This document shows positions 1 to 64,000 of a DNA stretch of 64,000 nt, piece by piece. The stretch spans positions 310,001 to 374,000 of the forward strand of contig NW_024589871.1 in assembly GCF_018446385.1 (NCBI RefSeq), read 5' to 3'. Each line of letters opens with the position of its first letter. Within the stretch, counting starts at the first letter, position 1. The translations under genes and the position numbers were made by a program. Below the pieces are notes generated by a model that saw only the letters and a program-made list of their open reading frames with translations, searched no databases and had not been told where the DNA came from. Origin of the DNA: Zingiber officinale. Lineage: Eukaryota > Streptophyta > Magnoliopsida > Zingiberales > Zingiberaceae.

Positions 1-330
1 ATGTGTTCATTTTTTAAAATCAACACTAATGTAATAATCAATGGATTTTTAAAAACCACAACCAATATTGGTGTTGGTTTTTGCAAACCAGCACAAACGC
101 TGGTTTTGATCTTTGCAAACCAACACTAATATGTAAATGGATTTTTTAAAATTAACATCAAAGTTTGTGCTATTTTTAAAAAACCAACGCCAACATTAGT
201 ATTGATTTGTAAAAACCGGCATCAACGTGTAGTTTATGAGTTTTTGAACACCATCACTAATGTTGTAATTTTTTAAACCAGCATCATCATGTTCTTCAAA
301 ATCAAGCATTAAAGTATTCTCCTAGTGGTT
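1..330. repeat. AT-rich dispersed short repeats
   Basis: The stretch repeats variants of short words such as AACCAACACTAAT and ACCAGCATCAA in both orientations, separated by poly-T/poly-A runs. Such mixed-orientation short repeats are common in the subterminal parts of plant DNA transposons, especially CACTA elements. No terminal inverted repeat or transposase is visible, so the family is not assigned. Positions 331-450 hold nothing recognisable. Confidence 0.4.
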
Positions 331-450
331 TTTAAACAACTAGTTCTTAGACAACAGATAATGAGTAAAAGATAAACATTTAACATACCTTCATAACACC
401 TTTTGCATCATTCTGAAACATGAGTAGAACAAGGAGAGGAGAGAGATGAC

Positions 451-595
451 CAGTATAGTTGTGAGTGAAAATCCTAACTCACTTGGCGCAAACTCAGTAT
501 AGTTGTGAGCAAAAATCCTAATTCACTTGGCGCAAACTCAGTATAGTTGTGAGAAAAAAATCTTAACTTACTTGGCACGAACCGAGAGTTGAAAA
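451..595. repeat. 44-bp tandem repeat, three copies
   Basis: Three copies start at 451, 495 and 539, each beginning CAGTATAGTTGTGAG and ending near CACTTGGCGCAAACT. The period is 44 bp. Copies 1 and 2 are nearly identical; copy 3 is more diverged. The array lies next to purine-rich DNA (600-740) with no convincing reading frame. Confidence 0.85.
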
Positions 596-820
596 GGATG
601 ACCTGTATCTAGGGTTAGAAGCGAAAGAAGAGAGGAGTGGGGTGAGCAAGGAAGATGGTTTAGGGCTTTTGTTTTAAGAAAGAGAGGGAAGGGAAGGAAG
701 AAAATGAGAATAAATAAGTCCGGAGGAAGGAAGAGAGAGATTAAAAATTTTAAATTGACGTTATGTCATCATGCCACGTTTGATGTTGCTCATGGTCGTC
801 CATATAAGAATGTGTAGGGT

Positions 821-842
821 ATATATATATATATATATATAT
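821..842. repeat. (AT)n microsatellite
   Basis: An uninterrupted run of AT dinucleotides, about 11 units. Confidence 0.95.
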
Positions 843-1059
843 CACATTTTCATCAATAAATAAAATATCATCTAAAATAAAAATAAAAAACAAAAAAACA
901 GTTGAACCAGCAGTTTCGATTAAAAATGGCCTTGAACCATAGTCGACCCAGCTTATGGTCCAAGGCCTGTTAATCGAGTCAACGGATAATCGTATGCTGA
1001 CCTAGTTAATTACGGGTCCAGGCTCGATTTGGATGGGTTCGGATCCTGTCCGGAATAGG

Positions 1060-1345
1060 TCTATTGCTTGCTGCCTAGCAGCCGTACCTCCTTACTCGGC
1101 CTTCCAACCTGATAATCCTGCTCCCTGCCCAACCTCCTAACACGGTAGCTCGGCTTCCCTGCAAGCCTCTTAGCTTGGCAGCTCGACAACTCGACCTTCC
1201 TTGCCAACTCGATTTTTCCTAACAGCTCAACCTTCCCTATTAGGCCGATTATCTAGCTCGGCAGCCCAACCTCTTGACTCAGAGCTCGGCCTTTTTGACT
1301 CCGAGTTCAACAAGTCAAGCCCATCTTGACAACTCAGAATCTGAA
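1060..1345. repeat. Degenerate GCTCGGC/CTCGACC repeats, possible old LTR fragment
   Basis: Many imperfect copies of words such as AGCTCGGC, CTCGACCTTCC and GCAACTCGA follow one another. This kind of pattern occurs in the U3 part of plant LTR retrotransposons. No TG...CA ends, primer site or target duplication can be recognised, so it is at most an old, eroded LTR piece. Confidence 0.35.
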
Positions 1346-3095
1346 TTTATTTTTATTTTTAATAAATTTTCATTTATCTCCCGCAACTAGCCATCTTAAA
1401 ACAAGAGTTTATCAACAAGATTGTCCTCCTATAAATTCTCAAAAAAAAAAAAAAAAATTATGAATATCTACCATTGCTCCCGTTTTGAAAATGAAAAGTT
1501 TGGACGTGCCCTTTGAAAAATCTACCTTTTTAATTTAATAAACATCTGAATCTTCATTTTATATGAATTAATTGACGAACTAAACCCACAGCAAAATCAA
1601 TCGATTTATTCTTTTATATATCAGTTATGTTTAATTTCATAGTGCACTGTAATATATCGTATGCACCCGGGATAAGATTGAATTGGTTAATACGGAACAG
1701 AGTTACTATCATATGATAAGAATTTGAATCTCGGTACTGATCAACTACAACTTTCTAATTTATCTCTTCACAGATAGTCCTGTAGTCAACCGTGTGGAGC
1801 TGTTAGGGTGACAGATTTCATCTTTTACTACCATATATATATATAGAAACTGAACCCTAAGTCCAGAATATGACTATATAGGATATAAATTGATTGATTG
1901 ATTTAGATAGACCTTATCTATTTTATTTAAATAAACTAATTAATATAGTGGTCCATATTCTAAATCACAAAATACAATCTAGAAGATGCACTCTCTTTAG
2001 CAATGCTTATAGATACATAAATAGATAAGATTCTCTTATCTATAAATTATGGATTAGAGGATGATCCATTCCGTACAGAAACAACTGACCTAATAGCTAG
2101 CTAGTTTTTCTTTTCTTTATATTCGATAGATCTCTACTTAACAATTAATATATAATTCAAAAGCTAAAAAGAAGAAAAATGATTCGCACAAGTCATGCGG
2201 GCCTTTGAATCCCACGACTAATGATTCTTCTCTTCACTTCTCTTCTCTTCCCTTCTCTTCTTTTCCATGAATTAAGGCAAGTTATTATGCTTGGCGCTAG
2301 CTGCAGGGTGTGATCTGCAGCGCATGCAAGCTTTATTGCTAGCTAACATCAACTTTAAACTTTAGACTCAGAAAATAAGGCCAATTGATCATTCTATAAG
2401 CAATTCAAAAAATGAATTGAACGTTAAAAGTATATTTAAAGGCTGGGCAGCAAAGAGGTGAAAACTCCAAAAAAAAAAAAAATGAAGAAGAACAAAATAG
2501 GAGACAACTGAGGAGAAGAGTCAATGATCCGCCAGGTCTGGCCACACAAGCTGGCGAACCAAATTAAAGGGCGATGGTCAGGTTTTGCATCAGGCTCTGA
2601 CACCCTCGTCTTTAAAGCTCGGTTGCGGGCTTCCATGCCGCAGCTAAAAGACGAGGAGCATTGATGAGCATGCTGCTCTCCACCCGTCACCAAAACTACG
2701 ACGTGCAGCTTTAAGTACACATGCCATCGAAGAATGCCCTTCTTGGTTTCAGGGTTTAGTCAAAAGAGACTTTGTGCGTGTGTAAGCAAGGAGGCGGATA
2801 AAGAAAGAGGAGGTGGGACCGGCCCTCCCTCGCAGTCTGAGAAAGGCTCCGTCGCCATTGGTCATTCTAGGGACGACTGAAACTTTCTTGAGGAGAAAGG
2901 ACGATTCCTGTCTTCCATCTCGATCTTCCTCTGCGGCTGCGCTGCCTGCAATGAGGAAAATCACTGTACCGGAAGTCCCTCTCTCTGTGGATTTCTCTTT
3001 GTCTTTATCTTTTCATTTCTTGCCTTGATAATACTTGAGAACCAGAAGAGAACTGCTGCATTTCACTTGTCATTGCGGGGGAACAGAGGAAGAGG
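1346..3095. other. Non-coding DNA upstream of the HIPP gene
   Basis: AT-rich sequence with a poly-A run near 1441-1456 and CT-rich stretches near 2230-2265. The last few hundred bases should contain the promoter and 5' leader of the HIPP gene. No long conserved reading frame is seen; short open frames on the minus strand here have no recognisable domain. Confidence 0.5.
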
Positions 3096-4585
3096 ATGAT
3101 GAACAAAGAAGAAGGCACCAAGTTTCTCACAATGCAGGTGAACTTTCGTTGGATTTTTTTTTTTTTACTTCTTCGGCCTCTTGAGAACTCGAGATCTTTG
3201 TAATGCTTTCAAATGTGCAGACATGCACTCTGAAAGTGAACATACATTGTGATGGATGTAAGAAGAAGGTCAAGAAACTGCTCCACAAAGTTGATGGTAC
3301 TTCGATTGTTGAGGGATTTGTTTCTTAATTAGTGCCTCGGAGATGATTTAATTTCTTTTTCATTTGTTCGTTGCTAATTTGATCAGGAGTGTACACGACC
3401 AGCATAGATGCTGAAGGAGGCAAGGTGACTGTGTCGGGTAATGTCGATCCGGCAGCTCTCCTCAAGAAGCTCGCCAAAGCTGGGAAGCACGCAGAACTGC
3501 TGGCTCCTAAGGCCGGCAACAACAACCAGGCCCAGAAACCACAGCAACAGCCGGAGAAGCAGGGCGGGAAGCGTGGAAATGGCAGCGGCGGAAACGGCAA
3601 AGATCAGAAGGTTCAACATCCCAAGCCAACTCCACAGCAGCAGCAGCAGCAACAATTTCGACAGCATTTGCAACAACAGCAGAAAATGAAAGCGCCGCTG
3701 CCTCAAATGAAGCCCCTCAATTTCCCACCTCAGAAAGATCTCAAATCTGTCGACTTCAAATTGCCTCCCAAAGGATGTCAGGGCTACGACGACGAAGAGG
3801 ACGAAGTCGATTTCGAGGAGGAGGGTGACTTGGACGAGGACGACATGGACGAGTTCGACTGCTTCGACGCCGACTTCGACGAAGATTTCAAGAGCATCAA
3901 GATCAAACCAGCGATTTCGACGCCGAAAGCGAAAGCCATGATGGCTGACAAAGCCAAGAAAGGCGATCGAGTTCCTCCAGTGCAGAGTAAAGCCGTGTGT
4001 AACAGCATTGATCGAAAGAATGGTAAGAAAGGCGGCGGAGCTAAGCCACAAGATAACAAGAGCTCTGCCAATGGCGGCGCAGAGAAATTTAACCTCAATG
4101 GGCACGACATCAACATAACCAAGAAGATGCAAGGGAAGAACGGAGTAGTTGGCAGCAGCGTGAGCCATCCGATGGCCAATCCTGGCATGGCGGGGCATGG
4201 TAATTTTCCGGCTGGGAAAATGCAAGTCCCCGCTGTCCAAGTGGGGAATATTCCAGCAGTGGCCCGCGGTGCAGGTCCGGCGCCAGGATACTACCAGGGA
4301 GGTGCGTTGGCGCCGCCGTCCGAGGTGATTGCCGCCGCCGCCGCTGTCAATCCGTATCAGCAGCAGTACATGGCCGCCATGATTCAGCAGCAGCAGCAGC
4401 AGCAAAGGATGATGATGATGATGCAAGACCGGCCTGCCTTTCAGCCGACGATGGCCTATGCCCGGACGCCGCCGGTGACTATGTACAACATGCACGTGCC
4501 CCCGCTGCCGGCGACGTATCACACTGAGCCGTTCACCACCTTCTTCAGTGATGAGAACGCTAGCGGCGGCTGCTCAATTATGTGA
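3096..4585 (+). CDS. Heavy-metal-associated isoprenylated plant protein (HIPP)
   Basis: Three exons can be read: 3096-3137, 3221-3296 and 3387-4585, with GT-AG introns, giving 438 residues. The start ATG-ATG ([10 protein letters not shown]) lies directly before the HMA domain. The HMA domain (about residues 15-72) carries the metal-binding pair C24-D-G-C27 in the context [16 protein letters not shown] basic, Gln/Asn/Gly-rich linker follows, then a strongly acidic Asp/Glu stretch (about 172-206), and a Gln/Met-rich tail. The protein ends in CSIM, a CaaX box for prenylation. One HMA domain, a long disordered middle and a C-terminal CaaX box define the plant HIPP family, which binds heavy metals and is linked to metal homeostasis and stress or pathogen response at membranes and in the nucleus. 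The exact HIPP number cannot be assigned. The 3' end faces the MYB gene about 400 bp away. Confidence 0.93.
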
Positions 4586-4606
4586 ATCGATTAAGCTTGC
4601 TCTTGT

Positions 4607-4629
4607 TTATTATTATTATTATTATTATT
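4607..4629. repeat. (ATT)n microsatellite
   Basis: A run of about seven to eight ATT units in the 3' flank of the HIPP gene. Confidence 0.9.
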
Positions 4630-4729
4630 TTGTTTGTTTTTTCACGCTGATTGCAAATCAATTATAACTGTTTCCATGTTCACGCAAAATCATATGATTA
4701 AGGATGTGAGACAATTAAATGTTGCAATC

Positions 4730-4855
4730 ACTCAAGAATTATACTCAAAAATTATTGATTTCCTAAATCAAACAGTATTTTAGTTGATAATCTTAAATGA
4801 ATAATCAAAATTATTAAAGATAACTCCCAACTAAACATAATATCCTCTGCAACTA
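4730..4855. mobile_element. Short relic related to the MITE at 29783-30761
   Basis: The segment containing TTGATAATCTTAAATGAATA followed by ATCAAAATTATTAAAGATAA closely resembles the right end of the MITE at 30690-30750 (TTGATAATCTTAGATGGATA and on). Only this part is seen and no target duplication is evident. It lies in the 3' intergenic space between the convergent HIPP and MYB genes. The rest of 4586-4991 holds nothing else recognisable. Confidence 0.45.
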
Positions 4856-4991
4856 AAATTAAAACAATAACCATCACTAGATGGCAACAGAACAATCTTA
4901 ACAAAACCTTTGTTACTTTATCTATTCACTAAATTATGTCGTCGTCTTATATCACAAGAATATATAAATTACAATGACCAGGATCATAATT

Positions 4992-6444
4992 CTACTGGGT
5001 GGTCTTTTTGGTGGTCATATTTATCATCTCTATCAGGTCCATATCCTTCTTAACACAGTACTCATCACTTGGACTAATTGGCATCACATCCTCACATCCT
5101 CCTGCTAGTTGTTCAAACACACAACTCATGGCATCCTTACCGGGCAGCTCTCTTAGATCAAGCAGCAGCTCAGGAGGGTCTACGAAGTCCCTATCGTCGA
5201 GGAATCGTAATCCATCGTTGTCCTCGACGGAGTTGCTACTCAAGTAGTGAGGTGGTAGTGGAGGAAGAGGAGCTGTTGTCGTGCTAAAATAGTTTGGCAC
5301 TGTCTCATTGGTGCTGTTGTGTTTCTTTGGGTTCAAGCTCTGGATGTAATTGAGCAAAAGTGCACTGGGTTTGCCATCCTGCCTGGACTTGCGGTGCGGC
5401 CGACTGGAACACTGCCTACGCTTGTTGGTGTTCCAGTGGTTCTTGATAGAGTTCTCAGTTCTACCGGGGAGTCGCTTGGCGATCTCGACCCACCGGTTCC
5501 CGAGCTCGGAGTGAGCCTGTATCAGGATCATGTCTTCCACCTCACTCCAACTATCCATCTGCAGGATCATAACAAGGAATTAAGGTGTTGCACTAGATAG
5601 TCCAATCACATTAAAAACTCAAAAAACTTTGGTCCCGGAGAAGGGTCGGACTATATTAGATCAATTTGTACATGGATATATCTTGAATTTTTGTAAGAAA
5701 CTGTTTCCATGACTCGAAATCTTGAAGATACAATGAAATTGCAGAGATATTAACCTTGATGTTAGGCCTTAGATGGTTGTGCCATCTTTCTCTACATTGC
5801 TTCCCAATTCTCCCCTTTATCATTCGAGCTACATGAGCCCATTTCTTGAGACCATATTGCTCAACCAAGCCAACCAAAATTCTACAAAATAAAATCACAA
5901 GAAGAAAAGTAAATTAGTCAATTATTTTATTAGATGCATGTACAAAAGTTATGATTACCAAAATCAATAAGTAATATGCATGTTTTAGGAAATACATACC
6001 ACATAAAAAACATTAAAAAGGGGGGAACAAAAATTTAAACCTGTCTTCTTCAGAACTCCACTGCCCTTTCACTAAATCTGGTTTCTTCTGAACTTGGATG
6101 CCAACTTTATGGTCGAGTTCACCATCCACATCAATATGAGCCTCTTCTTGCAATATTTGATCACCAACCTTCAAATTTGAAACATGCTCATGTTCTTCTT
6201 GGAAAGATTTGTTGAATTGGGAGTCATTGATCACCAAGTCCTGATTAATAAGTAGAGGATCTAAGGGAGTGTAAGTACTTGACGTGCCAATCTTTCGCAA
6301 GCCCTCACCGAGCATCGGAATATCCATTCCCTCCGAAAGGCTATTGAATGGGAAATATTGAAGAAATCCTATCGAACGATCCCTTGGCAAAGTATCAAGC
6401 ATGTTACCCGAAAGTATCAAGCTAAGGGGGGATTGATTGCTCAT
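4992..6444 (-). CDS. R2R3-MYB transcription factor, MYB98/MYB64/MYB119-like
   Basis: Three minus-strand exons, 6444-6041, 5881-5755 and 5558-4992, have GT-AG junctions that keep the frame and give 365 residues. The N-terminal 125 residues are acidic and unremarkable. R2 (about 126-177) runs KGQWSSEED to HLRPNIK and includes [13 protein letters not shown]3 (about 178-227) runs MDSWSEVED to [10 protein letters not shown] and includes [13 protein letters not shown]. The [12 protein letters not shown] and GRTEN(S/T)IKNHWN signatures, together with KGQW instead of KGPW, match the group containing MYB98, MYB64, MYB119, MYB115 and MYB118. In Arabidopsis these act in female gametophyte cell fate, seed and embryo programmes. 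The tail includes [11 protein letters not shown], like the NYIRS motif of MYB98 relatives. The product should be a nuclear DNA-binding regulator. Which subgroup member it is cannot be settled here. Confidence 0.92.
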
Positions 6445-6967
6445 GTAGCCAAACTTTTAGCTATATAAATACCGGATAGACAAAAGCCAAAGCAAGGAAG
6501 ATGAAACCAATATCGATTATTCGGGTTTTTACGAGAAAATTGTAATTAATTTTATTCATAGCCGTTGGTTTAGGGTGAATCAATGGTTATGGTGGTCTAA
6601 GAATTGCGTCTTTAAGTTCTTGAGGGGGATGGATAGAGACAAACAATTATTTGTCTGAAATGAGCAAGTGAAATGATTGTAGATAGCTGGCTATGAAGGT
6701 GGTTAGTCAGAAAATTTACATATGGCAAGTATTCACTGGGTTGTTTTGAAATTAAAATGCTTACTAAGCTGGAATGCTATGGGATGCATGCATTGTTATG
6801 GTAGTATCTTTGGTGCATGCTCATTTACAGTGAACTTGAAAGATTTTTTTTTTTCTTTCTAATTAATTTGTCGTCGAGTAATATTTATATGTTTCTTAAT
6901 TGTCTTGTGTACTTGAATTATCTCTAAGTAATTACATATGTTAATTTTCAAATTTGAGTGGATGTAA
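6445..6967. other. Upstream region of the MYB gene
   Basis: AT-rich non-coding sequence that should hold the MYB promoter. A TATTTATATAG word lies on the minus strand at about 6461-6471, only some 20 bp upstream of the chosen start. That is closer than a working TATA box for this ATG would normally be, so its role is unclear. Nothing else is recognisable. Confidence 0.4.
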
Positions 6968-6982
6968 TATATATATATATAT
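6968..6982. repeat. (TA)n microsatellite at transposon border
   Basis: A short TA run lies immediately before the putative CACTA terminus at 6983. Many plant transposons sit in such sites. Confidence 0.8.
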
Positions 6983-7009
6983 ACTAAAACAATAGGAAAT
7001 TAGGGATAA

Positions 7010-7650
7010 AAAAATATTCGTCGCAAATCAGTCGTTGCTAAATTTTGCAACGAAAAAAAATAATTCGTCTCAAATTTTACAACAAACTATAATTTTTGTC
7101 ACAAATTTTATTACAAATATACACCATATAGTGTCTTTAAATTTGGGATGAAAATATATTTTCGTCTCAAATTAGGGACAAATTCTGGTTCGTCTTGAAT
7201 TTGAGACGAATTTTGGTTCGTCCCAAAATCTGGGTTTACCCAAATTCCCAAGGTTCGTTCCAGATTATGGATGAATCTGGTTCGTCTCGAATTTGGGGAG
7301 AATCTTGTTCGTCCCGAATTCGGGATGAATATGGTTCGTTCCAAAATCGAGACAAATCAAAATTTGTCCCTAATTTAGGATGAATTTGGGGAATTGAAGG
7401 TAAACCCGAATTTTGGGACGAACCCAAATTCATCCCAAATTGGAGACGAATTTTGGTTTGTCCCAAATTTGGGACGAATCAATTTGTCCATAATTTGAGA
7501 TGAACATGGGTAATTCGGTGTGAGATTTTGGGGCAAACCCAAATTCGTCCTAAGGTTCGTCCCAAATTCGGGACGAACCCGATTTCATCTCTAATTAGGG
7601 ACGAACTCAAATTCGTTTCAAATTTTAGATGAACCCTAGTTCGCCCCAAA
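7010..7650. repeat. CACTA subterminal repeat array (GTCCCAAATTTGGGAC-type words)
   Basis: Some twenty imperfect copies of a 10-16 bp word (TTCGTCCCAAATT and its complement AATTTGGGACGAA) occur in both orientations, many forming perfect short palindromes. In En/Spm elements such motifs bind the TNPA-type protein and position the two ends for excision. The short open frames across this array, on both strands, are by-products of the repeats. Confidence 0.75.
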
Positions 7651-9154
7651 TTTTATCCCAAAATAAAAAATAAAAAATAAAAGATTCTCTACATTTTTAT
7701 TTTCTTTATCCTATTGATATATCAAATACATCATTACATAATCTGATCTATAAATCTCTTATCATCCCCATATCCAAATTTAAAATATATTATTCAAACT
7801 TCAACATACATCATATTTATACACATCCAAAAAACAACAAAAACTACACATCTCATATCAACATTCAAATATGTTAACTCAACACACATCATATTTATAC
7901 ATCAAAACAAGAACTAGTTTGGTTCAACAACTCATAATCCAAATAACAAATATCTCAAAACATCTAAAGCATAAAATAAAATACTAATTGTTATGCTTTG
8001 GGAGCTTCGTGCGCTTTCTTCCGTTTTTCGTTCTTCTTTTTCTGCGTTAAATTACAAATGAATAATAACTAACATTTATAACAAAAAAAAAATATTTAAA
8101 ACATATCAATGATATCATATTGAAATAAGACATCTACAACTTATGCAACTAACTTTTCAATGCCATGTCCCCTTGCCTTTATCTTTGCTTTTCTCATTCT
8201 TTAAATTTCCTTGTGGTTTCTAAAGGCTATAAGGAAATCTTGGTCATTCTCTTAAAGATGAGATAGGAGTAAACAAATCAATCAAAGTGGGAAATAAGTT
8301 TTCTTCAATTATCCCAATTCCTTTTCTTTCATCTCTTCGAGGTGAGCTTCAACTTTCCACAAAACCCACTAACTATTAGAAGATCAAAGTGAACTTCAAC
8401 GCAAACAATGGAGTTTCATAGCTAAAAAAAAGCAAGAAATCCAAGAAAGATTAACCAAATAAATCTAGAGGAAGTAAAATAGTTGGATTGCATAATTTTA
8501 ACATAAAATGATTTTTACAACGTTAATACAGTAATATCATCAGTTTATACCAGCAAGAATAAGAAAATTCACTATTAATCCGAAGATTTTTTTTCTTATA
8601 CACCTATATATTCTTTTGTTAAACATCTTGTCCAAATCAACTGTGTCCTCGTCCTGTCACCATGCTATGTTATGCTTTTAAAATTATTCATCCAATTGAT
8701 CATTTGATAGTGTAGATATTCTCTTACCTAAGGATTTCAATAATGAATGCATATGATTCTACTATCTAGTTTTTGTGCCACACTATATGAATTATCAATA
8801 TCTGGATATGATGTGTCCTATTACATGGTTATCATAATATATCAAAGAATTAGATAGCAAAAAATATCATTTATTCCTATTTGCATGAAACATACATGAA
8901 ATAAAACTTTTAATTAAGTGTAATAAAAATGTATAGATCATGTAATCAAAAATACATGTATCAAATATTTATGACATAATAAAAGTATTGAAATATATAT
9001 AACTAAATTTGCATAGATTAGTAGTAGACAAATCAAAAATATAAAACATGACATAATATGCAAAGTATCAAGGGAAAATAAAAATATAAAAGAAACTATA
9101 ACAATACATGCTAAAAAAAGTCTAATATAAAATTTACCATAAATTAACTAAGAT

Positions 9155-10732
9155 TCACCACCATTGCCATGCCACATGATCACCATCATCACCGTCACCG
9201 GGAGGATTCTTACTTGGAGCAGAAATTAATTGAAAATGTTGTAAAGTCAATTCTTGATTTATGTGCATTTGTCTCATTTCTTCATCCCTTTTATTTAAAA
9301 TCTCCTTCAACTGTGAAACCTCTTCAGTCAAGTGATTCATTTGCTGGGTCTGTGAGGAGGAAGAAGATATACGACCAACTCTATGGGTTCTGCTCAAAGA
9401 ACCCATTCCAAATATCTTTCCTCCTTTTTTTTTTTTGACTCTCCACTTGCCTGTAGCCATAAATTTAAATCAGTACCAACAGATGGCTCAAACCCCTCCA
9501 TATCTGCACTAGCAGAACCAGAACATCTCTGTGCTGCCTCTAGTTCATCATATTTCTCCTGTATTATAATAAAAAATAAATTATAATTATAATAACATTA
9601 ATTTAGGAACGCAAGACTATAAAGTTATGTGGGTACATTAATAATAGAATCTAAGTTATAAATTTAGATCCAAAATTTATTCAAACCTTGATTGCGCTAG
9701 CTCTGTCCCCGCTCCAAGTCTTATCTTTTTTCTGAAAGGTGTGGGTAAAAGTTTCTATAAATGTAGGCTCCTTTCCTAGTTCTTTGGACTAAAAACAGAT
9801 GATTAAAGATAATTAAATATTGTCAAATAGATTAAGAAATAATGGGAGTGTTAAAAAATTATCAATCTACGTCTATGCTCATCAATATTGATAGATCTTC
9901 CCGCATATGTAGTAGACATATCTCCAGAATTAAAAGATTGATTTGTTTTATTCTGGTGACTTTTTGTTTTAAACTCCTCAGTTTCCCAATAATTGGTAAT
10001 CGTTATCCAGTTTTCCTCAGTGATGAATGGTGGTTTTTTTCTCTTTGACTTTGCATGATTGAGTACATGGTGAATGTGATCGTCACATTTCTTCATGAAA
10101 ATCCTTCTTATTTCCATCTCATTACTCATGTCCCAAGTGAATGATTATTGTTGTAATAGAAAAAAAAATAATTATTTATATATTTACTTTCATTTAAGAT
10201 ATAAAACAAATGGGATATACCCTAAATTCACTCCACCATAACTCTCTAGTTGGTGCTGGAGTGCTAGTATAACTTATCGAGTCCTCTCTACAATGGTTAT
10301 TCACAATTCTATTAATTTCGTGAATAACATGGACATAATTATCGAGCCTATTATAATTTACAAAAAAACATGTTAAATAATTATGGAAGTTGAAAAAATA
10401 AAATATTTTAATTTTACTTACGAATCTTCACAAGGGGCTATAGACTCTCGAGTGTCTAGCCTCTCAACAATCGAATGTCGGGAAGGAATAGAAGAGGCTA
10501 CTGGGGACTCGATCGGCGAAGGTACAACCGAAGGGGAAGGAGTAGACGATGGTGCATAGGAAGGTATTGTTGAAGGTGTATGCGACGGTCCTGCATTGTT
10601 TGCCTGATTAGGTGGGGGCATAGATACAGTTTCTATAGGTGTTGTATGCTGAGCTCTCCGTCTGCGACCTCCTCGTAGAAAGAGATTCTGAAAATTCAAA
10701 CATAGAAAAAATTTAATACAAATTTGTTTCAT
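9155..10732 (-). pseudogene. En/Spm-associated transposon protein (Transposase_24-like), degraded
   Basis: Three separate minus-strand blocks resemble the plant Transposase_24 family in the right order. Block 10732-10418 is a Pro/Ser-rich N-terminus. Block 10129-9851 contains ENWITITNYWETEEFKTKSH and NKTNQSFNSGD, like the family signature W..F..YW.S.EF...S..NK.NR. Block 9460-9155 contains KKGGKIFGMGSLSRTHRVGR and then a coiled-coil-like stretch (MNHLTEEVSQLKEILNKRDE) ending in PPGDGDDGDH. The blocks lie in different frames. They may be exons of one gene or a decayed copy; introns cannot be fixed with confidence. The protein belongs to the second gene of CACTA transposons. Confidence 0.65.
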
Positions 10733-10870
10733 AATAAATAATATGAAACAAAAAAACTTACCATATTTCCTAAGAGAAAAAGTGAATCCATGAACCCCCG
10801 AGAAGACGATAAGATATAACTTCTAATTATCTATAAAAAAATACAGAGTATTAACATAGAAGCTTTTAAA

Positions 10871-11384
10871 TAAAGGAAATATTAGAAGAATACAAAACTT
10901 TCACCTCATGATCCTACTTAACTTGACTAAGCACAAAAGTAGACTCCTAAAGCAAAGAGTAACGTTTTTAGAGTTTAATAGAGGCTTTATAAAGGTGTAT
11001 ATTTTGCATTTGCTTACCTTTTCAATTGATTAAAAATTCAGTTTAACCGAATGTCTTTACCTACTATTCTTGGTTAATCGGTAGAAATGATCAATATAAA
11101 TTAGAAAGAATATTGGTAATAGTTGATGAATATATTTTATTGGAATGTTACTAATAGTAATATATTGAAAACCCAAAAATGATCATAATTAGATGAGTGT
11201 AAGAAAGGTTTAATTAGTTGTCGCACTTTAAATTGATTGAGTTAGATGTGATTTAACTTGAAAGAGTTTGGAGTACGATCCACTTCGACTTAGGTTGATT
11301 CAATTTGACCCAAAGTGGTTCAAGTCTTGGTAGACTTTTGCTAAGTCAAGAGCAACTCGACGGATGTGTGAGCTTGCCTAGAGT
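10871..11384. other. Non-coding DNA between the CACTA relic and the hAT MITE
   Basis: AT-rich sequence with no reading frame or repeat family recognised. Short TTGACT/AAGTCAA-like words near 11230-11350 recall LTR U3 sequences elsewhere in the window but are too few to assign. Confidence 0.4.
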
Positions 11385-12026
11385 TAGGGGTGGCAATTCG
11401 GTTCGGGTTCGGGTTGACAGGTTCGGGTTGGCAGGTTGGCGGGTTGGCAAATGACAACCTGAACCCGACCTGATTATTATTTCGGGTCAAAATATTCAAC
11501 CTGAACCTGATCTGTTTATTTGCACTTGACCCGAACCCGACCCGAACCCGACCCGTTTGACCCGTTTAACCCGCTTGACCCGTTTAACCCGTTTAACTCG
11601 TTCGACCCGTTTGACCCGTTTAACCTGTTTGACCCGTTTGACCCGAATATGACCTGAATTCATTAAATAAAATTTGTATATTTAATTAAAAATTAAAAAT
11701 AACATTTATCTACACAAATTGAAAATTCATATCATAAATGATAAGCCATAGCAACATTGCAATCAATAGCATAACATATCTCTATGTTTAGGGTTTTTAA
11801 CTTTTTTAAATTTGTAATTTTAGTTTAAATTTATAATTATTTATAAACGGGTTCGCGGGTTGTAATCGGGTCATTTCAGGTTGACCCGAACCCGACCTGT
11901 TTATTAATTGGGTCAAATGGGTCGACCCGATTTCGACCCGAACCCGAAACTACCCAACCCTAACCTGATTTTTTCGTGTTCGGTTCGGGTCGTGTTTTCA
12001 TGTCGGGTCAAAAATTGCCACCCCTA
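11385..12026. mobile_element. Non-autonomous hAT-type MITE with 8-bp target duplication
   Basis: The element begins TAGGGGTGGCAATT and ends AATTGCCACCCCTA, a perfect 14-bp terminal inverted repeat. It is flanked on both sides by CCTAGAGT (11377-11384 and 12027-12034), an exact 8-bp target duplication typical of hAT transposons. Both ends are packed with GGGTTCGGG/CCCGAACCCGACCCG-type repeats, and the left part has tandem ACCCGTTTGACCCGTTTAACC words. The 642-bp length and lack of coding capacity mark it as non-autonomous. The exact target duplication suggests a fairly recent insertion. It landed next to the left LTR of a Gypsy relic. Confidence 0.92.
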
Positions 12027-12039
12027 CCTAGAGTGGACT

Positions 12040-12765
12040 TAACATCGAAAAGTGTATGAGAAATAGCTAGGAGGTAACACAAGGCTCACTCACTAGTCAC
12101 CATTCTAGGAAATCCACCAAGAGTTTAGTGCGATAATAAGAAGATAAATCTTTTAGCAAATTTAAAAACTCAAATATATTTTAATCTCAAAAACAATATC
12201 CCTTTCAACAATACAAATGATGAATGCTTATAGGGGGACTTGGAACAACTCTCTAAGATAAATCAAAAATATATTGAATGTGATTTATATTTCCTAAGGT
12301 CTCATTAAACTAGGTTTATATTTCCTAAGTTTCGAAAATAAAAGTGATTTTAATAAAGAAAAAGCATGCAGAGGTACTAAAGGCTCGTCAATAGTTTCAA
12401 GTTCCAAGTAGATTATCAAAAATATCTAAAACATAGATTGATTTTTTCCAATTCTAAAATAATATGTCTTTCATGAGCAATATATCATTCCCGACCATTA
12501 ATTTTTCCTGAGCACTATGTTTTTTTGGAGCAATATATCCTTCTTGAATAATCTTTCCTGATCAATATATCTTTTTCGAGCAATCTTTTCAACCTCAAAG
12601 GCCTCGATCAAAATAGTCATAACTTTCTATACAAATATTATTTTTTAGTATCGTTTTTTTTGGAAACTAGACATTTGTAGGTTTCCAATGTTATATGGCG
12701 TACATTGTAATTTGTTCACTAGAATAGCAGATTAATAGTTGAAGTTGACACAAAAATCAAATGGC
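12040..12765 (-). repeat. 3' LTR of the Gypsy fossil
   Basis: Starts TAACATCGAAAAG, matching TGACATGGAAAAC at the start of the other LTR (14969). It ends near the point where similarity stops after AAGTTGACA; the right limit is approximate. Confidence 0.65.
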
Positions 12766-13439
12766 TTCTGAACTTTTCAATGTCGCTCTCTCGGTTGAAA
12801 AAGATTTACCCTTGAATCAAAATTAGATTCAATATAAAGAGAAAGGTTGACAACGTTAAAAGTTGTGGAAATACCATAACCACTCGACAACTTAACTTTA
12901 TAAGCATTATCATTGATCTTTTGCAGTTGTGTGATAGCTACTTCGAAGATCAATTTTGAAACTAATTTTGAACCCACAAAGTTGGCCGAAAAGATCATCA
13001 GGTCAAGGTATAGGAAAGCGATACTTGATAGTGATTTTGTTCATTGTTCTACTATCAATACATATGTGCCACGCATCATCTTTCTTCTTCGACACCACAT
13101 CTTGAAATTTTTAGAGAAGAGATTGCACTTGAAAAGGGATAACATGATCATCTTCAACTTAAGTAACATTGAGGCTACGTTGTACCATCAAAGATTCACC
13201 ATGATCTTCATAAATAATCTTTCCTTTTTCATCGTATTCATCTTAGATAGGTGATGCCTCATAATTTCCTCATTGTCTTCTTTATCAACATGAGTAACAA
13301 TCATAAGATTTGGACAATATGTAGCAAAGTGTTGATAGAATCATCATTTCTATTATCATGAAATGGATTTCTTGATTTACATAACTAGCCTTTGAACCAT
13401 GACCCTCAACATCATGTTCGAAAGGTTCGCCATGTGCAA

Positions 13440-14815
13440 TGTTGGTGCAATTTCCCCTGAGTCAAGGTTGATCAAGTTGATTAAACTTGAGTTGACTCAA
13501 GCTTGAGTCCTGATGTTTAACTTTTGATGTTTGACAATGTATGAAAATTCTAGATGTAATTGTCCGTTTGGGGAGATTATTGGTATAATTTTTCTCTAGT
13601 TAGGGGTTGACCAGTCTGATGTGAAGAAAAGTCAAATAGGTCAATGTTGACAAGATATTTGACTGTGAAGTCCTAACTGAAGGTTAAACAAGAGCAAGTC
13701 TAACGAAAAGGTTGGCAGAAGATGAAAATCTAAGTGAGTCAGTCTTGATTTGACACTTGGTGTGAAAAGTCCCGGTGAGTGAAGCATGCAATGAGGAAGT
13801 TTTGATGAGTGAATCCAAACAGTTTGAGAAAATCCTAGTGAGTGAAGCTAAGTAGTGGAAAGTCTCAATAAGTGAAGCTAGGTAGTTTGGAAAAATCCTA
13901 ATGAGTGAAGCTAGATGAAAAAAAGTCCTGATGAGTGAAGCCAGGTGAAAAACTCTAATGAGTGAAGCTATGCAGTTGGAAAATCCTGGTGAGTGAAGGC
14001 AGACGAAAAGCCTTAGTGAGTGAAGGTAGGTAGGAAATCCAGGTGGGTCAATGCTGACTGGACACCTGGTGTTTTGAAATTCAAGTGAGTCATGGAGGAC
14101 CGACACTTAGTACGAGACGGTGAGTCCAAGTGGATCAAGGCTGACCGGACACTTGGAACAAGGAGAGAAGTCAAAGTGGGTCAAAAGATTGATCGGGCAC
14201 TTGGTGACAAAGTCCTAACAGGTCATGATTGAACAGATGCTAGGTAATAAGGAGTTCAACCCTATCATTTCTATTATCATGAAATGGATCTGATGTGGCA
14301 ATCGATTGGAAGTCCTAAAAGCGCAGATATAAAGGTGATGACGAGTTCAAATGAAACCAACTCTTTACTCCATCTTCTCCTCTAGTTCTTGGAAGATTTG
14401 AGAGACAAAGTGTTGTTGCATTTTTCATCTTTCAGAGGCACTCAAAGCAAGAAAAACTTGTGGGATTCAAGGTTCAAAGTGTTAGTTGTGTTTCGATTTG
14501 TATTTGCATTTGATTCCTTGTACTTTTGAGTTACATTTTTTTTGTTTTTGAATTGTAAGAGATTTTTCCACCTCTGGATTGTTCCGAAAGGGAGTTATTT
14601 TGATATTGGAGAGTGTGCTTAGCATGGATTCTTAGATTAATTACCTCTTCTTGAGGTAGATACTAAGTAAATCCTAGTGTTAGCATTGAAAAATTTGTCA
14701 CTTTAAGTTTATCCCCTGCAACAACATCTACGAAGAAAACAAGCGAACGAGAGGAGCTATTCCCCCCCCCCCCCCCCCCCCCCCCTCCTTTTTCTAGCTC
14801 CGGAGTGTTCCAACA
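13440..14815 (+). mobile_element. Solo LTR of an old Copia (Sirevirus-like) element
   Basis: The LTR runs TGTTGGTGCAA to CCAACA and is flanked by the same six bases GTGCAA (13434-13439 and 14816-14821). No interior or second LTR is present, so it is a solo LTR left by recombination. Its layout matches the younger LTRs at 37-46 kb: the same TGTTGGTGCAA start, a TTTGATGTTTGAC word, tandem TGAGTGAAGC repeats (about 13770-14030), then a TATAAAG promoter-like word near 14327. It also holds a run of 24 C (14762-14785). The divergence from the others marks it as older. Confidence 0.85.
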
Positions 14816-14953
14816 GTGCAAAACGTTGCTCGAGTTGTTGCACTTATCTCCTTGAGTCATCTAACTAGACATCACGAAGGTCTATTTGATGAGCTGCAAG
14901 ATCATCATCATCATTTGGCTTTTGTTTTTTACGATCAGTCATTGAGAACCAAA

Positions 14954-14965
14954 GCTCTGATACCA
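14954..14965 (-). other. Primer binding site of the Gypsy fossil
   Basis: GCTCTGATACCA on the + strand is the complement of TGGTATCAGAGC, the usual initiator tRNA-Met primer site of plant LTR retrotransposons. It lies 3 bp from the LTR end TGACATGG at 14969, which fixes the element's minus orientation. Confidence 0.85.
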
Positions 14966-14968
14966 ACT

Positions 14969-15590
14969 TGACATGGAAAACATATGAGAAATATGAGGCA
15001 AAACAAGACGCACTTAATACTCACCACTCTAGGAAATCGACCAAGAGTTTTAGAGCAATAAAAAAAAAAAAATTTTCTAACAAGCTTAAAAGTTAAAATT
15101 TATTTTAATCTCAAAAACAATCTCTCTTTCAACAATACAAATGATAACCCTTTAAAGGGAAGACTTAGAACAACTCTCCAAGATAAGTCAAAATGTATTA
15201 AATACCGTTTATATTTCATAAACCCTCATTAAACTAGGTTTATATTTCTTACGTCTTGAGAATAAAAGTGAATTTAATAATGAAAAAGCATGAGGTATTA
15301 TTAAAGGCTCATAAACCTTTTCAAGTTCCAAGAAGATCATCAAGAATACAAATCCAATTCTAGAGCAATATGTCTTTTCTAAGCAATATGTCTTTCCGAG
15401 CAATATTTTCAATCTAACATACCTCGATTAAAATGGTCATAATTATTTATAGGAATAATATTTTTGAGCAATGTTCTTTTTGGTTGGAAACTAGACGTCC
15501 TTTGCTTTTCAACGATAGTAATTTGTTTTAAGAACAGTAAATTAATAGTTAAAGTTGACATAAACTTCTAAACATTTCTGGGTCAGAACT
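14969..15590 (-). repeat. 5' LTR of the Gypsy fossil
   Basis: Begins next to the primer site and shares long diverged stretches with 12040-12765. The right border is approximate. The following 15591-15860 holds nothing recognisable. Confidence 0.65.
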
Positions 15591-15859
15591 CTACCTTTTA
15601 TAGTGAATTTGCATCTTAGAGGTACGTAGTTATACTGCCATGACTATGGTATTGATGAAGTAAGAGAAGTCTCTCTAAATCATGTTGAACTCCTGTATTA
15701 GCATTATATTTGTTTTTTCCTCACACACACAATTTATACTAATCCTTTAATTAAGTATGATTTTATGAGAATTCGGGGTCGTCTATTCAAACAATTCTCC
15801 TTTCTAGTGGAGTCTTTAACTTTTATTTTTTTTGGAAGATAAATGTATTATGCAACCAA

Positions 15860-16835
15860 ACTCAACACTTACAAACACTAGATGTTCATAAATGGCTACC
15901 TGAACTTTATGAAACATTCTCTCAATATATGGTACAACTCTCTCAAAGCCACATCTATTACGTGCATCACAAAAAAATAAATCATAGAAGTCATAGCAAG
16001 GTAACGAGCCTTGATATGGCAGCTATTATCTTTGTAGTGCCTCCGAAAAACTTGGGTCAGCCCTTTCATATCTGTGATATATATATCAAATCCGATGTCC
16101 AACCATCTCTTGATTTTGACCGATAGTGTTTGAGCAATAGTGCAAGTAAAGAAAATATGGACATTTGACTCCTCAACTTCATGGCATAAAGCACAAAATT
16201 TGTAAGGTTCATACGGTAGTTTGTCTATTGTCCTTAACGTTCGGTGTGCATGTAACCAAGAGAAAAATCGATGCTAGGCTAATATGCAAGGCTTCCATAC
16301 AACCAAATCCCAAATGACTTTTGGTTGTCTTGGGCAGAAAAACTCATAAGCTAACATAGTACAATTGCTTTCACCTACAAATCATTCAATACTTTTCATC
16401 TTCGTTGCACCTATCAAACTTGTACGTTCTAGGAGTACATCGTGAATATGTAATAAACATTTAATAAGAGGGGAATTTGAGTGCTTACTCTTCCATTGCC
16501 AAATATCCACGCGTTGGAGGTAACAATAATGAACTCACCGCACCCAAAGAGAATTTGTTTGATTTTGGATGTTCCATAAAGTTTGACATAGGAGAGCAGT
16601 GTTCCATGCTTACAATTCTAGAAGGCCATATCCTCCCTCATCCTTTGGTAAACATATGGTTGCCCGGGATATTGACGGATGCTTTATATACCAAACAAAA
16701 GAATGACAAAGTTCATAAATCTTGTCAATCATCCTACTAGGCATTGATAACCAATAACATATTTTTCCAAATCATCAATAATGGAACTCATTAAGCAATC
16801 AAAGCCATAAATCTCTAACTTTGTTTCCACCAAAT
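15860..16835 (-). mobile_element. LINE (non-LTR retrotransposon) 3' fragment with zf-RVT domain
   Basis: Minus-strand translation in changing frames gives the end of a plant L1-type ORF2. A segment like LRTIDKLPYEPYKFCALCHEVEESNVHIFFTC (16110-16235) matches the reverse-transcriptase zinc-binding domain (C-x2-C ... H ... C). It is followed by a run of residues ending near 15900. The 5' and catalytic parts are absent and several stops and frame changes interrupt the rest. 5'-truncation is the rule for LINE insertions. No poly-A tail or target duplication is clear. Confidence 0.65.
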
Positions 16836-16953
16836 ATTCATATATATATATGGGCTTAATTTGTAGTGTATATAATCATCTTTTTATCCCTTTTTTTCAG
16901 AGTATAACACCATTGGATCAGGAAGAAGAAGATGATCAAAGGGAAAAAGTTAA

Positions 16954-19401
16954 CTAGCTCCCGGAGCCGCTAGCTAGCCCGACGTTATTGTGGTCGCCGT
17001 CACGGAAGCGGACATTGATCGGATATCCCTTGAGAGTCCTTGTGGTGGGGAAGAACACGAGCCTATCCTTCTCAGCTTCCTCCCAACTACGTACGTACAT
17101 CACATATATACATTAAACTTTATATGCAAATTAAATTAACCAATTGAAATAATTGACAATTAATTAATATCAGATCACTTCACGTTGTGCTTAATTACCT
17201 TAAGCGAGTGACGAGGTAATGGAGGAAGACGGAGATGACGACGCGCGCGAGCTCGTAGCCGGGGCAGAGGCGAGTGCCGCCGCCGAAGGGCGTGTAATTT
17301 ACGCCGCCGAATTGCTGCGTCTCCTCCTGCGTGAAGCATACACATGTACAATTTGCTTAAAATAATAAGTGCTCAATTAGCTAGCTAGTAAGTAATTGTT
17401 CACTGATTAGCCAGTTAATTACCTGCTGCCATCTCCAAGGATTGAAGGTCCGAGCATCCTCGAAGTACTCAGGATCGAGGTGGACGGCTCGGAACGAGAT
17501 GAACAGTTTGCACCCTTTTGGAATCGTGTATCCTAATTAATTTAAAGCAATTAAGATAATCAGCACCGAATTAATACAGTAATTATGAATTCATAAGGAA
17601 GAGTTTATAATATAAAAACTATGCTATAAATCTCTCAGCTGCCTTAATGTCGTATATGGTATAATACCTTTGAATTGGATGTCTGACGTGGCGCGTCTGA
17701 AGACTCCGCTGATGATGTTGGCCATGCGAAGTGTCTCGTTAATCACCTGCAGTGCACCGGTTAATTAACTAATATTATTAATTAATTAAAAAATAATATA
17801 CTCTTTAGAATAATATACGGGTTTAATGACGGAGATGGACCGGTCCGCTGGAGTGGACCCAGTCCGACGCAAATCGGGATTGGATTTTGACCGGAAGATA
17901 CGCAAATCCAATCAAAAGTGGTCTAGTTACATACACGTGTGTGCGTCTGACTCACACAAGAATCTAGTGCACGTGGATCCATTCAAACTATGACTTGTTA
18001 GGTCACATCAGTTCTGACATTATTGGATTGAAATAGTGACTCGATATTACTGTGTTGATTTCTATTTTTTTTATGTTATAAAATATTTTTAGGGTTATTA
18101 TCTAACTTTTGATAATTTAACAAATACAGAGAGGGCTTACGCATTGGGTGAAGGGCATTGACTTGTACTCTGTCCAGGTCAACGGCTCCGCGTCTCCTCC
18201 CTTGTCTTTCTTCTTCTTCGCTCTGATCTCGTCCTGCTCCACCTGCATGCAGCGCACGAAATAGGAACTGTGAGCATTGGTGCTGAAGATTACGGATCTA
18301 TGTTTTAGTGTGGGTGTAGAAGCGTCCGGCCGGCTGCCGATCGACGCACCCGGAGAAGGGCGAGGGCGTCGGGGTTGTCGGTGAGGAACTTCACGGCCAG
18401 GGTCATGATGGTGGACGTGGTCTCGTATCCCGCCACCAGAATCGACAGAAGATAGTCGACCACCTCCTCCTCCGTCATCGCCTTTCCTTCCAACGCCGCG
18501 CCATCCATCAGCTCCTCCAGCATGTCCACTTTCTTCTTCGCCGCCGTGTCGTCGTTTCCTCTGCTCGGCGCCGTCTTCTCCCATTGCCTCTTCCTTATCA
18601 GTTCCTTGAGCTTCGCTTCGACCTTCTTCCGCGCCTGCGTATAGTATTGAGTGAGAAAGAGAGAGAGAGAGAGAGAGGAGAGGAATAGATTAACCAAACC
18701 TTGATGGCCCTGCCGTAAGTGGTGAAGGAGAGGAAAGAAGGGAAGGGAATGGTGAAGAAGCCGTCGATGAGGAGGAGGTACTCGCGGCGGAGGGACTCGG
18801 TCCACTCTCCCGGGTCGACGCTCACCAGCTGCTTGACGGTGAGGTCGAAAGTGATCTTCTTGGTCTGATCGAGCAGGAGGACGCGGGCAGGGCCCGCGCC
18901 CGGAGACGAGCAACACCAGGAGTCCAGGGTGCGGCGGACGAGGTGGTCGATCTGGGACAGGATGGCGGCGTCGCGGATGGCGGCGGGCGAGGCGAGGCGG
19001 TTCAGGGTGAGGGAATGCATGCGCTTGTGCCGGACGCCTCGCATGACCAGGAGTGAGTGAGCGCCGAGCAAGGTGGAGATCGACGACGGGTAGCTGCCCT
19101 CCACCGTGCTCCCCTCCGCCGCCAGCACCATCTTGTTGAACTCCGGATCCGCCGAGAACACGGTGCGCTCCCCGAACACGTGCGTCGTGAAGAGCCGCCC
19201 GTAGCGCCTCACCCGCTCGTCGATGAACGGCTCGGGGTCCTCCGTCTTGTACGCCGCGATCAGCCGGAGACTCTCTCCCACCACCGGCAGACCCAAGCTC
19301 CCCGGAGGCAGCCTGCCCCACCTCCTCCTCCTCCCCAATTCCCACAGCACCAAGCTCACTACCACGATCAGGAACACATCCAACGGCTGGAGAGACCACA
19401 T
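16954..19401 (-). CDS. CYP90A: Cytochrome P450, CYP90A (CPD-type), brassinosteroid biosynthesis
   Basis: Seven minus-strand exons (19401-18700, 18634-18350, 18242-18141, 17746-17668, 17532-17423, 17326-17199, 17086-16954) join through GT-AG introns without frame breaks into 512 residues. An N-terminal membrane anchor ([13 protein letters not shown]) and a [12 protein letters not shown] hinge are followed by [15 protein letters not shown], a stretch characteristic of CYP90A. The I-helix motif AGYETT is at about 302-307, the ExxR motif ETLR at 367-370, and the haem loop [10 protein letters not shown] with C447 at 440-449. Near the end, [14 protein letters not shown] also matches CPD. CYP90A enzymes act in the endoplasmic reticulum on brassinosteroid precursors, in the C-23 hydroxylation or 3-oxidation steps. 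The gene appears intact. A (GA)n run lies in the first intron near 18657-18678. Confidence 0.95.
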
Positions 19402-19519
19402 GCCGGAGACCGTAATTCGGCAGATCCAGAAGCAACTTTGGGATCAAAAGCAAGTGTAATTGGTCGACTATAAATCGAGACGATATTCACTACAGAGATG
19501 GGATCCGACCGTCAGGAAA

Positions 19520-19525
19520 CGCACG
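19520..19525 (-). promoter_or_regulatory. Brassinosteroid response element (CGTGCG) upstream of CYP90A
   Basis: On the gene's strand the bases read CGTGCG, 119 bp before the ATG. CGTG(T/C)G is the known BZR1 binding element, through which brassinosteroid signalling represses CPD in Arabidopsis. One hexamer could be chance, but its place in a CPD-type promoter fits feedback control. Confidence 0.5.
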
Positions 19526-20454
19526 GCGGGACCGACGGACGGACATCGGCAGCGCTTCAATTATTAAATGATGTACCATATACGACTGCAGTTTTTTAGA
19601 AAACGGGCGTCCAATTTTCTGAAATTTTAAAGGATAAATCATCCTGTTAATCACCAGTAGGAATTTTCTGGTCCGTAATTTACGGATCAGAGAATGATCC
19701 AGAGGATCATTGATTTGGATGGAGCCCATCTTTATATTGATAGAATTCATCTAAATTAAGGGTTTATAATAGTGGACCATTTCCGTAAATTACCTACAAA
19801 ACCCGTATATAATTTTCAATATACTATAGGAATGTTTTAAATTTACAGAACGCAGCACCATATTTTAATTGTCGTCTACTAAAGGCAGGCGCACTTAATT
19901 TTCTATCTACTCATCCCTTTCCATCTATTCGAATTTTTTTAAATAATAAAAAAGTAATTCTTTATATTTAAAATTGAAATAGACGGTCTGGATGAATTCT
20001 CGTGATTAGGGCTCTTTAAATTTAGGATAAGAGCATCGTGTCAGTTTTCCTAAATGCAAAATTTATATTAAATTTTATATTTTACCTTAAAAAAAATTTT
20101 ACATCTGTTATCCAGTTATTTTCTAAATTTAAATTTTATAATTTATTTTCTAAATATTAAAATACTATTTAATTTGAAGAGAGGAAAAATAAAAGGAATA
20201 AATTGACTAATGAAAAATGCACCACGTCAATTTTCCTAAATAAAGAATTTATATTACATTAATTATTTTATTATTTTTTTAATTTAAATTTCGTAAATAG
20301 GATATTTCAAATTTAAGAACTAATTTTTTTTTTTAAAATATTAAAATACTATTTAATTTGAACAGAGCGGAAAAAAATAAAGGGAATAAATTGACTATAA
20401 ATTATAGTGACTGAAAGATGGAGTGAGATTTACACGAGTGGTAGGGATTTACGG
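19526..20454. other. AT-rich intergenic DNA with a degenerate tandem duplication
   Basis: Two imperfect copies (about 20040-20210 and 20220-20400) share CAGTTTTCCTAAAT/CAATTTTCCTAAAT, an AT-rich middle and TATTAAAATACTATTTAATT with a GGAATAAATTGACTA end. The unit is roughly 180 bp and well diverged. It may be a MITE-like repeat, but no terminal inverted repeat is clear. No gene is seen. Confidence 0.5.
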
Positions 20455-20540
20455 CCCAACGCTGTACCCCTCGTCTTTATTTTCCTACCCGAACAAACTA
20501 GGGTTTCGCGCAGGGGAGAGACTGCCGTCCTAATCTTGAG
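20455..20540 (+). promoter_or_regulatory. Promoter/5' leader of a housekeeping-type transcript
   Basis: ACGGCCCAACG contains a site II-type GGCCCA element, and AAACTAGGGTTTCG contains a telo-box-like AGGGTTT. This pair is typical of promoters of plant ribosomal-protein, translation and snoRNA-host genes. A splice donor-like GAG|GTAAAC follows at about 20540. No matching coding exon was found downstream, so the transcript may be non-coding or have tiny exons. Confidence 0.45.
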
Positions 20541-23500
20541 GTAAACCCCTCAACCATTTCCTTCTCTTATCTAGATCTATTATTTTCTCGCCGATCTGTT
20601 TGGTTGATTTTGACAGAAGTTAATGTTGTCGGAAGGATTTTGTTTTTTTTTTTCTGTTGCTTCGGTGTTCTTATCCACTCTCCTTTGTCGTTACATTAGG
20701 TTAGCAATCTTCATTACCTTCCATTTCATTTTCTCCATTTTTGGGGTTTAATAAAAAAAAAGTTTTTTTTTCCTTTCTTTTTTATCCAGTGAATTTTTAT
20801 CAAGTTGTTAAAGATTTATCAATTTAATCTATAGATTACTCTCTCCTTGCAACTAATTTGTTTTTTGAGCATTTTGTTTATTCTACATTGGTAAATATAA
20901 TGGTTTAATGTGTATACGCATAGCCATTCTGAATTTTTAGATTTAGTTAAGCTTTCAAATTTATGCCCAGTTAAAACTTGTAATTCTCTAAATGCATGAA
21001 CTGAACCTAACTTTAGATGGGGTATCCTCACGGTATTCGCTTGCTTCTAACTTTACAAAAAAGGGATTAATTTAAATGATAGAGTGTGATCCTGTCGAAC
21101 TTTAGATGGGGCGGCTCATGGGTAACCAAACAAAATGATTGTCTGCTGAAGGCCTTTTCCCTCCTCATTGTCAACTTCCAACACTTCAAACACTTCAATC
21201 AAGAGAAGCAAACGCCTGAGCATACTCAACTATGGTTAAAGGTCGTACAATTCTTACTGATTTTTTGGCTCTAGAAACATTATTGATTGTGTGGATTCAA
21301 TGCCAATTACTCCTACTAGGTTCAGAGGTTCTGTCATGGGCCCTAAGTTTAGCAGTCATTACTATAGCAAGGAAACAAGTAGAACATTTTGCATTTTGTT
21401 TTCAACCAAAAAGAAAAGAAATAAATAGAAAGAAAATTGAGAAATTTGTAGATTGTTTAGTAAACTACATTTGATTGTGATAACTCTATATATATGGTTG
21501 AGATTCTTGTAATAATTTGTATGTTATTACTCTCAATTAGTCATGAAAATGTTTTTAGTTTGTGTACATTTTATACTTAAAAGAAAATAAATATCATCAT
21601 GCCTATCAAAGGTTAAAACTTAAGCACATGCTACTTTTTTACATAATCTAATTTGTCCACTTTTAATGTTTTGTTATGATTCTAGTGGTTTTAGTTGTGA
21701 TGCTGTCCAAGTGTTCTACTCAAGTCAGCACTTTTATTTAGCATCCCTGTGGCTGTGACTTAAAGCACAGATGGCCGACATGTGATTTCTATCTTTTCAT
21801 TATTTTCATGAAAATTCATTTATGGTCTTCCTGTGTTGATTTTCTTTTATTCACAGAGCTTTAACTCAGTAATTAACTGATTCTCTCCTTGGTTTTCAGT
21901 TATTTTGAACATGTTGGTACAGGATGCATTATACGATTGAACTTGCTTGAGGTTTTGATCTTGGCAATAGGTTCAAATGTTCTTTATTGTTTATCTTTTA
22001 ATTTCCGCCGCACGATTTTGTGATTTTCGAACGATTTATAAACAGTTGATGCTATTCCAAAGTGTGTGGCACCATGTTCTGTGCTGTTTACCTCATGCTA
22101 TCTTCTGGTAGGACGTCATGTTGTCTCATATTTTTAATCCACTACCCACATAATTTTATCTAATGTATCTACTTTAAAAAGGCAGAAGACATGTGCCGTA
22201 GATGTAAAAGAGAGCTCATGTGCCTATCCCCGAGCTCCTTTATTGGTCCCAGAACTCATTTTATTTCAACTAAACAGAACAATGAAGAATGATGTTGCTT
22301 TGAGCATAATGATATTTGACGATGATCTGCATGCAGCAGCAGCCTCCTTTATTGGTCGTAGAACTCATTTTAATTCAACTAAACAGAACCATGAAGAATG
22401 ATGTTGCTTTGAGCATAACGACATTTGATGATGATCTGCATAAAGTACTTGTTGTGTAGGAACATTGGTTTTTTGAAACGGACTGCGAAGTTAAAGATGA
22501 TGATCTTCTACAGATAAGCAGTATTTAGAGGGTGTAGAGTGTAGACTACATATGATGAGCAACATGAGGATAACAATTTAATAAAGTGGTGAAGGGAGCA
22601 GCTGTCGGGAGCAACGAACAGAGTTTGCACTGGAACATGCAACTGCTATGATGGTAAATTGAAGTCTTCGGCTGTCGCGTGGGCTCTACCATGTTTCAAG
22701 CTCAGAAGACTTTTATTTTTATTTTTCATTTATCGTCCATCTTTTATCTGTTCTTTTTATCGTCTTCGTTTTTTCCCTCTCTTGGTGCATTGAAACACAG
22801 TACCGAAGGTCGATGTGGTGCGTGGAGTAAAAGCATTGCCATGCTCAGTGTTTTTGCACTTGTAAAGGATTCAAAGAAAATTTTTGTGAGTTGATGATCT
22901 TCTACATTTGATAATTAATTGAATTTAAGTTGTGAATCAAAAAAGTAATTGAGTGATACTGAAGTTGTCATATTTTTAATTGAGTGTCAATGTTTTTTAA
23001 AAATCTTTGACACCCTGAATAACCGAGGCACTGCTTTTTTTTTCATATATTTCCCCCCTTTTTTAACTGAATCATTTTTAATTTTTTTTAATGCTTTGTT
23101 AGATTATATGCATTGTAACTTAGTTTTATTAAAATAATAAGTTTTAATAACTAATTGATTATTTTGGCTATTGTAAAGGACATATATTTGACTAATAATT
23201 GTTTGACTAGTAGATTTAATAGTTAAATGATTAACTCCCCATGGGCTTTGTGTGATAGTAAATTGATGGATGAGTTTTTAAAGGAATAAATACTTGCGGC
23301 GTAAATAAATACTTGTGGCGTTTGAATTACTCGTAATTCTAGAAAAATTTCTGTGGAGCCTTACCAGTTATCTCAGTTCTTGAACCACTTGTAATTTTGG
23401 GTTGTTCCCCATGGCCTAATTGCACTTATCAAATTTACTTGGTAGACGATAAAAAATTTCTCAATTAGCTCTAGATGAATTAAGAGTAGAAATAAGACAA

Positions 23501-23889
23501 AAAGACATCAAGTTGTTACTCAGGTACCTATAGTTGTGAGTACTTCTAGATTTATCTACTGATGGAAAATTTTGATGAGACCAAGTCAATCATCCTAGAT
23601 TCAGTATTACCTTCTTTTAAAGAAGGTGAAGCAGGCCCGTAAGCTAAACCTTTTCCCATCGCCAAACTAATTTGACAATCATCCCATGATTGATCTTTCT
23701 TCACATAACTTGAGTAGGAGTCTAGGTGAGCGTAATTATCTTTGATTAAAAGATGAACAGTTCGACTAGGTGAACCAGGCCCATGAGCTCGGCCCAGTGG
23801 ACTTGTCTTCATAGCGACTCAAGTCTGAGTCTGCAGCGACCCAAACCCTTTCCCACCGCCGAGTAGAGCAACCCTCCGAAGCGGAAACC
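20541..23889. other. Region without an assignable gene
   Basis: Long T-rich and A-rich stretches resemble introns and untranslated exons. Short open frames occur but have no recognisable domain or coding bias. The only clear structure is the 109-bp tandem duplication at 22235-22440. If the promoter-like segment at 20455 is real, this stretch could hold a spliced non-coding RNA. The last 350 bp (23540-23889) are upstream of the small gene at 23890 and contain GGCCCA site II-type words near 23788-23802. Confidence 0.4.
22235..22440. repeat. 109-bp tandem duplication
   Basis: Copy 1 begins at 22235 and copy 2 at 22344, both starting CTCCTTTATTGGTC and sharing AATGATGTTGCTTTGAGCAT and GATGATCTGCAT. 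The copies are roughly 90% identical. The function is unknown. Confidence 0.85.
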
Positions 23890-24993
23890 ATGATCGCCGC
23901 CGGGGTCGTCGACATTTTGTCGAGGCCTCGGTTCGTCCCTTGCCGGCGGACGCCGAGGAAGAAGGTAAACTGTAATTGCTTCTTTCGTAAACCCATGTTT
24001 ACTTTTTCTTCTTTTCGTGGGAAGATTAAAAAAAGCTAGTTGCTTTCCCCGAGATTCAAGCTTGTCAGCTTGTTTTCATTATCAAGCAGAAAATAAGAAT
24101 GTATGCGACTTATTTCCCGAAGTCTGTTTGTGTGAATACATAATATTACCGGTACCCTGCAAATGGGGCTTCACGGGATAGATAATGGTAGAGTAAGCCG
24201 AAGTTCTTTAAGATAACATACACATTCGTGACAGTGATGATTGGATAGGTGTTGCTAATTTGTTAGGCTCGCTTCATCCCTCAAATATCAATAGATGCTG
24301 AGATGGTTGACAGGCTGAAAGACCAATCTTCAATATCCAAGTCTATATGTGACATATATGCTATTTTCAGTTCCATTATGGGTGCTTGATTCACTGCTCG
24401 ATTATTCATTTGTGCTTATGATTAGTAATTCATTGTCGTGTGTCCTAAGGATCAATCAGGCTTATTTGCTATTTTATACTTGTAGTCATCAAATTTTGAG
24501 AAGCTGAGCTTATTGATAATTGACATTGGCTTTATGATTAGTAATCAACTTATGTTTCTTAACTCTCTGCCACACAGGCTTATTACATAAATACTGCTGA
24601 TGTTCTTGCAGGACTTGCACGGACATGCTTTCGAGTTGGTTGGGATATCCGGCCAATCACACAGGATAGGTGATTGGAGGCAGTCCTGCTTTTTTCTATG
24701 TTTCTTTGACGTTCATAGCTTAATTTCTAACCGTATCAATTAACACTGCCATGTTCTTGTTTACAGCAATGAGGGTGTTCAATGTTTATCTTATTGCTCT
24801 GAAGACGGTAACAATCAGTATGGGCAACTATCAAAATGTATCATCAATGCCAAAAAGGAGTCATTGTTTCCAAACTATGGTTTGCGATATAGTTAGGCCT
24901 AATATGCACACAATAATATCTGGCTATTGGGAGGGTCCTGATACTGAAGATGGGTGGGGTTATATTGAGGCTGTTGTGTTTAGAAGTCCTTGA
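23890..24993 (+). CDS. Small three-exon gene of unknown function
   Basis: Exons 23890-23964, 24612-24669 and 24767-24993 join with GT-AG introns in one frame into a 119-residue product. It starts MIAAGVVDILSRPRF and ends YWEGPDTEDGWGYIEAVVFR. The first exon is GC-rich and basic, like a plastid or mitochondrial transit peptide (inference). I do not recognise the family. In the last exon a second frame is also open over about 45 codons (NEGVQCLSYCSEDGNNQYGQ and on) before a stop. So either the splice site differs from my choice, or the gene carries a frame change and is decaying. GGCCCA words just upstream support a promoter. The GPDTEDGWGYIEA block looks conserved-protein-like. Confidence 0.5.
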
Positions 24994-25241
24994 TCATTTG
25001 CTTTTCTCACTTGTACTTTGTTTTCTGAATTCAATGTATTGCAATTTTGTTTGTGCTATAAATCAATTCCAATTTTTCAAAGCAATTTATACTAATCCCA
25101 AATGATTTTTACCCCATCAATTGTTTTTTACAATGCAAAATCATTAGTATTATGTCTGTTGTGTGAATGGAATACATAGAATTGCTATGATATCGGAATT
25201 TACCTCAATAATTGTTGCTAATTAACTAGTATAATAAATAT

Positions 25242-26013
25242 TGATCCGGTCCAAAAGTCGATGAGATAGAAAGTTAGGGATGGTCTCGTTGATCGCTCGT
25301 AGACTCTGTTCTGCCTTGCAAAACAGATGATATTAGTGTCCAGCCAAGGAAGGGGTTTCCGATGTTGGTCCTCCGACGTTCAAATCAGTCATCGACGATG
25401 ATGTAGAAGACGGAGCAACAATAATGAACACTGTAGTACAAATAGTATATATTGCGTATCTCTGTCGATACTTGGATTTCCTTTATATAGAGTTCTTGTA
25501 GCGCGTGTGCACGCTTCCCTAAGCGGGCACATTTCTTGAAGTTTCTCCTGAAAAGACTTGTCGGTAAAGTTTCTCTGACACAATACCTTAATAAGCCGAG
25601 CATATCTCTGATGTGATAGTGAAAACTTCCGTCGTACAATCTTCTTATTAACCATGCCTGGTGTCAGCGGCACTAACTCCCAAAAGGATGTCGAGAGATA
25701 ACACAGTGGGTCCATGGCTAGGCCGAGCGGATTAGCCACTCGGGCGGAGCTTCGTTGCGCCTGTGCCGCGTCCGCTCGACCGGAACTCTGCTGCGCCTGT
25801 GCCGAGTCCTATTGCCGGGCCGAGTGGGGTAGCTACTCGGATAGAACGTCACTGTGCTCGTGTCGAGTCCTGTTGCCGGGCCGAGCAAGGTAGCTGCTCG
25901 GCTTATATTTTGCATATCGTCCGACCGACCAATACGGTTATCATTCGTTTGGTCATATGATACCTGAATGTTGACTGCCCTAACTTTGACCACCGTAGCA
26001 ACTAACCCCTACA
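25242..26013 (-). repeat. Solo or truncated LTR of an unclassified LTR retrotransposon
   Basis: Read on the minus strand the segment starts TGTAGGGGTTAG and ends GACCGGATCA. It has a CTATATAAAGG promoter-like word (about 25480-25490) and, downstream of it, CGGAGGACCAACATCGG with CCCCTTCC, a layout common in plant LTRs. Upstream it is dense in GAGCAGCTACC/GCCCGGC-type repeats. The bases outside its two ends do not match, so no target duplication is present. Its right end is fused to a LINE. Confidence 0.65.
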
Positions 26014-28460
26014 AGGTGGGCCCCTGCTAGAAATGGAGTGCATCCTATAAACATAGGTCACCAAGAATCCCCTGCTAGAAATGCGGCATCGAACATGACA
26101 ATGTATATATTGATCGGTGGTCATAATAATGTCCATGTCTACCTTTTACAAATCTAAAGAAGAAGAATACGACCATGATTAGAGAAATCAAAGTTATGCG
26201 CATAACTCATACCTGCAAACCTTCTTTGTAATATTGGACTTAAAGAATTTTCATTGAGCTTAGTCTCCGTTAAGGCCATAACTTGGATATTTTTTTTGAT
26301 GGAGGAGGTGTTGCACTCCTCTATGCTTTAAGGACTTGTGAAAGCCCCTAATGTTCCAAGAGGTTAGCTTCATTTATCACCTCCTCAGGCTGATCGCACC
26401 CGTAATCTTGTGCCAATTGTAGGGGCTGGTGTGGTACTTCTCGTATCCCCACTCGCATTCACCGATGTTGTTGAGGGCAATGAGGAAGATGTCGATGCCT
26501 TAGATTTCGTATGAATAGTCTCATTTGCTGTCCTATTTTCTTGTGATGCCGTGGAGGATGAAGAAGAAGAGGGGGATGAGCTCCATTCACTTAAATGTGC
26601 CGGCTGCTTGACTACTTTCTGTGATTGCCCTTGCTCAGTTTCTCTAGGTACTTCCTCATTCGTTTCCACCTCTTGTGGGGTTTGTTGTTGTGGCACTTGA
26701 TTCTCTCCTTGGTGGGCTTTATTCTCACAGTTGGGAGGAACAATTGCCACTGGTATTGGGCTATTCACCAACACGATTGCAAGCTCTTATTGATCAACCG
26801 ACACCTCGATATTTGGTCTTTGTTGCATTGGTTGCCACTGTTGCCTTGTATGATTTCTATACCTTATTCTTGTCCTTCCACGACCTCTAACTGATTGAGA
26901 TCTCGGTCTACCATATCTTTGCACATTTGGATCAGTTTGGTCATTCTGTCCAGTCCTATTTTGTTAATGTTGATGTCCAACCGGTGCAACCCTTCCCCGT
27001 CAATTCTCCGCTCGATGACCCAATCTATTACATGTTTGGTAAAAGTCTGAAACCATTTGATATATTCTCAGATCCACTTGGGCACCAGTAAGGAGGGTGA
27101 TGGGGACCTCATGAACACGTTCACCAAAGTCCGGAACTTTCATCATGAGTCGTGCATATTCCAAACGTTTCCTTGTCTGTGTTAAATTGTCGGTGTACAA
27201 TGGCTTCTCAACTTCCGACCCAACTTGCTTAGCACTAATTGACTCCAACAATTTGGCGGAAGTTCATGAATTTGTATCCAAGCCGACACAAATCTGTTAT
27301 CCTCATCAAATAGAAAGTACTTGGACATTATCTTTAAGAACATCGAGATACCGTAGACAAAATAAGGTCCTCCATGGAGCACTCTTTGGCGATCTTCTTC
27401 TTTATCAAGCTTGTATACTAACCATCTACTCTTGTGTAGGAAGAACTTGTGAGGAGTCTTCCATTGAGAGCCAATGATTCATACCTTGTCTTTGCCCGAA
27501 TGACGACCCATTAAGCATCCAATTAAGCAAAACCCCATTGCATCCTCCACACTATCTATGTCTTCAAAAGAAAAGGCTAACCTTTCACCCTTTACTTCCT
27601 ACTGATCTAGGTTCATAGCAAGCTTAGTTTTGTGGTTGTTTTTGAGTGGCTGACCCAATCTTGCTTCTTTGGTGGCTACTCCTTCCTACCAACGTTCACA
27701 GCATCATTATCTTGGTTTGGCTGAGTGTTAGTTGCCAGACCATGTTGTTGTTCTTCTACCTCCAGCAAGGTCTCCTTCTCCCCCACCAGTGGTGGTGGTG
27801 CTGGAGATCTTCCTTGGGAGTAAAGTGGTTGCGGGGAAGCCCCTGTACGCTGTGGCGTGGCCACCTCACCAGGTTCCTTAGCCACATCATCTTGTGCTTG
27901 CCACATGGGATACTTCATTTGTCACCTCATCTTTGTTTGCCACCTCCCTAGGTGCCTTTTGACCAAAGTACCTCTTGCTCTTCCCTTTCCTTTAGCCATG
28001 CAAGAAGCGGAAACCAACTGTACGTTGGAAGTACTTCACCACTCGAGTTGGCCTATGAGAGCCCTTGACATTTGTTGTCTTTGACCAAACATCAAGTGAG
28101 TAGGTAGCCTCCACACTTCCCCCAACCACTTGGCAGCACAAGAGTGGAGGGGAGGGCTAGTCCTGGCCAGAGAAGATGGCTGAAGCCGGAGAAGTTCGTC
28201 GAAAGTTCGCCGGAGGTGCAAAAAACAATCGTATGACACGAGTGAAGAAAAATCAGTTATATGAACGCTTACCTTGTTGTTTGAGCCTCAAAATAGCCAC
28301 AAGAAAGCCTTCCATAGGTTGTGGAAGACGCCCATAGCGAGAACAAGCTCTCGTCCTACCGGTGAGGAAGAAAACCTCCTTCGACCATGATAGAGGACTG
28401 TCCACATAAAGAAAAACCATCGACGTACCAAGAATCCTAGAGAGAAGTTGGAGCTTCTCT
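26014..28460 (-). mobile_element. L1-type LINE, 5' half: ORF1 and the start of ORF2
   Basis: On the minus strand ORF1 begins near 27998 (MAKGKGRARGTLVKRHLGRW). It contains a DUF4283-like block (HGGPYFVYGISMFLKIMSKY, IQIHELPPNCWS, KPLYTDNLTQTRKRLEYARL), a region like the zinc-knuckle entry (DFYQTCNRLGHRAE) and a Ser/Pro-rich tail. ORF2 starts at 26373 with MKLTSWNIRGFHKSLKHRG, the first motif of the AP-endonuclease domain, and continues to the LTR junction at 26013. Several stops and frame changes show it is dead. The 5' leader reaches about 28460. Losing the 3' side is unusual for a LINE and results from the junction with the LTR at 25242-26013. Confidence 0.75.
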
Positions 28461-28469
28461 CACTAAAAC

Positions 28470-28640
28470 CTCCCGACTTATTCACTATTCATGTCTGTGC
28501 TTACTATTGCTCCGCTTTCTTCCATTGTTCCCGTGACTGACTTGAGTATTGGAGGACTAACGCCGGGGGCTCCTTCCCTAGCTCGGTACTGACATTTCTT
28601 GTGTTGCAGAGTGAAGCGAGATTTATATGTGATCAACCTA
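28470..28640 (+). repeat. Short LTR remnant
   Basis: The order GACTTGAGTATTGGAGGACT, then CGCCGGGGGCTCCTTCC, then TTTCTTGTGTTGCAGAG is typical of the R-U5 part of plant Gypsy LTRs. It resembles, in the opposite orientation, the 25340-25440 part of the LTR above. Only about 170 bp remain. Confidence 0.5.
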
Positions 28641-28652
28641 TAAGTCACATCC

Positions 28653-28824
28653 CTAGTTAGTATTCTTCACGATTTTCAAACAACATCAACGTATCATACG
28701 TAATTCCTTCACATAATTTAAAATGGACTATGGGAGACCTAGTTAGTATTCTTCACGATTTTCAAACAACATCAACGTATCATACGTAATTCCTTCACAT
28801 AATTTAAAATGGACTATGGGAGAC
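28653..28824. repeat. Exact 86-bp tandem duplication
   Basis: Units 28653-28738 and 28739-28824 read the same from CTAGTTAGTATTCTTCACG to GGACTATGGGAGAC. I see no mismatch, so the duplication is very recent or an assembly effect. Confidence 0.9.
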
Positions 28825-28829
28825 ATGTG

Positions 28830-29782
28830 AAGTGAATGCAAGTATTTTTCAATTAAGAAAAATACCATAGGTATATATGATCATTGCTTCTTGTGCTTTT
28901 CTGTAGTGACACTAGTATTTGGAGTTAAATTCGCTTATATTTAAATTTATTTTATAATATTGAATAAATATAAAAAATTGAGTTTATATTAAATTTGTTT
29001 TATAATTAAATAAAATAATATTGTTTTATTTAATTACTATAAAAGACACAATAAAACTTGAACATAAATGTGGGAATAGGCTAGTGTAATTAACGTTTAG
29101 AGAAAGAGGAGTTTGCCTTAAGTAATAGCCGGTAGGGTATTTTTTAAAATTTTTGTAATTATCTAAGGATCAAGTGATAAATCAATAGATTAATTTTTTT
29201 AATAGGTTGTTAATCTAAAAATAATGAGTGAATGGATTATCTGGTATGAATATTTCTTAATTTATCTTTTATCATGGATAAAATTTTTTCATGAAAATAA
29301 ACCTATCATCCCAAATTAGATGTACTTTGAATATTTATTACTAACTTAAAAATAAGAAGTTTGAATTATTTACAACGTGAGGAGTCTGAATCTCACTCCC
29401 AACGTATTATATTCGTGGAGATCAAATGATTTATTACGTTGGATTCGAAATTTATCATCATCCGTGACAAATTCCAGAATTAATCATAAAATTAAATATC
29501 TAAATTAAAAAATAATAATGGTAAATATATAGATAATTTAATTATTAATAAAAATATTTAAATATATTTTATTATTTAATTTAATTTCTGGTTCACGGGT
29601 TTGGACCTACTTTTTCTCAAGTCTGGTCAGCATCACTGTACTGTGCAGGCAGTCACTTTTGCCAGTAACAACACTGCATTGTGCATTACTCATCCCTTTA
29701 ACAAAAACCAGATTCTCCTGCAATTTCACGAGCTTAATCAAACTCTTTCGAGTCTATATTATTAGTAATTGTGCAACATTTA
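28830..29782. other. AT-rich non-coding DNA with one arm of a diverged direct repeat
   Basis: No gene is seen. The part 29590-29768 (GGTTCACGGGTTTGGACCTAC, later CAATTTCACGAGCTT and TCTATATTA) recurs in diverged form at about 30800-30945 (AGTTCACGGGTTTGGATATGC, CAATTTCACAAGCTT, TCTATATTA). The MITE at 29783-30761 lies between the two copies. Confidence 0.55.
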
Positions 29783-30761
29783 GAGTGTGTTTGGTTCAAG
29801 TTATCATGTATAACCTTGATTATGTGATTACTTAGGTAATACAACAAAAACTTGTTTGTTTGAAGGTTTTAATGAATATCCTAATTTAATATTTTACCGT
29901 ATTACCCTCAGTTACAAAACCAACTATACTTATTATTATTATTTATATTTTTTTTACTTCTCTTTTTCCTATATATTTTTTTAAAATTTTTTTAATGTTT
30001 TTATATTTTTATATTTTTTATATTTTTTATATTTTTTTTACATTTTTTACATTTTATTTTTTATTTATTTATTTATATTTAAATTTTTTAAATTTTTTTT
30101 TAATTTTTTAATTTTTTAAAATTTTTAATTTTTAAAATTTTTAAAAATTTTTTTAAAATTTTTAAAAATTTTTTTAAAATTTTTAATTTTTTAAATTTTT
30201 TAATTTTTTAAAATTTTTAATAATTTTAAATTTTTAAAATTTTTTTATTTTTAATTTTTTAAAATTTTAATTTTTTAAAAATATTTTAAATTTTTTAGAA
30301 AATTTTAAATTTTTTAAAAATTTAATTTTTTTAAAATTTTTTTAATTTTTTTAATTTTTTTTTAATTTTTTAATTTTTTTAAATTTTATTTTTTTATTTT
30401 TAAATTTTTTATTTTTAAATTTTTTTTATTTTAAAAATTTTAAATTATTTATTTTTAAAAAATTTTAAAATTTTAAATTTTTTTAACATTTTTTTATTTT
30501 TTTTTACATTTTTTATCCTTTTTTTCATATTTTTTCTTATCGGGGGTATTTTTGGTAAAAAAAAATCGTTAACCCCGGAATCAAGAAAAACCTTAGTTTT
30601 TTGAGGTTTTCCGATTCCGGGCTGTATAACTCTTTTGCTGACGTGTCAGGCATGAGACATTACTTGGGAATCATCGAATACCTAAACTAAACAAGGGTTT
30701 TGTTGATAATCTTAGATGGATAATCAAAATTATCAAGAATAATCCTGAACCAAACGCACCC
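29783..30761. mobile_element. PIF/Harbinger-type MITE with AT-rich core
   Basis: Left end GAGTGTGTTTGGTTCAA and right end CTGAACCAAACGCACCC form a 17-bp imperfect terminal inverted repeat. TTA flanks both sides (29780-29782 and 30762-30764), the target duplication of PIF/Harbinger elements. Ends of the GGGTGTGTTTGGTTC type are widespread in plant MITEs. The centre (about 29990-30540) is almost only A and T, made of alternating AAAATTTTT-type runs that can pair with themselves many times. No coding capacity. Confidence 0.8.
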
Positions 30762-30764
30762 TTA

Positions 30765-32569
30765 AAGTCATGTCAATAAAAATTTGTTTTTTTTAAAAAT
30801 TGATTTGTTAGTTCACGGGTTTGGATATGCTTTTCCTCGTGTCTTGTGCACAGTTTCATTGCAGTCCTTGACTCATCTTGTCAAGAGATAAATAATAATT
30901 TCTATAGCAATTTCACAAGCTTGCGCACTCTCTATATTAACTCCCAAGAAGACCGCTGATAATTAACATGCAAAATGAGATAAGAGAAACGCTGCATGAT
31001 TATTCAGAGGTAAGAAATGCTGAGAAATCAGAAAGTTTCTGAGTAGTTATATATATATTTAAGTCGATAGACTTCTCTTCAATATTTCACTATCATAGCG
31101 ATCATTCCATTCAATTGTTTCTGTTTTTTTTTTTTTTGTTTTTTTATTTCTTAGATGGTATGATCTAACTACTACATTCAATTCAATTTTATTATTCTCT
31201 TAATGTCTTTGCAGATCGCCGTGTTGTTTGTTTTCTGAGGTTATCATTGGAATGGGTGGAATTGGAAATATTATTAAAGGTATACTTTTCATATCTGAAA
31301 ATTAAATCGTTAGTTTGATTAGTTCATTTCTATAAGTTTCAGTTATTTTCAAAATTATTTCATTTCTTATTTATTACTGAGGCTTCTTTGTTTCTTTTTG
31401 GTTTTGGTTTACGTCGGATTTTTAAGTATAATTGCTCCGTGTTTAGAAGTTTTACACAATTGATACAAGATCCAGATGAATTTATATGTTAGTTAAAGTA
31501 AACTTGCTCATGTTTATTATAATTGATCCATGTTTAAGTATAATTTTTCCTCATTTACTGCTTTAACATATATTTCTAGTTTATGTTTATGTTGACTGTC
31601 TGTCACAATAAAGTTTAGGATTAGCGAGTGGTTGAAATTATATTGAAGCAGACGTCAAAATTTTCCATATATTCCCAGAATATGATTTTTCTTTTTAAAT
31701 TTTAATAATTTTATATTCTTATGCATGCAATATCTAATATTTTCGACAATTTATCAAAAGTCGTATATGGTATAATGTATTTATCAAAAGACGCATCACT
31801 CTTTTGTATATATCAAAAGACGTAGATAAGTAATGTGTAATACCCAATATATTCAATAGTCAAGTTCCCAGACATCCGAACTATTTTTTTTGGAATAACT
31901 TTGATTTAAAAAAAATAACTTCGATCATTTGTCTACCCCCTCCTTCGTAACATGCGAGTGTAGATCCAATTTTGTGGAGAAATCTTCCCTATTGTGAAAT
32001 CCTAGTTTAGTGACCTCGAGTGTTTCTCAAGCAGCATTAAACATTTCGGTGCTAAAAACCAGGACTGTTCGCGAGGCGCCAATGAAGGGTTCTAGGTTTA
32101 CGTCAATTATCTCGTCATAATGGTCCAAAGAAGTCGATCGGGTGTATCATCATCCTCTTCATATCAATTAGCTGTAAAGATATCATTTTACAAACTCTAT
32201 GATTTTAAGAAGCTCAACTAGTATGATTAAAAATTTTTAATTTTTAAAAAGTGTAGGATTCAGTTGATGTTGGACAGAAACTGTATTGGAACAGTGCCCT
32301 AGGTTACTTTAAAAAAAATTTTCAAGCATCCACGAAGAAAGGAACGCATCAAGGGTATGTTATTTTACATGACCGACACATAGCGCTGATCAAACAGTCA
32401 TCCTTTAGTATTTTTTTTTATATACACGATATGCAGCACATCCGTGAGATTTTGGCCAATATATTTCAAAATTAAGATTAGTAGTCAAACCTTTAGATTC
32501 TCAGGTACAATATATAATTTTGTATTTTAATCACAAAGTAATTGTATGGTAAAATTAAATTTTTGACTA
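30765..32569. other. Non-coding DNA with possible decayed exons
   Basis: 30800-30945 is the second copy of the diverged direct repeat. A leader-like ATG at 30968 with a donor at 31009 and an acceptor at 31214 with a donor at 31279 look like splice sites. The second piece can encode VIIGMGGIGNIIK, recalling an NB-ARC P-loop, but the chosen frame stops at once. No larger gene follows; the rest (31280-32569) is AT-rich and featureless. Confidence 0.35.
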
Positions 32570-32629
32570 AACGTGGGTCTGATACGATATCACATCAGGG
32601 CCATCGTGGGCCTAATACGATGTCATATC
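32570..32629. repeat. GGGCCTGATACGAT repeats, left of the Copia nest
   Basis: Copies such as GTGGGTCTGATACGATATCA and GTGGGCCTAATACGATGTCA precede the Copia nest. The last five bases, ATATC at 32625-32629, form the left target duplication. Confidence 0.75.
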
Positions 32630-34146
32630 TGTTGGGATCCTTTGGATGGCTAGAGAGGGGGGAGTGAATAGTCTCCACCAAAATCTTAATCTTTTCACAA
32701 AAATTCTAAGCGAGTTTGTTAGCGCAGCGGAAAATAAGCAAACAAAAAGAAATTATACGAGAAAAGAACCAAGCACCACTAACACAAGATATACGAGGTT
32801 CGGGGATAACTTGCCCCTACTCCTCGGCGTGTTCGTAAGGTGGACGAGCCCTTGATCTTCGGTAGATCACACCCCGGATGACTCCGGCTAATGAAGCTCT
32901 CCTTCTTGGTAAAGAAACCTCTCCACAAAGTCTTCGAACAGATTTAAAATGAAGCACACAAGACTTACAGATCACAGTGGCTCAAAGAAAATCGAAGTAA
33001 GCTCACAGCCACGAAGATGATGAAGACAGAGTCCAAGAACACAGCAAGCTCTCAACCGAAACACACACAGCTTTTCACTTGCTTCTTGTTCTCTTCTCCT
33101 TTCCAGCATACACTGCTTCTTATGTCTCTGCATTCAATCAGCCTGCACCGGATCGCTGCCAACCTGCACCGAATCCCTGCTGCAAGCTACGGCGTCGCCA
33201 ATCGCTTCTCTTCCTCTTCTTATTCTCTGAGCTCACACCAATAGAACCACGGTCTTCACTGGTGCCTCTGAGCTCGAACCAATCACCAGGAGTTAAGCCA
33301 ATCGCCGCCTGATCACTGCCAGAAACACAGCCAATCGCAACCTGTAGCCGTTGCTGCTTCAAATGCATTTGACGTAGAGAAAGCAGTGGAAAGATCCTTT
33401 GTCTCATTCCTTTGATGAGGCTTAATTTGAAACTAAGCACTGGTATGGTACCTGCAACCTGTATCTCCAAAAGACTGACAGCAGAAGGTTAAACAGAGTG
33501 CGAATCAGAAAATATCGGAGAAAGTGCATGCATAATGAACTTAACGTGGATCGGTCGTGAGACCGATCACGACCTGGACCGATCGGACAGCGGCTTGATC
33601 GGTGCGAGATCGATCGGTCGTCACGACCGTCGATTGATGTGGATCGGTCCATGGGCGATCCAGCACCCTATTGCGACATTTCTCACGATCGGTCTGCCGA
33701 TCGAGTTACTCGATGTGCTCGAGTGTTTCTGATCGGTCTGGGCCGATCGATTACTCGATGTGCTCGAGTGTTTCTGATCGGTCACCGGCATCGATCGTAA
33801 AATTTGTCTCACTAGATCGGTGCGGGACGATCGGTCATCAATATTCGGATCGGGTGCGTTGACCGATCCAACGCCTATGTGATACTAGGATTGGTCCGAG
33901 AACGAGCTACCGAGCCCTCTCTGACCTAATCCGGTCCAGAGAACGAGCTCCCGAGCCCTCTCTGACCTAGTCCGAAGAACGAGCTACCGAGCCTTCTCCG
34001 ACTTCACGTGCCAAGTTTCCAACTTGGACTTTTCCCTTCCACATGATCAACCTTGATCAGTAATCAATCCGAGTTCAATTAACATCTGATACAAACTTAA
34101 ATCAGTGTCAACATCAAAACAACAGCCAGGTCAGACTGTTTCAACA
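32630..34146 (-). repeat. LTR A (3' LTR of the left, minus-strand Copia unit)
   Basis: On the minus strand it begins TGTTGAAACAGTCTGACC and ends GGATCCCAACA. A polypurine tract (AAAAAGGGAGAGA on the minus strand) abuts its start, so it is a 3' LTR. It holds GATCGGTC/GACCGATC repeats (33545-33870) and GAGCTACCGAGCCCTCTCTG repeats (33900-34000). It lacks the TGAGTGAAGCCAGG array of the B LTRs. Confidence 0.85.
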
Positions 34147-35976
34147 ATCTCTCCCTTTTTGTTGTTTGACAACACGATTTAAGTTTAGATTAGAAATGTT
34201 CTTATTTTCATAATTTTAGGGGAATCAAGATCCTCCCCCTAAGATGAATATATCACGATGTAAGGAAGTCAATAACGGGAATCAAGATCCTCCCCGTTAT
34301 CTTCTCCCCTAAAATCAAACCTTCATACATCTCTAAACTTAGATATCCTCTCCCCCTTTGTCAAACACCGAAAAGGTGCTAATGGGGTGATAAGACTCAA
34401 AAGACTCCCCCTTAACCCATACTGTCTTTTTCTTAATGCACCTAGAATTCTCTCTAAGTGTATTATGAGATAGTAATAAAGAAATAAGAGGCAGTCAAGA
34501 CAAAGCATATGAACAGCATATCAATAGCCAATAGGAAATGACACATAAAGAAAAATAGGAAAATTAGTAGCATAAATAGATGAAATAAGCAAATATCCAG
34601 GTCATACAAAAATATCCAACAAAATAGCATCCAAAACACAGACAGTCAAAGTGACAAACAGAATGTATCAATCAATGTTCTCAACACGAGGAATATCATC
34701 ATCATCTGCGGGAGGCACGTAACCCTGAGACGGTATGCTGGAGTTCGAAGGTGGATGACCCGAGAAATGCTGGGGAGGTGGGTAGTTGGCCATCCAGCTC
34801 AGAAGCAGCTGTTGCGTCACCATTTGCTGACTGCGTAGATCATCATAGCGCTGGTCGATCCGAACGCGCAGTCCATGGAGCTTAGCAGCCAGTAGCTCAT
34901 CGTGCCGATCGAAGCGGCTCTCCAGCTCCGCAATCTGCCATCGCAGGTCAGGGTCGACCTCATCAGCAACAGGAGGAGGAGTAGCAACCTGTCGAGGAAG
35001 TGCCCGTGGTAACTCTCCCAGACCTCTCCCATCCTTCCATCGAACAGTCCCATCCTGTCCCAAGATACCGGACTTGGAAAATGCCCGTTTCCCAAGTCTG
35101 CAATCCTGTCTGACCATCTTCACTATCCTACCCTTAGACACATCTATTAGAAGGGTCTCGAGCCAATCTGTAATTATATGCCCATAAGATATATAAATAG
35201 TGGAGCTGCTAGGCTGAGTATATGAGATGATCGAAGAATAGATGCTCGACATGATATCAAAATCGAGACGCCGATGCAAACCATAAAGCATCAGCAGTGG
35301 TATGGTCGGATCTCTGCTAGAGGTTTGGATGTGATTGGAAGAAGACAGTTTGTGACTATCTTAAAAAGAATATAGTCAGGAGAAGATAGTCTCAGAGCCG
35401 CAAAAGTAGGAAACTCGACATCCAACTCATCCAGTCCATCCGGTCTAGGGTGTCCAAAGAAATACTTATAGATAGTGTCAGGTGATACATCAAGTGGAGG
35501 AGGTAACGGGTCTGGTAAATCAGGATAAATGGGAAAAGGATCTCCTGAACACATTCGGCAACCTAGATACCCAAAGAATTCTACGACGGAGAAATCGATA
35601 GTTCTCTTAGCGACTCTGGTCCTATAAGCACCATCACTGGTCTGATGAACATTGTTGTAGAATTCAGATACTAGGTCATAGTTGATGTCCCTTTCTAGGT
35701 AGACTAACTAGTCAAGTTTATAATATGCCAGGGTTTCGGATACAGAGGGACAAAACTCATCCATGTACTTTCGATCCACAGATCGACATGGGAGTAGCTT
35801 GAATGTCCTCTGTTGAAATGTTTGTTCAAACTGTCGGTTCGGGAATCTCGAAGAAGAAGAAGGTTGAGGTCGGGAGGGTGCCTGGGACTTGGATTTCTCA
35901 GTAGATGACTTAGAAGTACCCTCACCGGCTGATTTCTTCCTAAATAGGCCAAAAAGGGGACATGATCGGGACAAGT
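34147..35976 (-). mobile_element. Left Copia interior: extra-ORF region, arm of an inverted repeat
   Basis: The minus-strand 3' part of a Sirevirus-like interior. It encodes remains of the extra protein found between pol and the 3' LTR (pieces such as KLLPCRSVDRKYMDEFCPS and FFGHPRPDGLDELDVEFP), resembling a putative plant transposon protein domain. This is followed by a Pro-rich tail and several polypurine tracts. The coding part is broken in a few places. The whole segment is mirrored by 35981-37566. Confidence 0.75.
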
Positions 35977-35980
35977 ACTC
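35977..35980. other. Centre of a long inverted repeat
   Basis: The arms meet as GGGACAAGT-ACTC-ACTTGTCCC, leaving a 4-nt spacer. Similarity runs outward about 1.6-1.8 kb through both interiors, and in weaker form on into the LTRs. The arms differ by many substitutions and some indels, so this is not a simple fold-back sequencing artefact. Confidence 0.85.
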
Positions 35981-37566
35981 ACTTGTCCCGATCATGTCCC
36001 ATTTTTGGCCTATTTAGGAAGAAATCAGCCGGTGAGGGTACTTCTAAGTCATCTGCTGAGAAATCCACAGATGAGAAATCCAAGTCCCAGGCACCCTCCC
36101 GACCTCAACCTTCTTCTTCTTCGAGATTCCCGAACCGACAGTTTGAACAAACGTTTCAACAAAGGACATTCAAGCTACTCCCATGTCGATCTGTGGATCG
36201 AAAGTACATGGATGAGTTTTGTCCCTCTGTATCCGAAACCCTGGCATATTATAAACTTGACTCGTTAGTCTACCTAGAAAGGGACATCAACTATGACCTA
36301 GTATCTGAATTCTACAACAATCTTCATCAGACCAGTGATGGTGCTTATAGGACCAGAGTCACTAAGAGAACTATCGATTTCTCCGTCGTAGAATTCTTTG
36401 GGTATCTAGGTTGCCGAATGTGTTCAGGAGATCCTTTTCCCATTTATCCTGATTTACCCCATCCTTTATCACCTGACACTATCTATGAGTATTTCTTTGG
36501 ACACCCTAGACCGGATGGACTGGATGAGGTGGATGTCGAGTTTCCTACTTTGCGACTCTCCCCCGACTATATTCTTTTAAGATAGTCACAAATGGCTTCT
36601 TCCAATCACATCCAAACCTCTAGCAGAGATCTGATGTTTTATGGTTTGCGTCGGCGTCGATTTTGATATCATGTCGACATCTATTCTTAGCCTAGCGGCT
36701 TCACTATTTATATGTCTTATGGGCATATCATTACATTCCGATAGATGTGTCTAAGGGTAGGATAGTGAAGATGGTCGGACAGACTCGGGAAACGGGCATT
36801 TTCCAAGTTCAGATGGGGCAGATGGGACCGATGGAAGGATGGAGAGGTCCGCCACGGCACTTCTCGTGATGAGGCCGACCGACCGCGATGGCGATGGAGC
36901 TGAGAGCCGCTCGACGCGACGATGAGCCACCGTGGCTCCATGGATCGGCTCGGATCGACCAACGCTATGATGATCACGCAATACAGATGGTGACGCGCGG
37001 ATGGCCAACTACCCACCTCCACAAGATTTCTCGGGCCATCCACCTTCGAGCTCTAGCATGCCGCCTCGCAGATGATGATGATGTTCCTCGTGTTGAGGAC
37101 ATTGATTGATACATTCTGTTTGTCACTTTGACTGTCTGTGTTTTGGATGCTATTTTGTTGGATATTTTTGTATGACCTGGATATTTGCTTATTTCATCTA
37201 TTTATGCTGCTCATTTTCCTGTTTTTCTTTATGTGTCATTTCCTATTCGCTATTGATATGCTGTTCATATGCTTTGTCTTGACTGCCTCTTAGAGGGAAT
37301 TCTAAGAGTCTTTTGAGTCTTATCACCCCATTCGCACCTTTTCGGTGTTTGACAAAGGGGGAGAGGATATCTAAGTTTAGAGATGTATGAAGGTTTGATT
37401 TTAGGGGAGAAGATAACGGGGAGGATCTTGATTCCCGTTATTGACTTCCTTACATCGTGGTGTATTTATCTTAGGGGGAGGATCTTGATTCCCCTAAAAT
37501 TATGAAAATAAGAACATTTCTGATCTAAACTTAAATCGTGTTGTCAAACAACAAAAAGGGGGAGAT
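35981..37566 (+). mobile_element. Right Copia interior: extra-ORF region, second arm
   Basis: The plus-strand counterpart of the left arm. Its longest open stretch (35962-36585, about 207 residues) has KLLPCRSVDRKYMDEFCPS, LVSEFYNNLHQTSDGAYRTR and YEYFFGHPRPDGLDEVDVEF. This resembles the extra ORF of Sirevirus-like elements. Three AAAGGGGGAG-like polypurine tracts lie at about 37353, 37463 and 37552, the last abutting the LTR. The remainder is broken and shortened compared with the left arm. Confidence 0.75.
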
Positions 37567-39387
37567 TATTGAAACAGTCTGACCTGGCTGTTGTTTTGAT
37601 GTTGACACTGATTTAGGTTTGTATCAGATGTTAATTGAACTCAGATTGATTACTGATCAAGGTTGATCATGTGGAAGGGAGAAGTCCAAGTATGAGAACT
37701 TGGCAAGTGGAAGTCAGAGAGGGCTCGGTAGCTCATTCTCCGGACTAGGTCAGAGAGGGCTCGGTAGCTCTTTCTCTGGACCGGAAGTGAAAGACGGAGA
37801 GGGCTCGGTAGCTCGTTCTCTAGATCAGGAAGGCAGATGGAAAATCCTGGTGAGTGAAGCCAGGTGAAAGTCCTGGTGAGTGAAGCCAGGCAGATGGAAA
37901 GTCCTGGTGAGTGAAGCCAGGCAGATGGAAAAGTCCTGGTGAGTGAAGCCAGGCAGATTGGAAATCCTGGTGAGTGAAGCCAGGTGAAAACCCTAGTGAG
38001 TGAAGCTAGGTGAAAGTAAAAGTCCTGGTGAGTGAAGCCAGACAGTTGGTGAAAGTCCTGGTGAGTGAAGCCAGGCAAGGGAAAGTCCTGGTGAGTGAAG
38101 CCAGGCAGTTGGGAAGTCCTGGTGAGTGAAGCCGGGCAAGGAAAAATCCAGATGGATCAAGGCTGATCGGACATCTGGTGTTGTGAAGGTCAAGTAGGTC
38201 AAGGGAGTGACCGGATACTTGGCACGAAGAGAAAAGTCTAAGTGGGTCAAAGGGATTGACCGGACACTTGGTAGGGAGTCTTAGCAGGTCAAGGGAGTGA
38301 CCAGATGCTAAGCATGAGATACCAATATGTCAAGGTTGACCGGATATTGGTTTGGAAGGCTTGGGACTTGGTTTGGGCAAAAACCAAGCTCTGGATCGAT
38401 CAGTGGATCGATCCAGTGATACACTGGGTATCTGGATCGGTCTGGTGACCGATCCAGAGATACACTGGGTATCTAGATCGGTCTGGTGACCGATCAGTAA
38501 CCAAACAGTAGCCTACTGAGTGTTATCTGATCGGTCTGCAGACCGATCAGGAAACAACGATCAAAAGGCAAGAAGTTCGGGAGATAAGGAAGGGACATGC
38601 ATGCTGATCGGTCCCTGGACCGATCAGAGGAAGCTCTGATCGGTCCCCAGGACCGATCAGGGTCTTCCTGGACCGATCAGGATATGCCCTGATCGGTCCA
38701 GGTATATCCGTTGAGATTCAACGGGTATCTCCGTTTTCTTCGCTGTCTGCTTTGCAGGTGCAGTTGCAGGTTCAGACTATATAAAGGAGATCGAGGGCTG
38801 CTACAGGACACTTTTCTTCTGGTCCGAAGCTTCTGCTTCTACTTCATCTTCTTCCTCTCCTCAGCTGCTACCTCTTGCTTCTGTAAGAGCTTGCTGTTGC
38901 TGAGCTTTGCTGAGCTCTTCTTAGCTGAAGCTTCGCGTGAGCTTCCTCGGCTGGGGTCTCCAACAGTTGCTGCTGTATTTGGCCCGTGAAGTTGCTGCTT
39001 CATCAACAACCGACGAGAAGGCAAGATTGTTTGTTTTTACATTCATATTGTTGCTTCTTCTTGTGTATTTTTGTACTCCTATTCTTGCTGGTGCAAGAAA
39101 GATTGTGGCGAGGTTTCTCCACCCAGAAGGAGTATATATATTAGCCGGTTCTCCGGGGACTCATCCACCGACGGATTGATAGGCTTCGTCCACCTTACGG
39201 ACACGCCGAGGAGTAGGAGTATATCTCTGAACCTCGTTACATCGACGCGTGTTGAGGTTTGATTTCTCCGCTTTCGTTTTTATTATTTTTATTTTCGCTG
39301 CGCTAACCTTGATTTGTAGAAAGAAACGAATATTTAGGGTCGGCTATTCACACCCCCCCTCTCTAGCCGCGACCATCGATCCTAACA
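37567..39387 (+). repeat. LTR B1, mosaic of two LTR types
   Basis: The first 110 bp (TATTGAAACAGTCTGACC and on) match LTR A, while everything from about 37680 matches LTRs B2 and B4. It contains ten or so tandem copies of TCCTGGTGAGTGAAGCCAGG (37840-38140), GATCGGTC hairpins (38390-38700), TATATAAA at 38778-38785, and ends GATCCTAACA next to a primer site. Confidence 0.85.
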
Positions 39388-39727
39388 AGTGGTATCAGAG
39401 CAGGTCAAGGGAGTGACCAGATGCTAAGCATAAGATACCAATAGGTCAAGGGGGAGTTGACTTTTAGGGGGAGTTTTTACTCCTAAAGACTTGAGTGATA
39501 TGAGATTATCACTAAGTTAATTGTTGACCTTAGTATCAAGGGGGAAATTAAGGGTTTCAATGAAAGGTATGAGACCTTCATTAGAAAGAAAACTCTTGAC
39601 CTTAATTCACTCTTTTTGATGTGTGTCAAAAAGGGGGAGAGTGTAGGTTTGGGGAGAATGTTCAAGGAAGAAGATTAGAAAACCTAAGTTAGGTTAGGGT
39701 TTTGTCAAACATCAAAAAGGGGGTGAT
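39388..39727 (+). mobile_element. Minimal Copia interior with primer site and polypurine tract
   Basis: TGGTATCAGAGC at 39390-39401 is the tRNA-Met primer site. After it the sequence resumes LTR-like (CAGGTCAAGGGAGTGACCAG), then runs through repeated polypurine tracts (about 39632 and 39713) to the next LTR. All coding capacity is lost; the 340 bp are a large-deletion remnant. Confidence 0.85.
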
Positions 39728-41700
39728 TGTTGGTGCAACCTTATGTCAAGGTTGACCTGGTTGTCCCGACTCGAGTTGACCTGACTCGAGTTGTATTTTG
39801 ATGTTTGACGAGAACAGAAGAGTTGTATTTTGATGGGAGATTGTTGGTGCAACCTTAGGTCAAAGTTGACCTAGTTGACCTGACTCGAGTTGACCTGACT
39901 CAAGTTGTATCTTGATGTTTGACAAAAACAGAAACTTGGGAGGTTGTGGGTGCAACCCTTGGTCAAGGTTGACCTGGTTAACCCGAGGTGAGTTGATTTG
40001 GCACGAGAAAGTCCAAGTATGGAGACTTGGCACGGAGAAGTCCAAGTATGGGAACTTGGCAAGTGGAAGTCAGAGAGGGCTCGGTAGCTCGTTCTCCGGA
40101 CTAGGTCAGAGAGGGCTCGGTAGCTCGTTCTCTAGATCAGGAAGGCAGATGGAAAATCCTGGTGAGTGAAGCCAGGTGAAAGTCCTGGTGAGTGAAGCCA
40201 GGTAGATGGAAAGTCCTGGTGAGTGAAGCCAGGTAGATGGAAAGTCCTGGTGAGTGAAGCCAGGCAGACGGAAAAGTCCTGGTGAGTGAAGTCAGGTGAA
40301 AATCCTAGTGAGTGAAGCTAGGTGAAAGTGAAAGTCCTGGTGAGTGAATTCAGACAGTTGGTGAAAGTCCTGGTGAGTGAAACCAGGCAAGAGAAAGTCC
40401 TGGTGAGTGAAGCCAGGCAGTTGGGAAGTCCTGGTGAGTGAAGCCGGGCAAGGAAAAAATCCAGATGGATCAAGGCTGATCGGACATCTGGTGTTGTGAA
40501 GGTCAAGTAGGTCAAGGGAGTGATCGGATACTTGGCACGAAGAGAAAAGTCTAAGTGGGTCAAAAGGATTGATCGGACACTTGATAGGGAGTCTTAGCAG
40601 GTCAAGGGAGTGACCAGATGCTAAGCATGAGATACCAATAGGTTAAGGTTGACCGGATATTGATTTGGAAGGCTTGGGACTTGATTTGAGCAAAAACCAA
40701 GCTCTGGATCGATCAGTGGATCGATCCAGTGATACACTGGGTATCTGGATCGGTCTGGTGACCGATCCAGTGATACACTCGGTATCTGGATCGGTCTGGT
40801 GACCGATCAGTAACCAAACAGTAGCCTACTGAGTGTTATCTGATCGGTCTGCAGACCGATCAGGAAACAACGATCAGAAGGCAAGAAGTTCGGGAGAAAA
40901 GGAAGGGACATGCATGCTGATCAGTCCCTGGACCGATCAGAGGAAGCTCTGATCGGTCCCCAGGACCGATCAGGGTCTTCCTGGACCGATCAGGATATGT
41001 CCTGATCGGTCCAGGTATATCCGTTGAGATTCAACGGGTATCTCCGTCTTCTTCGCTGTCTGCTTTGCAGGTGCAGTTGCAAGTTCAGGCTATATAAAGG
41101 AGATCAAGGGTTGCTACAGGACACTTTTCTTCTAGTCCGAAGCTTCTGCTTCTACTTCTTCTTCTTCCTCTCCTCAGCTGCTACCTCTTGCTTCTGTAAG
41201 AGCTTGCTGTTGCTGAGCTTTGCTGAGCTCTTCTTAGCTGAAGCTTCGCGTGAGCTTCCTCGGCTGGGGTCTCCAACAGTTGTTGCTGTATTTGGCCCGT
41301 GAAGTTGCTGCTTCATCAACAGCCGACGAGAAGGCAAGATTGTTTGTTTTTACTTTCATATTGTTGCTTCTTCTTGTGTATTCTTGTACTCCTATTCTTG
41401 CTGGTGCAAGAAAGATTGTGGCGAGGTTTCTCCACCCAGAAGGAGTATATATATTAGCCGGTTCTATGGGGACTCATCCACCGACAGATTGATAGGCTTC
41501 GTCCACCTTACGGACACGCCGAGGAGTAGAAGTATATCTCCGAACCTCGTTACATCGACGCGTGTTGAGGTTTGATTTCTCCGCTTTCGTTTCTATTATT
41601 TTTATTTCCGCTGCACTAACCTTGATTTGTAGAAAGAAACGAAGATTTGGGGTCGGCTATTCACACCCCCCCTCTCTAGTCGCTACCATCGATCCTAACA
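39728..41700 (+). repeat. LTR B2
   Basis: TGTTGGTGCAACC to CGATCCTAACA, 1973 bp, preceded by a polypurine tract, so it is a 3' LTR. It holds two nested copies of the starting word (39728 and 39843), the TGAGTGAAGCCAGG array (40150-40450), GATCGGTC hairpins (40700-41030) and TATATAAA at 41091-41098. Over its shared part it is very close to B1 by eye. Confidence 0.85.
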
Positions 41701-43041
41701 TCCTGATCGGTCCAGGTATATCCTGATTGGTCCTGGGGACCGATCAGAGCTTCCTCTGATTGGTCCAGGGACCGATCAGCATGCATGTCCCTTCCTTTTC
41801 TCCCGAACTTCTGTTCGCTTTCTGATCTGTCTTCAGACCGATCAGATAACATACAGTCGCATACTGTTTGGTTACTGATCGGTCACCAGACCGATCAGAT
41901 AACCCAGTGTATCACTGGATTGATCCACTGATCGATCCAGCTCTTGGTTTTTGCCCAAACCAAGTCCCACGCCTTCCAAACCAATATCCGGTCAACCTTG
42001 ACCTATTGGTATCTCATGCTTAGCATCTGGTCATTCTCTTGACCTGCTAAGACTCCCTACCAAGTGTTCGGTCAATTCCTTTGACCCACTTAGACTTTTC
42101 TCTTCGTGCCAAGTATCCGGTCACTCCCTTGACCTACTTGACTTTCACAACACCAGATGTCCGATCAGCCTTGATCCATCTGGATTTTTCCTTGCCCGGC
42201 TTCACTCATCAGGACTTCCCAACTGTCTGGCTTCACTCACCAGGACTTTCCCTTGCCTGGCTTCACTCACCAGGACTTTCACCAACTGCCTGAATTCACT
42301 CACCAGGACTTTCACTTTCACCTAGCTTCACTCACTAGGGTTTTCACCCGGCTTCACTCACCAGGATTTCCAATCTGCCTGGCTTCACTCACCAGGACTT
42401 TTCCGTCTGCCTGGCTTCACTCACCAGGACTTTTCCGTCTGCCTGGCTTCACTCACCAGGACTTTCCATCTGCCTGGCTTCACTCACCAGGACTTTCACC
42501 TGGCTTCACTCCCAGGATTTTCACCTGGCTTCACTCCCAGGATTTTCACCTGGCTTAACTCACCAGGATTTTCCATCTGCCTTCCTGATCTAGAGAACGA
42601 GCTACCGAGCCCTCTCTGAATTAGTCCGGAGAACGAGCTACCGAGCCCTCTCCGTCTTTCACTTCCGGTCCAGAGAACGAGCTACGGAACCCTCTTTGAC
42701 TTACACTTGCCAAGTTCTCATACTTGGACTTCTCCGTGCCAAGTCTCCATACTTGGATTTTCTCGTGCCAAGTCAACTCACCTCGGGTCAACCAGGTCAA
42801 CCTTGACCAAGGGTTGCACCCACAACCTCCCAAGTTTCTGTTTTTGTCAAACATCAAGATACAACTTGAGTCAGGTCAACTCGAGTCAGGTCAACCAGGT
42901 CAACCTTGACCTAAGGTTGCACCAACAATCTCCCATCAAAATACAACTCTTCTGTTCTCGTCAAACATCAAAATACAACTCGAGTCAGGTCAACTCGAGT
43001 CGGGTCAACCAGGTCAACCTTGATCTAAGGTTGCACCAACA
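41701..43041 (-). repeat. LTR B3, partial, reverse orientation
   Basis: On the minus strand it begins TGTTGGTGCAACC at 43041 and runs through the tandem array and the GATCGGTC hairpins, then stops at 41701 before the promoter part. It abuts LTR B2 directly, end to broken end. Confidence 0.8.
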
Positions 43042-44244
43042 ATCTCCCCCTTTTTGATGTTTGACAAAACCCTAACCTAACTTAGGTTTTCTAATCTTTT
43101 TCCTTGAACATTCTCCCCAAACCTACACTCTCCCCCTTTTTGACACACATCAAAAAGAGTGAATTAAGGTCAAGAGTTTCTTTCTAATGAAGGTCCCATA
43201 CCTTTCATTGAAACCCTTAATTTCCCCCTTGATACTAAGGTCAACAATTAACTTAGTGATAATCCCATATCACTCAAGTCTTTAGGAGTAAAAACTCCCC
43301 CTAAAAGTCAACTCTCCCTTGACTAATAGGTAAAACTCCCCCTAAAGGTCAACTCCCCCTTGACCATTGCACCAACAATGTCTTGGAGAGTTTCAAGCCT
43401 TTAGAAATCCAAAACACCAACCCCCAGGTGAAATTTCAAACAAAACAGTCGAAAATCAGCAAGTTGGCACGCGCTGATCGGGCACCTGACCGATCAGACC
43501 TTCCCTGGATCGGTCACTAGACCGATCCACACTTCCCTAGATCGGTCCAGTGATCGATCCAGAGTGCCCTGGACCGATCAGAAACCCCTCTGATCAGTCC
43601 CCAACTCTGATATCAGAAGTTTCTGATTTTTCTACTTCCGAAATTCAGAAATCTCTCAAAAATCACATAAAATTTCAAAAACTGTAAAATTTTGAGGATA
43701 CATTCCTCATAACTTATATTATCACGGAAAAATAATTTTCGATGAAAATAACTTCCATTTTCAAAACTTGATACAAAGTTCGAAAAACTTTGAAATAGTT
43801 CAAGTTTAACTCAACTTTGTATCAACTTGCTCAATGATGAATGCTATCACTAGAAAAGCTTCATCAAGGTTTTTTAAATCAACTTTGAAATGATTTTAAA
43901 CCATTTAATTTAGGACCACAATCTTAGGGCTAAATGTACATGACTTGTACACAAGCTTTCCCTATGATCCTCCAATTTCGAATTAGGCTCATCTAGGTAC
44001 AAGAACTATGCACGTTGATCCTAACTCATCATCCTAATATCTCACACACATCTAAGATGTATCAAACACATCCAAGTCAATTTTGATGTGAGATATGGAT
44101 TTAGGTCATCTTAACTAGGTTCTCATGTATTTTCTAAACAACAATTTGATCTCCATATCAAATTGTGTTTTAGTCCTTAAATCAATTTCATTGATTATAA
44201 ATGCAAGAGATGATGACATGACATAAAATAATATCATAAAATAT
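43042..44244 (-). mobile_element. Copia interior fragment, reverse orientation
   Basis: A polypurine tract next to LTR B3 (AAAAAGGGGGAGATTG on the minus strand), then the same 3' non-coding interior as 39470-39727 (for example CTAACTTAGGTTTTCTAATC). Further sequence with GATCGGTC words follows, then unique AT-rich DNA up to 44244. No recognisable coding domain remains. Confidence 0.7.
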
Positions 44245-46142
44245 TGTTGGTGCAACCTTAGGTCAAGGTTGACCTGGTTGACCCGACTCGAGTTGACCTG
44301 ACTCGAGTTGTATTTTGATTTTTGACGAGAACAGAAGAGTTGTATTTTGATGGGAGATTGTTGGTGCAACCTTAGGTCAAGATTGACCTGGTTGACTTGA
44401 CTCGAGTTGACCTGACTCAAGTTGTATCTTGATGTTTGACAAGAACAGAAACTTGGGAGGTTATGGGTGCAACCCTTGGTCAAGGTTGACTTGGTTGACC
44501 CGAGGTGAGTTGACTTGGCACGAGAAAGTCCAAGTATGGAGACTTGGCACGGAGAAGTCCAAGTATGGGAACTTGGCAAGAGGAAGTCAGAGAGGGCTCG
44601 GTAGCTCGTTCTCCGGACTAGGTCAGAGATGGCTCGGTAGCTCGTTCTCTAGATCAGGAAGGCAGATGGAAAATCCTGGTGAATGAAGCCAGGTGAAAAT
44701 CCTGGTGAGTGAAGCCAGGTGAAAGTCCTGGTGAGTGAAGCCAGGCAGACGGAAAAGTCCTGATGAGTGAAGCCAGGCAGATTGGAAATCCTGGTGAGTG
44801 AAGTCAGGTGAAAACCCTAGTGAGTGAAGCTAGGTGAAAGTGAAAGTCCTGGTGAGTGAAGCCAGGCAGTTGGTGAAAGTCCTGGTGAGTGAAGTCAGGT
44901 AAGGGAAAGTCCTGGTGAGTGAAGCCAGGCAGTTAGGAAGTCCTGGTGAGTGAAGCCAGGCAGTTGGGAAGTCCTGGTGAGTGAAGCCGGGCAAGGAAAA
45001 ATCCAGATGGATCAAGGCAGATCGGACATCTAGTGTTGTGAAGGTCAAGTAGGTCAAGGAAGTGACCGGATACTTGGCACGAAGAGAAAAGTCTAAGTGG
45101 GTCAAAGGGATTGACCGGACACTTGGTAGGGAGTCTTAGCAGGTCAAGGGAGTGACCAGATGCTAAGCATGAGATACCAATAGGTCAAGGTTGACCGGAT
45201 ATTGGTTTGGAAGGCGTGGGACTTGGTTTGGGCAAAAACCAAGAGCTGGATCGATCAGTGGATCGATCCAGTGATACACTGGGTTATCCAAACAGTATGC
45301 TACTGTATGTTATCTGATCGGTCTGCAGACCGATCAGGAAACAACGATCAGAAGGCAAGAAGTTCGGGAGAAAAGGAAGGGACATGCATGCTGATCGGTC
45401 CCCAGGACCGATCAGGGTCTTCCTGGACCGATCAGGATATGTCCTGATCGGTCTAGGTATATCCGTTGAGATTCAACGGGTATCTCCGTCTTCTTCGCTG
45501 TCTGCTTTGCAGGTGCAGTTGCAGGTTCAGGCTAGATAAAGGAGATCGAGGGCTGCTACAGGACACTTTTCTTCTGGTCCGAAGCTTCTGCTTCTACTTC
45601 TTCTTCTTCCTCTCCTCAGCTGCTACCTCTTGCTTCTGTAAGAGCTTGCTGTTGCTGAGCTTTGCTGAACTCTTCTTAGCTGAAGCTTCGCGTGAGCTTC
45701 CTCGGCTGGGGTCTCCAACAGTTGCTGCTGTATTTGGCCCGTGAAGTTGCTGCTTCATCAACAGCCGACGAGAAGGCAAGATTGTTTATTTTTACATTCA
45801 TATTGTTGCTTCTTCTCGTGTATTCTTGTACTCCTATTCTTGCTGGTGCAAGAAAGATTGTGGCGAGGTTTCTCCACCCAGGAGGAGTATATATATTAGC
45901 CGGTTCTCCGGGGACTCATCCACCGACGGATTGATAGGCTTCGTCCACCTTACGGGCACACCGAGGAGTAGGAGTATATCTCCGAACCTCGTTACATCGA
46001 CGCGTGTTGAGGTTTGATTTCTCTGCTTTCGTTTCTATTATTTTTATTTCCGCTGCGCTAACCTTGATTTGTAGAAAGAAACGAAGATTTGGGGTCGGCT
46101 ATTCACACCCTCCCTCTCTAGCCGCGACCATCGATCCTAACA
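44245..46142 (+). repeat. LTR B4, right end of the nest
   Basis: TGTTGGTGCAACC to CGATCCTAACA, 1898 bp. It holds the tandem array (44670-45000), a shortened GATCGGTC block (45240-45450) and a promoter word TAGATAAA at 45533-45540, where B1 and B2 have TATATAAA. ATATC follows (46143-46147). The left flank AATAT does not match this, so B4 is not a simple solo insertion. Confidence 0.85.
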
Positions 46143-46440
46143 ATATCAGGCCCAACGTGGGCCTGATACGATACAATAATAGGCCTAACGTGTGCTTCAT
46201 ATGGCATCGTATTAGGCTCACGTTGGGCCTGATACTTTTGTATTTGTTGGTAGAAGTCTAATAATCATTTAACTTGGTCAGGTGTTCCGGTTGGCTTCAC
46301 AAGATGAGATGTTTCGTTGCTGCTTGGTATTGTAAACCGAGGAGCTTCAATTCCAATGAATTCAATTAAAGCATCCGGTGACCTCTTTCTAACATACTTC
46401 TCAAACAAAAAAAAAAACTACTAGATCAAGAATTGAGGAG
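46143..46440. repeat. GGGCCTGATACGAT repeats, right of the Copia nest
   Basis: Begins with the target duplication ATATC and continues AGGCCCAACGTGGGCCTGA, with two more inverted copies up to 46245. The rest up to 46440 is the leader of the Ulp1-type gene, with a short poly-A run near 46408. Confidence 0.7.
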
Positions 46441-48846
46441 TTGCTTAAATTTTATGACAATCGTGTTGAAGGAGAAGATGATGTTTTATTATTTTGCAAA
46501 TTCTATATTTTGTATATATTTGTTTGTATCTTATTTTCTTCTAATGCATATAAGGTCCCTTTATGTCTTATAGATATAATAGATGATTTTGAGAATCTTG
46601 CTAGATTCAACTGGAATGAAACCATCCATGAATTTATAGCTCCACAATTACCTAAGATTGGAGACATATTTTTATCAACCGGGACAAAACAATCTAACAC
46701 CAACCTCCCTTACCTAAAGGGATTTGCTGATATTTTGGCAGTAAGTTTATAATTTATGTGAAATTTATTAATATTTTACGGACATTTATGAATAGTTAAC
46801 CCTTGTGATGGTGAATCAGGCATGGTTTTTGGAGCATGTTCCAATCCAAAAACTATATAAAATAAAAGGAGCAAGAATAAATAAATGGAGGAATATTCTT
46901 TCACATATTAGTAAGGCGAGGGAATTATTTGATCAAATCTCTTCTGAAGAGGTAAATTTTGAATACTGTGACTATATTTTGATTAAAAATTCTTGTTTTA
47001 ACATGTGTTTTAATATTGTTACAGGTTTTGATTGACCTAATCCCTACTCAATATGAGAATTCATTGGTTGAGAACCTTGTTGGCTTTGATGGCAGTCCAC
47101 ATGCAATGGAGACATCACAAATTGAAGTCACTGAAGGAGGAAGCCAAATTAATGAGTGTTGTAATTGCATTATTCAAGCAATCAGAATTAAAGAGCTAAC
47201 AATGAAGAACATGCAATTGAATGAGATGGTGAAAGAATTACTTAAAATAGTTGAAAATAAAGACATGGAATCTCATTATAACGAGCCTGTAGACGATCCT
47301 CAATTTGAACCTGTAGGTGTTACAACAAAAAGTAGGAGAGGACGTGACAGAAGTCACTATGATTACAGGGATACTCCAATTGATAGTTTATTGTGACTCA
47401 AAACTTTACCTAAGAGGCAGCGTAGAAATATACATGTAAGTGAGCCTGCGGAGAAAGTTTCAAGTCCAGGAGATGGGAAAAAAAGTTGTAAAAGAATTTG
47501 ATGTTGTGGGGAAGGGGAAAAGAAAAATTGATGTGGATGAAATGAAAGAAGAAAGAGATATTGTACAATTGATGGAAGACAAATCTGATGAAGAGGCAGA
47601 GAAGGATGCAGATATGTTTGGCAAATATGGAAAAATGAGGAAACAAGCCATTGTTGTAAGACGATATCTGCAAATTTCATTGTAATTTGTTAGATGTAAT
47701 AGATTATCTAAATGCCTTTTATGTTTATGCGCATAGTATGTGAAGAAGCAATTTAAGACTTCCAAGAAAAAAAACAAGACGAAGAGGTGGCGTACTTGTT
47801 AAAAGCGATGGAGAAACTAAAGTATGTGAAATACATAGTTGATCAGTCAAGACAATTATATGCTTCTCTAATTATATAGTTGATCTATGGTTCTCAAAAT
47901 TAAATTTGTAAATATAATCATTGATATGTTTACTTTGTATGTTTACAAATGATTTAGTTTGGGAGGAACCACCCTTTTGTTTAGATATGTATTCTCTATT
48001 ATCTGGTGTGAATGGAGAGATGTTGACAAGAGGGGACGTAATCGACACGTATTGTAAAATTCTATTTAAGGGGCATTCTCGTCTGGACGACATACGACAA
48101 GTCTATATATTGTTCAACATTCTTCACAGTAAGGAATTTATTTGAGAATAGTAAAAATTAGAATTCAATTTATTATTTGGTTATGTATGTATGACTTTGC
48201 ATGTTTGTAGTCATTAATGAAATCATCAAGTAAGTTTGACTTCCAACACTTGATAAAGACTGATAGAGGAGATGAAGAGGTTAGGTATATTTTTATACCT
48301 TTGTGCAGTGATAATGCACACTTCCACTTGCTGATGGTGGACACCAAATCAATGACGTTCAATCAGTACAATTCTCTAGCAAGTGAAGTAAATACAAATA
48401 TGAATTTAAAGCAGCGGTGAGCATCCAATATTCATGTGTATGTTTGTATTCTAATATAAATGCTAGTTGATGGAAAATGTAAATTTCCTCTTCAATCTTA
48501 CAGGTATCAGATTTTAAACTTTATAGTCGTGAGCGCATTGCTGCTATTGATCCAAAATTTGAAAGGCATTATTCGTTCGATAAATGGGTGTCTCGCACAA
48601 TAGAATGTCCACAACAACAAGCCAGGTAAGTCGAGCACAGAGTGTGAATAGAACATATTGATAAAAAATATTGACCATTAAAATGATGTTATTTACAGCA
48701 TTGACTGTAGCTTCTTTGTGATGCAATACATTCGATGTCTCCTATATGATATGAAGATGGACTTCAAACAAGAAGACATGAAAAAGATTAGAATTGATGT
48801 AATGGTATCAATTTTGAGGGATAAGTTTTTTAAAACATTGGATTAA
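46441..48846 (+). pseudogene. Transposon-carried Ulp1-like (C48) cysteine protease gene
   Basis: Exon-like blocks run 46441-46740, 46820-46951, 47025-47396 and further pieces to 48846. The N-terminal part (DDFENLARFNWNETIHEFI, PYLKGFADILA, AWFLEHVPIQKLYKIKG) resembles the DUF1985-type region found with plant transposon Ulp1 proteins. A lysine/glutamate-rich middle follows. The C-terminal domain has VRYIFIPLCSDNAHFHLLMV (catalytic His and Asp region) and later ECPQQQASIDCSFFVMQYIR, with the Gln and the DCSFF nucleophile Cys expected in C48 proteases. Such proteins are predicted to cut SUMO or similar modifiers. At least one in-frame stop (47394-47396) and unclear joins in the middle suggest a decayed copy, though the catalytic residues remain. 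Confidence 0.65.
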
Positions 48847-49109
48847 ATATCTATAGTCTTGTAAGACAAAAACTTGTAGAGAATGTAAATGAACTTACGT
48901 AGTGTAGGTAGTTTTATATCTTTGTATGTAGTCTTTGTTGTTTAATACAGTGGTATGTATTATATGAGAAGAGTATAAACTGTTAATGGAATATTAATAA
49001 TATTGCATAGCGATTAGTCACAATATCCAAATTGCGATACTGGTGCTTATCAATGAAAAGAGAGATAATGTATATAAGTTATACTGCACACCATTTCTAT
49101 TTTCTCAAA

Positions 49110-50400
49110 ACTAAAAACATGGTAACGGTTGGGATTGTTTAGAAAATCAAATAGGCTCGGACCAACACTCGATTTCAAGAGCATAAGGTAGACTTTGAAA
49201 TTTGAATTAGGCATGTAATTATGGAACACCAAAGTAACTAAGTTACGAGAAAAAAAATTGGTTCTTATTCCTAAAATTGCAAGAAACACATGTTGTGTTC
49301 GAAATGGCATGGACAAAGAACTTCTTACCTAGGGTTTATAACTATGTTTTGAGACCATATATACCTTTCCCCCTCTCAAACCTTCATATGGAGGGTGAGA
49401 TCAAGTAAATCAAAGTAGGGCAGGCCTATCAGTGGGTTTTGGTCAAAACCCAGTGATGGACCTAGACACCTCTGATTCGACCCATTTCAAGTCTCGTGTG
49501 ATTAGGGTATTGCAAGGATTTCAACGGTGCTATCCAATACAAGTTCAAAGCTCTCTATGGGTGATAACACGTGGAGAAAAAATTCAGCCTGCCTTTGGGC
49601 CTGATATGGTATCATATCAGGCTCAACGTGTGTAACTTTGCATTTCAATTGAACATCTCTCTTTTATCGTGGATTTCAAAGTCTGTTATTTTTTTCAAAT
49701 TATAAATAACCTAAAACAAAATTAAAAGGATTGTTTGTTGTAATGCTTGTCAAAAAAAAAACTAATGTTGTTTATTGAATATAAAAAAATAAGCACCTGA
49801 TATTGTGTGTCAAATGACACAGACCAAGAACTTCTAACCTAGGGTTTATAATTAAGTTTTGAAACCATATATATCTTCCCCCCTCTCAAACCTTCATAGG
49901 GAGCGTGAGATCAAGTAAATCCAAATAGGGTAGGGTCATCAGTGAGTTTTGGCCAAAATTCACTGATGGACCTAGATATCTCTGATTCGACCCATTTCAA
50001 ATATCGTGTGATTAGTGTATTGCAAGGACTCCAACGGTGCTATCCAATATAAGTTCAAAGCTCTCTATGGGGGATAACACGTGGAGAAAAAATCCAACCT
50101 CCCTTTGGGCTTGATATGGTACGTTGGGCCTGCTATGGTACAATATCAGGTCCAACGTGGGTAACTTTGCATTTCAATTGAACATCTATCTTTTGTCTTG
50201 GATTACAAAGTCTGTTAATTTTTTTAAAACTATAAATAACTTAAAACATAGTCAAAAGGATTATTGTAACGGTTATGATTTTTCAAAAATCTCAGTAGGA
50301 TAGGTACAACACTAGGTTTCAAGTGTACAATGGTTGCATCGAACTTTACATTAGGCATGGAAATCTGAAACTTCAAAGTAAATATGGGTTGTGTAAAAAA
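49110..50400. repeat. Long tandem repeats 3' of the Ulp1-like gene
   Basis: Two copies of a block of several hundred base pairs start at about 49310 and 49825, both with TAACCTAGGGTTTATAA, TCTCAAACCTTCATA, GATGGACCTAGA and GGATAACACGTGGAGAAAAA. Both end in GGGCCTGATATGG-type words and CAACGTG. A third partial unit begins near 50260 and matches 49120 onward (TAACGGTT...AACACT...TTTCAAG). Likely subterminal repeats of the Ulp1-carrying transposon. Confidence 0.7.
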
Positions 50401-50412
50401 AATTATTTTTTA

Positions 50413-51691
50413 TGTCACGCCCCAGAGGAGTCCCTGTCCGAGAAAATTTCGGCAACATCTCCCCTGTACGGTGGACAATCTGAAACTTTTCTACATCTCA
50501 CAAATACCTCAGCCACAGGTGGCTGGAATAATAACAACAAAATAAAACATCACCACGCAGTTATATATAATCTATTCAGCCTCTGGCTGTCACAACCACG
50601 CAGTTAAGATAATTAAACAGTAAAATAATACTCTGACTCGAAATCCACCCTACTCCACTACACTCGTAAAGCTCAAATCCGACGAACTCACCTCTTCTGC
50701 CGTCCAGGCAGGCATGTAGTAGAGTAAATCCAAATCATACCAAAAGTCCATCCAACGGAAAGATTCCATACAATATCCATATGTAAAGTCCAAAACAAAC
50801 TAAAACAAAGTCTGATAGCGAAAAGCTAAAATAAAACAACAACTCAAAAACCAGCAGAGGAGTAGCACTACGTGCTGTGGGGACCAGCGACTGGAACTCC
50901 CTCCTGACAGCATCAACCTGAAAATAACAACAATGGAGGCGGGGTGAGTCCAACACTCAGCAGGTACAATTGATATGCAAAGTAAAGAAACAACACCTAG
51001 CACTAATCATGCGTACAGTCTCCTGATAAGAAAGATAAAAATGCATCTGAAGTAAACAGGAGAATGATGTACTAACCAGGTCCTGAGTATAAGGTCAAAC
51101 AGTCTGAGTGGTATAGGAATCTTGTATGCATGTCAAACATAGGTATCCAAACAATATGCAGCATATAAATGCAGCAAGCACAAACACAAGCAATAAATGC
51201 ATCATGCATATGATGCCAATGATGCGTCCTGGTCACCCCTGACGCCAGTCGATCATCTCACACACAATAGTGAGGCCGAGTGGGTAGGGCTGTGACAACC
51301 GTGCACTCTGTCGTCACTACTCCTGATGAGTGACCGAGTGGACGGGATGCTGTCGGAGTACACCTATCCTCCTACCCCAAATCATAAATGGGGGAGCGCA
51401 ATGCTCTCATCTCCAGGTACACGATGACGGGGAGGAATCCCTGCCGGATAACACGTTGTGTCCCACTACCCATGAGCGGACCAACGGTGCCTAACAGAGT
51501 CCCTGCTGCAACACACTCAGCCTGAATCGACCACTAACCCATGAGTGGTGGTGTGTGCAGATCCATGTAACTGGCGATGTGCTCAACAATAATGGAGCGG
51601 ACTATCGCACAACATGCAATCATGCAAATGATGCATGACAATAACCATATAAACATCCTGACCTAATCCATATATATAGAAAAGTGCACCC
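50413..51691 (-). repeat. Partial Gypsy (Tekay/Del-like) LTR
   Basis: On the minus strand the segment ends CTCTGGGGCGTGACA. Just before are ACAGGGGAGATGTTGCCGAA and CAGCCACCTGTGGCTGAGG, which parallel GTACAGGGGAGACTCTGCCG and CCGCCTGTGGCTGAG in the Gypsy LTR at 61490-61560. The other end is lost where the Copia element at 51692 begins. It is an old, diverged relative of the Gypsy element at the window end. Confidence 0.65.
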
Positions 51692-54274
51692 TGTTGGTTG
51701 CTACTCGGAAAACCTAGAGGTTCCACTGTACAAAAATTTTGTACAAAGGTCTGAACCTTTTCCTAGCTACCATGTGTTCTTTTAAATTAAATTTTGGATC
51801 GCCTGCGGAACTTAACACGTTTGATCCAAAACTTAATCTATTCGTTCTTTTAGGTTTTGACTTGGGTCTCCTGCGGAACTTAACACGTTCGACCCAAATC
51901 ACCTTAAGTTATTAATTCCATTAAATATTAATTTCCATAATTGGTTCCCAGTACTGACGTGGCGAGGCACATGGCCTTCTTGGATATGAGAGCAACCACC
52001 ACCGACTAGACAAAACCTTTTATAGAAAGGTAATATTTAATTTCCTAAAATAACTTTAGGTTAACCGAAAAGAACAATCAAATCACAAGGAAAAAAAAAA
52101 CAAAAGAACACAACATCGAAAAACATATTCGAAATTCTAGAATCGTAAGCCTCTTGTATTTGGTATTATTTCCATAAATAACTAGCATGATGCGGAAAGG
52201 AAAAATTACTAGTTATACCTTCTAAAAGACCTCTTGATCTTCTACCGTATTCCTCTTCTAACCTCGGACGTTGTGTGGGCAACGATCTTCCGAGATGAGA
52301 ACCACCAAGCACCTTCTTCTTCCTTACAAGTTTCGGCCACCACAATTCTCCAAGAGAAGTAGAGGTCCGGCCACCACCACCAAGCTCCAAGGGATGCAAG
52401 AAACAAAACCACCTTTCTCTCCTTCTTCTCCTAGCTAGAATCGGCCACCATCAAGAGCTCCAAGAGAGGTTGCCGCCGGCCATAAGAAGAAGAGAAGAGG
52501 AAGAAGCTAGGGCCGGCCACCAAGGAGGAAAAGAGAGGAGAAGAATAATAGAGTTGATCACCCATGAAGGCACCTCTACCCCCTCTTTTATAATCCTTGG
52601 TCTTGGCAAATAAGGAAATTTAATTAAAAACTTCCTTAATTCTTTTGCCATGAAAAAGAAAAATTTATTTAATTAAAAACAAATTTTCTATTCTCAATTT
52701 ACATGGCCGGCCACCATTAAGCTATAAATAAGGAGAGTTTTAATTAATTAAAACTTCCTAATTTGTCTCCAGAAATTTATAAAAAATTTCTCCAATAATT
52801 TTCCCTTCATGGTGGTTAATAAAAAGGAAATTTTATAAATTAAAATTCTTCTTTTAAACATGTGGATAATTTCCAAAAGGAAAGTTATCTCTAAAAATTA
52901 AAATCTCTTTTCAATCTACAAATAAGGAAAGATATCAAATTTTTTCTTAATCTTTTGTATAAACTAATAAAAGAGAATATTTAATTTTTAAACTTCTCTT
53001 TTAAATTATTATCATGGTTAAAAAGGAAAGTTTTTCTTAAAAATAAAATCTCCTTTCAATCTACAAATAAGGAAATATTTCAAATCTTTTCTTAATCTTT
53101 TGTAGAAAGCTTTAAAAGGAAAGATTTAATTTTTAAACTCTCTTTTAAAACTATGATATCCACATAAGAAATAATTTTAATAAAAAATCCTTTTTAATAT
53201 GATGTGGCCGGCCACCTAAGCTTGGGCTCCAAGCTATTGGCCGGCCACCTTAAGCCCAAGCTTTAGGCTTGGCCGGCCCTAAGCTTGAGCTTCAAGCTTA
53301 GCTTGGCCGGCCCCTATTGGTTGGGTAAGAAGGTGGGTATGTGGTGGGTATAAATCTCTATATACAAGAGGCTACGATAGGGACCGAGAGGAGGAATTGG
53401 TTTTGGTCTCCCGATAAAATTAAGCATCCCGTGCTCGCCCCGAACACACAACTTAATTTTATTAATAATAATTCATTCCATTAGAGAACTATTATTGTAC
53501 TACCGCACCAATCCCAAATTACATTTTGGGCTCCTTCTTATCATGAGTGTGTTAGTCTCCCTGTGTTTAAGATATCGAATGTCCACTAATTAAGTGAGTT
53601 ACTGACAACTCATTTAATTAATATCTTAGTCCAAGAGTAGTACCACTCAATCTTATCATCATGTCGGATTAGGTCCACCTGCAGGGTTTAACATGACAAT
53701 CCTTATGAGCTCCTCTTGAGGACATTATCAACCTAGTATCTCTAGGACACAGTTTCCTTATATAATCAACAACACACACTATAAGTGATACCATTTCTCA
53801 ACTTATCGGGCTTATTGATTCATCAAACTAAATCTCACCCATTGATAAATTAAAGAAATAAATATCAAATATATGTGCTTGTTATTATATTAGGATTAAG
53901 AGCACACACTTCCATAATAACCGAGGTCTTTGTTTCTTTATAAAATCAGTATAAAAGAAACGACCTCAAATGGTCCTACTCATTACACTCTAAGTGTACT
54001 AGTGTAATTATACAGTCAAGATAAACTGATACCTAATTACACTACGACCTTCTAATGGTTTGTTCCTTTCCATTTTGGTCGTGAGCTACTGTTTATAATT
54101 TATAAGCTACTGATAACATGATCTTTTGTGTGTGACACCATACATCATGTTATCTACAATATAAATTAATTGAACAACTATATTTATCATAAATGTAGTC
54201 ATTTGACCAATGTGATTCTTATTTCTAGATAAATGTTTATACCAAAAGCTAGGCTTTTAGTATACACTCTAACA
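51692..54274 (-). repeat. 3' LTR of the reverse Copia fossil
   Basis: Plus-strand ends are TGTTGGTTGCTACTCGG and TATACACTCTAACA, next to a polypurine tract (AGTATAAGTGGGAGATTG on the minus strand). The middle holds repeated TCAATCTACAAATAAGGAAA words (52910-53110) and four or so GGCCGGCCACC palindromes (53210-53320). Short open frames in 52160-52650 are leader sequence. Confidence 0.8.
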
Positions 54275-57200
54275 ATCTCCCACTTATACTAAAAGACTAA
54301 GCTGCCATATCTGCTGCCATACATCTGATTCCCATCCCTTCAACATGCCCATCAAAAGCTCTTGCCTTAAGGACCTTAGTGAAAGGATCTATAGGTCATC
54401 ACCTGATGCAATCTAGGCGGCAACAACTTCTCCTCGTTTATACGATTTCTCGTATTGGGTGGTACTTGCGCTCTATTGTGTTTACTTGCCTTATAGACTC
54501 ATGGTTTCTTCGAATTTGTTACTGCACCATTATTATTACAATAAATTGTAATAATCTTTAGACAAACTAGAAATCATATCTAAGTCTATCTTGAGATTAT
54601 TGAGTCATTTAGCTTTTATAGCTACCTCAGAGGCTTGCCATATACTAAGCTTCTATGGTGGAGTCCAGAAAAACACCTATGTTTATCACTCTTCCATAGT
54701 TATGACTTTACCTCCTAAAGTAAACACAAAACCCCGAGGTTGACTTATTATTGTCCCTATCCGATTGGAAGTCAAAATCCATGCAACCCAAAAGGACCAA
54801 ATTAACTGTCTTCTAAGCTAGCATATAATCTCTAGTGCCTCTAAGGTACTACAATATATGCTTTACTGCAGTCCACTGTCCTTGTCCAGGGTTACTTTGA
54901 TATCTGCTAACTATGCCTTTGGCAAAACAGATTTCTGATCTCGTACATAGCATACATTAGGCTTCCAACAACCGTAGCATAAAGAACTGCCTTTATTTCC
55001 TTTATCTCCTTTGATGTCTACAGAGACATATCTTTAGATAAAGTTACTCCATCCTTAAAAAGTAAGAAACCTTTCGAGGAGTTTTGCATGCTTAAAACGA
55101 ACAAGGATTTTCCGATGTATCAAGCTTGGGATAAGTAAAATATATTTTTCTTTCGATCCCTTATTATTTTGATCTCAAAAATATATACATTCTCCCAAGT
55201 CCTTTATATCGAATTATTTGGACAACCATACCCTTACTTCTGACAACATTTTGATATTGTTTCCAACTACCAAAAATGTTATCTACGTATAGTACAAGAA
55301 ATACCACCACACTTCCATCACACCTTTTGTATACACAAGACTTATCCAGTTACTAAATAAATCCATAGATCTGGATTACTTTGATAAACCGGATGTTCCA
55401 AGACCTTGAAGCTTTGCCTCAGTCCATAGACTGATTGAGCTTACACAAGATGCTCTTAGCCCTTTGCAATGAACCCTTCTGGTTGCTTTATATGGATGCT
55501 TTCTTCAAAACTTCCATTAAGGAATGCTATCTTGACATCCTCTTGCCAAATAGATAAAAGAATCCGGATAGACTTAAGCATGACTACCAGTGAAAAAGTT
55601 TCTTTTTTCATCAAGCCTTGCTTTGAAAGTTACTACCTTCCTGTCTATCCCTCTTTTCCTATTATAGACCTTTTTATACCCAACGGCTTTTACACCATTT
55701 GGTGATTCTACAAGCTTCCAGATTTTATTAGAATATATATATTCTAATTCTTTTATTCATTACTCTTTGCCAAGATGCTGCATCTTTATCTTGGAGTGCT
55801 TCATCATATGACCGGAGATCAGGTTCATGCCCTCCAGGGATCGAGTCCAAAAACTCTCCCAAAACATGAACCTATTTAGGTTGCATAACAACCCTCCCAC
55901 TACAATAAGACACTTTCTGTAATTGTGTATCAATTTGTGATACGTGTTGCAGTTTTCTTGTGGTATCTCATCTTGTACAGTTGGTACTAGGTTAGACATG
56001 TCCTTTATTATTTCCTTAAGAACAAATTTACTTATGAGCACGTGGTTCATTACATAGTCCTTTTCTAAAAATCGGTCATTGATGCTAACAATGACCTTCT
56101 GATTTTTAAGACTATAAACCTACTTTCATTTCACTAGGATAACCCACAAACAAGTGAATTCCTGTCCAACTTATCATTGTCTCTCTTCTGCATATGTGCT
56201 GGACTACCCGAATCCGAATATGCTTTGAAATAGGCTTATGCCTATTCAGCAATTCTATATGAGTAGATAGTTCTGACTTTAGAAGGTACTATATTCACTC
56301 CTGTTTCCAGAGTATATCCTTAAAATGATAACTCATCAATCTACTTATTTCCATAAGAGTCTTATACCTTCCTTTTCCTACACCATTCTGTTGGGGTGTA
56401 CCAGGTGCAGTTAGTTGGGATTAAATCCCTACTTCTGATAAATGACTCCTAAATTCTCCCAAGAGGTACTTGCCACTACGATCTTACCGTAGTGTCTTGA
56501 TACTTTTACTTTGCCGTTTCTCCACATCAGCCTCGTATTCTTTGAACTAATCAAAGCACTTAGACTTGCGGCACATCAAGTAAATATATCCGTATCTCAA
56601 ATAGTTGTCTATAAAATAGATGAAATATTTGAAACAACCTCTTGCATGGATGCTCATAGGATCACACAAATCAGAATGAACCAATTCCAATATATCTTTG
56701 ATTCCTTACCCCTTAGACTTAAAAACTTCTTGGTTATTTTTCCTTCCAAGTAAGACTCGTAGGTTGGAAAAATTTCCACTACTAATGAACCCAAAAGTTC
56801 ATCAGCTACCAATGAATCCTACTTGAGTTAATATAACCTAGCCTTAGAAGCCAAAGATATAATTGGTTCATTTTCGAAGGTTACTTTCTCTTAAAGTTAG
56901 AAGATGTGTTACTAATTTCCATTTGTTGCATCATGGGAGTTATTGGATTATAAATTGTCAACCAACATACCAGAATAGATAACTTGCCTATTTTTCTTGA
57001 AAACAACTTTGTTATCAAAATAGACACAATATCTATTCTATAATAGTTTAGAAACTGAAATTAGGTTCTTTCTAAACTTAGTATGTAAAGACAATTCCTA
57101 ATAATCCAAATTTTATTCCTATTAGAGAATAAACCTCTCCCACTGCAACAGCTGCTACTTTTACAGTAGTGCCCATGTGGACGGTGTTTTTTATTTTCAT

Positions 57201-57489
57201 TTAGTTGTCGGGTTTCCTGGAACCCTGCAATGAATTGCAGACATGATCAGTGGCTCCCATATCTACACACCAGGTACCGGTAGATAACTCCACTAAACAT
57301 GTATCAACTAATGAATAAAATACACCTATATTGTTCTTAGTTCTAAGAGGACAGTCTACCTTAATGTCCAAATTCTATTTCCAATCAATTATAATTGGGA
57401 CCACTAAGTCTATCCTAAAGTATATCAGCTAGGGATTGACCATCTTCCTAAGAATCACAAAAATATTTGGTTAAGACCAACTCCTTAAA

Positions 57490-57960
57490 AATCCCCATGA
57501 ATTTTGTATGTCACGTTAGTGTGGACGTATACAAATTCAAAGAGGAAATTTTATCATTTAATTTTATTATCTCGTCAACCTTACTTTATGACGAATAAAA
57601 TTAATAGTTGGTCTATCTTTAATCAAATATTTGGTCAAGACTCAAAATTTAAAATAATATTGATTCCTCTAACAATACTATTTAAATTTACCAACACCTC
57701 AAAACACCGTGAATTTTGCATGCCACATTAGTGTGGACGTATATAAAATCAACATTTGTAAGAGGAGGATTTTACCCATTAACTATCTTGTCAACGTAAC
57801 TTTATGACAAATAAAATTATCTCAAACACCGTTAATTTTGTATGCCACGTTAGTGTGGACGTATACAAAATCAATCATTTGTAAGAGTGGTTTTAACCCT
57901 TTAATTTTATTATCTTGTCAACCTAGTTTTATGACAAATTAATAGTTGGTTTCATTTGGT
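57490..57960. repeat. Three tandem copies of a ~120-bp unit inside the Copia fossil
   Basis: Copies start near 57496, 57695 and 57823, each with TTTTGTATGCCACGTTAGTG or close variants, TGGACGTATACAAA, CATTTGTAAGAGG, and TATCTTGTCAACC with TTTATGACAAAT. They lie in the 5' part of the reverse-oriented interior, between gag-like and pol-like remains. Confidence 0.75.
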
Positions 57961-58837
57961 CACACAAATAATAGCAGTGACTCCGATGGGGAGGATACTA
58001 TTAGATGTGTCTAAGTGTATACCATTACTTGACACTAAGTCCATTAATAAGATTATGCCCCTTCCGTTGGGGAAGATCACACACTCTTAATTAACTTCCT
58101 ATAGTCATCCAAAAATGAAAGTCTGTTCTAGTGATCCGCAAACAAGCTCATTCGTTATGGAGGAAGGCACTCAGAGCCAACGCGCAAGCTTGTTTGCATC
58201 ACTTACAAACCAGTAATGGAGACCATGGGATTTACTTAAAAATCTCTCTCCCACTTAGTTATTTATTAATGAGGAATTTTAACTATGCTAGCCTACTAAA
58301 ACTTGTAAACTAACATGCACACACAGCACAATATAAAAGCAATAAATAGAAAATCTAATTTTCAACTATTATGGCTTTTATCTCTAGTTGTCCTCCGTGT
58401 GTTGTCATCCCAAGCTGCTGCCATATTTGGCCACCGCCACCGGGTCTAGCTGTCGCATCCATCTTGCTCTTTGTTCCGCTGCGCCTCTGGTCCTTAGAAG
58501 GTTCCACGCTTTGCAAGATTCGATCCGCGACATAAATAGAATTTTACAATTTTGATTCTATATTCCATAAAAGGAATGTACATGTATCTAGATCAAAAAT
58601 AAAATCCTAATAAAACTAAATACAGCTCCTGCTGTATTTTATAATACAATCATGCACACACATATAAATGCCCTTGACATGTCCAAGGGTCCAATCACAC
58701 ACATAAAACTATAAGCCATAATAGTTGGATCCTGCATCCACAAAGTTAGCACATCCTACTATTATCCTGCCTAAATTATGTATGACATGTGCATAATTAA
58801 ACTAATACCAAATACACAGAGGCAAAACCCTAGCTCT

Positions 58838-61666
58838 TGTAACGACCCAATTTTCCTCATTAGGAGTTCTAAAAGTTCTTAAAAATATTTAGAAATACCT
58901 TTAAAATATTCTAGAGATTTTTAGGAATTTATAGAGTATTTTTAGGCAATTTTTGGAGTTCGTTTGGTATTTTTACCAAGAGGAAGAAGTTAAAAAAAAA
59001 AAGAATATGTTGAAGCCAGGTTTTGAACATGCAATCTGTGACTTCGAGCAAAACCAGCCCAACCAGCAGAGCTACACGATTTTATGGAGCGAAATGTATA
59101 TATGCAGTAGATGGAACATTTAAAATAAATTGAAGAAAAAGGGGCGCGGACGGGAATCGAAGCCCAAACCTATGGCTTCGAGCAAAGCCCAACGGACCAA
59201 CTGGGCTAGCAGTGGTTATTTAATCAAATTAGGGTCGAATTGTACTTAAGCAGTAGTTGGGAAATCGAAATTAATTAAAACGAGAAAGGGCGCTGCGGGG
59301 GAATCGAACCAGCAACGGTTTGATTTGATCAAACGCTGCTGACCAGGTGATCCAACGGGAATTTTGTAATAAGAAGGAAGCGAAATAGTCTTAAGCTGTA
59401 ACAGAAGTATTAGGTTATAAAAGAGGTTAAGTTAAGAGAGGAAATTTATTCTCTCGATCCCTCTCCCCTTCTCTCGAGTTCGACGGTGCGACTCCTCTCG
59501 GGCGAAGGCGCAGCCAAGGCTAGGGCTCCTCCTCTTGGGCGACGGCAGCGAAGAAGCAAGGTCACCTTGTTGAGGAGGACGCGCGGACACGAAGGGAACG
59601 CCGAGATCGCAAGCTTCTCCGAAACCCTAGAGTCCTTCTCTTCCGGCCGTGAGTTCAAGAAATCGAGGTAAGTCGCTCCTCACCTGCGGTAAGATAGTTC
59701 CGAGCCTTTGATTTAGAGTATCTCTTAATGTGCCGTGAGAAATTTCGGATTTCCAGGAGTTTGGTTTCGTTTTGTTTCCGAATTTTGTTATGGAGATCGT
59801 TGTTTAAGGCTTGCTGCCGTGGGTTGCAAAGCAAGAACAGGAGGGGGTTTAGTATGTGGAGCATGTAGGTTTTGCTAGATTAGTTTCCTTTGCTCCTTGC
59901 CGTGGTACTAAACCTGAAGCAGGATTGTTACCTTTTTTTTGTCTGTTGGTTATTCCAGTAAGCACGAATGTTTCATTTTTCCCTTAGCTGCAGTTTGGTG
60001 TCATTCCTGTTTTCGAGTGTACAGATTTGAAGTTACCATTCCCTTGATGAGCAAGAATAGCCCTTGTTTAAAATATGTAGTATTAGTTCCCTTGCGTATC
60101 ATAGTATGAACAACCTTAAATTCTAGCATGTAAACATTAGCATTTCTGTCACTTTCATTGGGTTTCGGTTTTGGTAATGTATGTGGTTTCCTGGACAGAT
60201 TCGTAGCAGTTAAAGATGGATTTTCATTAGGTTTTTATTCTAGTTTTCTACCATATATGCTAGTTCCTAGATTAGTTCTTGCAAACGTTAGTATACAATC
60301 CAAGTTCTGCATTTTATTATAGTAGTTTTTCCTTTGGACCTTTGTCTCTTAATGTTGCATAGGAACTTATATGAAGCATGTTGTATTCAGGAAGTTTAAA
60401 TTCCAGTTAGTAGATCTTGCTGTTTCATTATTACCTCATTTAGCATGGACAGATTTATTTCGGCTTTAGTTGTGGTTTCCTACTAAAGTACCAAAAGATA
60501 AGAGTAAAAAGGAGATAAAGAAAAGAAAAGAAAAGGCCGAGGCCTTAAGTAGATCCCAAAAGTCAAGACTTTAGGGATTTTGACACACAAGGTGCCTATT
60601 AAAATGCCAAGGCATTTAAAGAAGAAGTAATTAAGATTATTTTACTTTGAAGAGGCTAGTACCCGACTTGAGGTTGTCGTTAAACAAATCCAGTGTTCAA
60701 TTCGAGGTCTTGGCCCTGGTAGACCGAGGTCTGCTCTTTTAGGATTGGTGGCTCGCTACCCCAACCTATTAGGGAACGCGCATAAGATGGTACTACGCCT
60801 AGGCCCAAGAAGAAGTTGATTATTATTTTGAAGTATTATAAGTATAAGCTTTTGAACTAATAAAACAATGTGTTTACAAAAGTTTACAAGTATTAAAGAA
60901 TAAGTTTAAATAAGTGAAATAAAAGAATAAGTTTTTAAGTAAGTTTAATAAGAATCAGAAAGTGTTTAGAATTCGAAAAGTTAAATTCTTTATGCTAGCA
61001 TGATAGTATAGACTTGTCTTACATGTTTAGCCTTTCAGTATGTTTCTTTACTATTAGAAGAGCATGAGTTAGCTTACTGTTATTTGCTATTTATGAGCAT
61101 GAGTAGCTTTACATGTTAGCATTCAGTTTTAGCATGTTTTTATTTATATACATGCACATCGAGTTTTTGTGAGTTAGATAGCGCTTACTAAGCAAATTTT
61201 GCTTATAGACTACACTTCCTCTTACTGCAGATACAGGAAAGGAAAAGATATAGAAAGGAAGGCGACAAGGAGGTGTTCGAGGGATGTGTGATGCCAGGAC
61301 TATGGAAGCCTTGGGACTTAGTTTAAGAATTTATTAAGAATGTATTAGATGAGTCATTTAGTCTTCCGCTGTTAGTTAACTGTATGTTTTTATTTTGTTT
61401 CCGCTATTTATTACTTGCATGCTTTGATTTCATTAAACTGCGTGGTGATGTTATTCCCTTTGGTTGTGAAAATATATGTTCCAGCCGCCTGTGGCTGAGT
61501 ATAGTTTGTTTATATTGTTGATTTGGTCACCGGTACAGGGGAGACTCTGCCGAAATTTTTCGGTAGGGTTTCCATGTGATTTTTAATCATACCGGTTAAG
61601 TAGAGTTAGTAGTTAAGTAACGGTCATCCTTAGAGAGTAGTAGTAGTAAGAAGGGTGGTCGTTACA
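58838..61666 (+). repeat. 5' LTR of the Gypsy element
   Basis: TGTAACGACCC to GTCGTTACA, 2829 bp. A TATAAAAG box lies at 59416-59423, followed by a GC-rich leader-like part (59460-59670). Three antisense tRNA-like segments lie upstream of the promoter (59013-59361). Confidence 0.88.
59013..59361 (-). repeat. Three antisense tRNA-like segments in the Gypsy LTR
   Basis: On the minus strand each segment (59083-59013, 59216-59141, 59361-59287) has an A-box-like word followed about 30-40 bp later by a B-box-like word. The middle one is clearest, with TAGCCCAGTTGG and GGCTTCGATTCCC; the third has CTGGTTCGATTCCC. Acceptor stems do not pair well, so these are tRNA-derived or tRNA-like sequences, not working tRNA genes. 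The 3' LTR repeats the set at about 63333-63694. Confidence 0.5.
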
Positions 61667-61668
61667 GT

Positions 61669-61679
61669 TGGTATCAGAG
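61669..61679 (+). other. Primer binding site of the Gypsy element
   Basis: TGGTATCAGAG, complementary to the 3' end of initiator tRNA-Met, lies two bases after the LTR end TTACA. Confidence 0.9.
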
Positions 61680-61892
61680 TAGTTCCCATTCTCCAGCATC
61701 ACACATCAGCACCATCCTTGCCGTCTTCAAGTAAGAAAGTATTTAAGTTTTCTTTTGTACTTTTCTTATTATTTGCAGTATAGAGTATTTGCTGAGAAAT
61801 GTTTAAGTAAGATAGAAGTTCTTGATTTCTTTTGTTTACATATATATGTCTAGAAAACGTAGGGACGATTTTAAGTTTCTCTACATAACTAG

Positions 61893-63105
61893 ATGTCAAG
61901 AAGAGGACGTCCCCGTACCGTTCATACTGGGGACCGAGCACAAGAGAACGAAGAGCCCAGAGTGGCTGAACCAAATCTCTCTGAAGTTGTTGCTCAACTC
62001 CGGAGACAAGTGGTGGAGCAGCAACAAGTAATCGTCAATCTGATTCCCACTCCTCCAACTATTAATGTGGAAACTCCAGGGGTAACTGAGGTTCCACCAG
62101 CCGCCTTGGAAGTCCCCACAGCACCTAGAAGACAAGAAGCCTACCTGATACAGTGGTTGAAGCTGAAGCCAGAAAGTTTTTCGGGCACGACTGAGCCCTG
62201 GGATGCTCAGTCTTGGTTCAAGACACTGGAGAGCACCATGGAGCTTCTTAACTGGCCAGAAGTCGAGAAAGTCAAGTGTGCTTCTTTCTGCTTATCTGGA
62301 GATGCCCGTATGTGGTGGGAAAGAGTGAAGAACAAGAGAATAGTCAATCAGATGAACTGGGCTGACTTCGAGACGGAGTTTTACGAAGAATTCTTTCGTC
62401 AACGAATCACCAACAAGCATTATGGGAGTTTATAGAATTCAGACAAGGTGATCTATCGGTGGAAGAAGCGGTCAAGAGGTTCAACAGGCTGGCTCGTCTG
62501 TCCAGAGTTAGTAAGTAGAGGAGGAACGAGTCCGACTGATGCTTAGGATGCTGAGACCAGTGATAGCACTTAATGTGAGTAGTGGAACACACCAGCCTCA
62601 GACTGGCGAAGAGCTGGTCAGCAGAGCATTAGTCGCTGAGCATTATTTGAACAACATCAAGGCACAACGAGAGCAACACAAGCCAGACAAGATCAAAAAC
62701 AAGACAGTGGGAAGTCAGGGACCCCAGTCAAGTGATCAGAATTGGAAGGGCAAGGGTAACAAAAGGAAACAATGGAATTTTGGAGGTAGCCAAGAGGAAG
62801 GCCCAGCAAACAAGCAGACCAAGTTTTCTCCCTGTCCTAAGTGTGGAAGAGTACATCCAGGAACCTGTCTTTTGGGTACAACTGGATGTTATTCATGTGG
62901 TCAAGAAGGACATCTAGCTAGAGCATGTCCTAACAAGTTTAAAGCACCTTTAGTGCAATATAGAGACGAGCCTGCACAGTTACACCACATGACGACATCG
63001 CTAGAAGGACCCTGTCTCAGTCAGGGACGGTTGGAAGCTCCACCCGATCCAACCAATGCCAGAGTATTTTCTCTTACTAGGGAAGAAGCTGCCGGTGCCC
63101 CATAA
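61893..63105 (+). pseudogene. Gag region of the Gypsy element
   Basis: It starts MSRRGRPRTVHTGDRAQEN. A retrotransposon capsid domain follows (WLKLKPESFSGTTEPWDAQS, ESTMELLNWPEVEKVKCASF, LSGDARMWWERV). Then comes a basic stretch and a CCHC zinc knuckle CYSCGQEGHLARAC. It ends ARVFSLTREEAAGAP, where chromoviral polyproteins normally continue into protease. The region appears broken about once. Gag forms the virus-like particle; in TR-GAG elements pol functions are thought to come from autonomous relatives. Confidence 0.85.
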
Positions 63106-63160
63106 TAGTCACAAAATTATTCTAAGTTCGAGGACGAACTTTTTATAAGGTATGGGGGAT

Positions 63161-64000
63161 TGTAACGACCCAATTTTCCTCATTAGGAGTTCTAAAAGTT
63201 CTTAAAAATATTTAGAAATACCTTTAAAATATTCTAGAGATTTTTAGGAATTTATAGAGTATTTTTAGGCAATTTTTGGAGTTCGTTTGGTATTTTTACC
63301 AAGAGGAAGAAGTTTAAAAAAAAAAGAATATGTTGAAGCCAGGTTTTGAACATGCAATCTGTGACTTCGAGCAAAACCAGCCCAACCAGCTGAGCTACAT
63401 GATTTTTGTTAACCTTATATGGAGCGAAATGTATATATGCAGTAGATGGAACGTTTAAAATAAATTGGAGAAAAAGGGGCGCGGACGGGAATCGAAGCCC
63501 AAACCTATGGCTTCGAGCAAAGCCCAACGGACCAACTGGGCTAGCAGTGGTTATTTAATCAAATTAGGGTCGAATTGTACTTAAGCAGTAGTTGGGAAAT
63601 CGAAATTAATTAAAACGAGAAAGGGCGCTGCGGGGGAATCGAACCAGCAACGGTTTGATTTGATCAAACGCTGCTGACTAGGTGATCCAACGGGAATTTT
63701 GTAATAAGAAGGAAGCGAAATAGTCTTAAGCTGTAACAGAAGTATTAGGTTATAAAAGAGGTTAAGTTAAGAGAGGAAATTTATTCTCTCGATCCCTCTC
63801 CCCTTCTCTCGAGTTCGACGGTGCGACTCCTCTCGGGCGAAGGCGCAGCCAAGGCTAGGGCTCCTCCTCTCGGGCGACGGCAGCGAAGAAGCAAGGTCAC
63901 CTTGTTGAGGAGGACGCGCGGACACGAAGGGAACGCCGAGATCGCGAGCTTCTCCGAAACCCTAGAGTCCTTCTCTTCCGACCGTGAGTTTAAGAAATCG
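63161..64000 (+). repeat. 3' LTR of the Gypsy element (truncated by the window end)
   Basis: Begins TGTAACGACCC directly after a polypurine tract (TATGGGGGAT). It differs from the 5' LTR by only a few substitutions and one short indel near 63405, and carries the same tRNA-like set and TATAAAAG (63751-63758). Confidence 0.9.

Follow-up and report, generated by a model that had tools for sequence, protein, structure and literature searches.

Mu killer of maize is an inverted partial copy of a transposon. The palindrome described here, located in a stretch of 64,000 nucleotides of ginger DNA (hereafter the window), differs from it in that the element in maize is a DNA transposon and here a retrotransposon, and in that no LTR promoter is directed toward the arms. 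In cereals, complexes of LTR retrotransposons which are flanked by target-site duplications (TSDs) and arise from template switching were described by Sabot and Schulman (2007; PMC1950507), who use the flanking duplications to separate template-switch complexes from the products of later LTR recombination. In yeast, fold-back inversions are, as outlined in PMC7467729, head-to-head duplications with a loop of a few nucleotides and in this respect resemble the palindrome. Unlike at the ginger locus, however, target duplications or LTR ends are not expected from this chromosomal process.

With the cereal complexes, the ginger locus has in common several LTRs, a shared internal LTR (37567-39387, placed between the interior of one family, A, and the primer site and interior of a related family, B), two related parents and a flanking 5-bp duplication (ATATC, exact in 5 of 11 empty sites). 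In contrast to those complexes, two complete cores are lacking, and only 3′ parts of A and short interiors of B were found. Further, the outermost LTRs of the published examples are alike and in the same orientation, whereas the block in ginger has a reversed A LTR at its left and a forward B LTR at its right side; it contains inverted parts, and its outer ends are both U5, from different families. The strings “inverted”, “head-to-head” and “palindrom” are absent from the main text of PMC1950507, and at the level of titles and abstract openings no report of an inverted TSD-flanked complex was found in the literature. By the duplication test, the block would fall into the template-switch class, although not as a standard member.

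The head-to-head palindrome

A sequence-only reading of this DNA had described two head-to-head 3′ parts of a Sirevirus-type Copia element, and these were found as described: the left arm (34147-35976, minus strand) and the right arm (35981-37566, plus strand) are both 3′ interior of family A. The left arm is 95.6-97.3% identical to the A copies compared; the right arm was identified by self-BLAST, comparison with A copies and comparison of the arms. In the self-BLAST of the window, 35021-36849 matched its own reverse, and 37306-37820 matched 34407-33898 reversed. The innermost 16 bp on either side of the central ACTC are fully complementary (region analysed: 35960-35996). A single strand of 161 nt spanning the centre has a predicted fold of −146.2 kcal/mol, compared to an average of −40.4 kcal/mol for 200 shuffled sequences (z = −25), which excludes chance for the inverted repeat and bears out the foldable hairpin proposed earlier. 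A 22-base string across the junction gave a single, exact match in the whole 3.09-Gb assembly (3,090,333,446 bases, 211 contigs), even when up to three mismatches were allowed; the control, the same string read backwards, gave 9 and 6 matches at ≤3 mismatches. The window sits on an unplaced contig of 540 kb (C90). The inverted repeat is real as assembled.

The spacer ACTC (35977-35980), read before as four nucleotides between the arms, is present, but most of it is not a spacer. Since all 10 ordinary A copies compared have CACTCTCACTTGTCCC at the break site, CTC (35978-35980) belongs to the right arm, and the A at 35977 is the single extra base. The left arm stops at ACTTG and the right arm extends to CTCACTTG; the two breaks thus lie 3 nt apart on element A, approximately 1.8 kb before its LTR. 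An LTR is also found outside each arm, as had been stated. However, the right one is not purely a 3′ LTR, as it has an A-type start and is B-type in its remainder, and the primer-binding site at 39390 which follows it shows that it is also a 5′ LTR.

Pieces of one family A copy (L013) matched the Pfam families Pol_BBD, GAG-pre-integrase, SH3 and RVT_2 above the curated cut-offs, and a CCHC knuckle and rve (integrase core) below the curated cut-off. Integrase precedes reverse transcriptase in these pieces, which is the order of a Copia pol. A third ORF of 476 aa, a candidate for the env-like third ORF of a Sirevirus, lies after the reverse transcriptase of L013 and gave only a sub-threshold match to Transposase_32; a Pfam search of two ORFs of the window returned no family. 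Three GGGGGAG purine tracts are located in 37320-37570, the primer site TGGTATCAGAGC follows an A LTR in another copy (L018), and CCCCCC occurs near the A LTR end. Several purine tracts, a TATCAGAGC primer site and a C-rich LTR end are named as Sirevirus criteria in PMC2829016, and family A fits this description by its purine tracts, its primer site for tRNA-Met and the C-rich end of its LTR. In the genome, family A has 2299 first-look candidate places, 40 of which were scored.

The mosaic block and its target-site duplication

The sequence-only reading had missed that the palindrome belongs to a larger insertion, which is flanked by a target-site duplication: it forms the left portion of a mosaic of 13.5 kb, built from families A and B and spanning 32630-46142. 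The block coordinates were read from the sequence; for some B parts, the limits used in calculations deviated from them by as many as six bases. For comparison, 5 of 10 long A loci fetched and 6 of 11 B loci were used. Adjacent to the left duplication copy (ATATC, 32625-32629), the block starts with a reversed A LTR, U5 outward (32630-34146, minus strand), which is 90-98% identical to A copies. Beyond the two arms follows the LTR at 37567-39387 (plus strand), which, in comparison with A and B copies, switches from A-type to B-type at approximately 37672-37830. Next are a short B interior (39388-39727, plus strand; comparison with B copies) with the primer-binding site at 39390-39401 and a purine tract, and a forward B LTR (39728-41700; self-BLAST and B-copy comparison). 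A reversed B piece with unique edges (41701-44244, minus strand) comprises a partial LTR (41701-43041), in which about 700 bp are missing on the U5 side, and, at 43042-44244, a 3′ interior of 1.2 kb. The block is completed by a forward B LTR, U5 outward (44245-46142; self-BLAST and end sequence), and adjoins the right duplication copy (ATATC, 46143-46147), recognized from the flank overlap.

Of the two further inversion junctions, 41700/41701 has the window as its sole exact match, and four matches with 3 mismatches are without an LTR end; 44244/44245 has one genome match, which is in the window. In both, LTR ends are joined to internal sites, and the neighbouring bases are unlike (TCCTG and AATAT). 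No LTR with an A start and B body was detected elsewhere using 37500-38400 as query, as all non-window matches begin at query base 173 or later (40 scored of 7468 candidates). A and B are alike where the LTR switches type. The switch string was rejected as stand-alone proof of chimerism because it is common in the genome (381 matches at ≤2 mismatches, 192 forward and 189 reverse, window included), and the chimeric LTR consequently rests on the 37500-38400 search.

The left and right flanks are adjoining parts of one host repeat. Flank alignment gave 14 loci, corresponding to 11 distinct places, to which both flanks could be aligned right up to their inner ends. Five of these 11 empty places show a flank overlap of exactly 5 bp (ATATC); in the remaining 6, extra bases are found between the flanks (28, 28, 28, 61, 94 and 108). 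The runs of 28, 28, 28, 61 and 94 fit whole units of a 33-base host minisatellite, and that of 108 is not among them. As ATATC recurs in this minisatellite, the evidence is the 5-bp phase and not the pentamer alone. The left flank (window 20000-31768) was matched well only by an unplaced contig (C178; 88-93%), and no allelic site was found on chromosome-size contigs, where the left flank reaches 65-89% and long matches 75-83%.

An ordinary LTR retrotransposon insertion starts with U3 and finishes with U5. The outer ends of the block are TGTTGGGATCC (U5 of A, reversed) on the left and ATCGATCCTAACA (U5 of B, forward) on the right, and the outer LTRs come from different families accordingly (A left, B right). 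With U5 ends on both sides, the orientation must flip inside the block, and the first flip is the head-to-head centre. The reversed U5 end of A and the U3 start of B both read TGTTGG, so that an edge rearrangement at this point would look the same as an integration end.

Several other features were observed in the window. The stretches 58837-59665 and 63160-64000 form a direct repeat of 97.4% identity, maybe an LTR pair around a gag-like ORF, in which a CCHC knuckle was read by eye at 62515-63105. A 318-bp segment (7161-7478) matches its own reverse complement at 75% and is perhaps a small inverted-repeat element. A tandem array at 13762-14156 resembles that of the B LTR and, together with a reversed primer-site motif at 14954-14965, is perhaps an old relative.

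Arm divergence, kinship and a second locus

The arms had been called diverged, and so they are, but unevenly: identity is 97-99% in most 150-bp bins and 65-93% in most of the middle ones. Overall, identity amounts to 93.2% of aligned columns; the right arm lacks 259 bases and has 26 extra. Most of the divergence falls in one stretch of the right arm (36462-37085; hereafter the patch), which is marked by small deletions and by changes from CWG to CSG, together with 30- and 34-base deletions near 37288-37304; over 969 sites outside the patch, the arms show 21 differences. Compared to another copy (L010), the patch has 11 CWG sites left of 38, and 11 changes are from CWG to CSG. Of 23 deletion runs, 13 touch CWG when L010 is the reference (random mean 9.4, P = 0.076), and 16 of 23 do so when it is the left arm (random mean 10.4, P = 0.0065). 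The rows of this test were both arms, L021, L024 and six ordinary copies. L021 and L024, which are located elsewhere, have a like signature in the equivalent stretch with other deletions and 5 and 8 CWG-to-CSG changes, respectively, compared to 0 or 1 in the left arm and the six ordinary copies. The error-like stretch in these two copies is the equivalent of window 36780-37000.

We rejected the idea that the right arm derives from a special subfamily, as its 15-bp insertion occurs only in the window (genome search with 3 mismatches allowed). No right-arm-like copy above 80% over the whole of 36500-37300 was found besides the window (40 scored of 2653 candidates), and shorter matches of 86-91% mainly cover the part after the patch. 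The patch looks like residual base-calling error at CWG sites, probably methylated ones, that polishing missed. Judged from the sequence, CWG-rich repeats are likely a general quality problem of this assembly. One ginger assembly is nanopore-based and short-read polished (3.1 Gb, 22 pseudochromosomes, 219 scaffolds), as summarized in PMC8342452, and another was built from PacBio reads, as stated in PMC8342499; the assembly analysed here is probably nanopore-based. The conclusion that diverged arms make an old palindrome is, thus, weak, since most of the divergence lies in an error-like patch whose signature recurs in L021 and L024. In noisy long-read assemblies in general, arm divergence is a poor palindrome clock, as base-calling residue can contribute to it.

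The kinship of the arms was assessed using private variants, i.e., those absent from 20 compared copies. Outside the patch, 11 occur on the left arm only, 7 on the right arm only and 1 on both; 2 further variants on both arms lie inside the patch. The right arm shows the family base where the left arm has private ones. These numbers indicate that the inversion did not arise by late copying of an already old arm. However, at least one private variant is common to 17 of 171 row pairs outside the patch, so that this count does not prove the arms to be kin. A tree groups left and right arm with a support of 83, and the nearest row to the left arm is the right arm, while that to the right arm is L013 (both with L019 left out). 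Private changes of the left arm, in the sense strand of the element, comprise 18 G>A versus 1 C>T, compared to 63 versus 61 summed over 15 other copies (both arms, L021 and L024 left out); the Fisher P of 0.0003 is uncorrected for the 19 rows examined. For the pair count and the G>A count, the short L019 and the mosaic L028 and L029 were left out. In the left LTR, private changes are 4 G>A versus 2 C>T. The excess in the left arm may be a trace of deaminated single-stranded minus-strand cDNA or a polishing artefact.

The forward LTRs of the block, i.e., the LTR with A start and B body (c) and the two B LTRs, differ by 3.2% (c/B1), 3.2% (c/B2) and 4.1% (B1/B2), and pairs involving the reversed B LTR differ by 4.7-5.6%. 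At a substitution rate of 1.3e-8 per site per year, LTR divergence would suggest a block age of the order of 1–2 million years, and this is an upper bound if the sequence still contains errors.

A scan for loci with A pieces on both strands covered 21 loci (20 distinct places) and flagged two, one of them (L017) for LTR repeats only. The other, L028, on contig C7 near 141.14 Mb (with L063, L064 and L065: C7:141139765-141152118), is another head-to-head A pair. Its reversed arm ends at position 5999 of A (numbered on L013), followed by a 500-bp forward piece (7085-7584) and a forward arm starting at 5993, i.e., its arms break within 6 nt of each other on the element. Over 601 columns, 12 differences separate these arms, with 6 changes private to each, and the arms have 3 common non-majority bases, 1 of which is absent from other copies. 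The outer ends are U5 reversed and U5 forward, as in the window, and the adjoining 5-mers are unlike (ATTTT and AGTCA). The last 15 or so bases are missing from its middle LTR, which continues into A interior at 3937. L028 supports a recurring process of symmetric breaks and argues against a single clean integration in every case.

Origin and possible role of the block

According to the reading we prefer, to which we give about even confidence, the palindrome forms the left side of a single abnormal insertion of a retrotransposon, in which an inverted, template-switched cDNA integrated once. RNAs of A and B would have been reverse-transcribed abnormally within one virus-like particle, where synthesis of two co-packaged A minus strands would have halted at points no more than 3 nt apart. 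The inverted cDNA would result from their end-to-end joining, in which one strand served as primer, the other as template, and one untemplated A was added. The strand may have run on through LTR and primer site into B sequence, like an over-long plus-strand strong-stop product, and more template switches or self-integration could account for the chimeric LTR, the B part sharing it and the reversed B piece. Integrase would have inserted the product via its two U5 ends. Junctions 41700/41701 and 44244/44245 are not accounted for step by step in this model, and at the natural break site no RNA structure which would stop reverse transcriptase was found (fold z = 0.57).

The exact 5-bp duplication in 5 of 11 empty sites and the U5 ends at both edges argue for a single integration, and the centre and the two other inversion junctions are exact only here, as expected of a single origin. 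Breaks 3 nt apart in the arms and not more than 6 nt apart in L028 argue for minus strands joined at a common stop, and the G>A bias of the left arm would fit deaminated minus-strand cDNA, i.e., an origin at the cDNA stage. The private variants of the arms outside the patch (11 and 7, with 1 in common) and the TSD-flanked template-switch complexes known from cereals also count in favour of this reading. On the other hand, the 28-108 extra bases in 6 of 11 empty copies, the unlike 5-mers at L028, the different families of the outer LTRs, the weak kinship of the arms (17 of 171 pairs; right arm nearest to L013) and the low G>A bias of the left LTR argue against this one-step origin.

The main rival, which we consider rather unlikely, starts from an ordinary forward B insertion at ATATC, U3 start on the left, in which replicative repair at microhomologies later swapped approximately the first 340 bp of the 5′ LTR for the A palindrome, with entry at TGTTGG and exit in a U3 stretch common to A and B. 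In its favour, B's U3 start and A's reversed U5 end have TGTTGG in common, A and B are alike at the switch in the right LTR, and no unusual cDNA ends are needed; however, its left breakpoint must by chance have hit the 6 bp next to the duplication, and a separate cause is required for the symmetry of the centre to within 3 nt. Another rival is a chromosomal fold-back inversion, where a break in an A element leads to a hairpin or sister-chromatid fusion, which is copied and then switches into B. Loops of 3–4 nt are known in yeast lacking MRE11 or SAE2, as outlined in PMC7467729, and L028, with a 500-bp templated insert and non-matching 5-mers, is consistent with this process. Nevertheless, we regard it as unlikely here, because neither the 5-bp duplication nor two U5 ends are predicted, and because arms with 1 common private variant outside the patch place the event not much later than the insertion.

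Finally, the centre might be absent from the plant and an artefact of the assembly or of a fold-back read. The contig is unplaced (540 kb), the assembly appears to be nanopore-based, and the right arm is rich in deletions, in line with the drop of nanopore accuracy in second arms of inverted duplicates stated in PMC7229812. Yet the right side, unlike a read fold-back, passes from A into B and finishes at the same host duplication, private variants of the left arm face the family base in the right arm, and the similar locus L028 lies on a chromosome-size contig, making an artefact very unlikely in our opinion.

A role as silencing locus similar to Mu killer, in which the palindrome transcript folds and feeds siRNAs against family A, had been suggested before. 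The predicted fold of the centre is very stable, and possible targets are many (the 2299 first-look candidates of family A, 40 scored). However, transcription from an LTR follows the orientation of the LTR, and both LTRs flanking the arms are consequently directed outward (left reversed, right forward). The reversed B LTR fragment (41701-43041) ends at the equivalent of 40996, short of the TATA near 41091 in the first B LTR, and has no TATA[AT]A match. In the same scan, which is weak evidence, the left A LTR had no match either and the last B LTR a downstream match only. With outward LTRs and a truncated reversed B LTR, a hairpin transcript would need read-through from outside. We therefore consider such a role highly improbable; the block appears to be without evident function, and hairpin RNA could be formed by read-through only.

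Returning to the one-step insertion, a wider version of this reading is tentative and in our judgment doubtful: that plant Copia integrase can insert inverted cDNA by two U5 ends, and that such cDNAs recur from joined co-packaged minus strands, a built-in source of hairpin loci that could self-trigger silencing of the family without chromosomal rearrangement. If the one-step reading is true, a retrotransposon can integrate through two like (U5) ends, and inverted repeats able to feed small-RNA silencing may arise during retrotransposition and not only by later breakage.
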